From assembly GCA_037043015.1 (NCBI GenBank), contig CM073321.1, positions 1,369,001-1,433,000 of the forward strand: DNA of 64,000 bases. The letters run 5' to 3'. This stretch comes from Bryum argenteum. Taxonomy: Eukaryota > Streptophyta > Bryopsida > Bryales > Bryaceae. Positions within the stretch are counted from its first letter, which is position 1. Every line of letters starts with the position of its first letter. The notes below the pieces were generated by a model that was not told where the DNA came from, ran no database searches, and saw nothing but the letters and a program-made list of their open reading frames with translations. Position numbers and translations under genes: made by a program. This document shows positions 1-64,000 of the stretch, one piece after another.

Positions 1-701
1 GAAGAAGATACGGCCCGTTTCTGAGGCTAAGGCAAAAACGAGTGGTCTTCCAAAACAAAAGTGTGTCACGGAAGGCCCCTCAACACAAGAGGGGGACCTA
101 CCGAAGACTTTAGAGAGTACTATGAGGAGGGGTGGTCTCCCTCCTCACTTCCACATGGTGCCAAGGAGAGCCGGGGTGGCTCTTAGGGGTGAGGCTTGGG
201 ATGGGGCCTTACTCCCGCACCTTCGGCACTATGGGATGCTTGTGGTTTGCATCTCGAAACATTGGGTTGGAAAAGTGTCATGCTCCTAACTAGTCCCCGT
301 GAAAAGTAGTGCCGGTTTCCGGTAGTGTCCCAAATGGAGAGTGTAGACATGAATGGAAGGGGACTAGTGGGGAATTGGACTACATGCAAGGGCGGTTAGC
401 TCCGGGGGTGAGTAGTTCCACCCTTGGGAGCTTGGACATTTGTGGAAGGCCGCCTTGTGCCACCAAGTGGCATGCCCATGTGTTTTGTGGGAGTTCCGGT
501 TTACGGGTTCCGGGTAATGAGTTGGGGGAGTCAAGGTGGAATTGACACCTTGACTAGAAATGGTGCTAACATTGTGTGTGCTTGGCATGTGCAGTGTTAG
601 CTAAGTTGTGGCCGGTTGCTACCAACAAAGTAAGCCGTGATTCCGCTACCAAGTAAGGCTTACTTGAAGAAAAAGAGTTGGGAGTAATTAGGGTCGCGAC
701 A
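1..701 (+). mobile_element. 5' LTR (right part) of Ty3/gypsy chromovirus
   Basis: The block ends in GGGTCGCGACA at 701, directly before a primer binding site, so it is the 3' part of a 5' LTR; its beginning lies outside the window. No gene is supported in it. The same sequence, reverse-complemented and diverged, recurs at 7736-8640 and at 63199-64000. The boundary at 701 is well supported by the CA end and the primer site; the left extent is unknown. Confidence 0.8.
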
Positions 702-703
702 CT

Positions 704-715
704 TGGTATCAAAGC
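704..715 (+). promoter_or_regulatory. tRNA-iMet primer binding site of the chromovirus
   Basis: TGGTATCAAAGC starts two bases after the LTR end. It differs at one position from the usual plant initiator-Met primer site TGGTATCAGAGC. It marks the start of minus-strand DNA synthesis and fixes the orientation of the element as plus. Confidence 0.85.
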
Positions 716-747
716 AGGCTACGTTACGGGATCCAATCAAGAGTAGG

Positions 748-1900
748 ATGGCACAAGGAGCCGGAAGCTCGCGACGTGGCCTGTATACACGTAGTCAAGC
801 CCTTGAGGCCGGGGACGCCCCTAAAGTGGAGTTATCTCAGGATGTCTCAGAAGAGCGGAAGGAAATTCAAGAGGAGCAAGGCGACACAAAGAAAGTTGCT
901 AGTGGTGAGGAAGACACTCACCATGATGAGGAAGAAGTTCCTTCAAGTCCTTTTCCCGGGAAACGAGGCCACAAGCGGAAGGCACGAGATGAAATGTTCA
1001 ATGAGCTTGTCAAAACTCTTCAAGTCATGCAAAATGAGATTTAGGAGCTTAAGGGGAGGGCATCAAGCCCTTCTTCCCGCAAGTTGTGCAAGACTAACTT
1101 GCCCTCTTCCTTCACGGGATTGGGCAAGGCAAACAAGGTCAAGGACTTCATTGTAGAATTTGAACTCTACTTTGAGGCCCAAAGAGCTTGTGAAGAGGAT
1201 AAGATCACCATTGCCGTGACCTTCTTGAATGAGCATGCTCTTTTGTGGTGGACTCGTTTCCGGGATGAAAATGCGGGAGTAGTGAGCAACTTAACTTGGA
1301 CCGGTTTCAAGGAGATCCTAAGTGAGCGGTTCACCCCGGAGTACCAAGACATTCGGGATGGCATGGCCCTTGTGCGATTGAAGCAAACGGGCACCCTTCA
1401 TGCCTATGTGAGGGATTTCAATGCACATTTGAATGTGCTCCCGAAGTTGGATGAATTGGCCAAGAAGGTCGTTTTCTTCAATGGACTCCAAGGTTGGGCG
1501 GAGCGAACATTATTCAGGATGCCAAATCTGCCGGGGACTTGAGCCGAGTTGCTCAAGTTGGCAGAAAGAATTGGTGATGATGAAGGTCACCGGAAGACCT
1601 CTAAAAAAGGGACTTCCACCGGAGAGCAAGGCAAGTCGTAGTTAAAGCGCCAACAGAAGAAACATGGTTGGCAAAAGCATAAAGGCGGTGAGGGTGGGCC
1701 TTCCAAAGATGGGAAGGACAAGTTTTCTAAAGACAAAACCAAAAGTGGGGACAAGTCCAAGAAGGAGACAAGTCACATAACTTGTTACAATTGTAGTGAA
1801 AAGGGTCACATGGCAAGTAATTGCTCCAAACCAAAGGTGAGTTTGGAAAATAGGAGAATCCTCGTTACAAGTCACCTATTGGAAGGGGGTTTCATTGCAA
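748..1900 (+). pseudogene. gag: gag polyprotein, broken
   Basis: The first ATG after the primer site is at 748 and opens a charged N-terminal region. A TAG at 1042-1044 interrupts it. The same frame resumes and carries a capsid-like retrotransposon gag domain at about 1084-1540, including the segments HALLWWTRF and FKEILSERFTPEYQDIR, typical of plant Ty3/gypsy gag. A frameshift near 1510 and a further stop at about 1640 precede a CCHC zinc knuckle, CYNCSEKGHMASNC, at 1783-1824, which would bind RNA. The protein would package element RNA, but this copy cannot make it intact. Confidence 0.85.
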
Positions 1901-2222
1901 GAGCAAGTTGCTCCAAGTTAGGTGGTGGCTTGTTGATCCTAAAAGGAGTTGTTGGCAAAAGTGACACTTGCTTTCTGTTGGATACAGGGGCAACCCACTC
2001 GTTCATAAGTCCGGAACCTGCGAAGAGAATGGGCTTGCATTTGAGCAAGGCAAGCAAGCCCATCTAAGCGAGGTTTGCAAAAGGCAAGCCTCACCAAACA
2101 TGCCTTGTAGCTACGGGAGTGGAAGTGAAGTGTCAAAACTTCACATTTGTGGAAAACTTCACGGTTTGTGAGATGGATGGAATTGATCTCATCTTGGGTA
2201 ATACTTTTTTGACACCTATGGA
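1840..2222 (+). pseudogene. pro: retroviral-type aspartic protease, broken
   Basis: The frame after the zinc knuckle contains FLLDTGATHSFIS, with the catalytic DTGA at 1981-1992, the hallmark of the retropepsin domain in Ty3/gypsy elements. The open frame stops at 2065-2067. The following flap region (VEVKCQNFTF, then a stretch ending in MDGIDLILG) is in another frame, so at least one frameshift lies near 2060. The family cleaves the gag-pol polyprotein; this copy is inactive as written. Confidence 0.8.
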
Positions 2223-3373
2223 GTGGATATAAGGAGGCGGCCTTTGAGTGTGGCCGCCAACCCTGAAGGCAAGGAGATTGAGTTGGAGTTCACCAAGGCG
2301 CCCAACATGTTAGGGAGTAGGATCAACTTGGTGAATTTAGAGAAGTTAGAGGAAACCCGGTTTTTGATAATGCTAAGGACCGATTTGGGAGTTGAAGGGA
2401 ATAAGCCCACTTCTAACTCAACACCTCCCAAGTGTATTCGGGAGGTCATTCAAGGCTTTGGTGATGTTCTCACGGAGGAGTTGCCGGATGAGTTACCGCC
2501 ACGAAGAGAGGTTGATCACAAGATCGAGTTGGTGCCGGGAGCGGCAATGCCATCCAAGGCACCTTACCGGATGAACCAAAGGGAGTTGGTAGAGTTGAAG
2601 AAACAACTCAATGAGCTTTTGGCAAAGGGATATATCCGCCAGAGCAAGTCACTTTATGGAGCACCGGTCTTGTTTGTAGACAAGAAAGGAGAGAAACTAC
2701 GCATGTGCGTGGATTACCGGGCGCTCAATAAGATCACTATAAAAAAAAAAACTACCCTTTGCCTCGAATTGACAATCTCTTTGACCGGTTGGCGGGGGCC
2801 AAGTATTTTAGCCGGATCGACTTGAAGTCGGGATATTATCAAATCTTGATTGCGGCCGAGGATGTGGAGAAAACCGCTTGTAGGACTAGGTATTGGTCTT
2901 ATGAATTTTTAGTGATGCCTTTTGGGTTGTGCAACGCCCCATCAACGTTCACAACCCTTATGAATACGGTGTTCCATCAAGAGATGGATGTGTTTGTCAT
3001 TGTCTACATTGATGACATATTGGTGTTCTCCAAAACCGAGGAAGAGCATGCACAACACCTTGCAATTGTGTTTCAAAAACTTAGATACAAGATGTATGCA
3101 AATGGGGAGAAAAGTGATTTTGGCTTGCAAGAGATTGAGTTCTTGGGACACATTATGACGGGGCAAGGTGTCAAACCAGACTACAAGAAGGTAGAAGCAA
3201 TCAAGAAGTGGAGCCAGCCTACTTCACAAAAAGAAGTGAGGTCATTTCTTAGGTTGGCTAATTATTATAGGAGGTTCATAAAGAACTTCTCCAAGATTGC
3301 TAAGCCCATGTCCGATTTGTTTAAGAAGAACTTGACCTTGGGGTGGACCGAGTCATGTGAGCAAGCCTTTTAA
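2223..3373 (+). pseudogene. pol: reverse transcriptase domain, frameshifted
   Basis: The RT N-terminus is in one frame to about 2745 (SLYGAPVLFVDKK, then RMCVDYRALNKITIK) and continues in another frame from 2759 (RIDNLFDRLAGAKYFSRIDL). The shift falls in a run of about ten A at 2741-2751, a likely slippage site or sequencing error. The catalytic YIDD is intact at 3005-3016, and FGLCNAPSTF is upstream of it. A TAA at 3371-3373 truncates the frame just before RNase H. This was the polymerase of the chromovirus. Confidence 0.9.
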
Positions 3374-3610
3374 GAACTCAAGGAGAAACTCTCCTCCCCG
3401 CCGGTATTGAAGTTCTCCAAGTTTGAGAAGCCTTTTGAGGTGCATATTGATGCAAGTGACTTTGCCATTGGGGGAGTGCTCATGCAAGAAGGAAGGTCAA
3501 TTGCATTTGAGAGCAAGAAATCGGATGGCACCAAAATCAATTGGCCAACGTATGAAAAGGGCATGTGGAAGTTGAGTGTGCTCAAGGAGGAGCATGACAA
3601 CTTCTTGGTC
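3374..3610 (+). pseudogene. pol: RNase H domain, internally deleted
   Basis: Directly after the TAA the same frame continues into the Ty3/gypsy RNase H start: PFEVHIDASDFAIGGVLMQE at 3431-3490, with the first catalytic D. The domain then reads NWPTYEKGMW and jumps at about 3570 to sequence like the integrase N-terminus (LKEEHDNFLVGHRG). The second half of RNase H, including its HTDH region, is missing, so this is a real internal deletion and not only point decay. Confidence 0.8.
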
Positions 3611-4155
3611 GGGCATAGGGGGGAGAAATCCACCATATGTTCGGTTTCAAAGAGGTTCTATTGGCCCGAGATGAAGGAAGACATTATGTGAAGACTTGTA
3701 TCACTTGTCAAGCCAACCGGGCGTCATACCGAAAGTAGGTGAGTTTGTTAAGGCCTTTGCCTATTTTGGATGGTCCATAGGAGTGTGTCTCTATAGATTT
3801 CATTACAAGCCTTGCGGAGTCACGAGGGAGTGACGCCATCTTTGTGGTGGTTGATAGGTATAGAAAGTTGGCAAGGATGGAGCCAACAAAAGGGACGGCG
3901 ACCGCCTTTGAAACCGCGGTGCTCTTTTTCAACGCTTGGTGGCGGCATCATGGATTGCCAAAGGTGATTATATCCGATAGAGACCCCAAGTTTACAAGTG
4001 CATTTTGGAGGCACTTGTTTAAGAGGATGAAGACAAAGTTGACATTTAGTACGGCTTTCCATCCTCAAACCGATGGGCAAACAAAACGGGTGAATGGGGT
4101 CTTGAATCAATACCTTCGCAACTATGTGAGTGCAGACCAAAGTGATTGGAGTGAG
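3611..4155 (+). pseudogene. pol: integrase, N-terminal part, with catalytic Glu replaced
   Basis: A zinc-finger remnant (FYWPEMKEDI, then KTCITCQANRAS) is followed by two TAG codons (near 3736 and 3778). The rve core follows, with catalytic Asp at 3796-3798 (SIDF) and Asp at 3976-3978 (IISDRDPKF). The third catalytic residue, expected 36 codons later in TDGQTERVN, reads Lys at 4084-4086 (AAA). The DD35E spacing is exact, so the change is at the catalytic position. The domain is then cut at codon level by the insertion at 4156. Confidence 0.88.
4151..4155. repeat. target site duplication GTGAG, left copy
   Basis: GTGAG precedes the TG of the inserted block. The same five bases follow its final CA at 6774-6778. 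A 5 bp duplication is standard for LTR element integration. Confidence 0.9.
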
Positions 4156-5814
4156 TGTCGTAACGTGCTTTCCCGATTCGTGCCCGGATAACCCTTTTTC
4201 ACGGTAAAAGAGGTTTCCTAAACAAGAACCCGAGTATTCGTTCCACGGAGATCCCGTGAAAGTGCAAACGCAACAGCTTTCCACCGATTAGCTAACCCGG
4301 ATTTGTGCTATCCGGGTTCTATCCTATCCCCTCTGTGCCTATATCCTGTCCCGGAAGAGCCGCCCGGACGGGGAGAGGAGAGGGTGTTTAGTCTTTGTGG
4401 TTTAATTTAGCCTCGTATTCACCTCGGAGGGATTTTCCCGGACTTAGATAAGTGGGGGATTAGGCCACTTCTCCCGTTGATTATCGTGACCGGAAGGTCA
4501 CCGAGACTCTCTCTCTCCTTACCCTCGTTAGGAACTTCCCTTATACCTCCCTCTACGCCTGGACTCTAAATCCACACGCATGTCACAAAGGTTGGTATCC
4601 GGTTCTCCTATGGTCCGGTTATCACAACTTACTACCCGGGTTAGTAGATCCCGGTTTCTTTGATCGGGGATGGTGCGACCGCCCGGAGTTCACCGCTATC
4701 ACCTACTGCACAAACCCGCCTACCCGGACTTGAAGAATCTAGGGGACTCAACCGATGGTGTTCTCGGGAGTCGGTTGAGCGGCCGGAATCCCTTCCCGGC
4801 CGCTATAATCCCGACGCTACACGGACGCACCGGACCGAACCCTAAGTGGCAAGTGCCGTTCGCTAGCCGCACTCCTCCCCGTCGCCTTCTCTACCTCCCG
4901 TACTACTCTCCGTTCAAGGACGGAACCGCTCTCTCTCTTGCCCGGATAGCAAGGGTCCTCTGGACTCGCAAACACCCCACCCAATGAGACAAGACAGAAA
5001 AGGAGAAGGACACACAATCGTACACACACGCACACACACGAGGGGGAGATGAGAAAGAGGCGTGCTTGCACCGGGATTAGGGTATTGCGAGAATCACAAA
5101 GACCCCCGGGAGTATCCTCCCCTCGGCTAAGTAGCGGATCCTCCCCGGCATCCCGAGAGGACAAAACCCCGCTGCCGGGAATCTTTCTAAATCTAGCCTC
5201 GACACTCTAGCGCCGTCATTCTCCTACCGCCATAAAGGCACCGAAATCCAACCCTATCTTCGGCCACCGCATCCGCCCTCAATCGACTCGGCCTTGGTTC
5301 TTCCCCGTCCCGCCCATCCTACTTGCACCTCGGAAGCCTCGGCGATCTCGGTAGTCGCGACCTTCTCGTGCTCCCAACCCGGGTTGGGAAGTGACCTCCT
5401 CCTCCTCGTTCCCCGTCTTACGAGCGCTGAGCAAGATCCTCACTCCCAAGGATCTCGGTGTCTCCCGAGAAGGCATCGGGCCGAGGTGTCCGGGAGGGCC
5501 TCCCGATCTCCGGACCTCGATCAAGTCCTCGTGGATGAGGGGATGATCTCCGCTGGCGTGCCTTCTCGGGAGGGCCCCGAGATCGAGATGGCTCCAATGG
5601 GACGACCGGATCCGGGCGGGGGTGCCTGCAGATCTCTATGCCCGATCCGGGTTGCCGGTGCCGCTTCCCTTTCCGGTCTGGTTGGATCGTGGCCTCCGCA
5701 GCAGGTTAGGACTCTGCTGTCGGGGTCCACGGTCCGTCCGGAAAATGGGAGAGGATTTCTTACCCTGGTATCCTCCTCTGCTGTTCGGAGACCTCCTCCC
5801 CGCCCGGGAATCGC

Positions 5815-5905
5815 CTCGACTACCCGGGTTGCCTCGCCTCGACTACCCGGGAAGCCTCCGCCTCGACTACCCGGGAGCCTCTACCTCGACTACCCGGGAG
5901 CCTCT
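5815..5905. repeat. Short tandem repeat CTCGACTACCCGGG
   Basis: About four imperfect copies of a 20-24 bp unit containing CTCGACTACCCGGGAGCCT lie inside the solo-LTR-like insertion. Copies differ by a few bases. Confidence 0.75.
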
Positions 5906-6355
5906 ACCTCGGTGCTCTCCGGTAAGTCGCTGAGGGGATGTGAAGTCCCCTGTCTCCTTCGGGGTCTTCTCCGGCTCGAGCTCGTGGGCGGAACCGGTTC
6001 CTCCATTACCGCTGGGTGCGGTGGGCTCCTCCTCCTCGGCCCTGACATCCTCGATCACTTCGGGGTCGCCCTGGATGGGATTATCCTCGGGGAGGAGTGG
6101 CAGTGCGCTTGCCCCGGCCGGAACCTTCTCCGGGCTGCGGACGGGCGGAGGAATGGGCTCCTCCATAGCTGCGGGGTCGGCAGACCCCTCTTCCTCTGCT
6201 CGGACAGCCTCCACAGACTCGGATGCCCCCCGGGTAGGAGGGTTTTCAACTGCCTCCGGTGGGGGTGCTTCTCCGGGAAAAGCCTTAGCCATTTCCCCAA
6301 TGAGGGTCCTCATCTCCTGGAGGGCTCCCTCCATCCTCTCTGCGGCCTTCTTCAT
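5867..6355 (-). other. Acidic Pro/Glu-rich open frame within the insertion
   Basis: A 162-codon open frame on the minus strand begins with an amphipathic segment (MEGALQEMRTLIGEMAKAF) followed by Pro/Glu-rich low-complexity sequence (VRAEEEEPTAPSG). It overlaps longer GC-driven open frames on the other strand, so coding status is uncertain. If real it could be a gag remnant of a minus-oriented non-autonomous element. I do not recognise the protein. Confidence 0.25.
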
Positions 6356-6773
6356 GTACGCCGCCGCCAGGGTTGTCCCCGCCCGACCCGTTCGTGGCTA
6401 CCGACCGACCGGCCGCTTTCTTCCCGGTTGAGGTATACCCGGTTGAGGCGACCCTTTCCCGGTAGGAGTCAACCCGCGAAGAGCCGCTCTACGCGTTATC
6501 CGGGTCCGCAGCTGGCCGACCGGATACGACTAGGCGAGATCCTGGCTCGAGAATCAGAGATACAAAGCAAAAGAAAATTCAAAAAGGTAGTGCTACCCTA
6601 CCCTGTCCACTAAGCCTAAGGATGCTCCTGGGTGGGCAGGTTCCTGGCCGAGCTAACCTTACCCGGTCATTACCCGGGTAGGCCAGGATATGGGCGTTTA
6701 TTTCTCCTAATTAGCTATGACTAACCGCTATCCGGACTTACGTGGGGCAAAAACGAAAAAATGAGGTTTGACA

Positions 6774-7270
6774 GTGAGTACTTGGGTTTGGCGGAGTTTA
6801 GCTACAATGCATCAAGGCATTCAGCTACGGGGCAATCGCCGTTCAAGGTGGCTTATGGAGTTGAGCCACTTATGCCTGCCGACCTAGCTTTGGAAGGACT
6901 GCAATCGGAGTTGGAACGAAGCCAAGTTGCTGAAGACTTTGTGGCCAAGAGAGAGCAACTACTTAAGAAGACCAAGTGGTACTTAGACAAGGCGCAAAAG
7001 AGGTATGTGAAACAAGTTAACAAAGGGCGGCGCCATAAAGAGTATGAGGAGGGCCAAAAGGTGTGGTTGAATGTGAAGAACTTCACCTTACCGGATGGCT
7101 TGACTCCCATATCCATGGCAAAGTATGCGGGTCCATTTGTCATTGCAAAACAGTTGTCTGAGGATGATTATAAGTTGGACTTACCACCGGAGATCAAGGT
7201 TCACCCCACCTTCCATTTGTCATTGCTCAAGCTATATCACAAAGATAAGGTGAGGCCGGAACGCAAATAA
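6774..7270 (+). pseudogene. pol: integrase C-terminal part
   Basis: This resumes the integrase exactly where the insertion split it: YLGLAEFSYNASRHSATG, then PFKVAYGVEP, the conserved end of the Ty3/gypsy rve domain. The GPY/F-type module follows (YAGPFVIAKQLSEDDYKLDL, then HPTFHLSLLKLY). The ATG at 6761 lies inside the inserted element and is not a native start. A TAA at 7268-7270 separates it from the chromodomain in the same frame. Confidence 0.88.
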
Positions 7271-7498
7271 GTGATGCGACCTCCACCCGAACTAGTTGGT
7301 GATCACCTAGAGTTCGAAATAGTAGGCATTTTGAAATACCGGAACACCAAGAAGAAGGGCAAAGAATACTTGGTGAAGTGGCGGGGGTACCATGAGAAGG
7401 AAGCAACATGGGTTGAGTCCAAGTACATGGCCAATGCAAAGGAGATGGTGGAAAGGTATGAAAGCCAACAGAGATCCAAGACACCGAGAAAGCATTGA
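7271..7498 (+). pseudogene. pol: chromodomain tail of the integrase
   Basis: This is in frame with the integrase C-terminus after a single TAA. The core EYLVKWRGYHEKEATWVESK at 7364-7423 is a clear chromodomain with the aromatic residues that read methylated histone tails. It assigns the element to the chromoviruses, whose integrase tail directs insertion to heterochromatin. The frame ends at a TGA at 7496-7498. Confidence 0.9.
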
Positions 7499-7735
7499 TG
7501 AGGACATCAACCTTTGAAGTGGGGGTGAATCACCACACTTGTGTAGACTTGGCCTTACTTTTGTCTAGTATTTGGTGCAAATTGCACATGTTATAATACT
7601 TGGTCAATAATAAAGTTGCTAAGCAGTTGGGAAGTTCCATGATTGCATTTTTGAGGTGAGATGTGTCCTAGTCTCATGTTGAATTGCTAGGTTGGTTAGA
7701 AGAGGTTGAAGGATACGCGAAGCCAATACTTGGAA
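7499..7735 (+). other. 3' untranslated region of the chromovirus
   Basis: There is no open frame. A polypurine-like stretch GAAGTGGGGGTGAA at about 7516-7529 resembles plant Ty3/gypsy tracts that normally abut the 3' LTR. Here about 205 bp follow before an LTR-like TGTCGCGACC at 7736, so the native junction is lost or displaced. Confidence 0.5.
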
Positions 7736-9250
7736 TGTCGCGACCCTAATTACTCCAACTCTTTTTTTTTTCTTAGTGAGCCTTACTTGGTAGCGGAATC
7801 CCGGCTCACTTAGTTGGTAGCAACCGGCCACGACTTTGCTAACACTTGCATGTGCCCACATACACAATGTTAGTACCATTCTAAGTCAAGGTGTCCAACC
7901 CACCTTGACTCCATAACTCATTATCCGGATACTCATTACTCGGAACTCCCACCAACACATGGGCATGCCAACCCAGAACTCCCACCAACACATGGGCATG
8001 CCACTTGGTGGCACGGGGCGGCCTTCCACAAATGTTCAAGCTCTCAAAGGTGACACTATTCACCCTCGGACCTAACCGCTCTTATCCATTGTCCAACTTC
8101 TCACTAGTCCTTTTCAACTCTTGACTCTCACTGCATTCGGGAACTTGTTGGAAACCCTCTCGGAATTCGGCACTAGTTTTCGCGAGGACTAGTTTGGGGC
8201 GGGACTCTTTCCAACCCAAGGTTACGGGATGCTCAAGAGCATCCTTCAATGTTCAAGATGTGGAAGTGAGGCTTCCTTTGCATGCCTTACCTTTTTTAGC
8301 CATTCCCAATCACTCCCGAGAACTGGCACTACTTATCACGGGGACTATTTGGAGAGAGACACTTCCCAACCCCATGTTTAGAGATGCTCCAAAGCACCCT
8401 CCATTTTCCCCAAGATGCAAGATTGAGGCCCCATCCCAAGCCTCATCCCTTGGAGCCACCCGGGCTCTCCTTGGCACCATGTGGAAGTGAAGAGGGAGAC
8501 CACCCCTCCTCATAGTACTCTCTGGAGTCTTCGGTAGGCCTCCCCCTCTTGTGTTGAGGGGCCTTCCGTGTCACACTTTCTTTTTGGAAGACCACCCGTT
8601 TTTGCCTTAATCTCAGAAACGGGCGTAAACTTCTCCTCGGGCTAACTCCTAGCTCAGGTACCCTAATGAGCTGTGCAAACCCATTTTCAACATTTCCTCT
8701 TTCAGTAGATGTCAATGAACTCCTCACTTGCCCCAATTCGAGCTTTCATGTGGGAGCTATGCTACACTCAACATTCAGGGGTCCCGGGAGGCAGCAGTCC
8801 CTGAGTCCCAAAGTCCTAATGCTTTGGAGAGCCATATCTCCCAAAGCATTGTTTTGCTCCTCACGAGCATAGCTTTTGGGAAGCTCTTGTCCATAGCTTT
8901 CCAACAACATGCAACATGCTGCCATGCATGGTGGACGACAAATTGAGTCTTGAAAGGCAACACTCCCAAGTCCTGGAGTGTCCCGGAACGCGCTCCAACT
9001 TTGGAGAGCCATATCTCATGACTCCAAATCGCGCGTTCTTTGAACCCATGGGTGCGTGCTTGAACAAGGTTTCCAACCATGTAATGCACGCCACCAAGTT
9101 TGTCCGGAGCACAACGCTATTGCGTGCTGTTTGCTCGGGACTCTCCTTGGTCACCTCACCTTGTCTCTTGCCAAGCCCGGGGTGTCACTCCCGGGGTCCT
9201 CTTGGCTCGCCACAGAGTTCGGGCATCCTTTGGGAAGAGATGTGAAACAA
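7736..9250 (-). mobile_element. LTR-like block, inverted relative to 1-701
   Basis: It begins TGTCGCGACCCTAATTACTCC and matches the reverse complement of 701-1 over about 900 bp with moderate divergence. It is much closer to 63199-64000. A 33 bp duplication containing ACTCCCACCAACACATGGGC occurs at about 7944 and 7977. No matching five-base duplication to TGGAA (7731-7735) was found downstream and the right end is unclear. It may be a separate element in reverse orientation or a 3' LTR with foldback architecture. Confidence 0.65.
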
Positions 9251-9857
9251 ATTAAGATATACTACGCCGAAGGTGAGGCACCATTATAGTGCTGGTCACA
9301 TTGATCAGCCTCAAAATCTATAAACTATAGCACGCCTTTGCTAAAACTTGGACGTGGAGTGCCGGAGAAAATGGGAGATGGAGCGCAAAGATAGACTTGA
9401 GGAAGATGCTCGGCGTACGAAGGTAGAGTGAATGCTGATGCGAAACTGTTGTAGAGATGAGTGTGGCGAGTCAATAATTTTTTGGAACTTGCAAAGCTAA
9501 AAATACAAATAAAGTCAATAGAAAAGAAATTCATGCAGTTAGTGCTCTTCACAATGGAATAAAGAGTAGCCAGAAGGATAGAATGCACCAATGTGGAGGC
9601 ACTGCCTCTTGACGGCAGGGTTGTCTTATTAGACACACTTTTCGGAATGTCTGTCCGAATTGTTGTATTGGACATGTCTCTCTGACATTCGATTGGACGG
9701 GAATGTCGACCGTACCAGAAATTGCATAGTAAAAACTTGTTGAGATTGACATCGAGGTAAGAAGCTATTTTCATACGTGGCGTAGGGTTGATAATGATGT
9801 GGAAAATGGAAAATAAGTTACAGTGGGAGACCGCGCGTGGGCGAGCTCGGGTGGGCG
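9251..9857. other. No recognisable gene
   Basis: This is mixed-composition DNA between the LTR-like block and the first GC-rich array. Short open frames on both strands look accidental. I see no conserved motif or structural repeat. Confidence 0.5.
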
Positions 9858-10130
9858 ACTAACAATAGGCATGTGCAATCGACGGTCGCGATCGGCGATA
9901 GCCGATCGCCTTGCGCTGCCGTGCGTAGGCGACCGGCGGTCCATTAGAGAGACCAGCGGTCGCACTGCCAACCGCTTCTAGGCGACCGCTGGTAGTTAGT
10001 GAGCTACCGACGATTGCCCAGAGCAATTGACGGTCGCGTATAGTGATCGCCGATTCCCCTGGGGGTAGCGCGCCAGTGGCGATCGGTGGTCGCCTTGGGC
10101 CACCGCGCTTTTGGCGACTAGCACCATGGT
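9858..10130. repeat. GGCGACCG-type GC-rich array, left side of hAT element
   Basis: Imperfect copies in both orientations of a near-palindromic motif (GGCGACCGGCGGTCC and GCGATCGGTGGTCGCC) are packed in 270 bp, in contrast to the AT-rich flanks. The hAT gene body lies to the right, with a matching array at 13500-13690. In hAT transposons short motifs repeated near both ends commonly bind transposase; that role here is inferred. Confidence 0.7.
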
Positions 10131-10452
10131 TGAATACAAAAGAAGCAAAATAATTTTATATTGGTACAAAATGAGCACCAATGCAATTTATGAATACCTT
10201 TTTATGCGAAACAAGATCAATGGTGCATTTCATAGTACTAATTTGTCCATGTCTATAATCATAGTATTCATATATATGATGTAACTACTACATATACCGA
10301 ACTATATGTATTGTACTCCGAAATATACCAGGATACCAAAATATTGTAAGCTAATAGTTGCCCTACTTGTAGTACATTGTAGTATTGTACTGAGTACTAA
10401 CTACAAACTTCATGCTTCCAATCCAAAATAACAAAATTCTAATAACACGTCT

Positions 10453-11385
10453 TTAGGTATCCTTCAATGTATACGTATCGTCGCTTGATACTTCATCTGT
10501 GTTTGGATCGGTTTCACCTAGAGACTCATCAGTGCTTTGGTCGCCATCCTCGTCCTCATCCTCTGTCTTATTGCGTACTTCAGACTCAACCTCATTCGCC
10601 GAATTGCGCAATTCTGTGTCCGTAGTTTTTTTCTTGTTCACCGTAACGAGGCGCTTCAAGGGCCGTGAAGCATTAGTAATCCTCTTTGCGTTCAGTGGTA
10701 GATGTCGCATTGTACGTGTATTTGGATTATTGGATGAAGCAATCCCTGCATGGACTTCTTCATGTACGCGTGCTCCTTTTCGACATCGTCTGTCGTGTGC
10801 CTTCCTCAATCGCTTCTCGCCTCGTGTAATATGATTGCGAGGTTGTGAAGATGGCCCGACGTCTCGTGGCACTGCCAATGCTCGGGTGCATGTTGGACTT
10901 GTTGCTTCTATTTTGACCCCCGTCTTCGGCAATACCATACGAGTTGTATGGGGCCCTTTAGATTGGGTAACCCTTGGGAACAACTGTTGTAGAGGTACAT
11001 CGGAGTCATCTCCGTTATGAGTTGCACTTCTTGATCGAATGGTTGAAACTCTAGGTGACCACACTTCCATGCAACCTGAATTGGATACATTGTCAGGTTC
11101 CACTTTAATTTGGCCCATTTCAACTCCTGCCGTGGTAACCGTGCACTTCACACTGTCAAGTTTATCGTTGTTGTTAGAGTGTGGGCTGCCTTTAAGTGGA
11201 CCAATGTTTTCTTCATCCATCCGGTTTACCAAGTCTTGTTTTGCTAGGCAGGAACTCTCTTGGAGCTGTAAATTTGCCACTCCTTCTCCTTCTGTGTCAT
11301 TGGCGAATACCGCAAACTGGCGAGGCAGTTGTCGAACATCCTGGTCGTCATCGAACTCAAACGGGTCCTTGACATGAATAGTCAT
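10453..11385 (-). pseudogene. C-terminal extension of hAT transposase gene, acidic and Ser-rich
   Basis: This is a 310-codon frame on the minus strand. It lies in the same reading frame as the transposase at 11425-12045 and is separated only by a TGA and a few codons, so it may be the translated tail of the same protein in an intact copy. It is rich in Ser, Asp and Glu, has basic patches (KRLRKAHDRRCRKGARVHE) and ends in an acidic run (KTEDEDEDGDQSTDESLGE). No known domain is recognised; nuclear localisation is plausible from the basic clusters. It could instead be a separate second gene of the element starting at the ATG at 11385. Confidence 0.5.
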
Positions 11386-11424
11386 GTTTCTTTCGTTGTC
11401 GTTCCTATTCTCTAGGGCGTCGTG

Positions 11425-13318
11425 TCAATTCTCTAGGTCGTCGTGTTCGCTACTGTCATTGAGATAATTGTCGTCATCCGCCTCCGGGTTATCCATGAAT
11501 ACACCATCATCCCATTCATTGTCCGGTATATACTGTTCTTTGTCAGAGTCCTCTTCTTCTAAATAATTTTCATACCACGTTCTCGGCGATTTTGTACGTT
11601 TCTCGCGCTCGAGTTTGGCGTTTGCATAGATGTACACAAGGTCCTCTGCTTTGGAAGTTGACAACCGATTCCTCACTTTGTTGTGCACGAAAGAGTACAT
11701 GCTCCAATTCCTCTCACATGATGAAGCTGAACATGTCAATGCCAAAATCCTCTTAGCAATTTTTGGCAAGGCATTCCCCCCGACTTGATGCCACCATTGA
11801 TGTGGTAACAAGTCACATTGAGCAGGATTAGGGGCCTGTGAATTGGTGTAAAATGGACCCGTCCTCTCCTCATATTGCATGAGTTCCCGCACCACTTCTT
11901 CATAGACTACTCCCATTGGGGCGCTAAGCTTCCTTATGACCCGGTTTAAAGCTCTTTTTGCTTCTCCATTGTTTTGAATTGCTCCCATATTTGTCAAATA
12001 AGGGTTCAACAAAGCTGCTGCATAGTGGAGGTATGTGAGCATCATTTCCCATTGTTATTGAAATGCATCCACGTATTTTGTAGCTTTGTCGGGGGATAGT
12101 TCGAATGGAGGTTCACGCAAAGAAAACACGTGTTTCTTAAGGTCCGACATGATCACATACGCCCTAGGCATGGCTGGTACTTCCCCGTCAAACTCCCGAA
12201 GAGCTAGGAGTACTGGTTCAACTACTTTCACAAACTTTGTACAATTCTCCCAGAACTCATCGCTCCTAATGCTATTCCTCACATTCCTTGCCTTTGTTTG
12301 TAACTGGTGACTGTTTTGCCTGTTGAACAATGTTTGGACAAACACATGCCACTCCGCATCGATCACCATGTTGTTCAGAGGTTGTTGTAGCTTTAACAAC
12401 CGCTCTATCATCAAGTAGTTTGTTGCAAATCGAGTTTGAGGTGGTACCTTCAGCTGCAGCTTCGGCAAGTACTTCCTGAGTAGAGCAAGGGGGACGTGCG
12501 ACCCTTTAATAAATGTGCACATTCTCTTGGCTTGCTCCACCAAATCTTTAACCCATGCCTCTTTCCTCCAATCTTCTGGAAGGAGGTCTAGAATATGTGC
12601 CGCACAACCTTGTCCATATAAGTGACGATAGTCTATCTGCAACTTCTTGACAGCCCCTAACATGGAGCTTGCATTGTTTGTGCATATCTGAACAATTTTT
12701 TCTCGTCCAACCTCCTCTATGTACTTCGCCATTTTATTTGCGACATAAGCAATGTCCTTCTTCTTCCCTGTAGTATTCGCTAATCCCAGAAACACCTCCC
12801 CACTGGGCAAACGAGCATCATCTTAATGAGTGGTCTACTTGTGACATCAGACCACCCATCGGAGCATATTATTCCTCTGTACTTCTCGATAGAAAGTTTT
12901 GTTCGATCCTCTACCGACCTTTGCACAGCTGCCTTCTTTGCATCGAGCATCGTAGTCCTGATAGCATGATACAAGGGTGGTTGATATCCACCAATACCGG
13001 CCTTTGCTGTCTCTTGAACGGCACTTATGAATGCTGGATGTCGCACGACATTGAATGCAATGTTTGCCTTATAGAAAAATGAAGCCCACTTTGCATCCAT
13101 ATTTTGCCTAGTGGCAAGATCAAAACTATCCTCCATACTTCAAATGCTCCTTGCCTTACAAAGATTGTGCTTTTTCCACAGAATACGCACACGCGAGTAT
13201 TTGGCTTGTCGTTCCGTTCTTTGGATAATTGTAGCCAATCGTCCCATTTGCGAGTTTCTCTTCTATTATCTGCTACCCCGTTAGATTGGGAAGAATGCTC
13301 CATGTTCCGGAATCGCAT
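11425..13318 (-). pseudogene. hAT family transposase, decayed
   Basis: Reading leftwards from ATG 13318: a BED-type zinc finger remnant (RVCVFCGKSTIFVRQGAFEV near 13160-13195), a DUF659-like segment (KYRGIICSDGWSDVTSRPLI), the RNase H-fold region (QICTNNASSMLGAVKKL, then GQGCAAHILDLLPEDW) and a C-terminal hATC dimerisation domain (KRILALTCSASSCERNWSMY). A frameshift lies near 12800, another break between 13140 and 13200, and TAA codon 12055-12057 interrupts an otherwise continuous frame (FQ, stop, QWEMM). The family cuts and pastes DNA with 8 bp target duplications. This copy is not translatable as one protein. Confidence 0.88.
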
Positions 13319-13473
13319 CCCTGCCGGTGTAATGAAATTGGTGACGGCAGCGCACACTACAAGGACTCAAGTTACTCTTTGCACATATAGACCGAGCAGG
13401 GGACTTCTGATGGGGAGACCCAAGACAATGGGCAAAGCACAAAGGAAAGTAGCATCAAGCCCCTGAACGACTC

Positions 13474-13481
13474 CTTATATA
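13474..13481 (-). promoter_or_regulatory. TATA box of the hAT transposase gene
   Basis: On the minus strand the site reads TATATAAG, about 155 bp upstream of the proposed ATG at 13318 and next to the GC-rich array at 13500-13690. The same array-plus-TATA arrangement recurs at the gene at 26441-27088. Confidence 0.6.
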
Positions 13482-13499
13482 CACCATACTTCTGTAAGT

Positions 13500-13690
13500 C
13501 GAGGGCGAATGCACATAGAAGGCGACCGGTGGTTCTGCTAGGTCGCCACAGCCAGATCGGGAGTCGCACTAATAACAACTCTGTCGCGCCATATGAACCG
13601 CCGGTCGCCCAGGCCTTGACTTCATCGCGGTAGCTGGATCGACGGTCGCCCTAGCCCTAATCCGGTTGGACCGCCGATCGCCCTAGCGAT
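13500..13690. repeat. GGCGACCG-type GC-rich array, right side of hAT element
   Basis: Five or more imperfect copies such as GGCGACCGGTGGTTC, GAACCGCCGGTCGCCC and GGACCGCCGATCGCCC occur in both orientations. It mirrors the array at 9858-10130 across the transposase. Exact terminal inverted repeats and an 8 bp target duplication could not be located by eye. Confidence 0.7.
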
Positions 13691-14220
13691 GACAGATTTT
13701 TTCAACGAAGAGCACTTTACTTTCAACCACAAATTTGTAGGAGGTCATGGTCAATATCCATGGTCCATACAGTACATCGACCCTGAACTACAGTCCTGGA
13801 GACCATGCGGCTCAAAAATGTTTGATTGGCTACTGTGCTTTTCTTTTCTTTTTTTTTTTTAAAACATGAAGAGGGAACCTGGGAAGGCAAGGGAGAGAAC
13901 AATAAGGACTCGTATTAGAAAATAGAGTTTAACTTCTCTTGCTCCAAATCCAAAAAATAAAGGGATCAATATTGCTCAATCCACATTCCCTAAATAATTA
14001 AGAATGATAAATATTGCCATATATCAATGAAGGTACCTTGGACATTGAAGGTTTTTCCCTTATGCTTCTACTAAATGCAATAGTGAGATTTCATTCACCA
14101 AGAATATTTAAATTGAAGAAAATCAAAAACTTCATATTCACATTCAACGTTTCTGCATACAAAATGGCAATTGCACTTAGTGTTTGATATTGCGTACACT
14201 ACTTTTGAACAACTGCATCT
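13691..14220. other. AT-rich spacer without a gene
   Basis: Low GC sequence with a T-run at 13850-13860 links the hAT element to the tandem array. I see no coding or structured element. Confidence 0.5.
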
Positions 14221-14246
14221 AAACGTGATTAACATACTACCGGTCA

Positions 14247-14948
14247 TTATTCGCTTGAGCCCCCTTTATTATAAAGTTGGCTTGGCCCCCCTTCATTACA
14301 AACTTGGCTTGGCCCCCCTTCATCCAAATGTGCTTCATCTTCCTCCATGGTTTGGTTCGGCTCCCCTTCATCAACTTCGCGCCTTTCGATCGTTTCTTCT
14401 TCTGAATCTGACCAAACTATGTCCTCATCAGGGATTCCTCCTCTGTAACCCCTAGGCCTTGTAAGACCTTCTCGTGGGTTCTCCAATGGAAAAGGAGCTC
14501 GCGGAATGCGGGGTTCTGTTGGCTTTGTAGTTTGAGACAATCTTTTTAACGTCCTCCAATCCACCTCCCTCTCCAAAATTATCTACGCGTACGCCATTTG
14601 TGCTATGTTGTACGAAACCTTGTTGCTCACCACATGCACACCGGCGTAGAGGAACTTCCACACTTCAATGCATCGTTGCACAAATTCATCGTGATTGCAA
14701 TAGTGCAAATTTGCGCTATTCAAGCGGCAATGAAACTCGTGACAATAGTGTGGAAACAAATGGCCGATGTGGCACCAAGCTATGTACCACTTGCAAGTCT
14801 TAAGGATCCACGGTCCCTCTACTGTCGCCCACCCCGGAAAAGCATGTTGCGTGGGATCTATGAGAATCTTGAGAAATCTCCTTTGCTTCTTTCCTTTCCT
14901 CTTGCGGTTCTTGTCTCTCGCTATCTTCCGCTCCCGGCTAGGCGTCAT
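14247..14948 (-). pseudogene. Uncharacterised QRCIEV-motif gene, unit 1 copy
   Basis: From ATG 14948 the frame encodes a basic N-terminus (KNRKRKGKKQRRFLKIL), then a Cys/His/Trp-rich core (KWYIAWCHIGHLFPHYC and FVQRCIEVWKFLY). A TAG at about 14583 breaks it, after which the same frame continues through VDWRTLKRL to an acidic tail (DIVWSDSEEETIERRE). It aligns end to end, across the stop, with the intact 26441-27088 gene, so both belong to one family. The conserved Trp-Cys-His and Cys spacing could bind metal; I know no matching family. A weakened TATA (TACAAATAGG) lies upstream, beside the array. Confidence 0.7.
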
Positions 14949-15204
14949 CGTCACCCAAATGCTAACCAACAAAGAAACTTTAAAAAAACTTAAAACAAAT
15001 TTATATCTATTCCGCAGACTAACACAGAATTTGAAAAACTCGACAACCGGGCGGCACGTATGTATAAAGTGTAAACGTGTGGCACATGTGTGCCAATCAC
15101 CGCACGCTCAAGCACTCAAACAAGCAGGCGGCAACCAGAGGTCGACACGTGGAGGTGAAAAATGGCGACTGCCGATGTCCACGCGCCTATTTGTACCCCT
15201 CCTG

Positions 15205-15555
15205 TTGGGGCGACCGCCGATCCAGCCGATGGGCGAACGTTGATCACTGGGGCGACCGCCGATCCAGCCGATGGGCGACCGTCGATCCACCTGGTGGGCG
15301 AATGTAGGTCAGAGGGCGCGACCTCCAGATGAGAGGGCGCGACGTAAGTCAGAGGGCGCGACCTCGAGATCGCGGGACCGCCGATACAGCGGACGGGCGA
15401 ACGTCGGTCACTGGAGCGACCGCCGCTCCAGTTGGTGGGCGAACGTAGGTCAGAAGGCGACCAGTGGTATAGATGAAGGGCAAGGACTAACCTTCCTCCC
15501 AACGTATTTGTACGCGTCCAGATCGCGCGACCGTCGATACAACAGACGGGCAAAC
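15205..15555. repeat. GGCGACCG array A, unit 1
   Basis: Roughly eight imperfect copies of a 35-40 bp unit built on GGGCGACCGCCGATCCA plus GATGGGCGAACGT. It lies immediately upstream of the decayed minus-strand gene and forms one border of the AT-rich satellite. Counterparts lie at 18685-19030 and 22160-22510. Confidence 0.85.
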
Positions 15556-15559
15556 ATCG

Positions 15560-17095
15560 GTTACTGGGTCAAAAAATTTGGAACCATCAAATTATTTTTT
15601 TTAAAAAAACGGAGCTACTTGTCCCGAATTAGTTTAGATTGGTCGAAGTGACCAGAACTTTGAAAAGTAGAGGGAATATAGTAAAGAGGGGAGGAAAAAT
15701 AATTTTAAATCTTGGATTAGCTAATAAGTACCTTACGAACATGATGGAGCAATAAAAATTATCAAAGGAGTAACGAATTCATATGATGGATTTTGGTTGC
15801 AAGTATTTGGAACCATCAAATTTATAAAAAAAAGAGATAAAATAGATAAAGGGGGGAATAATGTGATTTTAAACTTGGACTTGCTAATAATGACCCTATG
15901 AAAATGATGGAATCATAAAAAAACCATAGGAAATCGCATCCATATGTCATAATTTAGGTGCACCCACTAGAACTTCGAATGATAAGGGAAAAGAGAATAA
16001 AAGGGTAGAGGAGGTGATACTAAAACTTGAATTAGGTAATAAGGGCCTTATGAATGTAATGGAAGTGTTCATAAAACCATAGGAGAATGGGAACTATGTG
16101 CTTGAGTTTATATGGGGATATTTGAATCGGCAGGGTTTGAAGTAAGGGGGCATATGTAAATTTATAAGAAAAAGGGAGTGGAAGGGTGTTGATAATTTTC
16201 CTAGGTGATTCATATAGTATAAAAAATATGGTAAAAATCTTAGGGCCACGGAAGGAATGGAAGTATTTTTCCCAAATTTCTAAAAATTAAATAGTCATGT
16301 GAAAGTATGGGGTGTGCGTAGGTGCATATGAAAACAAAGTGGGGAATGTAATTTGAACGTTTGGAATAGCTAATATGGATCATATAAAAATGATGGAACC
16401 ATAAAAAAGATTACAGGAAAACTGGAACTATTTTTTCTAAATTTATCTAGAATGTTCGAAGTGAGTAGAGCTTTAAATAATAGACAAAAAATAGTCAAAA
16501 GGAGAGAAAAAATAATTTTAAATCTTGGGCTAGTTAATAAGTACCTTATGAGCATGATAGAGGTATAAAAAAAATTGTAGGAGTAAAGGATCTATAGGGT
16601 GGATTTTTGTTGCAAGTACTTAGAAACACCAGAACTTTAAAGAATAAGAAAAAATAGATAAAGGGGGTAAGGGTACAATTTTAACACTTAGACTAGCTAA
16701 TTATGACCCTATGGAAATGATGGTGTTATTTAAAAATTGTGGGGATAACGCATCTATAGGTCATCATTTACTTGCAAGTCTTTTGAATCAGCAGAATATT
16801 GAATAATATAGGGAAAATAGATTTGTGGAAAGGGATAACGATTTTAAAACTTGTGTTGACTAAAAAAGACCTTATAAAAATTATCGAAGAACAAAATTTC
16901 CCGTAAGAGAAACGTATCTACATGTTATGATTTACTTTGACTTTGTAGGATGCTAAGTAATAGAGGAAGTTATACTAAAGGGGGGAGGAGGTGGTTTTAT
17001 TATTTTCTCTAACCCTATTAAATATACTGAATCATAAAAGAAGCCACATGGAACTTGGATTTACATGGAAGGAAATACTTGGTGTTAATTTGATT
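15560..17095. repeat. Nested AT-rich satellite of about 162 bp period, unit 1
   Basis: The core TTTTAAACTTGGACTAGCTAATAAG, in degenerate forms, recurs at about 15702, 15866, 16021, 16190, 16346, 16513, 16675, 16842 and 16998. Spacings are 155-169 bp. Each monomer also carries an ATGATGGAACCATAAAA word and a GGAACC-ACTTTGAA word. No coding capacity. The same block repeats in units 2 (19040-20575) and 3 (22515-24055). Confidence 0.85.
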
Positions 17096-17104
17096 CGACC
17101 TTCC

Positions 17105-17212
17105 AGATCGCGCGACCGCCGATACAGCGGATGGGCGAACGTCGGTCACTGGGGCAATCGCCAATCCAGATGATGGGCAAACGTCGCTGAGAGGGCGACC
17201 GGCGGCAGGAAT
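17105..17212. repeat. GGCGACCG array B, unit 1
   Basis: A short array (GCGCGACCGCCGATACAGCG, then GGGCGACCGGCGGCAGG) forms the other border of the AT-rich satellite. It cuts into a coiled-coil open frame on the minus strand right after QELSHPRN, as if it were the edge of an inserted element. Counterparts lie at 20585-20695 and 24062-24178. Confidence 0.8.
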
Positions 17213-17437
17213 GTTGCGTGGGTGAGATAGTTCTTGCATCTTCTCGCGCATGCGTGCATATTCCACGGAAAGCTGGTCTCCTTCTTTCATCTTCTTCTCA
17301 TACATTGCTCGTGTTTTTTCGAGATCTGCTTGCAATCTTGCTATAGCATCGTCTTTGCTCTTCAGAAGAGCTTTGAAATCAGCAGATGTGTCAAGTTCTT
17401 CCAATGGTAAGATGCTAGTACCATGGGGCTCTACCAC
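17213..17437 (-). pseudogene. Coiled-coil gene fragment, unit 1
   Basis: The frame reads EPHGTSILPLEELDTSADF and then a heptad-rich helix (KDDAIARLQADLEKTRAMY, then SVEYARMREKMQEL) before running into array B. It has no proper ATG (it opens with GTG) and no terminator of its own, so it is a truncated fragment. Identical fragments lie at 20695-20919 and 24179-24399. It might be the start of a retrotransposon gag next to an LTR end, or a piece of an ordinary gene. Confidence 0.45.
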
Positions 17438-17695
17438 GGGTGAATGATCACTTGCTATTGAAGAGTGAGAGCCACCTATTTGAGGAACGTGGTGTGAGCC
17501 TTAAAAACCACCATGTAGGTGGCCTTTGGTCACAAGGGGTGAATTGAAGGAAATCACAAGAAGAGGGAACAATGAAGAGGAGGAGACAAGAAGAAGAGGA
17601 AAAAACAAGAAGGTAAATGAGGAGAAAACTCCCCCGCCGGATGACCTTGAAAGTGCCCCTTGGTTTTTGGGCCACCAAGTCGTCATCCTAGCTCT

Positions 17696-20600
17696 AAACG
17701 TGATTAACATACTACCGGTCATTATTCGCTTGAGCCCCCTTTATTATAAAGTTGGCTTGGCCCCCCTTCATTACAAACTTGGCTTGGCCCCCCTTCATCC
17801 AAATGTGCTTCATCTTCCTCCATGGTTTGGTTCGGCTCCCCTTCATCAACTTCGCGCCTTTCGATCGTTTCTTCTTCTGAATCTGACCAAACTATGTCCT
17901 CATCAGGGATTCCTCCTCTGTAACCCCTAGGCCTTGTAAGACCTTCTCGTGGGTTCTCCAATGGAAAAGGAGCTCGCGGAATGCGGGGTTCTGTTGGCTT
18001 TGTAGTTTGAGACAATCTTTTTAACGTCCTCCAATCCACCTCCCTCTCCAAAATTATCTACGCGTACGCCATTTGTGCTATGTTGTACGAAACCTTGTTG
18101 CTCACCACATGCACACCGGCGTAGAGGAACTTCCACACTTCAATGCATCGTTGCACAAATTCATCGTGATTGCAATAGTGCAAATTTGCGCTATTCAAGC
18201 GGCAATGAAACTCGTGACAATAGTGTGGAAACAAATGGCCGATGTGGCACCAAGCTATGTACCACTTGCAAGTCTTAAGGATCCACGGTCCCTCTACTGT
18301 CGCCCACCCCGGAAAAGCATGTTGCGTGGGATCTATGAGAATCTTGAGAAATCTCCTTTGCTTCTTTCCTTTCCTCTTGCGGTTCTTGTCTCTCGCTATC
18401 TTCCGCTCCCGGCTAGGCGTCATCGTCACCCAAATGCTAACCAACAAAGAAACTTTAAAAAAACTTAAAACAAATTTATATCTATTCCATGCAGACTAAC
18501 ACAGAATTTGAAAAACTCGACAACCGGGCGGCACGTATGTATAAAGTGTAAACGTGTGGCACATGTGTGCCAATCACCGCACGCTCAAGCACTCAAACAA
18601 GCAGGCGGCAACCAGAGGTCGACACGTGGAGGTGAAAAATGGCGACTGCCGATGTCCACGCGCCTATTTGTACCCCTCCTGTTGGGGCGACCGCCGATCC
18701 ACCGATGGGCGAACGTTGATCATCTGGGCGACCGCCGATCCAAATTGATGGGCGACCGTCGATCCACCTGGTGGGCGAATGTAGGTCGAGGGCGCGACCT
18801 CCGTGATGAGAGGCGCGACGTAAGTCGAGGGCGCGACCTCGAGATCGCGGGACCGCCGATCAGACCGGACGGGCGAACGCGTCGGTCACTGGGCGCGACC
18901 GCCGCTCGGTTGGTGGTGGGCGAACGTAGGTCGAAGGCGACCAGTGGTATAGATGAAGGGCAAGGACTAACCTTCCTCCCAACGTATTTGTGCACGTCGG
19001 ATCATCGCGACCGTCGATACAACAGACGGGCAAACATCGGTTACTGGGTCAAAAAATTTGGAACCATCAAATTATTTTTTTTTAAAAAAACGGAGCTACT
19101 TGTCCCGAATTAGTTTAGATTGGTCGAAGTGACCAGAACTTTGAAAAGTAGAGGGAATATAGTAAAGAGGGGAGGAAAAATAATTTTAAATCTTGGATTA
19201 GCTAATAAGTACCTTACGAACATGATGGAGCAATAAAAATTATCAAAGGAGTAACGAATTCATATGATGGATTTTGGTTGCAAGTATTTGGAACCATCAA
19301 ATTTATAAAAAAAAGAGATAAAATAGATAAAGGGGGGAATAATGTGATTTTAAACTTGGACTTGCTAATAATGACCCTATGAAAATGATGGAATCATAAA
19401 AAAAACCATAGGGAAATCGCATCCATATGTCATAATTTAGGTGCACCCACTAGAACTTCGAATGATAAGGGAAAAGAGAATAAAAGGGTAGAGGAGGTGA
19501 TACTAAAACTTGAATTAGGTAATAAGGGCCTTATGAATGTAATGGAAGTGTTCATAAAACCATAGGAGAATGGGAACTATGTGCTTGAGTTTATATGGGG
19601 ATATTTGAATCGGCAGGGTTTGAAGTAAGGGGGCATATGTAAATTTATAAGAAAAAAGGGAGTGGAAGGGTGTTGATAATTTTCCTAGGTGATTCATATA
19701 GTATAAAAAATATGGTAAAAATCTTAGGGCCACGGAAGGAATGGAAGTATTTTTCCCAAATTTCTAAAAATTAAATAGTCATGTGAAAGTATGGGGTGTG
19801 CGTAGGTGCATATGAAAACAAAGTGGGGAATGTAATTTGAACGTTTGGAATAGCTAATATGGATCATATAAAAATGATGGAACCATAAAAAAGATTACAG
19901 AAAAAAAGCGGAACTATTTTTTCTAAATTTATCTAGAATGTTCGAAGTGAGTAGAGCTTTAAATAATAGACAAAAAATAGTCAAAAGGAGAGAAAAATAA
20001 TTTTAAATCTTGGGCTAGTTAATAAGTACCTTATGAGCATGATAGAGGTATAAAAAAATTGTAGGAGTAAAGGATCTATAGGGTGGATTTTTGTTGCAAG
20101 TACTTAGAAACACCGAACTTTAAAGAATAAGAAAAAATAGATAAAGGGGTAAGGGTACAATTTTAACACTTAGACTAGCTAATTATGACCCTATGGAAAT
20201 GATGGTGTTATTTAAAAATTGTGGGGATAACGCATCTATAGGTCATCATTTACTTGCAAGTCTTTTGAATCAATGAGAATATTGAATAATATAGGAAAAT
20301 AGATTTGTGGAAAGGGATAACGATTTTAAAACTTGTGTTGACTAAAAAAGACCTTATAAAAATTATCGAAGAACAAAATTTCCCGTAAGAGAAACGTATC
20401 TACATGTTATGATTTACTTTGACTTTGTAGGATGCTAAGTAATAGAGGAAGTTATACTAAAGGGGGGAGGAGGTGGTTTTATTATTTTCTCTAACCCTAT
20501 TAAATATACTGAATCATAAAAGAAGCCACATGGAACTTGGATTTACATGGAAGGAAATACTTGGTGTTAATTTGATTCGACCTTCCAGATCGCGCGACCG

Positions 20601-21177
20601 CCGATACAGCGGATGGGCGAACGTCGGTCACTGGGGCAATCGCCAATCCAGATGATGGGCAAACGTCGCTGAGAGGGCGACCGGCGGCAGGAATGTTGCG
20701 TGGGTGAGATAGTTCTTGCATCTTCTCGCGCATGCGTGCATATTCCACGGAAAGCTGGTCTCCTTCTTTCATCTTCTTCTCATACATTGCTCGTGTTTTT
20801 TCGAGATCTGCTTGCAATCTTGCTATAGCATCGTCTTTGCTCTTCAGAAGAGCTTTGAAATCAGCAGATGTGTCAAGTTCTTCCAATGGTAAGATGCTAG
20901 TACCATGGGGCTCTACCACGGGTGAATGATCACTTGCTATTGAAGAGTGAGAGCCACCTATTTGAGGAACGTGGTGTGAGCCTTAAAAACCACCATGTAG
21001 GTGGCCTTTGGTCACAAGGGGTGAATTGAAGGAAATCACAAGAAGAGGGAACAATGAAGAGGAGGAGACAAGAAGAAGAGGAAAAAACAAGAAGGTAAAT
21101 GAGGAGAAAACTCCCCCGCCGGATGACCTTGAAAGTGCCCCTTGGTTTTTGGGCCACCAAGTCGTCATCCTAGCTCT
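17696..21177. repeat. Tandem 3.48 kb repeat, unit 2
   Basis: Second direct copy, in the same order as unit 1. Differences cluster in the array at about 18680-19030, where several CAG triplets present in unit 1 are missing or scrambled (GTCAGAGGG becomes GTCGAGGG). Elsewhere there are only a few single-base indels, mostly in homopolymers. Confidence 0.95.
17722..18423 (-). pseudogene. Uncharacterised QRCIEV-motif gene, unit 2 copy
   Basis: This has the same sequence as the unit 1 copy, including the internal TAG at about 18058. The stop therefore existed before the array was amplified and is not a sequencing accident of one unit. Confidence 0.7.
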
Positions 21178-24100
21178 AAACGTGATTAACATACTACCGG
21201 TCATTATTCGCTTGAGCCCCCTTTATTATAAAGTTGGCTTGGCCCCCCTTCATTACAAACTTGGCTTGGCCCCCCTTCATCCAAATGTGCTTCATCTTCC
21301 TCCATGGTTTGGTTCGGCTCCCCTTCATCAACTTCGCGCCTTTCGATCGTTTCTTCTTCTGAATCTGACCAAACTATGTCCTCATCAGGGATTCCTCCTC
21401 TGTAACCCCTAGGCCTTGTAAGACCTTCTCGTGGGTTCTCCAATGGAAAAGGAGCTCGCGAATGCGGGGTTCTGTTGGCTTTGTAGTTTGAGACAATCTT
21501 TTAACGTCCTCCAATCCACCTCCCTCTCCAAAATTATCTACGCGTACGCCATTTGTGCTATGTTGTACGAAACCTTGTTGCTCACCACATGCACACCGGC
21601 GTAGAGGAACTTCCACACTTCAATGCATCGTTGCACAAATTCATCGTGATTGCAATAGTGCAAATTTGCGCTATTCAAGCGGCAATGAAACTCGTGACAA
21701 TAGTGTGGAAACAAATGGCCGATGTGGCACCAAGCTATGTACCACTTGCAAGTCTTAAGGATCCACGGTCCCTCTCATCGCCCCACCCCGGAAAAGCATG
21801 TTGCGTGGGATCTATGAGAATCTTGAGAAATCTCCTTTGCTTCTTTCCTTTCCTCTTGCGGTTCTTGTCTCTCGCTATCTTCCGCTCCCGGCTAGGCGTC
21901 ATCGTCACCCAAATGCTAACCAACAAAGAAACTTTAAAAAACTTAAAACAAATTTATATCTATTCCATGAGACTAACACAGAATTTGAAAACTCGACAAC
22001 CGGGCGGCACGTATGTATAAAGTGTAAACGTGTGGCACATGTGTGCCAATCACCGCACGCTCAAGCACTCAAACAAGCAGGCGGCAACCAGAGGTCGACA
22101 CGTGGAGGTGAAAAATGGCGACTGCCGATGTCCACGCGCCTATTTGTACCCCTCACCGTTGGGGCGACCGCCCGATCCAAATTGATGGGCGAACGTTGAT
22201 CATCTGGGACGACGCCGATCCACCGATGGGCGACCGTCGATCCACCCGTGGCGAAATGTAGGTCGAGGGCGCGACCTCCGGATGAGAGGCGCGGCGTAAG
22301 TCGAGGGCGCGACCTCGAGATCGCGGGACCGCCCGATCACGGGCGGACGGGCGAACGTCGGTCACTGGAGCGACCGCCGCTCCAGTTGGTGGGCGAACGT
22401 AGGTCAGAAGGCGACCAGTGGTATAGATGAAGGGCAAGGACTAACCTTCCTCCCAACGTATTTGTACGCGTCCAGATCGCGCGACCGTCGATACAACAGA
22501 CGGGCAAACATCGGTTACTGGGTCAAAAAATTTGGAACCATCAAATTATTTTTTTTAAAAAAAACGGAGCTACTTGTCCCGAATTAGTTTAGATTGGTCG
22601 AAGTGACCAGAACTTTGAAAAGTAGAGGGAATATAGTAAAGAGGGGAGGAAAAATAATTTTAAATCTTGGATTAGCTAATAAGTACCTTACGAACATGAT
22701 GGAGCAATAAAAATTATCAAAGGAGTAACGAATTCATATGATGGATTTTGGTTGCAAGTATTTGGAACCATCAAATTTATAAAAAAAAGAGATAAAATAG
22801 ATAAAGGGGGGAATAATGTGATTTTAAACTTGGACTTGCTAATAATGACCCTATGAAAATGATGGAATCATAAAAAAAACCATAGGGAAATCGCATCCAT
22901 ATGTCATAATTTAGGTGCACCCACTAGAACTTCGAATGATAAGGGAAAAGAGAATAAAAGGGTAGAGGAGGTGATACTAAAACTTGAATTAGGTAATAAG
23001 GGCCTTATGAATGTAATGGAAGTGTTCATAAAACCATAGGAGAATGGGAACTATGTGCTTGAGTTTATATGGGGATATTTGAATCGGCAGGGTTTGAAGT
23101 AAGGGGGCATATGTAAATTTATAAGAAAAAAGGGAGTGGAAGGGTGTTGATAATTTTCCTAGGTGATTCATATAGTATAAAAAATATGGTAAAAATCTTA
23201 GGGCCACGGAAGGAATGGAAGTATTTTTCCCAAATTTCTAAAAATTAAATAGTCATGTGAAAGTATGGGGTGTGCGTAGGTGCATATGAAAACAAAGTGG
23301 GGAATGTAATTTGAACGTTTGGAATAGCTAATATGGATCATATAAAAATGATGGAACCATAAAAAAGATTACAGGAAAACTGGAACTATTTTTTCTAAAT
23401 TTATCTAGAATGTTCGAAGTGAGTAGAGCTTTAAATAATAGACAAAAAATAGTCAAAAGGAGAGAAAAAATAATTTTAAATCTTGGGCTAGTTAATAAGT
23501 ACCTTATGAGCATGATAGAGGTATAAAAAAAATTGTAGGAGTAAAGGATCTATAGGGTGGATTTTTGTTGCAAGTACTTAGAAACACCGAACTTTAAAGA
23601 ATAAGAAAAAATAGATAAAGGGGGTAAGGGTACAATTTTAACACTTAGACTAGCTAATTATGACCCTATGGAAATGATGGTGTTATTTAAAAATTGTGGG
23701 GATAACGCATCTATAGGTCATCATTTACTTGCAAGTCTTTTGAATCAATGAGAATATTGAATAATATAGGGAAAATAGATTTGTGGAAAGGGATAACGAT
23801 TTTAAAACTTGTGTTGACTAAAAAGACCTTATAAAAATTATCGAAGAACAAAATTTCCGTAAGAGAAACGTATCTACATGTTATGATTTACTTTGACTTT
23901 GTAGGATGCTAAGTAATAGAGGAAGTTATACTAAAGGGGGGAGGAGGTGGTTTTATTATTTTCTCTAACCCTATTAAATATACTGAATCATAAAAGAAGC
24001 CACATGGAACTTGGATTTACATGGAAGGAAATACTTGGTGTTAATTTGATTCGACCTTCCAGATCGCGCGACCGCCGATACGTGATGGATGGGCGAACGT

Positions 24101-24656
24101 CGGTCATCAAAGGGCAATCGCCAATCCGATGATGATGGCAAACGTCGGCGAGAGGCGACGGCCGTGGCGAGAATGTTGCGTGGGTGAGATAGTTCTTGCA
24201 TCTTCTCGCGCATGCGTGCATATTCCACGGAAAGCTGGTCTCCTTCTTTCATCTTCTTCTCATACATTGCTCGTGTTTTTTCGAGATCTGCTTGCAATCT
24301 TGCTATAGCATCGTCTTTGCTCTTCAGAAGAGCTTTGAAATCAGAAGATGTGTCAAGTTCTTCCAATGGTAAGATGCTAGTACCATGGGGCTCTACCACG
24401 GGTGAATGATCACTTGCTATTGAAGAGTGAGAGCCACCTATTTGAGGAACGTGGTGTGAGCCTTAAAAACCACCATGTAGGTGGCCTTTGGTCACAAGGG
24501 GTGAATTGAAGGAAATCACAAGAAGAGGGAACAATGAAGAGGAGGAGACAAGAAGAAGAGGAAAAAACAAGAAGGTAAATGAGGAGAAAACTCCCCCGCC
24601 GGATGACCTTGAAAGTGCCCCTTGGTTTTTGGGCCACCAAGTCGTCATCCTAGCTC
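21178..24656. repeat. Tandem 3.48 kb repeat, unit 3
   Basis: Third direct copy. It differs from unit 1 mainly in the two GC-rich arrays (22150-22400 and 24060-24180) and by small indels near 21460-21500 that break the resident open frame. Its right end runs into the complete LTR-like block, whereas units 1 and 2 are cut there and start over, so the array arose by repeated duplication with this junction as its edge. Confidence 0.95.
21204..21902 (-). pseudogene. Uncharacterised QRCIEV-motif gene, unit 3 copy
   Basis: Homologous to the copies in units 1 and 2 but further broken. Single-base deletions near 21461 and 21501 shift the acidic tail out of frame, and a small rearrangement near 21776 (CTCATCGCCCC instead of CTACTGTCGCCC) disrupts the core before the WCHI segment. 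Confidence 0.65.
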
Positions 24657-26307
24657 GGAATCAAGCGTGCTATAGCTTTTTAGAAAGCTTACTTGATTTC
24701 CCACCTACCCTGAAAATCTCAAGAGGAAAGAGTGAAAATCCTAGGACTGATTCCACTTTGACTGTGGCAGTTTTTGCCACTGCCGGGGGGGAAAGCTTTT
24801 CCAACGCGCCAACTTTGGGAGCCAATTTCTCCTTTTTGAAAGATCGGATTGGGCATGCCATATACCCCGGAAAGCTCTCTTGGAGCTCTGTCCACCCTAG
24901 AAATCTCAACAGCATAGCAAGAAAACTCTAGGACTGATTGCTGTTTGAACACAGCTGATTTACTCACTGCCGGGGGGAAATTGTTTTCGACACCCCGACT
25001 TTGGGAGCAAATTTCTCCTTCTCTACAACTCGGATTTGAGCATGCTTACTACCGTTAGAAAGCTCTACTCACAAGTTACCTATCACAAAAGAAACAAAAT
25101 TGAGAGGGAGGTCCACCTGCCTCCCTACTCCTACTCTAACTAAGCATTACAAAGAAGAAGAGGTAGACAAACAAAATTGAGAGGGAGGTCCACCTGCCTC
25201 CCTACTCCTACTCTAACTAAGCATTACAAAGAAGAAGAGGTAGACAAACAAAATTGAGAGGGAGGTCCACCTGCCTCCCTACTCCTACTCTAACTAAGCA
25301 TTACAAAGAAGAAGAGGTAGACAAACAAAATTGAGAGGGAGGTCCACCTGCCTCCCTACTCCTACTCTAACTAAACATTACAAAAAAGAAGAGGTAGACA
25401 AACAAAATTGAGAGGGAGGTCCACCTGCCTCCCTACTCCTACTTTAACTAAACATTACAAAGAAGAAGAGGTAGACAAACAAGATATTAGACAAACAAGA
25501 TGAAGGAGAAAGAGGCCCATGGCCTTCCTTCTCCTACTTTAACTAGATTGAGCGGGTCATTACAAAGAGATGATAAACAAGCTTGGGAGCAAGGCTTAAA
25601 TACTCTTGCTCTCAAGTTTTAACCCGGCCATTTACTTGGCCGGTAACTAAGGGTAAGTACTAACAATGGAGCCAACTTGCCACCCATGCAAGGGAGCAAG
25701 TCCCATGCCCATGCTCTACCTACCACTATAAATATATAAAAGTCCCATGATCCCTCCACCATGCCACTTGGATGGAGGGTCAATGGTGGCTTCCATTGCC
25801 ACAAGGTGATAAATAATCACCATGGAAGCCAACCAACAAGGACTAACAATTTTACTAACATACAAGATATTAACCATGAGAGACCTATTGATTGTAGCTT
25901 GATCTTGTTTGTCGAAGGAGTGCCGGCTTGAAGGAAAGGGATAGCCCCCACTCTTCCCTTACCACTTTGGGCTTCAATCGTGGGGCCTTCTACTCTACTC
26001 ATCAAATCCCCACTCTTCCTTCACCACTTTGGGCTTCCATCGTGGGGCCCCTAATCTAATTGTTTAATTTTCCTACTCTACCAACTACCCCTTTTCTTCT
26101 TACCCTACTTCAATCTTCAAATTGACTCCACTTCCTCTAAAAAGTCTTCTCTAAAAGTTAATACTTTCTAACCTTCCAATTAACATTTAAGGGTTTTCAT
26201 TCAAAACCCTTAACTCCTCATACTTATATCACAATATTCAACTAACATTTGACAAAACATTAACATTGAGCCAAACAAATGAATGTTGCACATTTGTTGG
26301 CTCACAG
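24455..26307 (+). mobile_element. LTR-like block with TGTGAGCC...GGCTCACA ends
   Basis: The block begins TGTGAGCC at 24455 and ends GGCTCACA at 26307, a perfect 8 bp inverted terminus with TG...CA. It holds a TATA-like CTATAAATATATAAAAG near 25727 and a 77 bp minisatellite. Sequence after 26307 (GGTGTCGGCCATCTGGGA) could be a primer-site relative but is not a clear tRNA match. Its first 200 bp also close tandem units 1 and 2. Parts match 31467-32628 in inverse orientation. No flanking duplication is evident. Confidence 0.55.
25094..25481. repeat. 77 bp minisatellite, five copies
   Basis: Units starting at 25094, 25171, 25248, 25325 and 25402 contain ACAAAATTGAGAGGGAGGTC, then CCTCCCTACTCCTACT, and end GAAGAAGAGGTAGACAA. 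Copies are nearly identical, with a few substitutions in the last two. Confidence 0.95.
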
Positions 26308-26440
26308 GTGTCGGCCATCTGGGACGACTCGAAGAGGAAGAGAACCTAGAATCCTCTTGCTTATGGTAAGTGCACGTTCCTTGGGCACACGGTCATATGA
26401 TAATTGCCTTCCAAGTAATGGACCTACAAGGCTAAAAAGC

Positions 26441-27088
26441 CTACACGTGGCCAGGTAAATTACGACGATGATCCGCATCAATCACAACGCTGGAGGGAGG
26501 AATAGCACATTGTACTTGACGCACCGCCTTACGAGGCCGCGAACCATCTGAGTCATCGTCCTCTTCCATAGCCTTGGTAACAGACCTCGTCACTCCCATG
26601 CCACCATGAGGAGCGTCAGGGGATCTTAGAATGCCTGTCGGAATGTCACTCGTTGAAGGTCGTGTTACATGCTTCCCATCTTTGACAGTTGTCCAATCCA
26701 CTCGTTTACCAGGAGCAACCTCGGCGTATACTCCACGAGCAAGAAACAATGGAACCTCGTTGCGCTCCGCACATGGCATGCCATACAAGACTTGGTAAAC
26801 CTCAATGCATCGTTGTTTGAAGTTTGGGCAATCGCAAAACTTAAGATTTGCCTTGTTGGTGCGCCGATGAAAATGGTGACGAGACAGAGGGAATTTCTTG
26901 TCAATGTGACACCATTCAATGAACGATTCGCAAGTGGCCATCGCCCACATATCTGGTTCATCTTCCCAACCTCTTAAGGCAAGCTTATTTGGATTCTGAA
27001 GCACGTGTAATCTTTTCCGTTGTGGGTTGCCCATCCTCTTCCTCTTCTTGTCGTTCTCTGCCTTCCTAAGTTGCCCGCCAGTAGCCAT
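26441..27088 (-). CDS. Uncharacterised QRCIEV-motif protein, intact copy
   Basis: This is a 215-codon frame on the minus strand from ATG 27088 (MATGGQLRKAENDKK) to TAG 26441. The N-terminus is very basic (KKRKRMGNPQRKRLHVL) and suggests nuclear targeting. The core has WGATCESFIEWCHI-like spacing as seen in CESFIEWCHIDKKFPLSRHH, then KFCDCPNFKQRCIEVYQVLY. The tail is acidic, then basic (EEDDDSDGSRPRKAVRQ). A TATA box lies about 125 bp upstream and a six-codon upstream ORF occurs in the leader. It is homologous to the broken genes in the tandem units. I do not recognise the family; the Cys/His pattern may bind zinc. Confidence 0.65.
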   Translation of the reverse strand: MATGGQLRKAENDKKRKRMGNPQRKRLHVLQNPNKLALRGWEDEPDMWAMATCESFIEWCHIDKKFPLSRHHFHRRTNKANLKFCDCPNFKQRCIEVYQVLYGMPCAERNEVPLFLARGVYAEVAPGKRVDWTTVKDGKHVTRPSTSDIPTGILRSPDAPHGGMGVTRSVTKAMEEDDDSDGSRPRKAVRQVQCAIPPSSVVIDADHRRNLPGHV

Positions 27089-27213
27089 GGATGAAATAGC
27101 CAAAATGGCGGATAGTTATTACCTACCCGGAACGAGCATGCAGCCAATTTAATGGATGAAAGACAGCGCGCTAGGCCAGTAGACCCAAATAAGAAGTCCA
27201 GATACGATGGGGG

Positions 27214-27222
27214 AATTTATAG
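27214..27222 (-). promoter_or_regulatory. TATA box of the QRCIEV-motif gene
   Basis: CTATAAATT on the minus strand is about 125 bp upstream of ATG 27088. It sits at the edge of the GGCGACCG array. The junction words GTTGGGGCGACCG are the same as in the tandem units, so promoter and array appear to move together. Confidence 0.6.
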
Positions 27223-27235
27223 GGCAACCTCGCGT

Positions 27236-27445
27236 TGGGGCGACCGTTGTCACATAATCAAGGCGACCGGCGGTCCAAATAGTGCTAGGTCGTTGCGTGG
27301 GCGACCGGCGGTTCAGTGAGGGCGCAACCGCGGGTCCAGCTGTCGCGACAGCTGGATGTGGGGCGACCGCCGGTGCAGCTGTCGCGACAGCGGGACGTGG
27401 GGCGACCGCCGATGGGCTACTGTGGGGCGACCGCCGGTCTCCAGG
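27236..27445. repeat. GGCGACCG array between divergent genes
   Basis: Six or more copies such as GGCGACCGGCGGTCC and GGGGCGACCGCCGGTG occur, with a perfect palindrome CAGCTGTCGCGACAGCTG. It separates the QRCIEV-motif gene on the minus strand from the kinase-like gene on the plus strand, so it may act as a shared bidirectional promoter or an element border. Confidence 0.8.
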
Positions 27446-27627
27446 GATATATCAACCCGAACGCGCGGGTTTCATATTACTTTTTCCGAAACTGCTACCG
27501 AACTCTCCTCCACCCTGTGTCCTTGCTCGTAAATGCGCACTGCCGGGTCGTCAGAGGAGTTTTTGGGGTTTGGTGCACATTGATAGCAAGGGGAGATTTT
27601 TCGCCAGTTTTCACAACAAGTTCAACG

Positions 27628-29178
27628 ATGAGTAAATCCAAAAAGCACCAGGAGGGAGAGCGAACATGGGATCTTGATGCCCCCGAAGCATTTGCACCAG
27701 ACCTTGCTATGCAACAACCTAGTGGAAGCGCAGGCCATAGGAGGAAGAGGAGACACCAAAAAGAAGTAGCTCCGGGATTCCTAACATCAGGTTATATTAG
27801 GTTTGCAGAAAAAGCGTGTTTGGATTGGTATGAGGAAACGGAGGCTCAATTTCTAGAGCACAACTACTTGAAGAATGTTAGCACGGATAAAGAAAGACTG
27901 AAGGAAAAATTAGAGGCGGTAATTATGAAGGCCATGGCGGAATCGAAAGAATTCCAAGATGTGGATTATCATTCGCAGTACTAGTTGCGGATGGAGAATA
28001 CAATTGATCAATGCATCTTCAATGTGAAAGAGTTGTGGAAGAAGCAATTTGGACAGAGGCGTCTAATAGAAGAGGAGGACCAGTTTAAACGCAAGATGGA
28101 TTAGTGGCAACACTCAATCCAAAAGCTTAGCAAAAATAAAAGCCGAGGGATGACATGGGAAAAAACCGCTTTGCTAGCCACATTTGAACGAGACACAGGG
28201 TTGGGAGTGGTGTGGATTCCTCAAGACGCTAGGATAGAAGCTCTATCAGCCCGCGACATGGAGGGAGGCCATGGACTGGTGCGGAAGGTGCGGATAGTTG
28301 GAGTAGACCACGTTCCAGATCATATCGATTTTGTAGCAAAGCTTTCGAAGAATATGAATATTCAGAAGAGGAGGATAGAGACTGCAGCAGAAGCTCTTAT
28401 ATGTCCTTTGAATCATCCAGGTATTATCAAGTTTTGGGCGTTGCATACAAGAACATTCGAGGCTTACACATATTGGTGGAATGGAGGATCACTACACGAA
28501 ATGCTGAAGTTAGATGAGAAGGTCAGCGACAAACATCTTCACTGGTCAAAAGTAAAGGACGTTCTGAGTCTCACTACACATGAGGCTTTCAGAATTAGCC
28601 TTTTCCGTCGTCATAGGATGAAGTTAGCTTGGGGTTTAATGTACATCATGAATCTGGTGCATAAGATAGGAGTACTTCACAACGACCTATCCCCCTCAAA
28701 CATACTATTGCATTTCCCAACTGTTGGAGAAGACAAGATTTGTATTGGAGTGTGTGACTGGGGGATGACATCTTGTATAGCAGAACAACAGCCTTCACGT
28801 TATGGATACCAGACGGAGAAGAAAAAGGATGACGATATGGCACGTCGATGGTAAATGGCGCCCGAGATGTTCTATACTTATGGACCAGAAAGTTCTGATA
28901 CAAATCTGCACGTCGAGGAACTCCTACATCCGACCATAGTAGCATCAGATTTGTATGCGGTTGGCAAGCTCATCCAATTGATTAATGTGCAAAACGAATT
29001 TGACGAAGAATTATTCCCAAATTTGACGGTGCGAGATTCATTCCTATCGAAAGTGTCATCACTGACCAGGCATGAATCGGAGAAGAGAATGACCTGTGGG
29101 GAGGTGGTGAACCGCTTGATGGGAAAATCGTATCATATGCTTCCACCAGCGTGTGTATTTAGAGAGGACAGTAATTAG
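27628..29178 (+). pseudogene. Protein-kinase-like gene with three in-frame stops
   Basis: From ATG 27628 one reading frame runs to TAG 29176-29178 with no frameshift, interrupted only by TAG 27982, TAG 28102 and TAA 28852. The N-terminal 170 codons are charged and helical with no known domain. A kinase fold follows: VAK lysine (HIDFVAKLSK), LNHPGIIKFWALHTRT, catalytic loop HNDLSPSNILL, metal-binding CDWGM in place of DFG, APEM, and SDLYAVGKLI for subdomain IX. The His-Asn-Asp loop and DWG are unusual but keep both key aspartates. A glycine-rich loop is not obvious. Most likely a degraded kinase carried by a mobile element. Confidence 0.75.
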
Positions 29179-29473
29179 TTTATAATATCGTTATTTCTTC
29201 TTGCAATTCATAGGCTCCTAGGGATGACCATCTCATGTCATTGAGTGCTCATTTAGCCATGTAATTCACAAATCATACTTGCAATACATACAATCTACTT
29301 TTTCACATATTGTTCCAGTTTTAATAGATTTTCGCAACTCTTATAGTTATGTTCGCTTTTTACACTAGTCACATATGTATGTCATCGCATTTTTTGTTAC
29401 ATGAGTTTCAAAACTCATGGTTGATGTTAGCCTTTTCTTCAGGGGTTCGTGGATTGTTGTAATTTGTTTCATC
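29179..29473. other. 3' flank of the kinase-like gene
   Basis: AT-rich sequence with no open frame of note. It probably holds the kinase 3' untranslated region. Confidence 0.4.
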
Positions 29474-29578
29474 TTAAATTCTTAATGCTTCATCTACATT
29501 TGGATAACGTGAACGGAAGAATTTTGGGTAATGTTGGATAGCAAAATGACTTATTCTACTCGAGGGAAGCCTCCAATA

Positions 29579-29668
29579 TAAGGCGACCCTAGGCGACCAC
29601 CGGCCCAGGGGCGACAGTAGGCGACCGCCGGTCCCAGGAGACCGCCGGTTGCCCAGGGGCAAACGTCG
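29579..29668. repeat. GGCGACCG array, right side of the kinase-like gene
   Basis: Copies such as GGCGACCACCGGCCC and GGCGACCGCCGGTCCC lie downstream of the kinase frame. The array truncates the C-terminal coding part of the methyltransferase-like gene on the other strand (the frame changes from EEESGE into array sequence), which looks like an insertion border. Confidence 0.75.
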
Positions 29669-29689
29669 GTAGCCCATTGGAACCGATTC

Positions 29690-31400
29690 TCCACTTTCTT
29701 CTTCAATTGGAGAGACATCTTTGTAGGTTGAAAGAACACCTTCAAAAATCTCTTTGTCACGTTCAAGAGCGATCAAGTGTCAGTTTGAACGTGCGCTAGC
29801 AACAACAAAAGCACCTGAAGATTTAGACACCCAGTTTAGAAAGTAATCATTGAATGAACCAATTGGTAATTTGGTGTATGAGAAGTTATACTAGTACTTG
29901 CGCTCCAATCAAAATCGATAGTCTCATCGTAATTGAGACAATCAACAAAGCACTGAATGAAGGATGGATCTTTCTCACGTGAACCGCGCCACGGTTTACC
30001 GTTCGGACAATATGTTAACGACTCCATGTCCGCAAAGTTATACAAGTTGTCTTGTTGGACGGGCATAATGTTGACCCCAGCGTACTCTTGTGCCACTGTT
30101 GGGATTTAAGCTTTGATACGAATTTCTTACGAGCAAAAACCTTAATTTTGAAGTTGTGCTTCTGCAATCCAAACGAGAAATTACTATGAGATATGATTCA
30201 AGTGTCTAATTACATAGCATCTAGCAATTGAGACCAACAATTTTAGAATTACTTCTTTTGGTGAAGTAGTTTCGAAGCCAGAGGCAAGGGATTATAACCC
30301 CACGAATCTCGTAGGAGATGAAAACCATAAGTCGAGGATGGATTGTCTTATATACGCTCAATTCCTTGGTCCTTTGGATGCATTAGAAGAATGAATCCAA
30401 CGTCAGTCAAGTGATACAAGGCAAAGCAAAACAAGTGGTCGAAAGAGTTATCGTCTCGCTTGTTCCACGACGGAATTTTGTTGGATGAGAGTCCAAGCAC
30501 AGGCAAGTTCTCCGGAGCACCTGCGAAGATAAGATCGATTCTAGGATGCTTGAAATCCATCTCCATCTAGGTACATGAATATTTCCTGTCCTTTCCAATC
30601 TAAATGAAATAGAGATAGTAAAAAGAAACGATTCAAAGATACAACATAAATAGTTTTAAAGAGATTATGGACTTCGTATTGTTAGTATCTCTTACCGTCT
30701 TAATGTGTTTGTCTATATGAAGAATTTGTTTTTCCCGGAAACCATTAATAGTAGACTGATGAATCAAATGACCCATGTCCTTCATCTCGAGATGCATCGG
30801 CAAACTAACAGTAATCGCCGACGAAGAGCTGTTGTTGACATGCCTTGGAACAGGAATAGGGCGCTTCGCATATTTTGACTGTTTGGTTTGATGCGGTAAA
30901 GGGTCGGAGTTGTCATCTACGTTGGACAATCGAGGAGGTGAGCCCATCGGTGATACGCCACCTTCAGAACCTTGATTCAATCCATGTCCGCGTCTCCCTG
31001 CAATCGCAGTTGTCCTCTGCGAAGCCAGACTAATTCATGCACCACCAAGAAGTCCATCGACGAGTTTCCAGTAAGAAGATTGTGTCAGAATTGGTTTTCC
31101 TTGACCTGCAATTTTAGATGGTAATAAACCTTCAGATTGCGGCTCCGCATCATGTTCCGAGTCGTCTTTAGGCTCTGGCCGAGGGGCATTGTTGCGGCGT
31201 TTTCTACTACCTTTGCCTTTAGATCTTGCAGCGTGCAGTTGGTGCAGCGGGTGCAGGTGATCGGCCTGGAAGGATGAAGAAGTTGTCATCATCGTCGATC
31301 TCCATGACCTCAACACCAGTAGCGCTTGGACCAACAATTTGATAGAGATGTTTCTCTTCTTTGTGAACATGGTTATTGGCGAAACCAAGATAATTAAGTT
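29690..31400 (-). pseudogene. DNA N6/N4-methyltransferase-like gene, fragmented
   Basis: The direction is right to left. A basic linker region (RSKGKGSRKRRNNAP) and a Ser/Pro region lie at 30633-31388. Then DLIFAGAPENLPVLGLSS at about 30500-30550, in the position of the DPPY motif (here AGAPE, so the motif is altered), is followed by FCFALYHLTDVGFILLMHPK. Further on come KPWRGSREKDPSF and ETIDFDWSAS, then GAFVVASARSN, a TGA, and HLIALERDKEIFEGVL, resembling the SAM-binding end of such enzymes. Several frameshifts, stops or small introns separate the pieces. The family adds methyl groups to adenine or cytosine in DNA; activity is not expected here. Confidence 0.45.
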
Positions 31401-31466
31401 GTGAATGCAATATCCATGTTAGAGGATGGTTGTCGTAAGGCCTTTGGTAGATTATTTAACATCAAT

Positions 31467-32628
31467 TGTGAGCTTAGTTTAGATTAGGAGTGATAGGTTC
31501 AATAAGGAAGGACTAGAAGAGGTAAAAGGCCCCCTAGTGAATCCTTAGTTGGATTAGCGTAAGAATTAGGAACATGGAGTTGGTTTAGAAATTTACCATT
31601 GGCCTTGCTCAACTAAATGTTTGATGTGCATCATTGTGTTTCTAGCTTAAGTGTTTTGGTTTTGTTCATTTAACCTTTGGATCGTGTTTCTGAGTTACAT
31701 TCGTTTGTAGAGGCTTTAAGAGAGAGTGCGTGGAGCGGCGGCCATTCATATATGAAAGCCTTAGATAGGGCTTATGCTCTAATTAGGGTTAGGATAAGCC
31801 GCCTCTTTGGCGGCTCCTATCATGTATTTAATAGCTTGTTTCCAAGCTTTCTTCACCTCTTCAATCTAGTTAGAGGAGGGAAAGGAAGGTCGTGGGCCTC
31901 CATCTTGTTCCACCTCTTCATATTTCAATCAATCTCTTCTCCTCTTGTTCATTGATTCATGTTGGTGTTCTCCCTTTCCTTCTTCTAATACTTAGTAAGT
32001 GAAAGAAGGAAGGCCATGGGCCTCCTTCCCTCTCATCTTGCTCCACTCTTCCCTTGTTTTTGTTCTTGTTTGTAGGTTGTTGTTATTTTGCTCATCTCCT
32101 TGGAGTACCTCTTGATCAAATAGTTATAAGTCCTTTGGATTTTGTTCAAATAGTTTGAGATTAGAGATGATGGCAAATCACTTTAGTAGCTTTCTATTGG
32201 TATATGGCTCGTCTAATTCCGATCAGTAGAGAGGGAGGAATCATCTCCCAAAGTCAAGAGTGTTGAAGGTGTTTCTCGGCGTCCGTGTAGAAAAACAAGC
32301 CCTAGTCAAATGGCAGTGATTCGTAGATTTTTCATCCAATGCTTTTGAAATTTTTAAAGTGTATGCACAATCAAGTTGGCTTTCTAAGAAGCTAAAGCAC
32401 GTCCAATTCCAAGCTAGGATGGAGAAGTGGCGGTCTTAATAATAAGGGCCACTTCAAAAGGCATCCAGACGGGTAGTTTCTTCTTGTTCTTCCTCTTGTT
32501 CCTCATCTTCTCCTTTTTTCCTTTTATCCCTTCTTCATTTCTTATGTGACCTTGATCCCTAATACAACCTTGTGACCAATTGTCACCTTATGACCAATTG
32601 TCACGTCATGGTGGTTTCTTGGCTCACA
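31467..32628 (+). mobile_element. LTR-like block related to 24455-26307, opposite orientation
   Basis: It begins TGTGAGCTTAG and ends TTGGCTCACA. GAAGGAAGGCCATGGGCCTC near 32000, CCAAGCTAGGATG near 32395 and CATGGTGGTTTCTTGGCTCACA at the end match the reverse complement of the left block. A TATA-like ATTTAATAG lies near 31830. Together the two blocks bracket the kinase/methyltransferase cluster as inverted repeats. No target duplication was found. Confidence 0.5.
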
Positions 32629-33384
32629 ATAGGATGATAGGGGAATTAGGACCTTCTGCGTGACCTGCTAAACTGTCATGTGCAGATTAGTTGTGAAAGG
32701 GTAATGAATGCCTAACATGTGTGATAGTGTTGAGGAGAAGTTAGACTTGGAGGTTTCCGCCACACAAAATACAAAGGAAAGAGTCTTTATTCATCCCCTC
32801 TTGTAAAGGGATACCCTAAGTAATCAAGGTTAAAATACGAATTCCAGGGTATGACAGATACGGAAATAGGAGAGAAAGGTTGGAAGTTAGTTGTCATAGT
32901 TGCTATCCTGTGTTGGTTACTTCAGAGAATCCGTGGAAGGATACACAAGTCATCCCCACACATTTATTAGACTTATAAATGTATGAGGAAAAGTAAATGC
33001 AAAAGATGTGTTGTAACACCTCCCCTCACTCTCCCGTGCCCACCCCTCACTCACCCCTCCGCCGCACCCTTATGCTACACCTGCCATGCGCTATCGAAAC
33101 CGACCCTACCAAAATGGCACCCGCCCTCCTTCTATCTATGTATAAAAGGAGGTGGGATGGGCATCTTCAAGGCACGGTCACCACTTTGCTCTCCGTTTAG
33201 GCTCGCTGGGAGTATTATGGTGGCGATTGGCGCTAGTTTACTGCAGAGCTGATGTCAAAATTAGTTTGCGTAGGACACTAGAGCAAACTATTATTTATTG
33301 TACCAGATTTTATAGGATACACTGTATTGGCTACAAGAAGCATCATCCTCTAGTTACTAATGCGATGGGAATCCAACGATAAAC
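32629..33384. other. Probable LTR or promoter fragment, no gene
   Basis: TGTTGTAACACCTCCCC at about 33009 resembles a chromovirus LTR start. GTATAAAAGG near 33140 is a good TATA box. Ends and flanking duplications could not be defined and no conserved protein is seen. Confidence 0.35.
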
Positions 33385-34640
33385 AAGAAGAGAGTGGAAT
33401 TTGTAGTTGAAATTTTTGGATAATGGGAACGTTACTTGTGTTTTTTGCAACCCAACATTGAACTACAAAGTTAACGCAAACATGCATTTATGCACTTTAG
33501 CTACAAACCTAGAACCAAGAAGAGTGTGCAATTCCTTGTACCTCATTCTGTTTGCAGCAGATTTGCAAATTGAGGGGGCATAGTTTCCGCACGAATGATT
33601 GATGAGAACATTTACGGTGGAGATTCTACTACTGATGGTCCTTCCAAGGCAATTCCTAGTGGTTCTTCATGCCGTTTAGTTGTTTATACAGACACAGAGG
33701 GTGGAGTGAGGGGTGCAAGTCCTCATACAGGGGGAAGAGATGCGTACGTGTTAGAAGGACATGACAATCGACACTCCATATGAGAAGGCCGAGGCGCATC
33801 AAATTCCATGAGGTTCGTCGCAGCACGCTAAAGTAGCATAAAAGAATTGGATGATGAGAAAATTGGATGAAAAGTGGGCAAATTGTTTCTGTGATGCAAA
33901 TATCTCATTTGACATGGCCAAAAATCCATTTTTTATTCAAGGCGAGATTTGCTATGTTCCTTTGTCTTATCACCAGTTTGGGACTATTTTCATAGAATTG
34001 AGTAGAGTGCGAGTCGCGAAGGAGATTGAGTCTAAAACAGGATTTGCGAAAACTATGTACGGGGTGTCCATATGCACTGATGGTTGGGACGATGTTAATT
34101 GTACGCCTCTAATGAATGTGATGCTGACTTGCCCATCTGGAGATGTATTTCTAGAATGCATTGACACCAATAGGCACATGAAATTTGCGACGTATATAGC
34201 AGACATAGTCCAAGTATTCATTGTGAAGGTGGGACCTAAAAATGTGACAGTAGTGTGTATGGATAACACTGCAAATATGCTTGGAGCAATTAAATGTATC
34301 ATAGAGGAGTATCCATGAATTTTCTCGCAATGATGCATGGAACATGCTTTAGATCTCTTATTGGAAAATTGAGCAAAGATCAAGATTTTCAAGGACCTTA
34401 TTGAGAGGGCGAGGAAGTTGTGCCAATATATTAAGAACCATCATGCAACAATGGCAACATTTCATGAATTGAGTCCTAAACTATTGATCTTGGAGATTAA
34501 TGAGACAAGCTTTGCATATAATATGTTGATGTTGGACCGACTCGTAAAACTGAAGCTGGCCCTATATGAATTGAAATACCAACTCCCTGTTCGGAACTAC
34601 CCCAGTACATTGAGGGACACAATGAAAGAGGAGTAGACAG
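33385..34640 (+). pseudogene. Second hAT transposase relic
   Basis: A BED-like start (GNVTCVFCNPTLNYKVNANM near 33425) is followed after a gap by KLDEKWANCFCDANISFDMA, GVSICTDGWDDVNCTPLMNV and VVCMDNTANMLGAIK. These parallel KWASFFYKANIAFNV and the matching segments of the first hAT gene. TGA codons interrupt it at 34316-34318, near 34330 and near 34370, and TAG at about 34634 ends the frame. The hATC domain is absent, so the relic is 3'-truncated as well as decayed. It is a different, diverged hAT copy on the other strand. Confidence 0.8.
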
Positions 34641-34954
34641 CCACCGCCATGCGCGATGTGATGCACACCATTGAGGATGCGGTGCAAGAATGCAAGAATT
34701 TAATTTAAATGACTAAGGGTGTGTTAAGCAGGGATGTCGAAATGGATATCTTTTAAGTTCTTTTGGGCGGAGGTCCTGACGTCCGTCCAGGACTGTCCAA
34801 ACAAACGTCCAAGGGGTAAATTCGAATTACTACGACAACAGTAAAATTTCTAACCGTTAGATTGTTTTCAAGGGCGCATCTTACTTGTTCAAAGTGTCGT
34901 AGTGAAGTGTCATAGTGACCATTAGATTGGATATCGCGGCCCACGACCATTAGA

Positions 34955-35240
34955 TTGGTTACAGCCAACCGACTGGTGGACAGCGGTCAGAATAGTCGCA
35001 GCCAACCTATCAGTCCTCCTATCGGTCGTACGCCGTCCGATCAAGCGCGGCTGCAAGCCGTTCGATCGAGTGCAGTTGATCGATTGGCCGCAAGCCGTTT
35101 GATCGATCGCGGCCGATCCATTGGCTTCACGCCGTCTGATCGATCGCGGTTGACCGATCAGCGTTGGCGGTCTGATAGGTCAAGCCGGTTGGCTAGGCGA
35201 CCGTCAGATCTAGGTCGATCGATCGGCCAGGTGACCGCGG
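34955..35240. repeat. GATCG/GGCCG-rich array upstream of a TATA box
   Basis: Imperfect copies of CGTTTGATCGATCGCGGCCG and similar palindromic words are packed in 285 bp. It differs from the GGCGACCG arrays in sequence but is alike in size, GC richness, palindromic character and position next to a TATA box. Confidence 0.75.
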
Positions 35241-35242
35241 CC

Positions 35243-35250
35243 TATATAAG
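35243..35250 (+). promoter_or_regulatory. TATA box
   Basis: TATATAAG lies in GGCCTATATAAGGCC, itself a palindrome, directly downstream of the GC-rich array. A pyrimidine-rich leader follows and then a candidate splice donor GCAG|GTAATT at about 35317. Confidence 0.65.
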
Positions 35251-35479
35251 GCCGACCGCTCGTCCTCCTCCGCACTTCTTTCCTCCTTTGTCACGGTGCA
35301 AAGTGGTTGTTGGCAGGTAATTCTTTGAATATTCCATCCGCTGGCTCCTTATTCTGGATGGAGAAAAGTCTTTTTATTTGTAAAGGGGGGAGAGTTTGCT
35401 ATTTTTTTCAAAAAAATTTGCTAAATTCTTGCACCACTTTGTGACTTGAAGAAAACACGTGGAAATTGACTTGGTCAAG

Positions 35480-35919
35480 ATGCCAAAGATGAAGAAGAAG
35501 CATGGCGCTGGGGGGACTGGGGGCCTTACGCGTGTTGCGTTTTTCAAACTGCCGCGTTGTGAGAACCCAACAAATTAGTGTAAGAAATTTCTCCGGGAGT
35601 TCATTGTAAAATTTTATGAGACCAACAGTCTTTCAAGTTTGTTCAGGTCGATATATTGAAGAAGTTCTAGAAAACCAATCGAGCGGATGATGTGGAGTTT
35701 GTGGATGTGGCATTGAGGGCGCATTGTTTTCAACGGTTGATGAGGGCGTTTTCCAATAATTCAAACCGGCGCGGCTCCATAGGATGGTGGAACTCGGAAG
35801 AAAGAAGACTACTGGAGAGTACGCGCACGAATAATTTGATAGTAATTCTTGAGACGGCCTATAATATTGAAATTAAGAAGAAGAAACACGTAATTCATTA
35901 TAATGGGAATATATACTGA
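35480..35919 (+). pseudogene. Unrecognised gene fragment downstream of the TATA box
   Basis: An ATG at 35480 opens a basic N-terminus (MPKMKKKHGAGGTGG). Stops at about 35575 and 35650 break it. A later open segment reads DDVEFVDVALRAHCFQRLMR and ends at 35919. It may be one decayed protein. No family is recognised. Confidence 0.3.
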
Positions 35920-36153
35920 TTTTGGTAATTAGGAGGACTTCCATTTAGATCGATTCTGACCTGCTTAGTTACCAAATCACTAGGTTTTTACTGATAATGA
36001 TGAATTTTCTCAATATAAAAGACAATCATAGAAAAGAATTCATAATGCAAGTTAAGAAATATGCTCCCCCAAGAGAAAATTTTATTGATATGAAAGCACA
36101 AATACAATTTATTGGTGTAATTGTAGACCTCCAACAGGTAGGCATTCTATTAT

Positions 36154-37455
36154 CTACCAATTACGACGTGGCGGAGAGGAGGTATCACCACAAGAATCTT
36201 TCTTAGTGAATACAGGGTCCTCACTACGTGTGTATTTAGAGAAGGCAGGTTCGTCCATCTCCATAAGCCCACCACTTCTACGACACTTCGGTGCACGTCT
36301 CCGTAATAGACGGTGAGTCTCAGTCGAAAATCGTGTTGGATGAACGCGAGTGTTTGCCCCAAGAGATAAGGAGCAATGAGCCACAATATTTGGCAAGGAA
36401 CTATTTAGCTCAACTCGAGCTAAATAGGCACAGCCATTGACGACGGGGTTGCGTAATATAGCTTCACCTTGGGGTGCCGCTGCAACCAAGGTCATCACAC
36501 CGATTCGATCATGGCCGGTTGCAATAATTGGTTGAATCTAAATAGGGGGACTGTCTACTACACCATCATTGTCATTATCCATGTCCTCCTTCGTGTAGTC
36601 TACAGCCGACGCGTCGTCCGGAGCACAGTAGATTAGCCGTCCCCGCATTCGTTCTCAGAAAGTTCTGGAGTCGTCACTAGTAATGGAAGCCTCTGACACC
36701 GTTGAAGGACCAATTGCAAGATTTGCTTGCAAAGCACATGATGGACGTGGAGAGAGCTGACGTCCAACAGCAACAACCTGGTTTATAAACACAGCCATTT
36801 TAGCAAGTGAGTCCAAGACACTAAGTGCAATGAAAAATGTACACAATATAACAACGCATTTAATCATGTATGTCGAGGGTGGATTTACCAATCGATCTAC
36901 AATATATCTCCATCTAAGCAACCGATAAACATAAGGTTTCTAGGATGAAAATCAGAATAATACCACTGATAAAAGAATTTAAGGCAAATTCTTCCCACTG
37001 ATTTGGTCCTGATTCCACAAATATAGAAGATTACGGCTCAAGAGCATATACAACTCTGAGTCCTTTGACAGTTCATTATGCGTGGGTCTACGATGGCGCA
37101 TAGTCTCGGGAAAATTCTCAAGACCGTTCAAATGCACAAAAAGGCATATCTCGCCTATCCTCTTTAATAAGTCGGACATTGGCTCCTCTGGACAGGAATG
37201 GTTCCACGGAACAGTGAAAAGTGTGTTCTTTGTGGGAACCGCAATGCAAGTCTCAGGCTTGGAATCGACAATGAGCAAGTTATCGTCATTGAAATTGGCA
37301 CCCTTCCTAGGATACAACCGCCGTCGAGGATATTTTAAGACGATGGGATTTGTCATGCCGGGGTACTTGGCGAATGCGTAATTCTTCAACAACAGATTAT
37401 CGCATTGGTTGGAAGCCAAGACAAGTCCAGGGGTAGCGTCTGACTTCGAGAACAA
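36154..37455 (-). pseudogene. Unrecognised minus-strand gene fragments
   Basis: An upstream open segment at 36979-37455 reads GLVLASNQCDNLLLKNYAFA, then PRRRLYPRKGANFNDDNLLI and VPWNHSCPEEPMSDLLKRIG. Another at 36655-36921 and a third at 36154-36498 follow, with gaps that could be introns or decay. The NHSCPEEP segment might correspond to the HPCEKP-like part of a DNA methyltransferase, but this is weak. A copy of the TTTAGCTCGA palindrome lies in the last segment at 36403-36425. Confidence 0.3.
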
Positions 37456-37499
37456 AAAGGAGCAGAGTCCATGGACAACCTTAGGCTCTAGGGTACTCC

Positions 37500-38060
37500 A
37501 GACGTGGATGTGGCAAATTTAGTAAGCAAAGGAACCCGGTCAACCCGGGACGACACTAGACGACCCTGCCGGCAACTAAGGTTGGGACGGTGGAGGAAAA
37601 CACCGGAGGATTATTGGGATCCGGAAAAGACAGGCACTCTGCAGGCGTTGCGGTAGACACAGAGGCCATTGAATATAGGACCCCGTCCAACTCCAACATC
37701 ACATTCAACCACTTGGGCTTGGATCGTAAAAGACTGCGGGAGATATGCGTAATGGGTAGCTCGGGCGAGATACGCTGTTTGGGATGTTTGGACGGTCATG
37801 CCTGCATTGAGGGAACACCTAACAATGGCAAATGGTATTAAAACAAGAGGGTGTGTTCCTTGCGAAATTCTGAAGTATGCAAAGAACTGCCAGCACTAAT
37901 TGGGTATTGAACCGCAACACTCAGAGGTAACATGAGGTGGTTGGCGGGGGATTTTGAAGCAATCGGACGGAACAAGGTATTCAGAAGGGGGGCCTGGTAG
38001 AAAAGGACGAAGTTTAGGGCCTTGTGATGAGAAGGACGCAGACTCACTGAAGACAATAAG
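37500..38060. other. Ambiguous open frames, no assigned gene
   Basis: Both strands carry plausible-looking open segments (plus 37590-37841 and minus 37838-38056). Neither shows a motif that lets me choose between them. Confidence 0.3.
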
Positions 38061-40168
38061 TGATGTGAAATAAAAGAGTCTCAATTTTATTGAATGATAT
38101 TTCAATAAGTACAACGATTATAAGTGTACTATGTACAAAAAGCGAAACAGCATCCAATAATTTGGAGACTACTCGTCGACCTACTCGCCGCCATCGGTGC
38201 CGGACTCCTGTCAAACAAGAAGCGCCGGCTTTAAGATTACTAAATGCGAAAACTTCAAGACATGAGGAAATAGCAGAGCAACTGCCATAACCAGCAACGA
38301 TCACAAAGACAAAGAGAAGAAAAGGATAGTAACTAACCTCTGGATTTACCGGTGAAGTTATAGCCGTCTCAGTAGCAGCCACGGGAGAGTCATTGGAAGG
38401 AGCAACCTCTGAATGCTCCCCCACATCCAATGCGACAGCAGAGGTGTGATGGGTCGGCGTCGGCGCTGCCTCAGACGGGACATCATCCTCTTTTGCCAGC
38501 TTCTCCGAAATCTCGAGGGGTATGGGGCGGGGTGCGATCTCCGGTTCAGCAACAATAACAGGTTGTGGAGGCGCGACGATTGCTGGTGGACTCGCGTCAT
38601 AGATGCTGAGGCGAGGTTGATTAGGGTTGATGGAAGCAATGGGGACATGAATACTAGGCAGTTGGGATAAGATATTTCCGAATGATTGAAACATCTGCTC
38701 CATCTTGCCCAGTGCCATGCGGGTTTCAGACTGAGAGCTCAGGAATGTGGACTCCAATCTGTCCACTCGAGCATTTGCGGCTGCAATGTCTACTAACCTT
38801 TGCTTCTCCCTCTCCGCTTCTTCCTTTACCTTGCGAGCCTTCTGCGCCTCCTTCTCTTGCCGCAACTGTGCTCGCTTCTGATCCTTCGTGAGCATAGGGG
38901 CGACAATTTCCAGCTTTACTGGTGGTTGTGAAGGCTCTCCAGGTTCCTTGGGCCCGACAAGAAGTAGAGGATCATCTTCATCGCTTTTGGGCTTTGGAGA
39001 ACTAGGCTCCTCCGAGAAGTCGTAATACCGGATTACTTTGTTATCCTCCGGCTCGTTTTCAGGCTTCCAGACCCCTTTCACAAACCATTTGTCGTACTTC
39101 CCCTTCTCAATCTGCCTCCTGGGTGCGCTCTGCGGGCATTGGGGAGGAGGCGCCAAAGTAGTCTCCCCCTGGGATGGATCAGGAGCCACCTCGTCTACTA
39201 AGGTCATGGCCGCGAGGTCAGCATCATCAGCGTGGTCATCGTCATCGCCGTCGCCATCGCTCGAACCCTCAACATCGTCATTGTTTGACGAGTCAGAGCT
39301 GTCGGATGTTGGTGCATCCCGTGGCAGTCGCTCTTGTCCAGGTTCTACATTGTCTTCGCCAAAGAGATCCCGGTAGATGTGATCATTCGAGTTCTTTGAA
39401 CGAATCTCCCTTCAAAAACCCGAGGGTGGAACCCTGTGTTGAACCGGAGTCCCAGCGTCTTAAAGATCGACGACCCCAGGAGACTGTTGGTTTAGCTCGA
39501 CTCGAGCTAAATCCTCCTCCGATAGAAGAACACGACGCACGCGCTAGAGAGGGGGGGCTCTAAATGTCCCCGACGACATCACAGGCACCATAGTTGGCAT
39601 CGAGCGCCCTCTCTGCTTGAGGCACAACAGTGCTTCTGGACCGAGTAGCCTCTCCAGCTCGCGCCTCAGAAGATAAACGCTTGGCAGATTCGCGCAGGGT
39701 GGCCTGTGCTGTACTGCTGCCATGAGACGTAGAAGACCGAGCTCGACCGCTTCCACGACCCTGAGGGGGAGCACGAGCAGAACCACGACCACGAGGGGGA
39801 GCACGAGCAGTACCGGACGGGATTGCCACCGCAGCCCAGTCAATAGCGGGAGGAGATACAAGGGGAACAGTTGAATCCATGGGGGAATTCATCCCCGCCA
39901 GAGAAGAAGGACCACCTACATCTTCACGCTCGTGCTCCGAAGCTGAAGAGTCGTCGCTTACAGGCTGAGTGGACTTCTTCTTGGACTTCCTCTTCTTTCC
40001 CTTCTCCGACCCTTCAGCAGAAGGCTTCGGACCGCGATTAGCTTCCGGATTAACGTATGCTGCGACGTTGATATCGTTGTAGTCCAGATGTTGGTAGTCC
40101 GTCGCAGCATTTGTATAAGCCTCCGCCTCGATCTTGCTGATAACAACATATGTCTCAGCCTGGCACAT

Positions 40169-40378
40169 CTGTTTTAGAAGGAGACAGAAACTTATAACAC
40201 TAAGACGAAATAGCTCGACTTGAGCTAAAAGGCCATGGACAAAATACAATGTTTGAAGAGATCTAAGCATGAGACCGTTTAGCTCGAGTCGAGCTAAACG
40301 AGCATGAGACCGTTTAGCTTGACTCAAGCTAAACGAGCTTGAGCATTTCCAATTAAAGTAATGGTGCGAGGTACTTAC
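40169..40378 (-). other. Spliceosomal intron with three palindromes
   Basis: Donor AATT|GTAAGTACC and acceptor CTAAAACAG|ATGTGCC. The intron is accidentally open in frame. It contains palindromes at 40211-40231, 40277-40299 and 40312-40334. Removing it joins PMVAGI to MCQAETYVVI, which restores the methyltransferase-like C-terminal motif. Confidence 0.75.
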
Positions 40379-41719
40379 AATTCCAGCCACCATTGGCTTT
40401 GCGCCACCCATTATCAATAAAAACTTCCCTCCCGGAGATGAGAACATCTTCAACACCCGACAGTAGAACTCCAATCGCAGCTCGGTGTCACTGAGACCAA
40501 GGTCGTGTTCTCTGTACGCGTCGGGCTTTGAGTAGAGGGGCAACTCTGGAGCGTAGAATACAGAGGGTATTGCATCCAACACACTGTGAGCATGGCTGCT
40601 CTTCTTGACAAGGAAGAGGAGGGGGAGCAAGTGCTTCTCTAAAGCTTTTCCCTCTGCAATGCCGTTGAAACACTCGTTGCTGGCAGGCATGTAGTTGGCT
40701 GCCTTGCGAGCGTACTCGTCCTTCAACTTCTTGTCGACGTAAACCACTGCCTGGCAATGACGGTCGACTTTGGAGGTGATGAACATCCAGACCTCGGGAT
40801 TCTTGATGTGAGGATCGGTCACGGTGTCTGCCCACACATCAAGGAATTCTTGGAAGTATGGACTCTCCGTGTCGTCCACTCTACTTCCACTACCAAGGAC
40901 AGATCGTAAAACAATCAAGCCGATATCACACTTGCTAGATTGGTTCCAGGCGTAGTCCTTGTCCCAAATCCCGAATTTGAATTCGGAAGAGTAAAAGTAC
41001 CGCATGTAAACGATCGGTGGAGGAGGTTCAAACGTCCCTTTGACATCCAGGAACTTGTTGAAGAACTCGGCTGCATATTCCGAAATCTCTGCTGCACTCC
41101 TATTCTTCGTTTGCTTTTGGCGGTAGAGGGGAAAGAACGAGTCGTTCGGGACCGAGAGAAGCATGGACATAGTCCGACGAGTCAGATTGTATTCCACCTT
41201 AAATTTCCTCCAGTTGTCGACGTCGAAGTGCCACTCGGAGTCGAACAAACCCAGTGAGGGTTTGAGGTTGTGCAATTCCCTCGCGACAGTGTTCTTCCTC
41301 TTTCGATTCTCGACCCACTGCTTCGCACTCATACACTGGAATTATTTCTTCGCAGGCTTTCTCACGGCCACCTTCGGGTAGGGCAACCTTCAATCCGGAG
41401 TCTCGTTCAGCAAGTGCTGCGCCAACACCTCGAGGTTCTCCGCGTCTAACTGCCCCATTCCCTTGAAGAACTCCTTGCTCAAGCTGAACTTCTTTGCGGC
41501 GGTTTCCCAATCTTTTGCCTGATTGAATGGGAGCTCGGTGTCGGGGTCGATCAGCTCTCCAATTCCGTAGTCGGTGATGAACCTCTTCCACAACTCGTAG
41601 ACGTCGTCCGGAGATGTGATGATGAGGAGCTCGTTGCGAAGGTCGGACGGTCTGACGATCTTGTCCTTCGCGTTAGTATTGATGCTGATAAACCTCTACA
41701 CCATAGCAGCCGCGAATGC

Positions 41720-41856
41720 CTGCACCAAAGCCAAACAAATAAGGAACAAGCTATGTTGTTTTAGCTCGAATCGAGCTAAAACGGCGTCCCGAAAAACGTA
41801 GACAAATAATGCGATCTAAGCCAACCAGAAATAGAATAGAACAAGTAATCTCATAC
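41720..41856 (-). other. Spliceosomal intron with palindrome
   Basis: Donor GAG|GTATGAG and acceptor TTTGGTGCAG|GCATTC join HYE to AFAAAMV in phase 0. The intron carries GTTTTAGCTCGAATCGAGCTAAAAC (41758-41782), a perfect palindrome apart from its centre. Confidence 0.75.
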
Positions 41857-41957
41857 CTCATAATGCTAACGGTTATCTACTTCAAGCGGTGTTTCACGTC
41901 GGTGTGGCTTCTTCAATTTTTGAGGGCGGCCATAGTCTTCCCAAACCTTTCTAGGGC

Positions 41958-42647
41958 CTAGGAAGGAATGAACGTGTCAGCATTGTTCGTCTTGTTCGCC
42001 ATGGCCGACACGTCCAGAATCTTGCCAATGTCGGAATGCCACACAACATGGGCTTTCCATGTCTGCAGGGCGAGGATCTTCGCCTCGTCGACCTTCTTGT
42101 TACAAATCAGCTGTTTCGCAGCCTCAACGTGGTGCTGCCCGTCGATTATACGGAACCGACAACTTTGGACCAGATCTTCCCAATCCCAAATCTCAGGCTC
42201 ATCTTTAATCTTCGGCATAATGATGATGGTTTGCCTGGAAGTAACATCGAGGGAATTCATCAAGATGTTCTTGTAATGCGCTATTCCGGCCGGTTCCAAA
42301 GATCGGACGATAAACCTTGGTTCTTCCGGGTCGAGCAGGTCGATCGACACGTCAAGCGGATTGTCGCGATTGAAGACATAACACTCTGCACAGTTGTCCC
42401 AATAGTCCTTCAGAGACTTCGTCGCTTTCTCATATTTGATCTCCTTCTCCGAGACAGCCACATTCATTGTAGGGTTAATGAACGTAAGTGCGCTGCCGGA
42501 GGATTTGCTCCTTTTGGAGCCAGAGCTGGATGAGATTGGGTTTGGCCGCTTCGATCCCTGCCCACCTTGACTTCTCTCTGGAGTGCCTAGACCCGATAGA
42601 GCATTCCCGGATGGAGCCTGCAACAGTAGACTCCCGGACCGTTTCAT
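41958..42647 (-). other. ParB/sulfiredoxin-like domain exon
   Basis: The open frame starts inside a basic/Ser linker (GSKRPNPISSSSGSKRSKS) and contains NPLDVSIDLLDPEEPRF, then FRIIDGQHHVEAAKQL. The DGQHHVEAAK segment matches the conserved D-G-x-H-R-x-x-A core of ParB-like domains, with His for the usual Arg. In phages and bacteria such domains are often fused to DNA methyltransferases; that pairing is reproduced here. Confidence 0.65.
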
Positions 42648-43149
42648 CGAAGCCTTGCCTTTCTTTTTGGCAGTTTTGAAATCAGAAAGAGCCTTCTAGA
42701 TCTCACGAAGGCTTTCGGCGAAGAAACATTGGGCAGCAATTTCGTGTCGATATGATGAAGCTGAGTGGGATTCACCTTGCCGAACATATAATTGCGGATG
42801 AAGTCGTGGGAGAAAAGGACTTCATTGGGGGGAAATACAATAGTAAAGACAAAACCTTCAACCTCCACTGCTTCGAACTTGATCAGGAGGAATTCGTTTT
42901 CATAAGTAACAAGCCCGATGAAGGCATCAAGACACAGAAGTAAAATGCCCCGTGAGACCCCGATTGTTGATAGAAGAAGAAATGTGTCTTGTTCATTGGA
43001 CGAATAGACTAAGAGTTGATGAAATTTGTCTTGGGGGTCCACAACCTCCCCCATTGCGCGTCCACAGCAATAGCTGCAAGCGGATTGTCTGCTACTTGGA
43101 GTTGTACTGGTGCAAGGAATCCCTCCAGTGCTTGCATGTTATAAGTGAG

Positions 43150-43241
43150 CTGTGCATAACAAATTAACAGAGGGCGAATTAGCTCGATTCGAGCTAAATG
43201 AACACATCAGATGGGAACATCGATATGAAGTGGAGTATTAC
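43150..43241 (-). other. First intron with palindrome
   Basis: Donor CTGAG|GTAATA and acceptor TGCACAG|CTCACT. The 92 bp intron contains AATTAGCTCGATTCGAGCTAAATG at 43177-43200. Confidence 0.7.
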
Positions 43242-43471
43242 CTCAGGAAGAGACTCTTGCTGCTCCGCTTCCATGTCGACTTCGATTTCAGGCTCGGCAG
43301 GTGCATTCGCAGCCATCTGAACAATTCTGGCACTTTGTTTGGTTCTCGGCATCACTGTCATTCAACAAATGAGAATCACATGTAAGATTCACAAGGGCAG
43401 TAGAACATCGTCATTATCTTGACGATCAAATCCGGGAAGAACTTTTACATGTCTTGTTTAAGTGGCGAGAT

Positions 43472-43810
43472 CAATTAGCTCGAGTCGAGCTAAATGGGCT
43501 TGACCTCAAAACGAGGATCGAGACCATGTAGCTCGTGTCGGGCTTAATATGCATGATCCTGAACCTAATAGTAAGTCCATTTAGCTTGGCTTGAGCTAAA
43601 TGGGCTTGACCTGGATCAGAGCAGTAAGCCCATTTAGCTCGAGTCGAACTAAATGGGCTTACTACCTTGTTGCAGGTCAAGCCCATTTAGCTCGACTCGA
43701 GCTAAATGGGCTTGGTGGTCTTGGAGATAAATATTTTAATGAAGTTATATTGGCATCGAGCTAAATGGGCATCAAGCTAAATGGGCATCGAGCTAAATGA
43801 GCACCGAGGT
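43472..43810. repeat. Cluster of TTTAGCTCGA-TCGAGCTAAA palindromes
   Basis: Four clear palindromes (near 43472, 43578, 43629 and 43683), a degenerate one near 43527, and half-sites CATCGAGCTAAATGGG in series at 43755-43815. They are linked by GGGCTTGACC-like spacers. The cluster is 120-460 bp upstream of the ParB-methyltransferase start. Single copies lie in that gene's introns and at 39491 and 36403. Confidence 0.85.
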
Positions 43811-44029
43811 AAATGAGCTGAAAGTTGAATATGAGCACATTTCAACAGCAAAATACAAATTTTGAAGCGAAAAACACAAATTGGAAGACCTCTATTACTC
43901 CGCGAGCAACATTCCATAACATTGTGCCCTGCAATGTACTCAAAAAGCTATCAAAATGCAAAATCAATCGAAAACCTAAAAAACCAGAATGAGCAGCTTA
44001 CAATGTCGTCAAAAAATGCGATGAATGGT

Positions 44030-44520
44030 GGGGCGCAGCAGTAGAACGCGCGGCGTGGGGAGAGAAAGAGAAAGAAGCACACGAAGAGTGCAAGAATGCG
44101 CGGAGGAGCACAGGAATGCAAGAATGCAAGTCGGAGAAGAAGACGCAGGAGGAGCCCAATAACAGGTCGCTGGGAGAACAAGTCGGAGAGGAGGACGCTG
44201 CACTGCGGAGAGCAAGTCGGAGAGGAGGAAGGCGCTGCTGCGGAATAGAGCTGCGGAAGCGGGTTGCGGAAGAGCTGAGGAAGGCTCTGCTGCAGAAGAG
44301 CTGCGGAAGAGGGCTGCGGTTCGGGGGAGCAAGTCGGAAAGCAGGAACCGCTGAAAAGTGCTGGGGCTGCGAGAGAGAGAATGGAGGGAAGCATGCCCGA
44401 TCCCGCCCTCTTTGAGCCCGCCCTATCGGAGCCCGTCCGCTGCCTTTCTGCTTGGTGCCCGGGCTGCCCGGACTATGGCGGCCTCCTTGGGCTGCCCGGG
44501 CTGCCCAGGTTGCTAGTTTT
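44030..44520. other. GC-rich low-complexity region
   Basis: Repeated AGAGCTGCGGAAG and GCTGCCCGGGCTGCC words make long open frames on both strands that look compositional. No gene is called. Confidence 0.5.
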
Positions 44521-45239
44521 TTTTATTCAAGTTTTTTTTATTATGTATTTTATTATTATTATTATTTTTATTTTTTTTTCATTTGTTTTTGTTTTCTCAA
44601 ATTGAATTACTTTAGTTCATTTCAGTAGTCAAAATTTAAATTAATTCGTAAGAAATCAAAATAAAGTGAGAAATTTTTTTTTAAAATCGTAGTGTAATTA
44701 TCCTATAAAAATGATAGTGATATTCATAACATTTATAACTTCTGTAAAACAAATCTATACGCTATGAGTTTTTTGCAAACATTTCAATACATTCAAACTT
44801 TAAATAATAAGTGAATTTTAAATAAATATATTACAAGAATAGGATTGTTGTACTTGCATTACGCTATACCGTTCGTAGTTACAAAACTGCAATAATTAGA
44901 AAAATATCATTATAGAAGTAACGAATCTACATGTCAACATTTACAGAAACTCTGCTAAGTTTGAATAGATATATGATTATCAGTGCTCAAACACCTAAAA
45001 AAGACAATATATTTGTGATACACGTATTAAAAATATTATATACTAGAAAAAACTATGTGTAGAAAGAAAATGAGTATTGAATAATTTGTCAGAATTTAAA
45101 GTAAGTAAAAACAACAAATGTAGGCGCAAAAAGAGAGTGTAAGTGGTTTTTATAACTTTAATAGAAAATAAATTCTTAATTATGTATTTGTCTGAATTAC
45201 TAATTAAGTTGTAAATAAAATCTGATTCAATCTTGAATA

Positions 45240-45296
<57 letters not shown>

Positions 45297-48200
45297 AGTA
45301 TAAAAGATGTCTACTTCAGCTTTCTTATAGATCATGAAAGCATGATGTTCAAAGATGAAAAATAAATCTTTTTTCGATTCTTGCATAATGATTTTGATAT
45401 ATTTCGTGAACCCAAAAAATCATTTTCAAAAGATTTCTAAAGTAGAGTATTTTCCATTTCTTATTTATATTGAGTTTGCAACGTCCTCTTAGAAAATAAC
45501 TTTAACCCTGCGATATTATGATCTCTAAAAAACATTGCTCTTTTACATAGAAATATGAGAAAATTGATTTAAAATTTGAAAAAACTAAATTTACAGTTTT
45601 CTATAAGTTTCAGCACTTTTTCCAAAAGAGATAATTTTAGACAAACTTTGAATTTATTTTAGCATATATTGCAGTTCTGTGCAATATTCACGATCATTGT
45701 TTTAAAAGAGCCTCAAACCTTAACTCCTAATGAATGGTGAATTGTGAAACATGTATGCCTTCTTTAGATTCGTTAGCCAATTCTGAGGCTCCCTCTTCAG
45801 CATAAAATTTGTTCTATTGTCAGTTATTGTTCAATTGAATGTATGAACAAGTAGTGATCACGTGTAAATTGCAAAACAATAATTACCATTAATTTAAAAT
45901 TACCTGTTGATAATTCATGAAATTCATAATTATTTATTGAATTATGTTTTTTAGATCTTTGTAGATGTTCCTAGATTTTGTACATGTTGTTTAATCTTAA
46001 ACTTATTTAAATATGAGAAATGAAACAGTTTAATTTAATTAGAACCAAACATGTCAGTTATCCTTAAAGCAGCAAGGTAGACTCGAAATATCGCATGTTT
46101 CAATTTGTCACTATAAAAGTTATAAACAATATCAAATACAAATATTTACCTACCTGATCTAGTAAGTTACCAATGGTAAAGATATTGGATATATTATAGA
46201 TTGATAACCATACTATGTACATGTTTAAGCCTGTGTTCTGTTTTCAAATGCACTTTAGGTACACCCAAGAACTGAATACGAATCCCAAGTGATTCTAGAA
46301 ATCTAATTTTATCATTTTATTTAAATTAGTGCATAGAACTAAAGTCCAATTAAATTTACATATAATCCGCTTATTTATGTTTAAATATTAAATTCAAAAG
46401 ACAAATCCCAATGGAATCTTAGAAATCTAATTTCATGATTTTATCAAAATTAGTGAATGGAACCAATGTTTATACAAGTAAGATCTTATTATTTATAATT
46501 TTCATTAGTGACGATCATAATTCAGGAGGAAAACTTTACGCCCAATGTAATGAGCGAGATTGTAAGATTTGAATCATACAAGAAGAACCACTTGCGCTTC
46601 TACTACATCGCTTTCTATTCCGATTGCTTACATTTCTTAAAAGAAATATGAGGGACGACACGGAACTTGTCTTAAGTTTCAATTTGGTGCGTAAAGTTTG
46701 AAGCAAACACTCGAACGTTTTGCATTCTACCATGTTCAATGAAAATCAGCGCTGCTTTCTTATTGCTTAGGAGCTGTTAGATTCATAAAAGTACAACGCT
46801 TTTTGTTACAAAGTTTGCGATTTCGCTGCTGCCACAACAAATACACATAAGCAAACCTAAGATTCTCAAGATTGTAAGGTACGGAATTACAGAAAAAGAT
46901 TTTCGATTGTTCATACACAGCTCTGATTAGTAAAACACGCTCGATGTTTGATATACACCGTTGCTGATGTAATGATTGTATAATTTACCTTTATTACATT
47001 ATTATCTTCTATTATAACAAAATTTTATAAGATCCTAAATCTATTGTAAATGTTATAATATTGTAATTTATTGTTGATAGATAGTTGTCCACGATTGTAT
47101 GGACAGAACATGATTTAGGTATATTTAATATATTATGGTTTAATATCACATAATTTAACATGATATGATATAATAATATTTATTTTAATATAATTTAATA
47201 TAGTAAAATAGAATATATAAGCATTTTCCGTAATATTTAATATACATTTATAAGAAATACATTTTCATATAGTATAATATAGTAAAATAAAACATATTAG
47301 TATATTGAATAAAAATTAATATAGTTCAATATAATATAATAATTAATTTGATTTGATATAGGTTAAAAAACTATAAAACTATAAAACTATAAAACTTTGT
47401 GTAATGTAAACCGGCCATTTGAAAAATTCATAGTAATTATTTATATTCACTACTGCGAAAGTAAAGGGTTTCCAATGTTACAAACATTGCTTACTTGGAC
47501 ATTCAATGTTTCATTGCATCATTGCAAACCTCCCTCTTTCCGAGTAGTGATTGCAACACTGAAACATGAAATCTGATCAATCAAATATTGTTGAAAATTT
47601 GAGAAAATTCTCGCATTCTTTCCTATACCACAACTTGTAATATACGCCTAACATTATAATAATTTTAACGTAGTTTAATAAGTGGTAATTTTTTATTTAA
47701 AACTTGGTTTAATTATTTTTTTTACATTTTCTTTTAATTATTTATTCTACAAAACAATTTAATCTTGAGATTCTTAAAAAATTTACGTAATACTAATAAA
47801 TACCTTTAACTAGTTTTCCTCAAAAATTATATAGTGTTCGACAGAAGAATTCTAATATTTATGTTTTTCGATATTTTTCCATCGATACGGATTGGAATTC
47901 AAAGTAACTACCAGACAAGTTTATAATCTTTTATAGTGTAGTAGTTATGATTCAAAGTTAAGTGTTTAGGGTTAAGGGTTTAGTATAGAATTTAAGGTTT
48001 AGAGTTTACGAATTAAGATTTTGGTTATAGTGTATAGGGTTGAGGATTAAGGGTTAATTAATTTTGAAGATAATGATTTAGAATTGAAATGTAAAGAGAA
48101 GCTAGATAGCAACTTTGTGGAAGAAAGCGTAGATGCGGATACATTCTAAATTTTTGAAAACAAGTTTAGAATACCATACTATAAAAATCATCTTAGCATA

Positions 48201-49410
48201 AGAGTTGAAGTAAAACTAAATATTATTAAGTTTGAATATCACACATAGAATATTAAACCTGTAAAATATATTTACTCACTGAATGTTAACAAGACTTAAT
48301 TCTAAACCAATAATTATATATTTCAAATATCATATATGGTAATAATACACTTGAAAAAGCTAAGTATTAAACTTATAATTCCTCAACTTATTCACTGTCT
48401 AAATACTTATATAATAGTATCTCACATAAATATATTGAATATTGTGTTTACAATATGCATTTGTAAAATACCACATTCAACCTATTGAATATCATACTTA
48501 ATATAGCATACCTAATTAGGTAGAAACTAATCTTATAGAATCACATTTAAAAAAACTCAATATTATATTTACTATAAGTGTTGTAAAGTGCAAAGTATTA
48601 GTCTTTTAATATTACACGTATTTTAGTAAGTGCGAATGTTACAATACCTCACATCACCTGTCGGTTTTGATAAATTGAGCATAAACGCTAGACATAAAGG
48701 CTTAGCGAATGATAATAGCGTCCATCATTTCACATGCTAATTCACCAAAATAAACCTAACAATTGTTAGAGTTGAGATATGGAAGTAATGCAAATAGATT
48801 CACATAATTTCACTATAATTCTACTCTCCATTTGATACTTTATCACAGCTCTATGCACTCAAACTCTTCAAAGTCCTGCGCACTCAATTTAGTATGAAAT
48901 AAAATAAAATCATTCAAGACTACATCAATCCAAGGTACACGACGAGAACAATTCTTGTTCCCTCTAAACATTTAATAAGTTAGTATAAATTTCATGTAAT
49001 TTAATCATTTTCTATTTTTCTCCCTATTCTCTATTTAAGGTAATCTTGTAAACTATGGTTCAAATAACAAATGACACTATCTCTTTAACAACTAGATTGA
49101 AGTTTCTTTTTCTCGTTGTGTAGTCGGATGAATTGTGGTAAACAATGTTTGCAACAATGGTAAAAGTATTACTATTAAAGTTATTGATTTATAAAATATC
49201 AAACGTTAAGTTAGTTATGGTCTAGGGACTAGAGTTTTTCATTACGGTTTTATGGTTTGATGTAAACTTGACTAATTTCCAATAAAATAGAAGAGGTGTC
49301 TTCACTAAAGTGCATTCCATTGATTCATACTTTATTGCAAAGTTTAGAATACAAACTAGACTTGATTTGGAGCAAAACCCAAGTGATTTCATCCAAAACG
49401 GACGTTGCTA
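44521..49410. other. AT-rich gene-free tract
   Basis: About 4.9 kb of AT-rich DNA with only very short open frames. A TA-dinucleotide run, TA-rich degenerate repeats near 47110-47360 and degenerate TTTAGGG-like words near 47955-48060 are its only features. Confidence 0.6.
45242..45294. repeat. (AT)n microsatellite
   Basis: An uninterrupted alternating A/T run of about 53 bp. Confidence 0.98.
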
Positions 49411-49414
49411 CCGT

Positions 49415-49459
49415 GTGAGCGTTGAGCGGTGAGCGGTGAGCGGTGAGCGGTGAGCGGTA
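49415..49459. repeat. Heptamer microsatellite GTGAGCG
   Basis: Six near-perfect tandem copies of a 7 bp unit (GTGAGCG), the first slightly altered. Confidence 0.95.
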
Positions 49460-49991
49460 GGATTTTTGATTTTTTAGGGCTGACTTTGTATTTTTGGTAA
49501 AAAAGTTTCTAAAAATAATATAATATGATTTATTGGGGAATTATTCTAGAATATTCTCTAGAATATTCGAATATTTTGGACTTATTACCGTGGATTTAGT
49601 GACCCAAACCCGTGAAAATAAGTCTCCGTCTCCCTGAAATTTGTTAGACTTGAGCTCGTGGAAAAGGAGCTGGACGGGGTCGTGGTCCTGGTCGAGGAGC
49701 AGCAGCAGCATAGACTGGTCACATTGACGATTCACCGGAAGCAAAGAAAGGTCATCGAGGTCGAGCCACAGCAGCAAAAGAAGCCACAGCAGCTCCGACT
49801 CGGATGACATTCCCACTTGAAAGGACTTCAAACACTTCACTTGAACTTCAAAGCATGGAGTCAAGCAGTCAAACACGGTCCTCGGCAATGCCGAAGTCTG
49901 TAATTTGTATTAAAAAATTTCATCACATTCAATGCCAACTCTCATTTCAAATGTGAGTCGTGGCCATACAACTTCTATAACTATCCATCAG

Positions 49992-50429
49992 CTAGTCATA
50001 GTTCGAGTCAGTCCCTGTATCACTGCTGCTGCGATCATCAGCTTCTGAAGTGAATTCTAAAAAATCCTCCCAAATCGTCTGTAGTGGCAGTATTTCATAC
50101 ACATTGCAGCTGAAGCACCCCCAATTTTTGCCCGTCATGTCCTTGAGGTAGTCGTCTCCCTTGTTCCGTGCTATACACGCTCAACACCACGCCTTGTGAC
50201 AATAATCACAGGGGATCACAAACTCGTCTCCTCCACACCAATTGCATTGCTCATCATCATACTGGACGTTCTTTGTAAATACAACGTCGTCCAAGAAAAG
50301 TTTGCACGAAATGCAAATTCCAACACCGAGACGAGGATGCTCCATCAAACAAGCACGGATTTTTCTCTCTCCACATGCAGTGCACGAATACAAATACAAA
50401 GGATCGACATCGGGTGCATGCCCCGCCAT
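49992..50429 (-). pseudogene. ADD-type zinc finger protein fragment
   Basis: One frame of 146 codons from ATG 50429 to TAG 49992, interrupted by TGA at 50181. The order SCTACGERK, GICISCKLF, CNWCGGDEF, CDYCHKAWC, (TGA) ACIARN, WGCFSCN reproduces the GATA-like plus PHD-like cysteine pattern of the ADD domain of ATRX and DNMT3 proteins, which reads histone H3 tails. The TGA sits where Arg (CGA) would be unremarkable. An acidic Ser-rich end follows (EADDRSSSDTGTD). Upstream of the ATG a further cysteine pair (VC, TAG, SC) suggests the true start is farther right. A plain PHD finger protein is the alternative. Confidence 0.6.
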
Positions 50430-50649
50430 TTGATCGACTTCAACTCTGCAAGACTAACAAACTTCGAACGAGAGATAGCCCAAAAGTCCGAGCTTTGAGA
50501 TGCTGGCTATCCTCCCAAACCGTTCTTCTATAAAACGAGAGCAATCCGGATTGCCATGATTTCACCTTGACGTCCCACTCATTTGCACCAACCCATCGAC
50601 CCATCAACGGCACCGCCGAGAGCACCGGCAGCACCGGCAGAACCAACAG

Positions 50650-51689
50650 CTTTTGTTGCTGGTCTGTAGGGCAATGGTAAGCTTGGGGTATTACTTTTTG
50701 GACACACTAATTAGGTTATTTTTATTGAAAGCCTCCAAAGTTTGTCTAATTTAGTCATTTTAATCAAGTAAAAAGACCCTAAAATAGAAAATAAAATATC
50801 ATGCACCTCACTTAAATCAAAGTATATATGCCTATAGATTTTATTTTAGACTTTTTATTTTTTTTGGATCCATTCATAGATGAGGGAAAAAGTGCTGAAT
50901 TTGGTAAAATTGCAGGCATTATAGTGCACAATGAATTAATTTTTTAATTATTAAATAAATTATTTTGTATTCTATACAAGAAGATGTAGGTCATATTCAA
51001 AAATTATATTAAAATAAAAATGGTTGATATTCCATTTGCTTGATTCAATGGATTTTAGATTATTGGGACATGACTTACTTTTTCAACTAAAAAATCAAAT
51101 AAAATTACTTCAAAATATTTTTTTTAATTCTTAATTTTTTTTCTTGATACATTATAAGTATAGACAACTAAAACCACATCTAATGAAGTCTTATTGTATT
51201 ACAGTTTAAAAATGGATATGTTTGTCACACTAACATAGAGTGCAATTGTTCATGGGACAACCTTTTTGGGTACCCCAACCAGACTATCACCCTGTAAGGC
51301 ACCGACATTTCTACAAATTAGAGACCGACACTTCGGCACCGACACGAATACTCATGACAATCCACTTGATTTTTCTTACATTTTCACAAGAAATCACCGA
51401 CACTGCATCCTCTTACATTTTCACAAGAAATCTAATCACTTGAGCATCCTTTCCTCCCATGTGTACCACCACATCACAATGAGCTCCGACATGGCACATG
51501 TACATGGGACGTTAAAACCGACACTCCGACACTCTTTATGACACAACTCATCCGCTCTCATGCATGGCCATGTTAGAATAGAACATGAGCACCGACATCT
51601 TGTACCGAGACCATGCTATTCACTTCACTAACGTCACGGACCCATGGCAGGTTCGGCCGGATTGGTCGGTGATATTGTTTTTTTTTAAA
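50650..51689. other. No recognisable gene
   Basis: AT-rich to 51230, then mixed sequence with repeated ACCGACAC words and a direct repeat of TCTTACATTTTCACAAGAAATC at about 51375 and 51413. No conserved coding frame. Confidence 0.5.
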
Positions 51690-51960
51690 ATGATGCTGGG
51701 ACCGGCCTCCACACGGAAAATAAGAAATTTGTTTCAGCTCAAGGACCTTCCAATTCAACATTTTTGAGATGGTGGAAGAACTTCGAGGAGTAAGGAGGAC
51801 GGTAGATGCCATGATAGACGTAGGCGAAGAAGACAACATCAACAACTGCGCGGAGAAAGAGAGTCTCTGGTGTGTTTCGAATGTTCGAATACTAGAATTT
51901 GGTGTAGGGTGTTTGCATAGGTATAGAATACCTATTAGACGTAATTACTTATAATAAAAC
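51690..51960 (+). pseudogene. Relic of the last exon of gene Y, upstream copy
   Basis: AAATTTGTTTCAGCTCAAGG and following sequence to about 51950 match 58080-58600 closely. This is the right edge of a third, otherwise missing, copy of the duplicated segment; no complete frame remains. Confidence 0.6.
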
Positions 51961-52362
51961 GTACGGATATCAGATACTTTGAATTCTGAGCATGATGATT
52001 TGAATGCGCATTACCCATAATAATTAAATTATCTGGACTGACAAAATGCCATTAAGTACTTACGATTCAAAATATTAGATCCGTCGATAAAATAAGTAGG
52101 TGTAAGATGTAAAGTGACGGCGGCAGTCATTGTCAGGTATTTAGTTAGATAATAGATGCGATTAAAAGTTAACTTATTTTGGATTGTCAGACACGGTCAT
52201 AGCGGGATGCTAGGGAATACGCGGTGGATAATTAGGGTTTCTTAGCCGCATGGGGAACTTATATATTGGAGTTCAAACTCATAGTTCAACCTCTTCATTT
52301 GCAGTGGGATCACTTGGACTCGTTAGCTTGTACGTGTGATAAGTTCTCTCATTACAAGCAGT

Positions 52363-53080
52363 ATGGAGGAATCCGCTAGCGGTAGTGAGAGAGGAAAAGA
52401 GATAGGCCAGAAAAAGAAGAAGCGGAGGGGTGGTACAAAGTTTACTAATTCTAAAGCGCAGAGGCGTAGTGCTTTGCAGAAGGGGGATGGGAGAAGCTGT
52501 AGCGGCGATGATCGGGAGCCAGACGGATATGACATCTTGATCGACGATGATGTGCTACCGCCATTCAGGCGGACTATCAAAATGCGATCGCTCAACCTCG
52601 AGAGTGTCCCGGAGAGTGTTGAGACAGACGATGCTGAATACGAGGAGGAGGAAGGGCATAGAACGCAGTTTAGGACATCTAGCGCGACTGTATGCGTGGA
52701 TGGGGATGACGATGGAGGTGTAGACTCTAAAAATGTGGTAATTATGTAATCAATGTTACAAATATGTTGATATTTCTAATTGTCAAAATATTACCGATTT
52801 TGTTTATGGATTAACATCAACATCTGTTGTCTTCAGGGTCGCAAAGAATTGGAAGAGGAAGACGATCACTCTGGAGAAGGAGAAAAGAGTCAATGATATG
52901 GCCGAGAGAGCAGAAGCCTCCACTGATCAGGACGCACAGAAAGATGTAGCGGATGGATTTGAGACAAGTGTTGAAGAATAAGAGGAGGTACATGAAAAAC
53001 CTTACTTCCTGGTATATTGGGAGGATCTAGGGTTGATTAAATATACAATCAACGAGAGTCCATTCTTCGGTTTGATGTAG
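52363..53080 (+). pseudogene. Gene X, first copy: basic/acidic protein of unknown function
   Basis: Exon 1 is 52363-52737, intron 52738-52836 (GTAATT...TTGTCTTCAG), and exon 2 starts at 52837, phase 0. The N-terminus is basic (GQKKKKRRGGTKFTNSKAQR). The middle is DREPDGYDILIDDDVLPPFR, then an acidic stretch. Exon 2 encodes ADGFETS, then YFLVYWEDLGLIKYTINE. Compared with the second copy, exon 2 has a small deletion with frameshift near 52885 and a TAA replacing Leu near 52979. I do not recognise the family; a nuclear protein is likely from composition. Confidence 0.55.
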
Positions 53081-53477
53081 TTAGAACTTTTGACATTACA
53101 GATTTCCCGGAAATGACATGTGTATTTCTGAGTGGCATGAAAGAGTATGGGCATATTTAAGCATTCACCTCTAGAGATTAGATATGTTTCCAAGAAACGC
53201 AAATGTAGATTACGATTTAGTAGTATTTCTGAAAGAAAGATGTAAACAACTATTAAATATATGTTTGTTCAATTGTCGTACATATAAATCATAACCATAA
53301 CGATTCCAGTGACTCGGTACGGAGAAAATGAAAACAATACATGGTGTTGGTGAAATTATCCCGAACAAAAGCTGATACCCGAGCTCACAAACACTGACCT
53401 GCTAAACGAAGCCTTGTTTCCGCTACCCCCCATGGCACGATGCCCGCTACCCCTCGTAAAGCTGCATAATTGGTCCT

Positions 53478-53800
53478 GCCGGGTACCGGAAAGGCATGGT
53501 ACCGGCGAGGCGGGCCCGGAAAGGACGGGTACCGGCCAAGCTGGCCCGGCGAGACCGGGTAACGACGACGAGGTCCCGGTGAGGCCGGGTACGTGCGACC
53601 TAGCCCGGCAAGCCAGATACCAGCGAGGCAGGCCCGGCAAGTCGGGTACCAGCAAGGCTGGCCCCGCAAACCGGGTTCCAGCAAGGCTGGCCCGGCAAGC
53701 CGGGTACCAGCAGGGCTGGCCCGGCAAGCCGGGTACTAGCAAGGCTGGCCCGGCAAGCCGGGTACCAGCAGGGCTGGCCCGGCGAGGCCGGTCAGCAACC
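53478..53800. repeat. GC-rich minisatellite upstream of gene Y, first copy
   Basis: About ten copies of a 28-30 bp unit containing GGCCCGGCAAGCCGGGTACC and CAGCAAGGCT, rich in CpG and in self-complementary CCGGGTACCGG-like words. The same position in the second segment copy carries a related array with a different unit. Confidence 0.9.
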
Positions 53801-54103
53801 ACGTCCTTTCAGCGCCATCGCCGAAGCGGCTCTGTACTGAATCGCGCTGACTCAGACTCCTTCTATCGCGCCGACCCTTGACTGCGCCAGGGGTCGGCCG
53901 CATCTGCCTCATTCCAAATTAAGTCTCCGTCTTTAATATCAAGATTTGATTACAATAAAAGATGGTGCTATTTTTGAATAGGCAAAAGTAGGAACCGCCG
54001 ATGCGCTCGGAAGGCAGTTAATTTTAGTAGATGCATCTGAACGTTCTGCAAAGATGGGAGGAGTACATTTGATACTGTCTTGTTGTGGGAGGGAGGTTTT
54101 TTG

Positions 54104-57100
54104 ATGAAGTTGCACACCATTGCTGTCAAGATATTGCAGGAAGAAGAAATCATGGCGGATCTTCTCGAGAATGAGGTGCCGGTGGAAAGAGCAAGAGAGG
54201 AGGTCGTAGAAGATTTAGAGAATGTGAGTTCTCAGTCCTCAGCTTCAAGTCTTTTCGCCGAATTTTACACAGAATATTACAAGGAGTATCATTCTCCCGG
54301 AGAAGCAATCAGAACAAGGGCGGAGATGGAGCGATGGTACTACAAAAAATTCTTGGTATGTTTTGCAACCTTAGATAAGAACCCTAATTTTGCTACCTGC
54401 ATTTCGAATATGCTTGTCTATGGGAATTTAGAGAGAGCACGCACAGGGCGTAGCGCAGTAAAGGCTCCTTCCTTGGCTCGCCGATGAAGCCTCTATGTGC
54501 AGGAAGTTGCGGGCTGAGGCGATGCCGATGAAGCCTCGTGTGTGCAGCAGGTTGCGGGCAGAGGCAATCTCATCGTGCTGAGAACCAGCTCGTTGAGGAG
54601 GAGGCCCCTGCGTCGGCCATTAGACTTTCATTTTCGAGCACGAGCTGGGGTACACCACGAATGTTTGGGAATCCATCGTGGTTTTGATTTTCTTTTTCGT
54701 GATTTGCTCGTCTCTGTTGTTTTCAACATGGCTGGTCTGTACTCCTTCCTCCTGGTCGCCGATGAAGCCCGTGTCTGCAGATGGTTTTGGGCTGAGGCAA
54801 TGCCATCCTGCTGAGATCCAGCGGATTGAGGAGGTGGCCCCTGCGTCGGGCTGTAGCTTGCAATTTTGAGCAAGAGCTGGAGTACATCTCAGACATTCGT
54901 CGACGAATGTCTAGGGCCCCCACCATGATTTTGCTTTTCTTTTTCACACTCCGAACTCTTTGCTGGATATGTTGGTCATTCTTGTTTTGTACATGGCTGG
55001 TCTGTGCTCCTTCCTCGTGCTCGCCGATGAAGCCCACGTGTGCAGATGGTTTTGGGCTGAGGCAATGCCATCATGCTCAGATCCAGCGGCTTGATGAAGA
55101 GGCCCCTGCGTCGGGCACTAGCTTGCATTTTCGAACGGGAGCTGGAGTCCATAACAGACTTTCGTCGACGAATGTCTAGGGCCTCCACCGTGAATTTGCT
55201 TTTCTTTTTCCCACTCCGAACTCCTTGCTTGATTTGCTGGTCTTTCTTGTTTGGAACATGGCTGGTCTGTGCTCCTTCCTCGTGCTCGCCGGTGAAGCCT
55301 ATGTGTGTAGATGGTTTTTGGGCTGAGGCAATGCCATCATGCTGAGATCCAGCGGCTTGATGAGGAGGCCCCTGCGTCGGGCACTAGCTGGCATTTTCGA
55401 GCAGGTGCTGGAGTCCATATCAGACTTTCGTCGACGAATGTCTAGGGCCCCCACCGAGATTTTGTTTTTTTTTTCCCACTTTGAACTCCTTGCTCGATTT
55501 GCTGGTCTCTCTTGTTTTGAACATGGCTGGTCTGTGCTCCTTCGTCGTGCTTGCCGATGATGCTCATGTGTGCAGATGGTTTTGAGTTGAGGCAATGCCA
55601 TCATCCTGAGATCGAGCGGCTTGATGAGCAGGCCCCTGCGTCGGGCACTAGCTTGAATTTTCGAGCAGGAGCTGGAGTACATATTAGACCTTCGTCAACG
55701 AATGTCTAGGCCCCCACCGTGATTTGGCTACTTTTTTCACACTCCGAACTCCTTGCTCGATTTGTTGGTCATTTTTGTTTATACATGGCTGGTCTGTGCT
55801 CCTTCCTCGTGCTCGCCGATGAAGCCCATGTGTGCAGATGGTTTTGGGCTGAGGCAATGCCATCATGCTGAGATCTAGCGGCTCGAGCAGGAGGCCCCTG
55901 CGTATGGCACTAGCTTGAATTTTTGAGCAGGCGCTAGAGTCCATATCAGACCTTCGTCGACGAATGTCTAGGCCCCCACCGTGATTTTGCTTTTTTTTTT
56001 CCCACTCCGAACTCCTTGCTCGATCTGCTGGTCACTCTTGTTTTGAACATGGCTGGTCTGTGCTCCTTCGTCGTGCTTGCCGATGATGCCCATGTGTGCA
56101 GATGGTTTTGGGCTCAGGCAATGCCATCATGCTGAGATCCAGCGGCTTGATGAGGAGGCCCCTGCGTCGGGCACTAGCTTGCATTTTCGAACGGGAGCTG
56201 GAGTCCATAACAGACTTTCGTCGACGAATGTCTAGGCCCCCAACCGTGAGTTTGCTTTTCTTTTTCACACTCCGAACTCCTTGCTCGATTTGCTGGTCTC
56301 TCTTGTTTTGAACATGGCTGGTCTGTGCTCCTTCGTCGTGCTCGCCGATGATGCCCATGTGTGTAGATGGTTTTGGGCTGAGGCAATGCCTTCATGCTGA
56401 GATCCAGCGGCTTGATGAGGAGGCCCTCCGTCGGGCACTAGCTTGCATTTTCGAGCGGGAGCTGGAGTCCATATCTGACTTTCGTCGACGAATGTCTAGG
56501 GCCCCCACCGTGATTTTGCTTTTCTTTTTCACACTCCGAACTCCTTGCTCGATTTGCTGGTCTCTCTTGTTTTGAACATGGCTGGTCTGTGCTCCTTCGT
56601 CGTGCTTGCCGATGATGCTCATGTGTGCAGATGGTTTTGGGCTCAGGCAATGCCATCATCCTGAGATCCAGCGGCTTGATGAGGAGGCCCCTGCGTCGGG
56701 CACTAGCTTGCATTTTCGAACGGGAGCTGGAGTCCATAACAGACTTTCGTCGACGAATGTCTAGGCCCCCAACCGTGAGTTTGCTTTTCTTTTTCACACT
56801 CCGAACTCCTTGCTCGATTTGCTGGTCATTTTCGTTTATACATGGCTGGTCTGTGCTCCTTCCTCGTGCTCTCCGATGAAGCCCACGTGTGCAGATGGTT
56901 TTGGGCTGAGGCAATGCCATCATGCTGAGATCCAGCGGCCTGATGAGGAGGCCCCTTCGTCGGGCACTAGCTTGCATTTTCGAGCGGGAGGTGGAGTCCA
57001 TATCAGACTTTCGTCGACGAATGTCTAGGCCCCCAACCGTGATTTTGCTTTTCTTTTTCACACTCCGAACACCTTGCTCGATTTGCTGGTCTCTCTTGTT

Positions 57101-58120
57101 TGGAACATGGCTGGTCTGTGCTCCTTTGTCGTGCTCGCCGATGATGCCCATGTGTGCAGATGGTTTTGGGCTCAGGCAATGCCATCATGCTGAGATCGAG
57201 CGGCTTGATGAGCAGGCCCCTGCGTCGGGCACTAGCTTGAATGTTCGAGCAGGAGATGGAGTACATATCAGACCTTCGTCGACAAATGTCTAGGCCCCCA
57301 CCGTGATTTGGCTACTTTTTTCACACTCCGAACTCCTTGCTCGATTTGCTGGTCATTTTCGTTTATACATGGCTGGTCTGTGCTCCTTCCTCGTGCTCTC
57401 CGATGAAGCCCACGTGTGCAGATGGTTTTGGGCTGAGGCAATGTCATCATGCTGAGATCTTGCGGCTTGATGAGGAGGCCCCTGCGTCGGGCACTAGCTT
57501 GCATTTTCGAGCGGGAGCTGGAGTCCATATCAGACTTTCGTCGACGAATGTCTAGGGCCCCCACCGTGATTTTGCTTTTCTTTTCACACTTCGAGGAGGA
57601 GGCCGTTGTGTAGGGCATTAGACTTTCATTTTCGAGCAGGAGCTGGGGTTCACTTGAGAGTGTCGTCTACAAATGTCTGGACTGAGTCGGACGGTTTTGT
57701 GTTTTTTTTTATTTTGAACTCCTTTCTTCAATTTGCTGGTCTGTGATATTTGAAAATGGATGGTGTGCGAGGATACTCGGGTAGTGGGGGTTGCTGGTAC
57801 TCGCCTTTTTTGATCTATTTTACGTGGGAATTGAAGCAAGTCTAAATGAATTTGTTAAGTATTAAACTTATAACAATGGCTGATTTTATTGGTTTCCTAA
57901 TCGGGCAGCGTAGGGGCTTTTTTTTATAGAGGTAGTTTCTATATTCTGTGTTGTTGTACATGTTTGTTGATAATTGACCTACCATTGGTTTCTTGTGATT
58001 TTGCAGGTTCCAAAAATGCGAAAGAAAATTGAAAGAGAAGAGGTTTCTGATGCAAATAGTGACCTTTCCGCATTGAGAGAAAATAAGAGATTTGTTTCAG
58101 CTCAAGGACCCTCCAATTGA
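54104..58120 (+). CDS. Gene Y, first copy, two exons around a satellite intron
   Basis: Exon 1 is 54104-54355 (84 codons), from the ATG conserved with the second copy (HTIAVKILQEEEIMADL), through an acidic region to EMERWYYKKFL. Donor TTG|GTATGT. Exon 2 is 58007-58120 after TTGTGATTTTGCAG, encoding VPKMRKKIEREEVSDANSDL and ending SAQGPSN, TGA. Splicing is in phase 0, giving 121 residues, acidic then basic. The intron holds the 265 bp satellite. Function unknown; exon pairing is inferred from phase and splice sites. Confidence 0.5.
54480..57700. repeat. Satellite array of about 265 bp units inside gene Y intron
   Basis: ATGGCTGGTCTGTGCTCCTT recurs at about 54728, 54994, 55258, 55523, 55785, 56050, 56312, 56578, 56842, 57107 and 57368. 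Units also share CGATGAAGCCCATGTGTGCA and the palindromic TTCGTCGACGAA. Outer copies are more diverged than inner ones. The unit length is not a multiple of three, so the long open frames across it on both strands are unlikely to be genes. Confidence 0.92.
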
Positions 58121-59030
58121 GCATTTTTGAGATGGTAGAAGAACTACGAGGAGTTAGGAGGACGGTGGAGGCGTTCATGGCGTACTCTGTCAAGCCATAA
58201 AGTTGATACTGTTCGGGCCGTAGCTTATACTTTTTTCAATTACTCTGTAGGTCCACTGGTTTGACAAGGACGGAGTATTGAACAAGATTAGAGTTTGGAT
58301 TCAAGACATGTTTCTCTAACCATAGAGAGGACTTATCAAACCCGAAGCGAATTGCTAGCCATGACGAAGTGACTTCTGCCACTCCATTCACCCGTGGAGG
58401 AATGCAGATGGGAGGACTTAAGTCTTCTGACATAATGGCAATGACGACTGCAGCGGGAGGCAGGGGAGCGGAGGATGCCATGATAGACGCAAACGAGGAA
58501 GACAACATCAACAAGTGTGCAGAGAAAGAGAGTTTGAGGTGCGTTTCGAATGTTCAAAAACGAGAAATTAGTCTAGGGTGTTTGCATACGTATTGAATAC
58601 TTAGTACACTTAAATTCTCATAGTAGAAGAACATATACCCCATGTTCATGATCGTGAGCAGGATCATTTAAAAGCACATTACTTATAGTACTTAAAATAT
58701 CTCAGCTTACATATATGCATTAAATATAAAGGATTTAAAATATTAAATTCGTCGATAAAATAAGTACGTGCAGAAGGTAAAGTGACGGCGGCAGTCATTG
58801 TCAGAGATTTAGTTGGATAATAGATGCGATTAAAGGTTAACTTATTATGGATTGTCAGACACGGTCATAGGGGGATGCTAGGGAATACGCGGTGGCTGAT
58901 TAGGGTTTCTTAGCCGCATGGGGAACTTATATAATGGAGTTCAAACTCATAGTTTGACCTCTTCATTTGTAGTGGGATCACTTGGACTCGTTAGCTTCTA
59001 CGTGTGATAAGATATCTTATTGCAAGCAGT

Positions 59031-59764
59031 ATGGACGAATCCGCTAGCGGTAGTGAGAGAGGAAAAGAGATACGCCAGAGAAAGAAGAAGCGGAGAGGTG
59101 GTACGAAGTTTACTAATTCTAAAGCGCAGAGGCGTAGTGCTTTGCGGAAGCGAGATGGGAGAAGCTGTAGCGGCGATGATCGGGAGCCAGACGGGTATGA
59201 TATCTTGATCGACGAAGATGTGCTACCGCCATTCAGGCGGACTATCAAAATGCGATCGCTCAACCTCGACAGTGTCCGGAGAGTGTCGGGACAGACGAAG
59301 CTGAAGCCGAGGAGGAGGAAGGGCGTAGAGGACAGTTCAGGACGTCTAGCGAAACTGTATGCGTAGATGGGGATAACGATAGAGGTGTAGACTCTACAAA
59401 TGAGGTAATGATGTAATCTATGTTACAAATTTGTTGATATATGTAAGTGTCCAAATATTACCGAAATCGTTTATGGATTAACATCAACATGTGTTGTCTT
59501 CAGGGTCGAAGAGAATCGGAAGATGAAGACGGTCAATCTGGAGAAGAAGATGCAATGTTTAAGGAGAAAAGAGTCACAGATATGGCCGAGAGAGCAGAAG
59601 CTTCTAGCGATCATGAAACACAAAATGATGTAGCGGATGGATTTGAGACAAGTCCTGAAGAATTAGAGGAGGTACATGAGAAACCCTACTTCTTCGTTTA
59701 TTGGGAGGACGTAGGGTTGATTAAGTATACAATCAACGATAGTCCATTCTTCAATATGAGGTAG
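59031..59764 (+). CDS. Gene X, second copy
   Basis: Exon 1 is 59031-59404, intron 59405-59503 (GTAATG...TTGTCTTCAG), exon 2 is 59504-59764. Exon 2 is open throughout: SEDEDGQSGEEDAMF, ERAEASSDHETQND, YFFVYWEDVGLIKY, FFNMR, TAG. Exon 1 lacks one C near 59277 relative to the first copy, shifting the acidic part out of frame; this is either decay or a sequencing error. The promoter region, exon order and intron are collinear with 52363-53080. Confidence 0.5.
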
Positions 59765-60077
59765 TTAGAACTTTTGACATTATAGATTTCCATGATATAG
59801 ATGGACCCATGACTGTTTATTGTATAAGCATACTTCTGAGTGGCATGAAAGAGTATGGGCAGAATTTAGCATTCACCTCTATAGATTATATATGTTTTCA
59901 GAGGACGCAAATATAGATTTCGATTTTGTAGTATTCTAGAAAGAAAAATGCAAACAACTATTAAATATATGTTTGTTCGATTGTCGTACATATAAATCAT
60001 ATTCATAATGATTCCATTGACTAAGTACGGAGATAATGAATACAGTACATAGTGTTGGTGTAATTATCGTACTGCAA

Positions 60078-60505
60078 TATGGGAAGGCCGGGTACCCGCG
60101 GTATGCCCGCTAGATGTTAATCGTTCTGCAGTATGGGGAGGCCGGGTACCGGCGGTATGCCCACCTGATGTAGATCGGTCTGCATTATGGGGTGGCCGGG
60201 TACCGGCGGTATGCCCGCCTGATGTAGTTCGGTATGCATTATGCGGTGGCCGGGTACCGGCGGTATGCCCGCTTGATAAAGTCGGTCCGCATTATGGGGT
60301 GGCCGGGAACCGGCCAGGCCGAGTACCGGCGGTATGCCCGATTGCTGTAGTCAGGTTCATTATGGGAAGGCCGGGTACCGGCCAGGCCGGGTACCGGCCA
60401 GGCCGGGTACCGGCCAGGCCGAGTACCGGCGGTATGCCCGATTGCTGTAGTCAGGTTCATTATGGGAAGGCCGGGTACCGGCCAGGCCGGGTACCGGCGG
60501 GTTGC
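60078..60505. repeat. GC-rich minisatellite upstream of gene Y, second copy
   Basis: Left part: about five units of roughly 57 bp with GGCCGGGTACCGGCGGTATG. Right part: short 17 bp units GCCGGGTACCGGCCAGG in series, itself duplicated as a block. It occupies the same place as 53478-53800 in the first segment. Confidence 0.9.
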
Positions 60506-60787
60506 CCTGCTTCATCGAGGGTCGCCGACCTGTCTGAGCGCCGAAGGCCAGCTTCGAGGACAGGAGTGACTCTTTCGCGCCGGCTGTTCAGTGGGCTAGG
60601 GGTCGCCTTAATCTCGCTGATTCTAAGGGCGCAGCATTTTAATGCAAGATTCGATTAGAATTAAAGTTAGTACTATTTTCAAATAAGCCAAAGCAGGAAC
60701 CGCCGATGCGTTCGGTTGGCATATAACGTACAGGCAAGATGGGAGGTGTACAATTGATACTGTCAAGTTGTGGGAGGGATTTTTTTG

Positions 60788-61057
60788 ATGATTATGCACA
60801 CCATTGCTGTCAAGACATTGCAGGAAGAAGAAATCATGGCGGAACTTGTCGAGAAAGAGGTGGCAGTGGAAGGAGCTAGTGAGCACGTTGAAGAAGGCAG
60901 TGAGCACGTCGAAGAAGCTTTAGAAAATGTGAGTTGCCAGTCCTCAGATTCAAGTATTTTCGACGAATTTTACAAGGAAATTTTCAAGGCACATGCTCCT
61001 GGTGAAGCAATGAAAACCAGGGCGGAGTTGGAGGTGTGGTACATCAAGAAATTCGTG
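60788..61057 (+). CDS. Gene Y, second copy, exon 1
   Basis: Ninety codons from ATG 60788 (HTIAVKTLQEEEIMAEL), with an 8-codon internal duplication (SEHVEE twice), to ELEVWYIKKFV and donor GTG|GTATGT at 61058. No second exon is found before the LTR at 63199, so the gene is cut off by that insertion or continues outside the window. Confidence 0.5.
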
Positions 61058-61129
61058 GTATGTACTGGACAAAGCTTCTTGCTACATCAGATGGAATGTA
61101 AACCCTAACTTTCGCTTCCAGCACCCGAT

Positions 61130-63198
61130 TGATTTTGCACCTTTGCTTGTTCTTCTTATCTGACCTATACTTTGGTGGGAGAGAACTTAGACGTCAGGAA
61201 CAGGCTCGAGTATGTGAATTTGGGGAGTGCTGGTTACTGGCATCTTTTCGGTCGGTGCAGTCCCTCTACGCTGTTGCCGATGGGGGCTGCTTGCTACCTA
61301 GGCTCAACGCAGAGCAGGTTTAGGGCTTCCCTCAGAGAGAGGTTTTGTATTGCAAATCTTTCCCACTTGCTGGGATTTTGTAATCCACAATGCTGTAGGA
61401 AGATGCATTCTATCCGGGGATCCGATCCTGTCTCGTGTTAGTCATCGTTGTGTGAATTTGGGATCGTATCCTGTTTTGTGTATGTCATCGTGGTGTCAAT
61501 TCGGGGATCCTATTCCGTATCGAGTTCGTCATCTTGGTGTGAAGTCAGAGAGGGCAGGGTTAGGGCTATTCTTGGCTCGCATCTGCCCACCGATGAAGGC
61601 TGCTGTGTGGTTCATGGCATGCCTGAGGCTGTGTGCTTTTTTCTTTTGCTTGGGGTGAATGCCAAGCCGCTTCATGGCTGGCCTGGTTCATCGGTATTTT
61701 ATTGCACTATCTGTGGACGAGCTTGGAAGCACCAGACATTCGTGGACGAAGGTCTGGAGGGAGGTGGCCGATTTTGCTTTGCTATCTGCCTTTCTGCATT
61801 CTATGTTGTTATGTTTGTCATCGGGGTGTGAATTCCGAGATCCTGGCTTGGTCTGTGATTGTCATCGTGCTGTGGATTCGGGGAGTGCAGTGTCAAGGCT
61901 CCTGTTCGCACGCTTTTGCCTCACCGATGAAGGCCTCTGTAAGCTGAATGGCGGGCCTGAGGGTGTTCGAATATTTCCTTTCCTTACGCTCGTACCGACC
62001 AGCTTCATCGCTAATCCGGTTCCTTGGTTTTTTTATTGCACAATGCCATGGGTCGAGCTAGGAAGCACCAGACATTCGTGGACGAAGGTTTGGAGGGAGG
62101 TGGCCGATCTTGCTTTTCATTCTGCCTTTTCAGCATTCTATTTTGTTTATGTTCGTCATCGGGCTGTGAATTCGGGGAGCACAGTGTCAAGGCTCCTGTT
62201 TGCTTGCTCTTGCCTCACCGGTGAAGGCTGCTGAGTGCCTCATGGCAAGCCAGAGGTTGTCAGCTTTCTTCTTTTGCATGGGGTGGATGCCGAGCCGCTT
62301 CATGGCTGGCCCGGTTCCTCGGATTTTTTATTGCAATATGCTGTAGACGAGCTTGGAAGCACCAGACATTCGTGGACGAAGGTCTAGAGGGAGGTGGCCG
62401 ATTTTGCTTTGCTATCTGCCTTTCTGCATTCTATGTTGTTATGTCTGTCATTGGGGTGTGAATTCCGGGATCCTGGCTTGGTCTGTGATCGTCATCGTGC
62501 TCTGGATTCGGGGACTGCAGTGTCAAGGCTCCTGTTCGGTCGCTCTTGCCTCACCGATGAAGGTCTCTGTAAGCTGAATGGCGGCCCTCAGGCTGTTCGC
62601 ATTTTTCTCTTGCTTGGGCCCGATGCCGACCAGCTTCATGGTCAATCCGGTTCCTGGGTTGAGCTGGGAAGCACCAGACATTCGTAGACGAAGGTCTGGA
62701 GGGAAGTGGCCGATCTTGCTTTTCATTCTACCTTTTCTGAATTTTATCATGTTTTTTGTTTGTCATCGGGGTGTGAATTCCGGGTTCCTGGCTTGTTTCG
62801 TGTTTGTCATCGTGGTGTGAAATCGGGGAGGGCACTGTCAGGGCTACTCTGTGCTCGTTGCTGCCCACCGATGAAGGCTGCTGAATGCGTCATTGCAAGC
62901 CTGAGGTTCTCTGCTTTCTTCTTTTGCTTGGGGTGGATGCCAAGCCGCTTCATGGCTGGCCTGATTCATCGGTATTTTTATTGCACTATCTGCGGACGAC
63001 CTGAGAAGCACCAGACATTCGTGGACGAAGGTCTGGAGGGAGGTGGCCGTTTTTGTTTTTTTTTATGCTTTATCTGCATTCTATCATGTTTTGTGTTCGT
63101 CATCGTGGTGTGAATTTGGGGATCCTAACTCGTTCCGTGTTCGTCATCGTCCTATGAATTCCAGAAGGGCAGAGTCAAGGCTCCTCTCTCGGTGTTGC
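61130..63198. repeat. Satellite array of about 290-340 bp units in second gene Y intron
   Basis: CACCAGACATTCGTGGACGA recurs at about 61729, 62068, 62360, 62676 and 63010, with CATGGCTGGCC and GTCATCGGGGTGTGAATTC in each unit. It is distantly related to the 265 bp array (GACATTCGTGGACGAAGGTC against TTCGTCGACGAATGTCTAGG) but far more diverged than the flanking genes are. Confidence 0.88.
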
Positions 63199-64000
63199 TG
63201 TCGCGACCCTAATTACTCCAACTCATTTTTTATTTTTTTTAGTGAGCCTTACTTGGTAGCGGAATTCCGGCTCACTTAGTTGGTAGCAACCGGCCACGAC
63301 TTTGCTAACACTTGCATGTGCCCACACACACAATGTTAGCACCATTCTAAGTCAAGGTGTCCAACCCACCTTGACTCCATAACTCATGATCCGGTACTCA
63401 TTACCCGGAACTCCCACCAACACATGGGTATGCCAACTCAGAACTCCCACCAACACATGGGCGTGCCACTTAGTGACACGGGGCGGCCTTCCACACATGT
63501 CCAAGCTCCCAAGGGTGCTACTAATCACCCCCGGAGCTAACTGCCCTTATCCATTGTCCAACTTCCTACTAGTCCCCTTCCACTCTTGTTTCTCACCCCA
63601 TTCGTAACTTTGCCGGAAATCTTCCCGGAACCCAGCACTAGTTTTCCCGGGGACTAGTTTGGAGCGGGACTCTTTCCAACCCAATGTTGCGGGATGCTCA
63701 AGAGCATCCCACAATGCCCAATGTGTGGGAGTGAGGCTTCATTTCCATGCCTCACCCTTTTGAGCCATTCCCGGTCACTCCTGGGAACCGGCACTACTTA
63801 TCACGGGGACTAACTTGGAGAGGGACACTTCCCAACCCCATGTTTAGAGATGCTCCAAAGCACTCTCCATTTTCCACAAGGTGCGGGAGTGAGGCCCCAT
63901 CCCAAGCCTCACCACTTGGAGCCACCCTGGCTCCTCAAGGCACCATGTGCAAGTGAGGAGGCAGACCACCCCTCCTCATATTACTCTCTGGAGTCTTCGG
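63199..64000 (-). mobile_element. LTR-family copy running off the window
   Basis: It begins TGTCGCGACCCTAATTACTCC right after satellite sequence and matches 7736-8530 closely in the same orientation, and 1-701 in inverse orientation. The junction has no primer site or polypurine tract on the left, so this is the outer edge of an element or solo LTR inserted into the gene Y intron array. Strand is given by analogy with the 1-701 LTR. Confidence 0.8.

Follow-up and report, generated by a model that had tools for sequence, protein, structure and literature searches.

What would a gene that joins a ParB-like domain to a DNA-methyltransferase-like domain do in a plant nucleus? The question was raised by a preliminary description of 64,000 nucleotides of Bryum argenteum DNA (the whole stretch analysed, hereafter the window), in which such a gene was read as damaged, with intact relatives elsewhere, and as a possible element-borne DNA-modification gene. 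The answer reached here, held to be rather probable, is that a giant terminal-inverted-repeat transposon carries it as an accessory gene, whose protein would bind the element's own palindromes and keep its chromatin open or control its transcription.

The two peptides on which the domains had been recognised lie in the minus-strand open reading frames 42695-41958, encoding FRIIDGQHHVEAAKQL, and 41341-39560, encoding SSPGGKFLLIMGGAKPMVAG, as had been reported. They belong to one spliced gene, since all 26 relatives compared by tblastn (E <= 1e-3) match the window solely within 43152-40211. The exon bounds below were derived from the open reading frames and splice signals of the window and from the end points of the relatives' matches.

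43242..43361, minus strand: exon 1, an open reading frame with an AG/GTAATA donor, beginning M(TVM)PRTKQSAR..., a histone H3 tail-like N-terminus
41857..43149, minus strand: exon 2, located by tblastn with P0006 and relatives; N-terminal domain and ParB/Srx-fold domain, broken
41978..42440, minus strand: ParB/sulfiredoxin-fold core with an IDGQHH motif, about residues 244-398 of P0006, by AF2 and fold searches
40379..41719, minus strand: exon 3, a helical region, then the methyltransferase-like domain (~41023-40379)
39600..40168, minus strand: exon 4, from acceptor and open reading frame, seen in other copies too; the low-complexity tail begins here; putative end at ~39600
38338..39435 (start approximate), minus strand: exon 5, acidic tail; open reading frame, donor and acceptor read by eye, the tail also present in other copies
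38207-38181, minus strand: last short exon, read by eye
near 38090, minus strand: AATAAA, 3' of the last exon

By eye, the tail encoded by 39411-38344 is acidic and charged. The window copy is indeed damaged, with seven in-frame stops and three frame changes in exons 2-3 relative to P0006 and P0001; exon 3 alone aligns with P0001 by tblastn at 78% identity over 451 residues with three stops. In line with the intact relatives that had been predicted, copies with open frames exist in the same genome, where 93 ParB-exon matches were scored from 1040 candidates and 12 of the 14 ParB exons fetched (nine clade A, four clade B, one clade C) were free of stops. Purifying selection was evident within clade A (dN/dS 0.21, ratio of means, 36 pairs) and clade B (0.15, ratio of means, 6 pairs), while the between-clade values were discarded because dS was saturated. 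A viral origin was rejected, as viral contigs, a collection which may omit the genome of the window, yielded zero relatives when scanned three times with protein queries and once with the palindrome.

The gene lies within part of a transposon copy, of which the following remains were located.

35885..49403, minus strand in gene sense: part of a transposon copy, bounded by the 3' terminal inverted repeat and by a break at another repeat
35885..35912, plus strand: terminal inverted repeat AACACGTAATTCATTATAATGGGAATAT, with one mismatch to that of the C3 copy
36979..37895, minus strand: relic of another gene of the element, resembling NIF/SCP phosphatases, with counterparts in L010 and L036

Among the matches listed to window positions 35500-36300, all 39 others start at query 375-388, and the alignment between two other copies stops at the same point on the 35885 side, as do their alignments to the window. 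The sole complete copy, C3, is bounded by 28-bp terminal inverted repeats, identical at 26 of 28 positions, with TAAT flanking both sides; of a second copy, one end was covered. Sola1 transposons have terminal inverted repeats and duplicate 4 bp of target. At 49403 the family sequence stops and another repeat begins, which is present without the element in L043-L045, from which no empty site was demonstrable. This position was rejected as the true end of the element and taken as a break because the C3 copy runs on to the DUF7869 gene, the putative transposase, and because the flank in the window is another repeat. This partner gene matches DUF7869 at E 1.2e-38, and its pairing with the ParB-like gene is recurrent: 29 of 71 DUF7869 copies have a scored ParB exon no more than 20 kb away, in 28 cases in divergent orientation, as against a mean of 3.9 and a maximum of 12 in 1000 random placements. 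The NIF-like gene gave a NIF match of E 8.8e-15 in L036 (clade E) and one of E 0.011, short of the cut-off, in L010, and no Pfam match was obtained with the two window pieces tried; it may have a role within the element.

The ParB/sulfiredoxin-type core that had been proposed was borne out by the AF2 model (block means of pLDDT 60-86 across P0006 residues 251-390) and by fold searches, on which predictions the assignment to the ParB-CTPase fold is firm. The ParBc profile (PF02195), named in the preliminary description, returned zero matches. Of 11 members, five gave weak matches to a PHROG ParB-like profile (best E 0.064) and two to PF14072 DndB (best E 0.15), and a PDB sequence search with queries A2, A3, and P0027 gave no significant match.

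The sites that such a protein would recognise are 21-bp palindromes, placed in the window as follows (no strand).

43474..43706: upstream array of five 21-bp palindromes (43474, 43527, 43580, 43633, 43686) at an exact 53-bp pitch, each differing from the consensus at 0 to 4 positions
43178..43198: palindrome in intron 1, one mismatch; a site there in 9/9 clade-A 10-kb loci
41760..41780: palindrome in intron 2, exact; a site there in 9/9 clade-A 10-kb loci
40209..40333: intron 3 group of three palindromes (40209, 40278, 40313), by motif search
39491..39511: exact palindrome separating exon 4 from exon 5
36404..36424: one-mismatch palindrome within the region of the downstream gene

All 12 palindromes detected in the window at <= 5 mismatches fall inside 36404-43706; at <= 3 mismatches there are 11, against 0 in 20 mononucleotide shuffles. 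Exact copies of the palindrome number 5878, those of the reversed control 0. Every one of the nine clade-A 10-kb loci carries, at <= 3 mismatches, an upstream array of 8-30 sites mostly at a 52/53-bp pitch and 2-7 sites in intron 3 mostly at a 35-bp pitch. The sites are confined almost wholly to noncoding DNA, as in VANC-type systems, with 570 of 580 (<= 1 mismatch; six loci are nested in others and their sites counted twice) outside exon HSPs; the ten within tblastn HSPs all belong to clade D and probably reflect HSP ends running into introns, P0026 including residues from upstream of the exon. The palindrome also appears in intron-derived residues of 4 of 26 relatives (P0001, P0002, P0003 twice, P0018).

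Three versions of the motif follow the clades of the protein: M1 in clades A, C, E, and F, M2 in all 11 clade-D loci, which are without M1 or M3, and M3 in clade B (L020, L022, L023, L039). Stray copies at <= 1 mismatch amount to one M2 in L012, one M2 in L037, and one M1 in L023. Mapped onto the protein tree (27 labelled rows), the motifs require two changes, the minimum, as against a shuffled mean of 10.5. From these sequence patterns, the palindromes are most likely recognised by the ParB-like protein of their own element.

The N-terminus of histone H3 reads ARTKQTAR. The predicted protein begins M-ARTKQTA in 5/5 clade-B loci and M-PRTKQ[TS]AR in 9 of the 12 clade-A copies seen, the window included, the other three being altered or broken. 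The start codon, removal of the Met, and splicing are predictions from the DNA, and a role of this H3-like tail in chromatin may be envisaged. The ParB-like protein would recognise the 21-bp palindromes upstream of the divergent genes and in introns, where it would keep the element's chromatin open (anti-silencing) or control its transcription. The arrays would present its H3-like N-terminus in many copies, which would engage or occupy readers or erasers of histone H3 lysine 4. The ParB-like protein may be an anti-silencing factor, and the whole points to a possible mobile element that marks itself and lifts its own silencing. A more specific version is put forward tentatively, namely that a ParB-derived protein nucleates on parS-like arrays in the element's promoters and introns, where its H3 mimic acts as a decoy for H3K4 readers, writers, or erasers, or recruits them, and the host's DNA-methylation machinery is thereby kept off; site and protein would co-evolve as a pair, seemingly distinct from VANC. 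In the literature searched, one listed paper reports the domain pair in a transposon, but no description of such an anti-silencing system in a eukaryotic transposon was found, nor any report of palindromes or an H3-like tail for this transposon domain pair.

Would the protein instead methylate its own element, guided by its ParB part? The nearest precedent is the Ectocarpus transposon Sola1-1_Ec32, whose ParB-like and DNA methyltransferase accessory gene is predicted to make 4mC or 6mA (PMC12477816). Compared by description, the two share their domain types, giant size (21.5 kb there, 22.3 kb here), and a strand opposite to that of the transposase gene, here putative; in the accessible text on Sola1-1_Ec32, neither cognate palindromes nor an H3-like tail nor a NIF-like gene is mentioned (PMC12477816). 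The VIA fold-search list comprises methyltransferase-type entries exclusively, and together with the AF2 model (exon 3 region, mean pLDDT 70.5) it lends weak support to a methyltransferase fold; no significant profile match was obtained for the domain, nor any relevant match in an NCBIfam search with query A4. Unlike in the Ectocarpus protein, predicted active (PMC12477816), the catalytic [DNS]PP[YFW] (DPPY-type) motif of beta-class amino-methyltransferases is found in 0 of 36 rows, a set that omits five of 32 loci with a best HSP < 300 aa, and D[LF]RxxPG occupies its position in 32 (exceptions W, L031, L032, L038); the motif I position reads, by eye, [AGST]GxK and not FxGxG. An active enzyme placing N6-methyladenine or N4-methylcytosine is accordingly quite unlikely. 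Of the DNA-modification gene first proposed, the element-borne location and the ParB fold stand, the methyltransferase fold weakly so, and the catalytic motif is gone; as modelled, the domain is probably methyltransferase-derived and would serve as a scaffold for DNA binding or dimerisation.

The loading sites of ParB proteins, parS, are palindromic, and the DUF7869 gene too has arrays on its 5' side in both copies examined (L011, L046), so that the palindromes could be sites of transposition, replication, or segregation, used by the DUF7869 protein or a ParB-type partition clamp, with the gene aiding mobility and not acting on chromatin. This is unlikely given that the arrays of the sole complete copy lie in its interior, next to genes and within introns, and even its outermost single sites stand 421 bp and ~540 bp from the ends. 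That a host factor targets the palindromes, or that they are tandem repeats spreading on their own and tolerated in noncoding DNA, in either case unconnected to the ParB-like protein, would agree with the expansion of tandem repeats by slippage and with an exclusion from exons expected of any repeat; it is nevertheless very improbable, for upstream and intron sites, most of them exact palindromes, recur in clades A, B, D, E, and F, and the motif switches track the protein tree.

The proposed recognition of the palindromes by the element's own ParB-like protein finds a close counterpart in VANC of the VANDAL elements, where the Arabidopsis protein VANC21 binds a motif that occurs as tandem repeats upstream and in introns within the element that encodes it (PMC5735166). 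As far as the available accounts go, both systems are element-encoded, repeat their own motif mainly in noncoding upstream and intron DNA, and differ in motif and protein between families; set apart by description, VANC reads a 9-base motif, whereas a ParB fold and a 21-bp palindrome are found here (PMC5735166, PMC10398659). In its way of working, the proposed protein resembles VirB, a ParB-like plasmid anti-silencer acting at specific sites, although VirB, in the sources available, is bacterial and counteracts H-NS. Phage ParB-N6_N4 methyltransferase fusions likewise combine a ParB-CTPase fold with a methyltransferase domain on mobile elements, as partly documented, but the gene here is eukaryotic and spliced, its methyltransferase domain being without the motif or a significant profile match (PMC12704722).

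If the preferred reading is true, a eukaryotic ParB-like protein has thousands of sites in this genome, in protein-DNA pairs that are clade-specific, and transposons would be known to use a second kind of anti-silencing directed by sequence. With motif and protein switching in pairs, specificity is open to direct test, and the H3-like N-terminus would be a concrete handle on how a transposon protein communicates with chromatin. As a minor observation on the locus, the plus-strand open reading frame 42680-42943 was rejected as a gene because it is the reverse of the conserved exon 2.

A single spliced gene occupies the minus strand of the window from 43361 to about 38180, and both peptides quoted in the preliminary description were located within it. 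Relatives numbered eight with a read-through query and 26 after profile searches using their alignments; the tblastn matches of all 26 to the window are confined to 43152-40211. The gene type, ParB-like plus methyltransferase, is already known; a 2025 survey describes ParB folds from all three domains of life and from phages, as well as phage methyltransferase fusions (PMC12704722). The gene had been described as damaged, with intact relatives expected elsewhere, and the first point was borne out: the window copy is a pseudogene, with seven stops and three frame changes relative to two relatives, P0006 and P0001. Of 14 ParB exons fetched from other copies, 12 are free of stops.

Translation of the introns gave a recurring peptide that turned out to reflect an underlying 21-bp palindrome, TTTAGCTCGANTCGAGCTAAA, which lies within intron-derived residues in four of the 26 relatives (P0001, P0002, P0003 and P0018). 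The window holds 12 such sites (up to five mismatches), all within 36404-43706:

Upstream palindrome array: five sites 5' of the start codon, at an exact 53-bp pitch
Further palindromes: in introns 1, 2 and 3, and between exons 4 and 5

All eight window sites with at most one mismatch fall outside exon matches, and 11 sites were present at up to three mismatches versus none in 20 mononucleotide shuffles of the window. Genome-wide, 5878 exact sites were counted and none of the backwards-read pattern. The layout recurs in all nine 10-kb loci of clade A, the group of gene copies to which the window copy belongs: an upstream array of 8-30 sites, mostly at a 52/53-bp pitch, a single palindrome in each of introns 1 and 2, and two to seven in intron 3, mostly at a 35-bp pitch. 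Past the 53-bp array of the window, about four tandem half-sites of the TCGAGCTAAATGGGCA type were seen by eye at 43753-43815, at a pitch of about 16 bp.

Within this genome, different palindromes occupy equivalent kinds of places in other clades of the gene. Clade D (L025-L034 and L040; about 40% identity to the relative P0020) has TTCAACTCGANTCGAGTTGAA and close variants, with 875 exact genome sites versus none for the control. Clade B (L020, L022, L023 and L039), whose ParB exon is 53-54% identical to P0006, has TTTAGGT..ACCTAAA forms, one degenerate version of which gave 122 forward and 133 reverse exact matches against 1 and 0 for the control. Clades E and F (L035-L038) mostly carry the first palindrome extended to AGTTTAGCTCGANTCGAGCTAAACT, and the clade-C locus L021 has first-type sites (one exact, one with one mismatch, five with three). 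The strays, at up to one mismatch, are the clade-D motif, once in L012 and once in L037, and the first-type motif, once in L023. A third-exon tree of 27 labelled rows requires two motif changes, the minimum, against a shuffled mean of 10.5. Two changes is a small number, the rows are mostly near copies, and the tree omits five short-match loci out of 32.

The gene lies in a transposon. One end of the window copy is the terminal inverted repeat located at 35885; at 49403 the copy is cut off by a different repeat. A complete copy of 22.3 kb (C3:1915844-1938157) ends in 28-bp inverted repeats matching at 26 of 28 positions, flanked on both sides by TAAT, and holds 41 palindromes at up to two mismatches. 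It encodes a DUF7869 protein (E 1.2e-38), the putative transposase, in the opposite orientation to the ParB-like gene; a DUF7869 match was not found within the window. Palindrome arrays also stand 5' of the DUF7869 gene in both copies examined (8 sites in L011, 12 in L046). A NIF-phosphatase-like gene lies downstream in the complete copy (E 0.011, below cut-off) and in clade E (E 8.8e-15), its dullard-like and FCP1-like NCBIfam matches falling below their cut-offs. Among the matches listed, 29 of 71 DUF7869 rows (72 before two pieces of one copy were merged) have a scored ParB row no more than 20 kb away, in 28 cases in divergent orientation, against a mean of 3.9 and a maximum of 12 under random placement; the other 42 have none at that distance. 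Two outward-facing inverted-repeat ends of the family, separated by about 1.5 kb at L041 5011-6582, perhaps belong to two adjacent copies.

By manual tally among the matches listed, contig C1 (44.09 Mb, 17% of the assembly) carries 75 of the 93 ParB-exon rows that were scored and 64 of the 95 rows from the P0020 search, many with stops; copy counts for element and genes are lower bounds, scoring having covered the best candidates. As a guess, C1 may be a chromosome rich in repeats, such as a sex chromosome.

Exon 1 begins M-TV-M-PRTKQTAR in clade A (PRTKQSAR in the window), M-ARTKQTAT in clade B, which includes histone H3 residues 1-7, and M-ARTRTTAR in clade C. PRTKQ[TS]AR was present in nine of 12 clade-A copies seen (L009 has N in place of K, L006 reads RTKHTAR and L017 is broken) and ARTKQTA in all five clade-B loci; no H3-like start was found in five clade D, E and F loci searched. 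Past these residues exon 1 diverges between clades A and B, and an AG|GTA donor is possible at its end in all ten copies tested. The resemblance to H3 is too precise for dismissal, yet too short to count as proof on its own.

For VANC of Arabidopsis, the consulted parts of two papers report anti-silencing, with binding and methylation loss demonstrated, and element-specific motifs repeated in the element's promoters and introns and shifting with the protein, as here (PMC5735166, PMC10398659). VirB, a bacterial ParB-like protein, is likewise an anti-silencer. Given this VANC-type layout and the VirB precedent, the ParB-like protein probably binds its own palindromes, perhaps loading on them as a clamp, and would keep the element open by analogous anti-silencing, with the H3-like tail as a candidate effector. 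The portions of the literature examined mention neither the palindromes and their co-variation with the protein nor the catalytic-motif loss, the NIF-like partner or the H3-like tail.

Elsewhere in the window, a unit of about 3.47 kb occurs in about three tandem copies at 14550-24931 (the same ORFs at 14550, 18025 and 21505), and Gypsy-type retrotransposon ORFs, recognised by eye, with hAT transposase pieces (DUF659, Dimer_Tnp_hAT) lie at 1-7270, 11425-12822 and 33842-34318. A G+C-rich block of repeated GGGCTGCCC-like units (44020-44510) precedes roughly 5 kb of DNA, mostly A+T-rich, that extends to 49403. At 54900-57600 a tandem repeat of about 264 bp bears, in most units, a palindrome like CAGACTTTCGTCGACGAATGTCTA, unrelated to that of the element.
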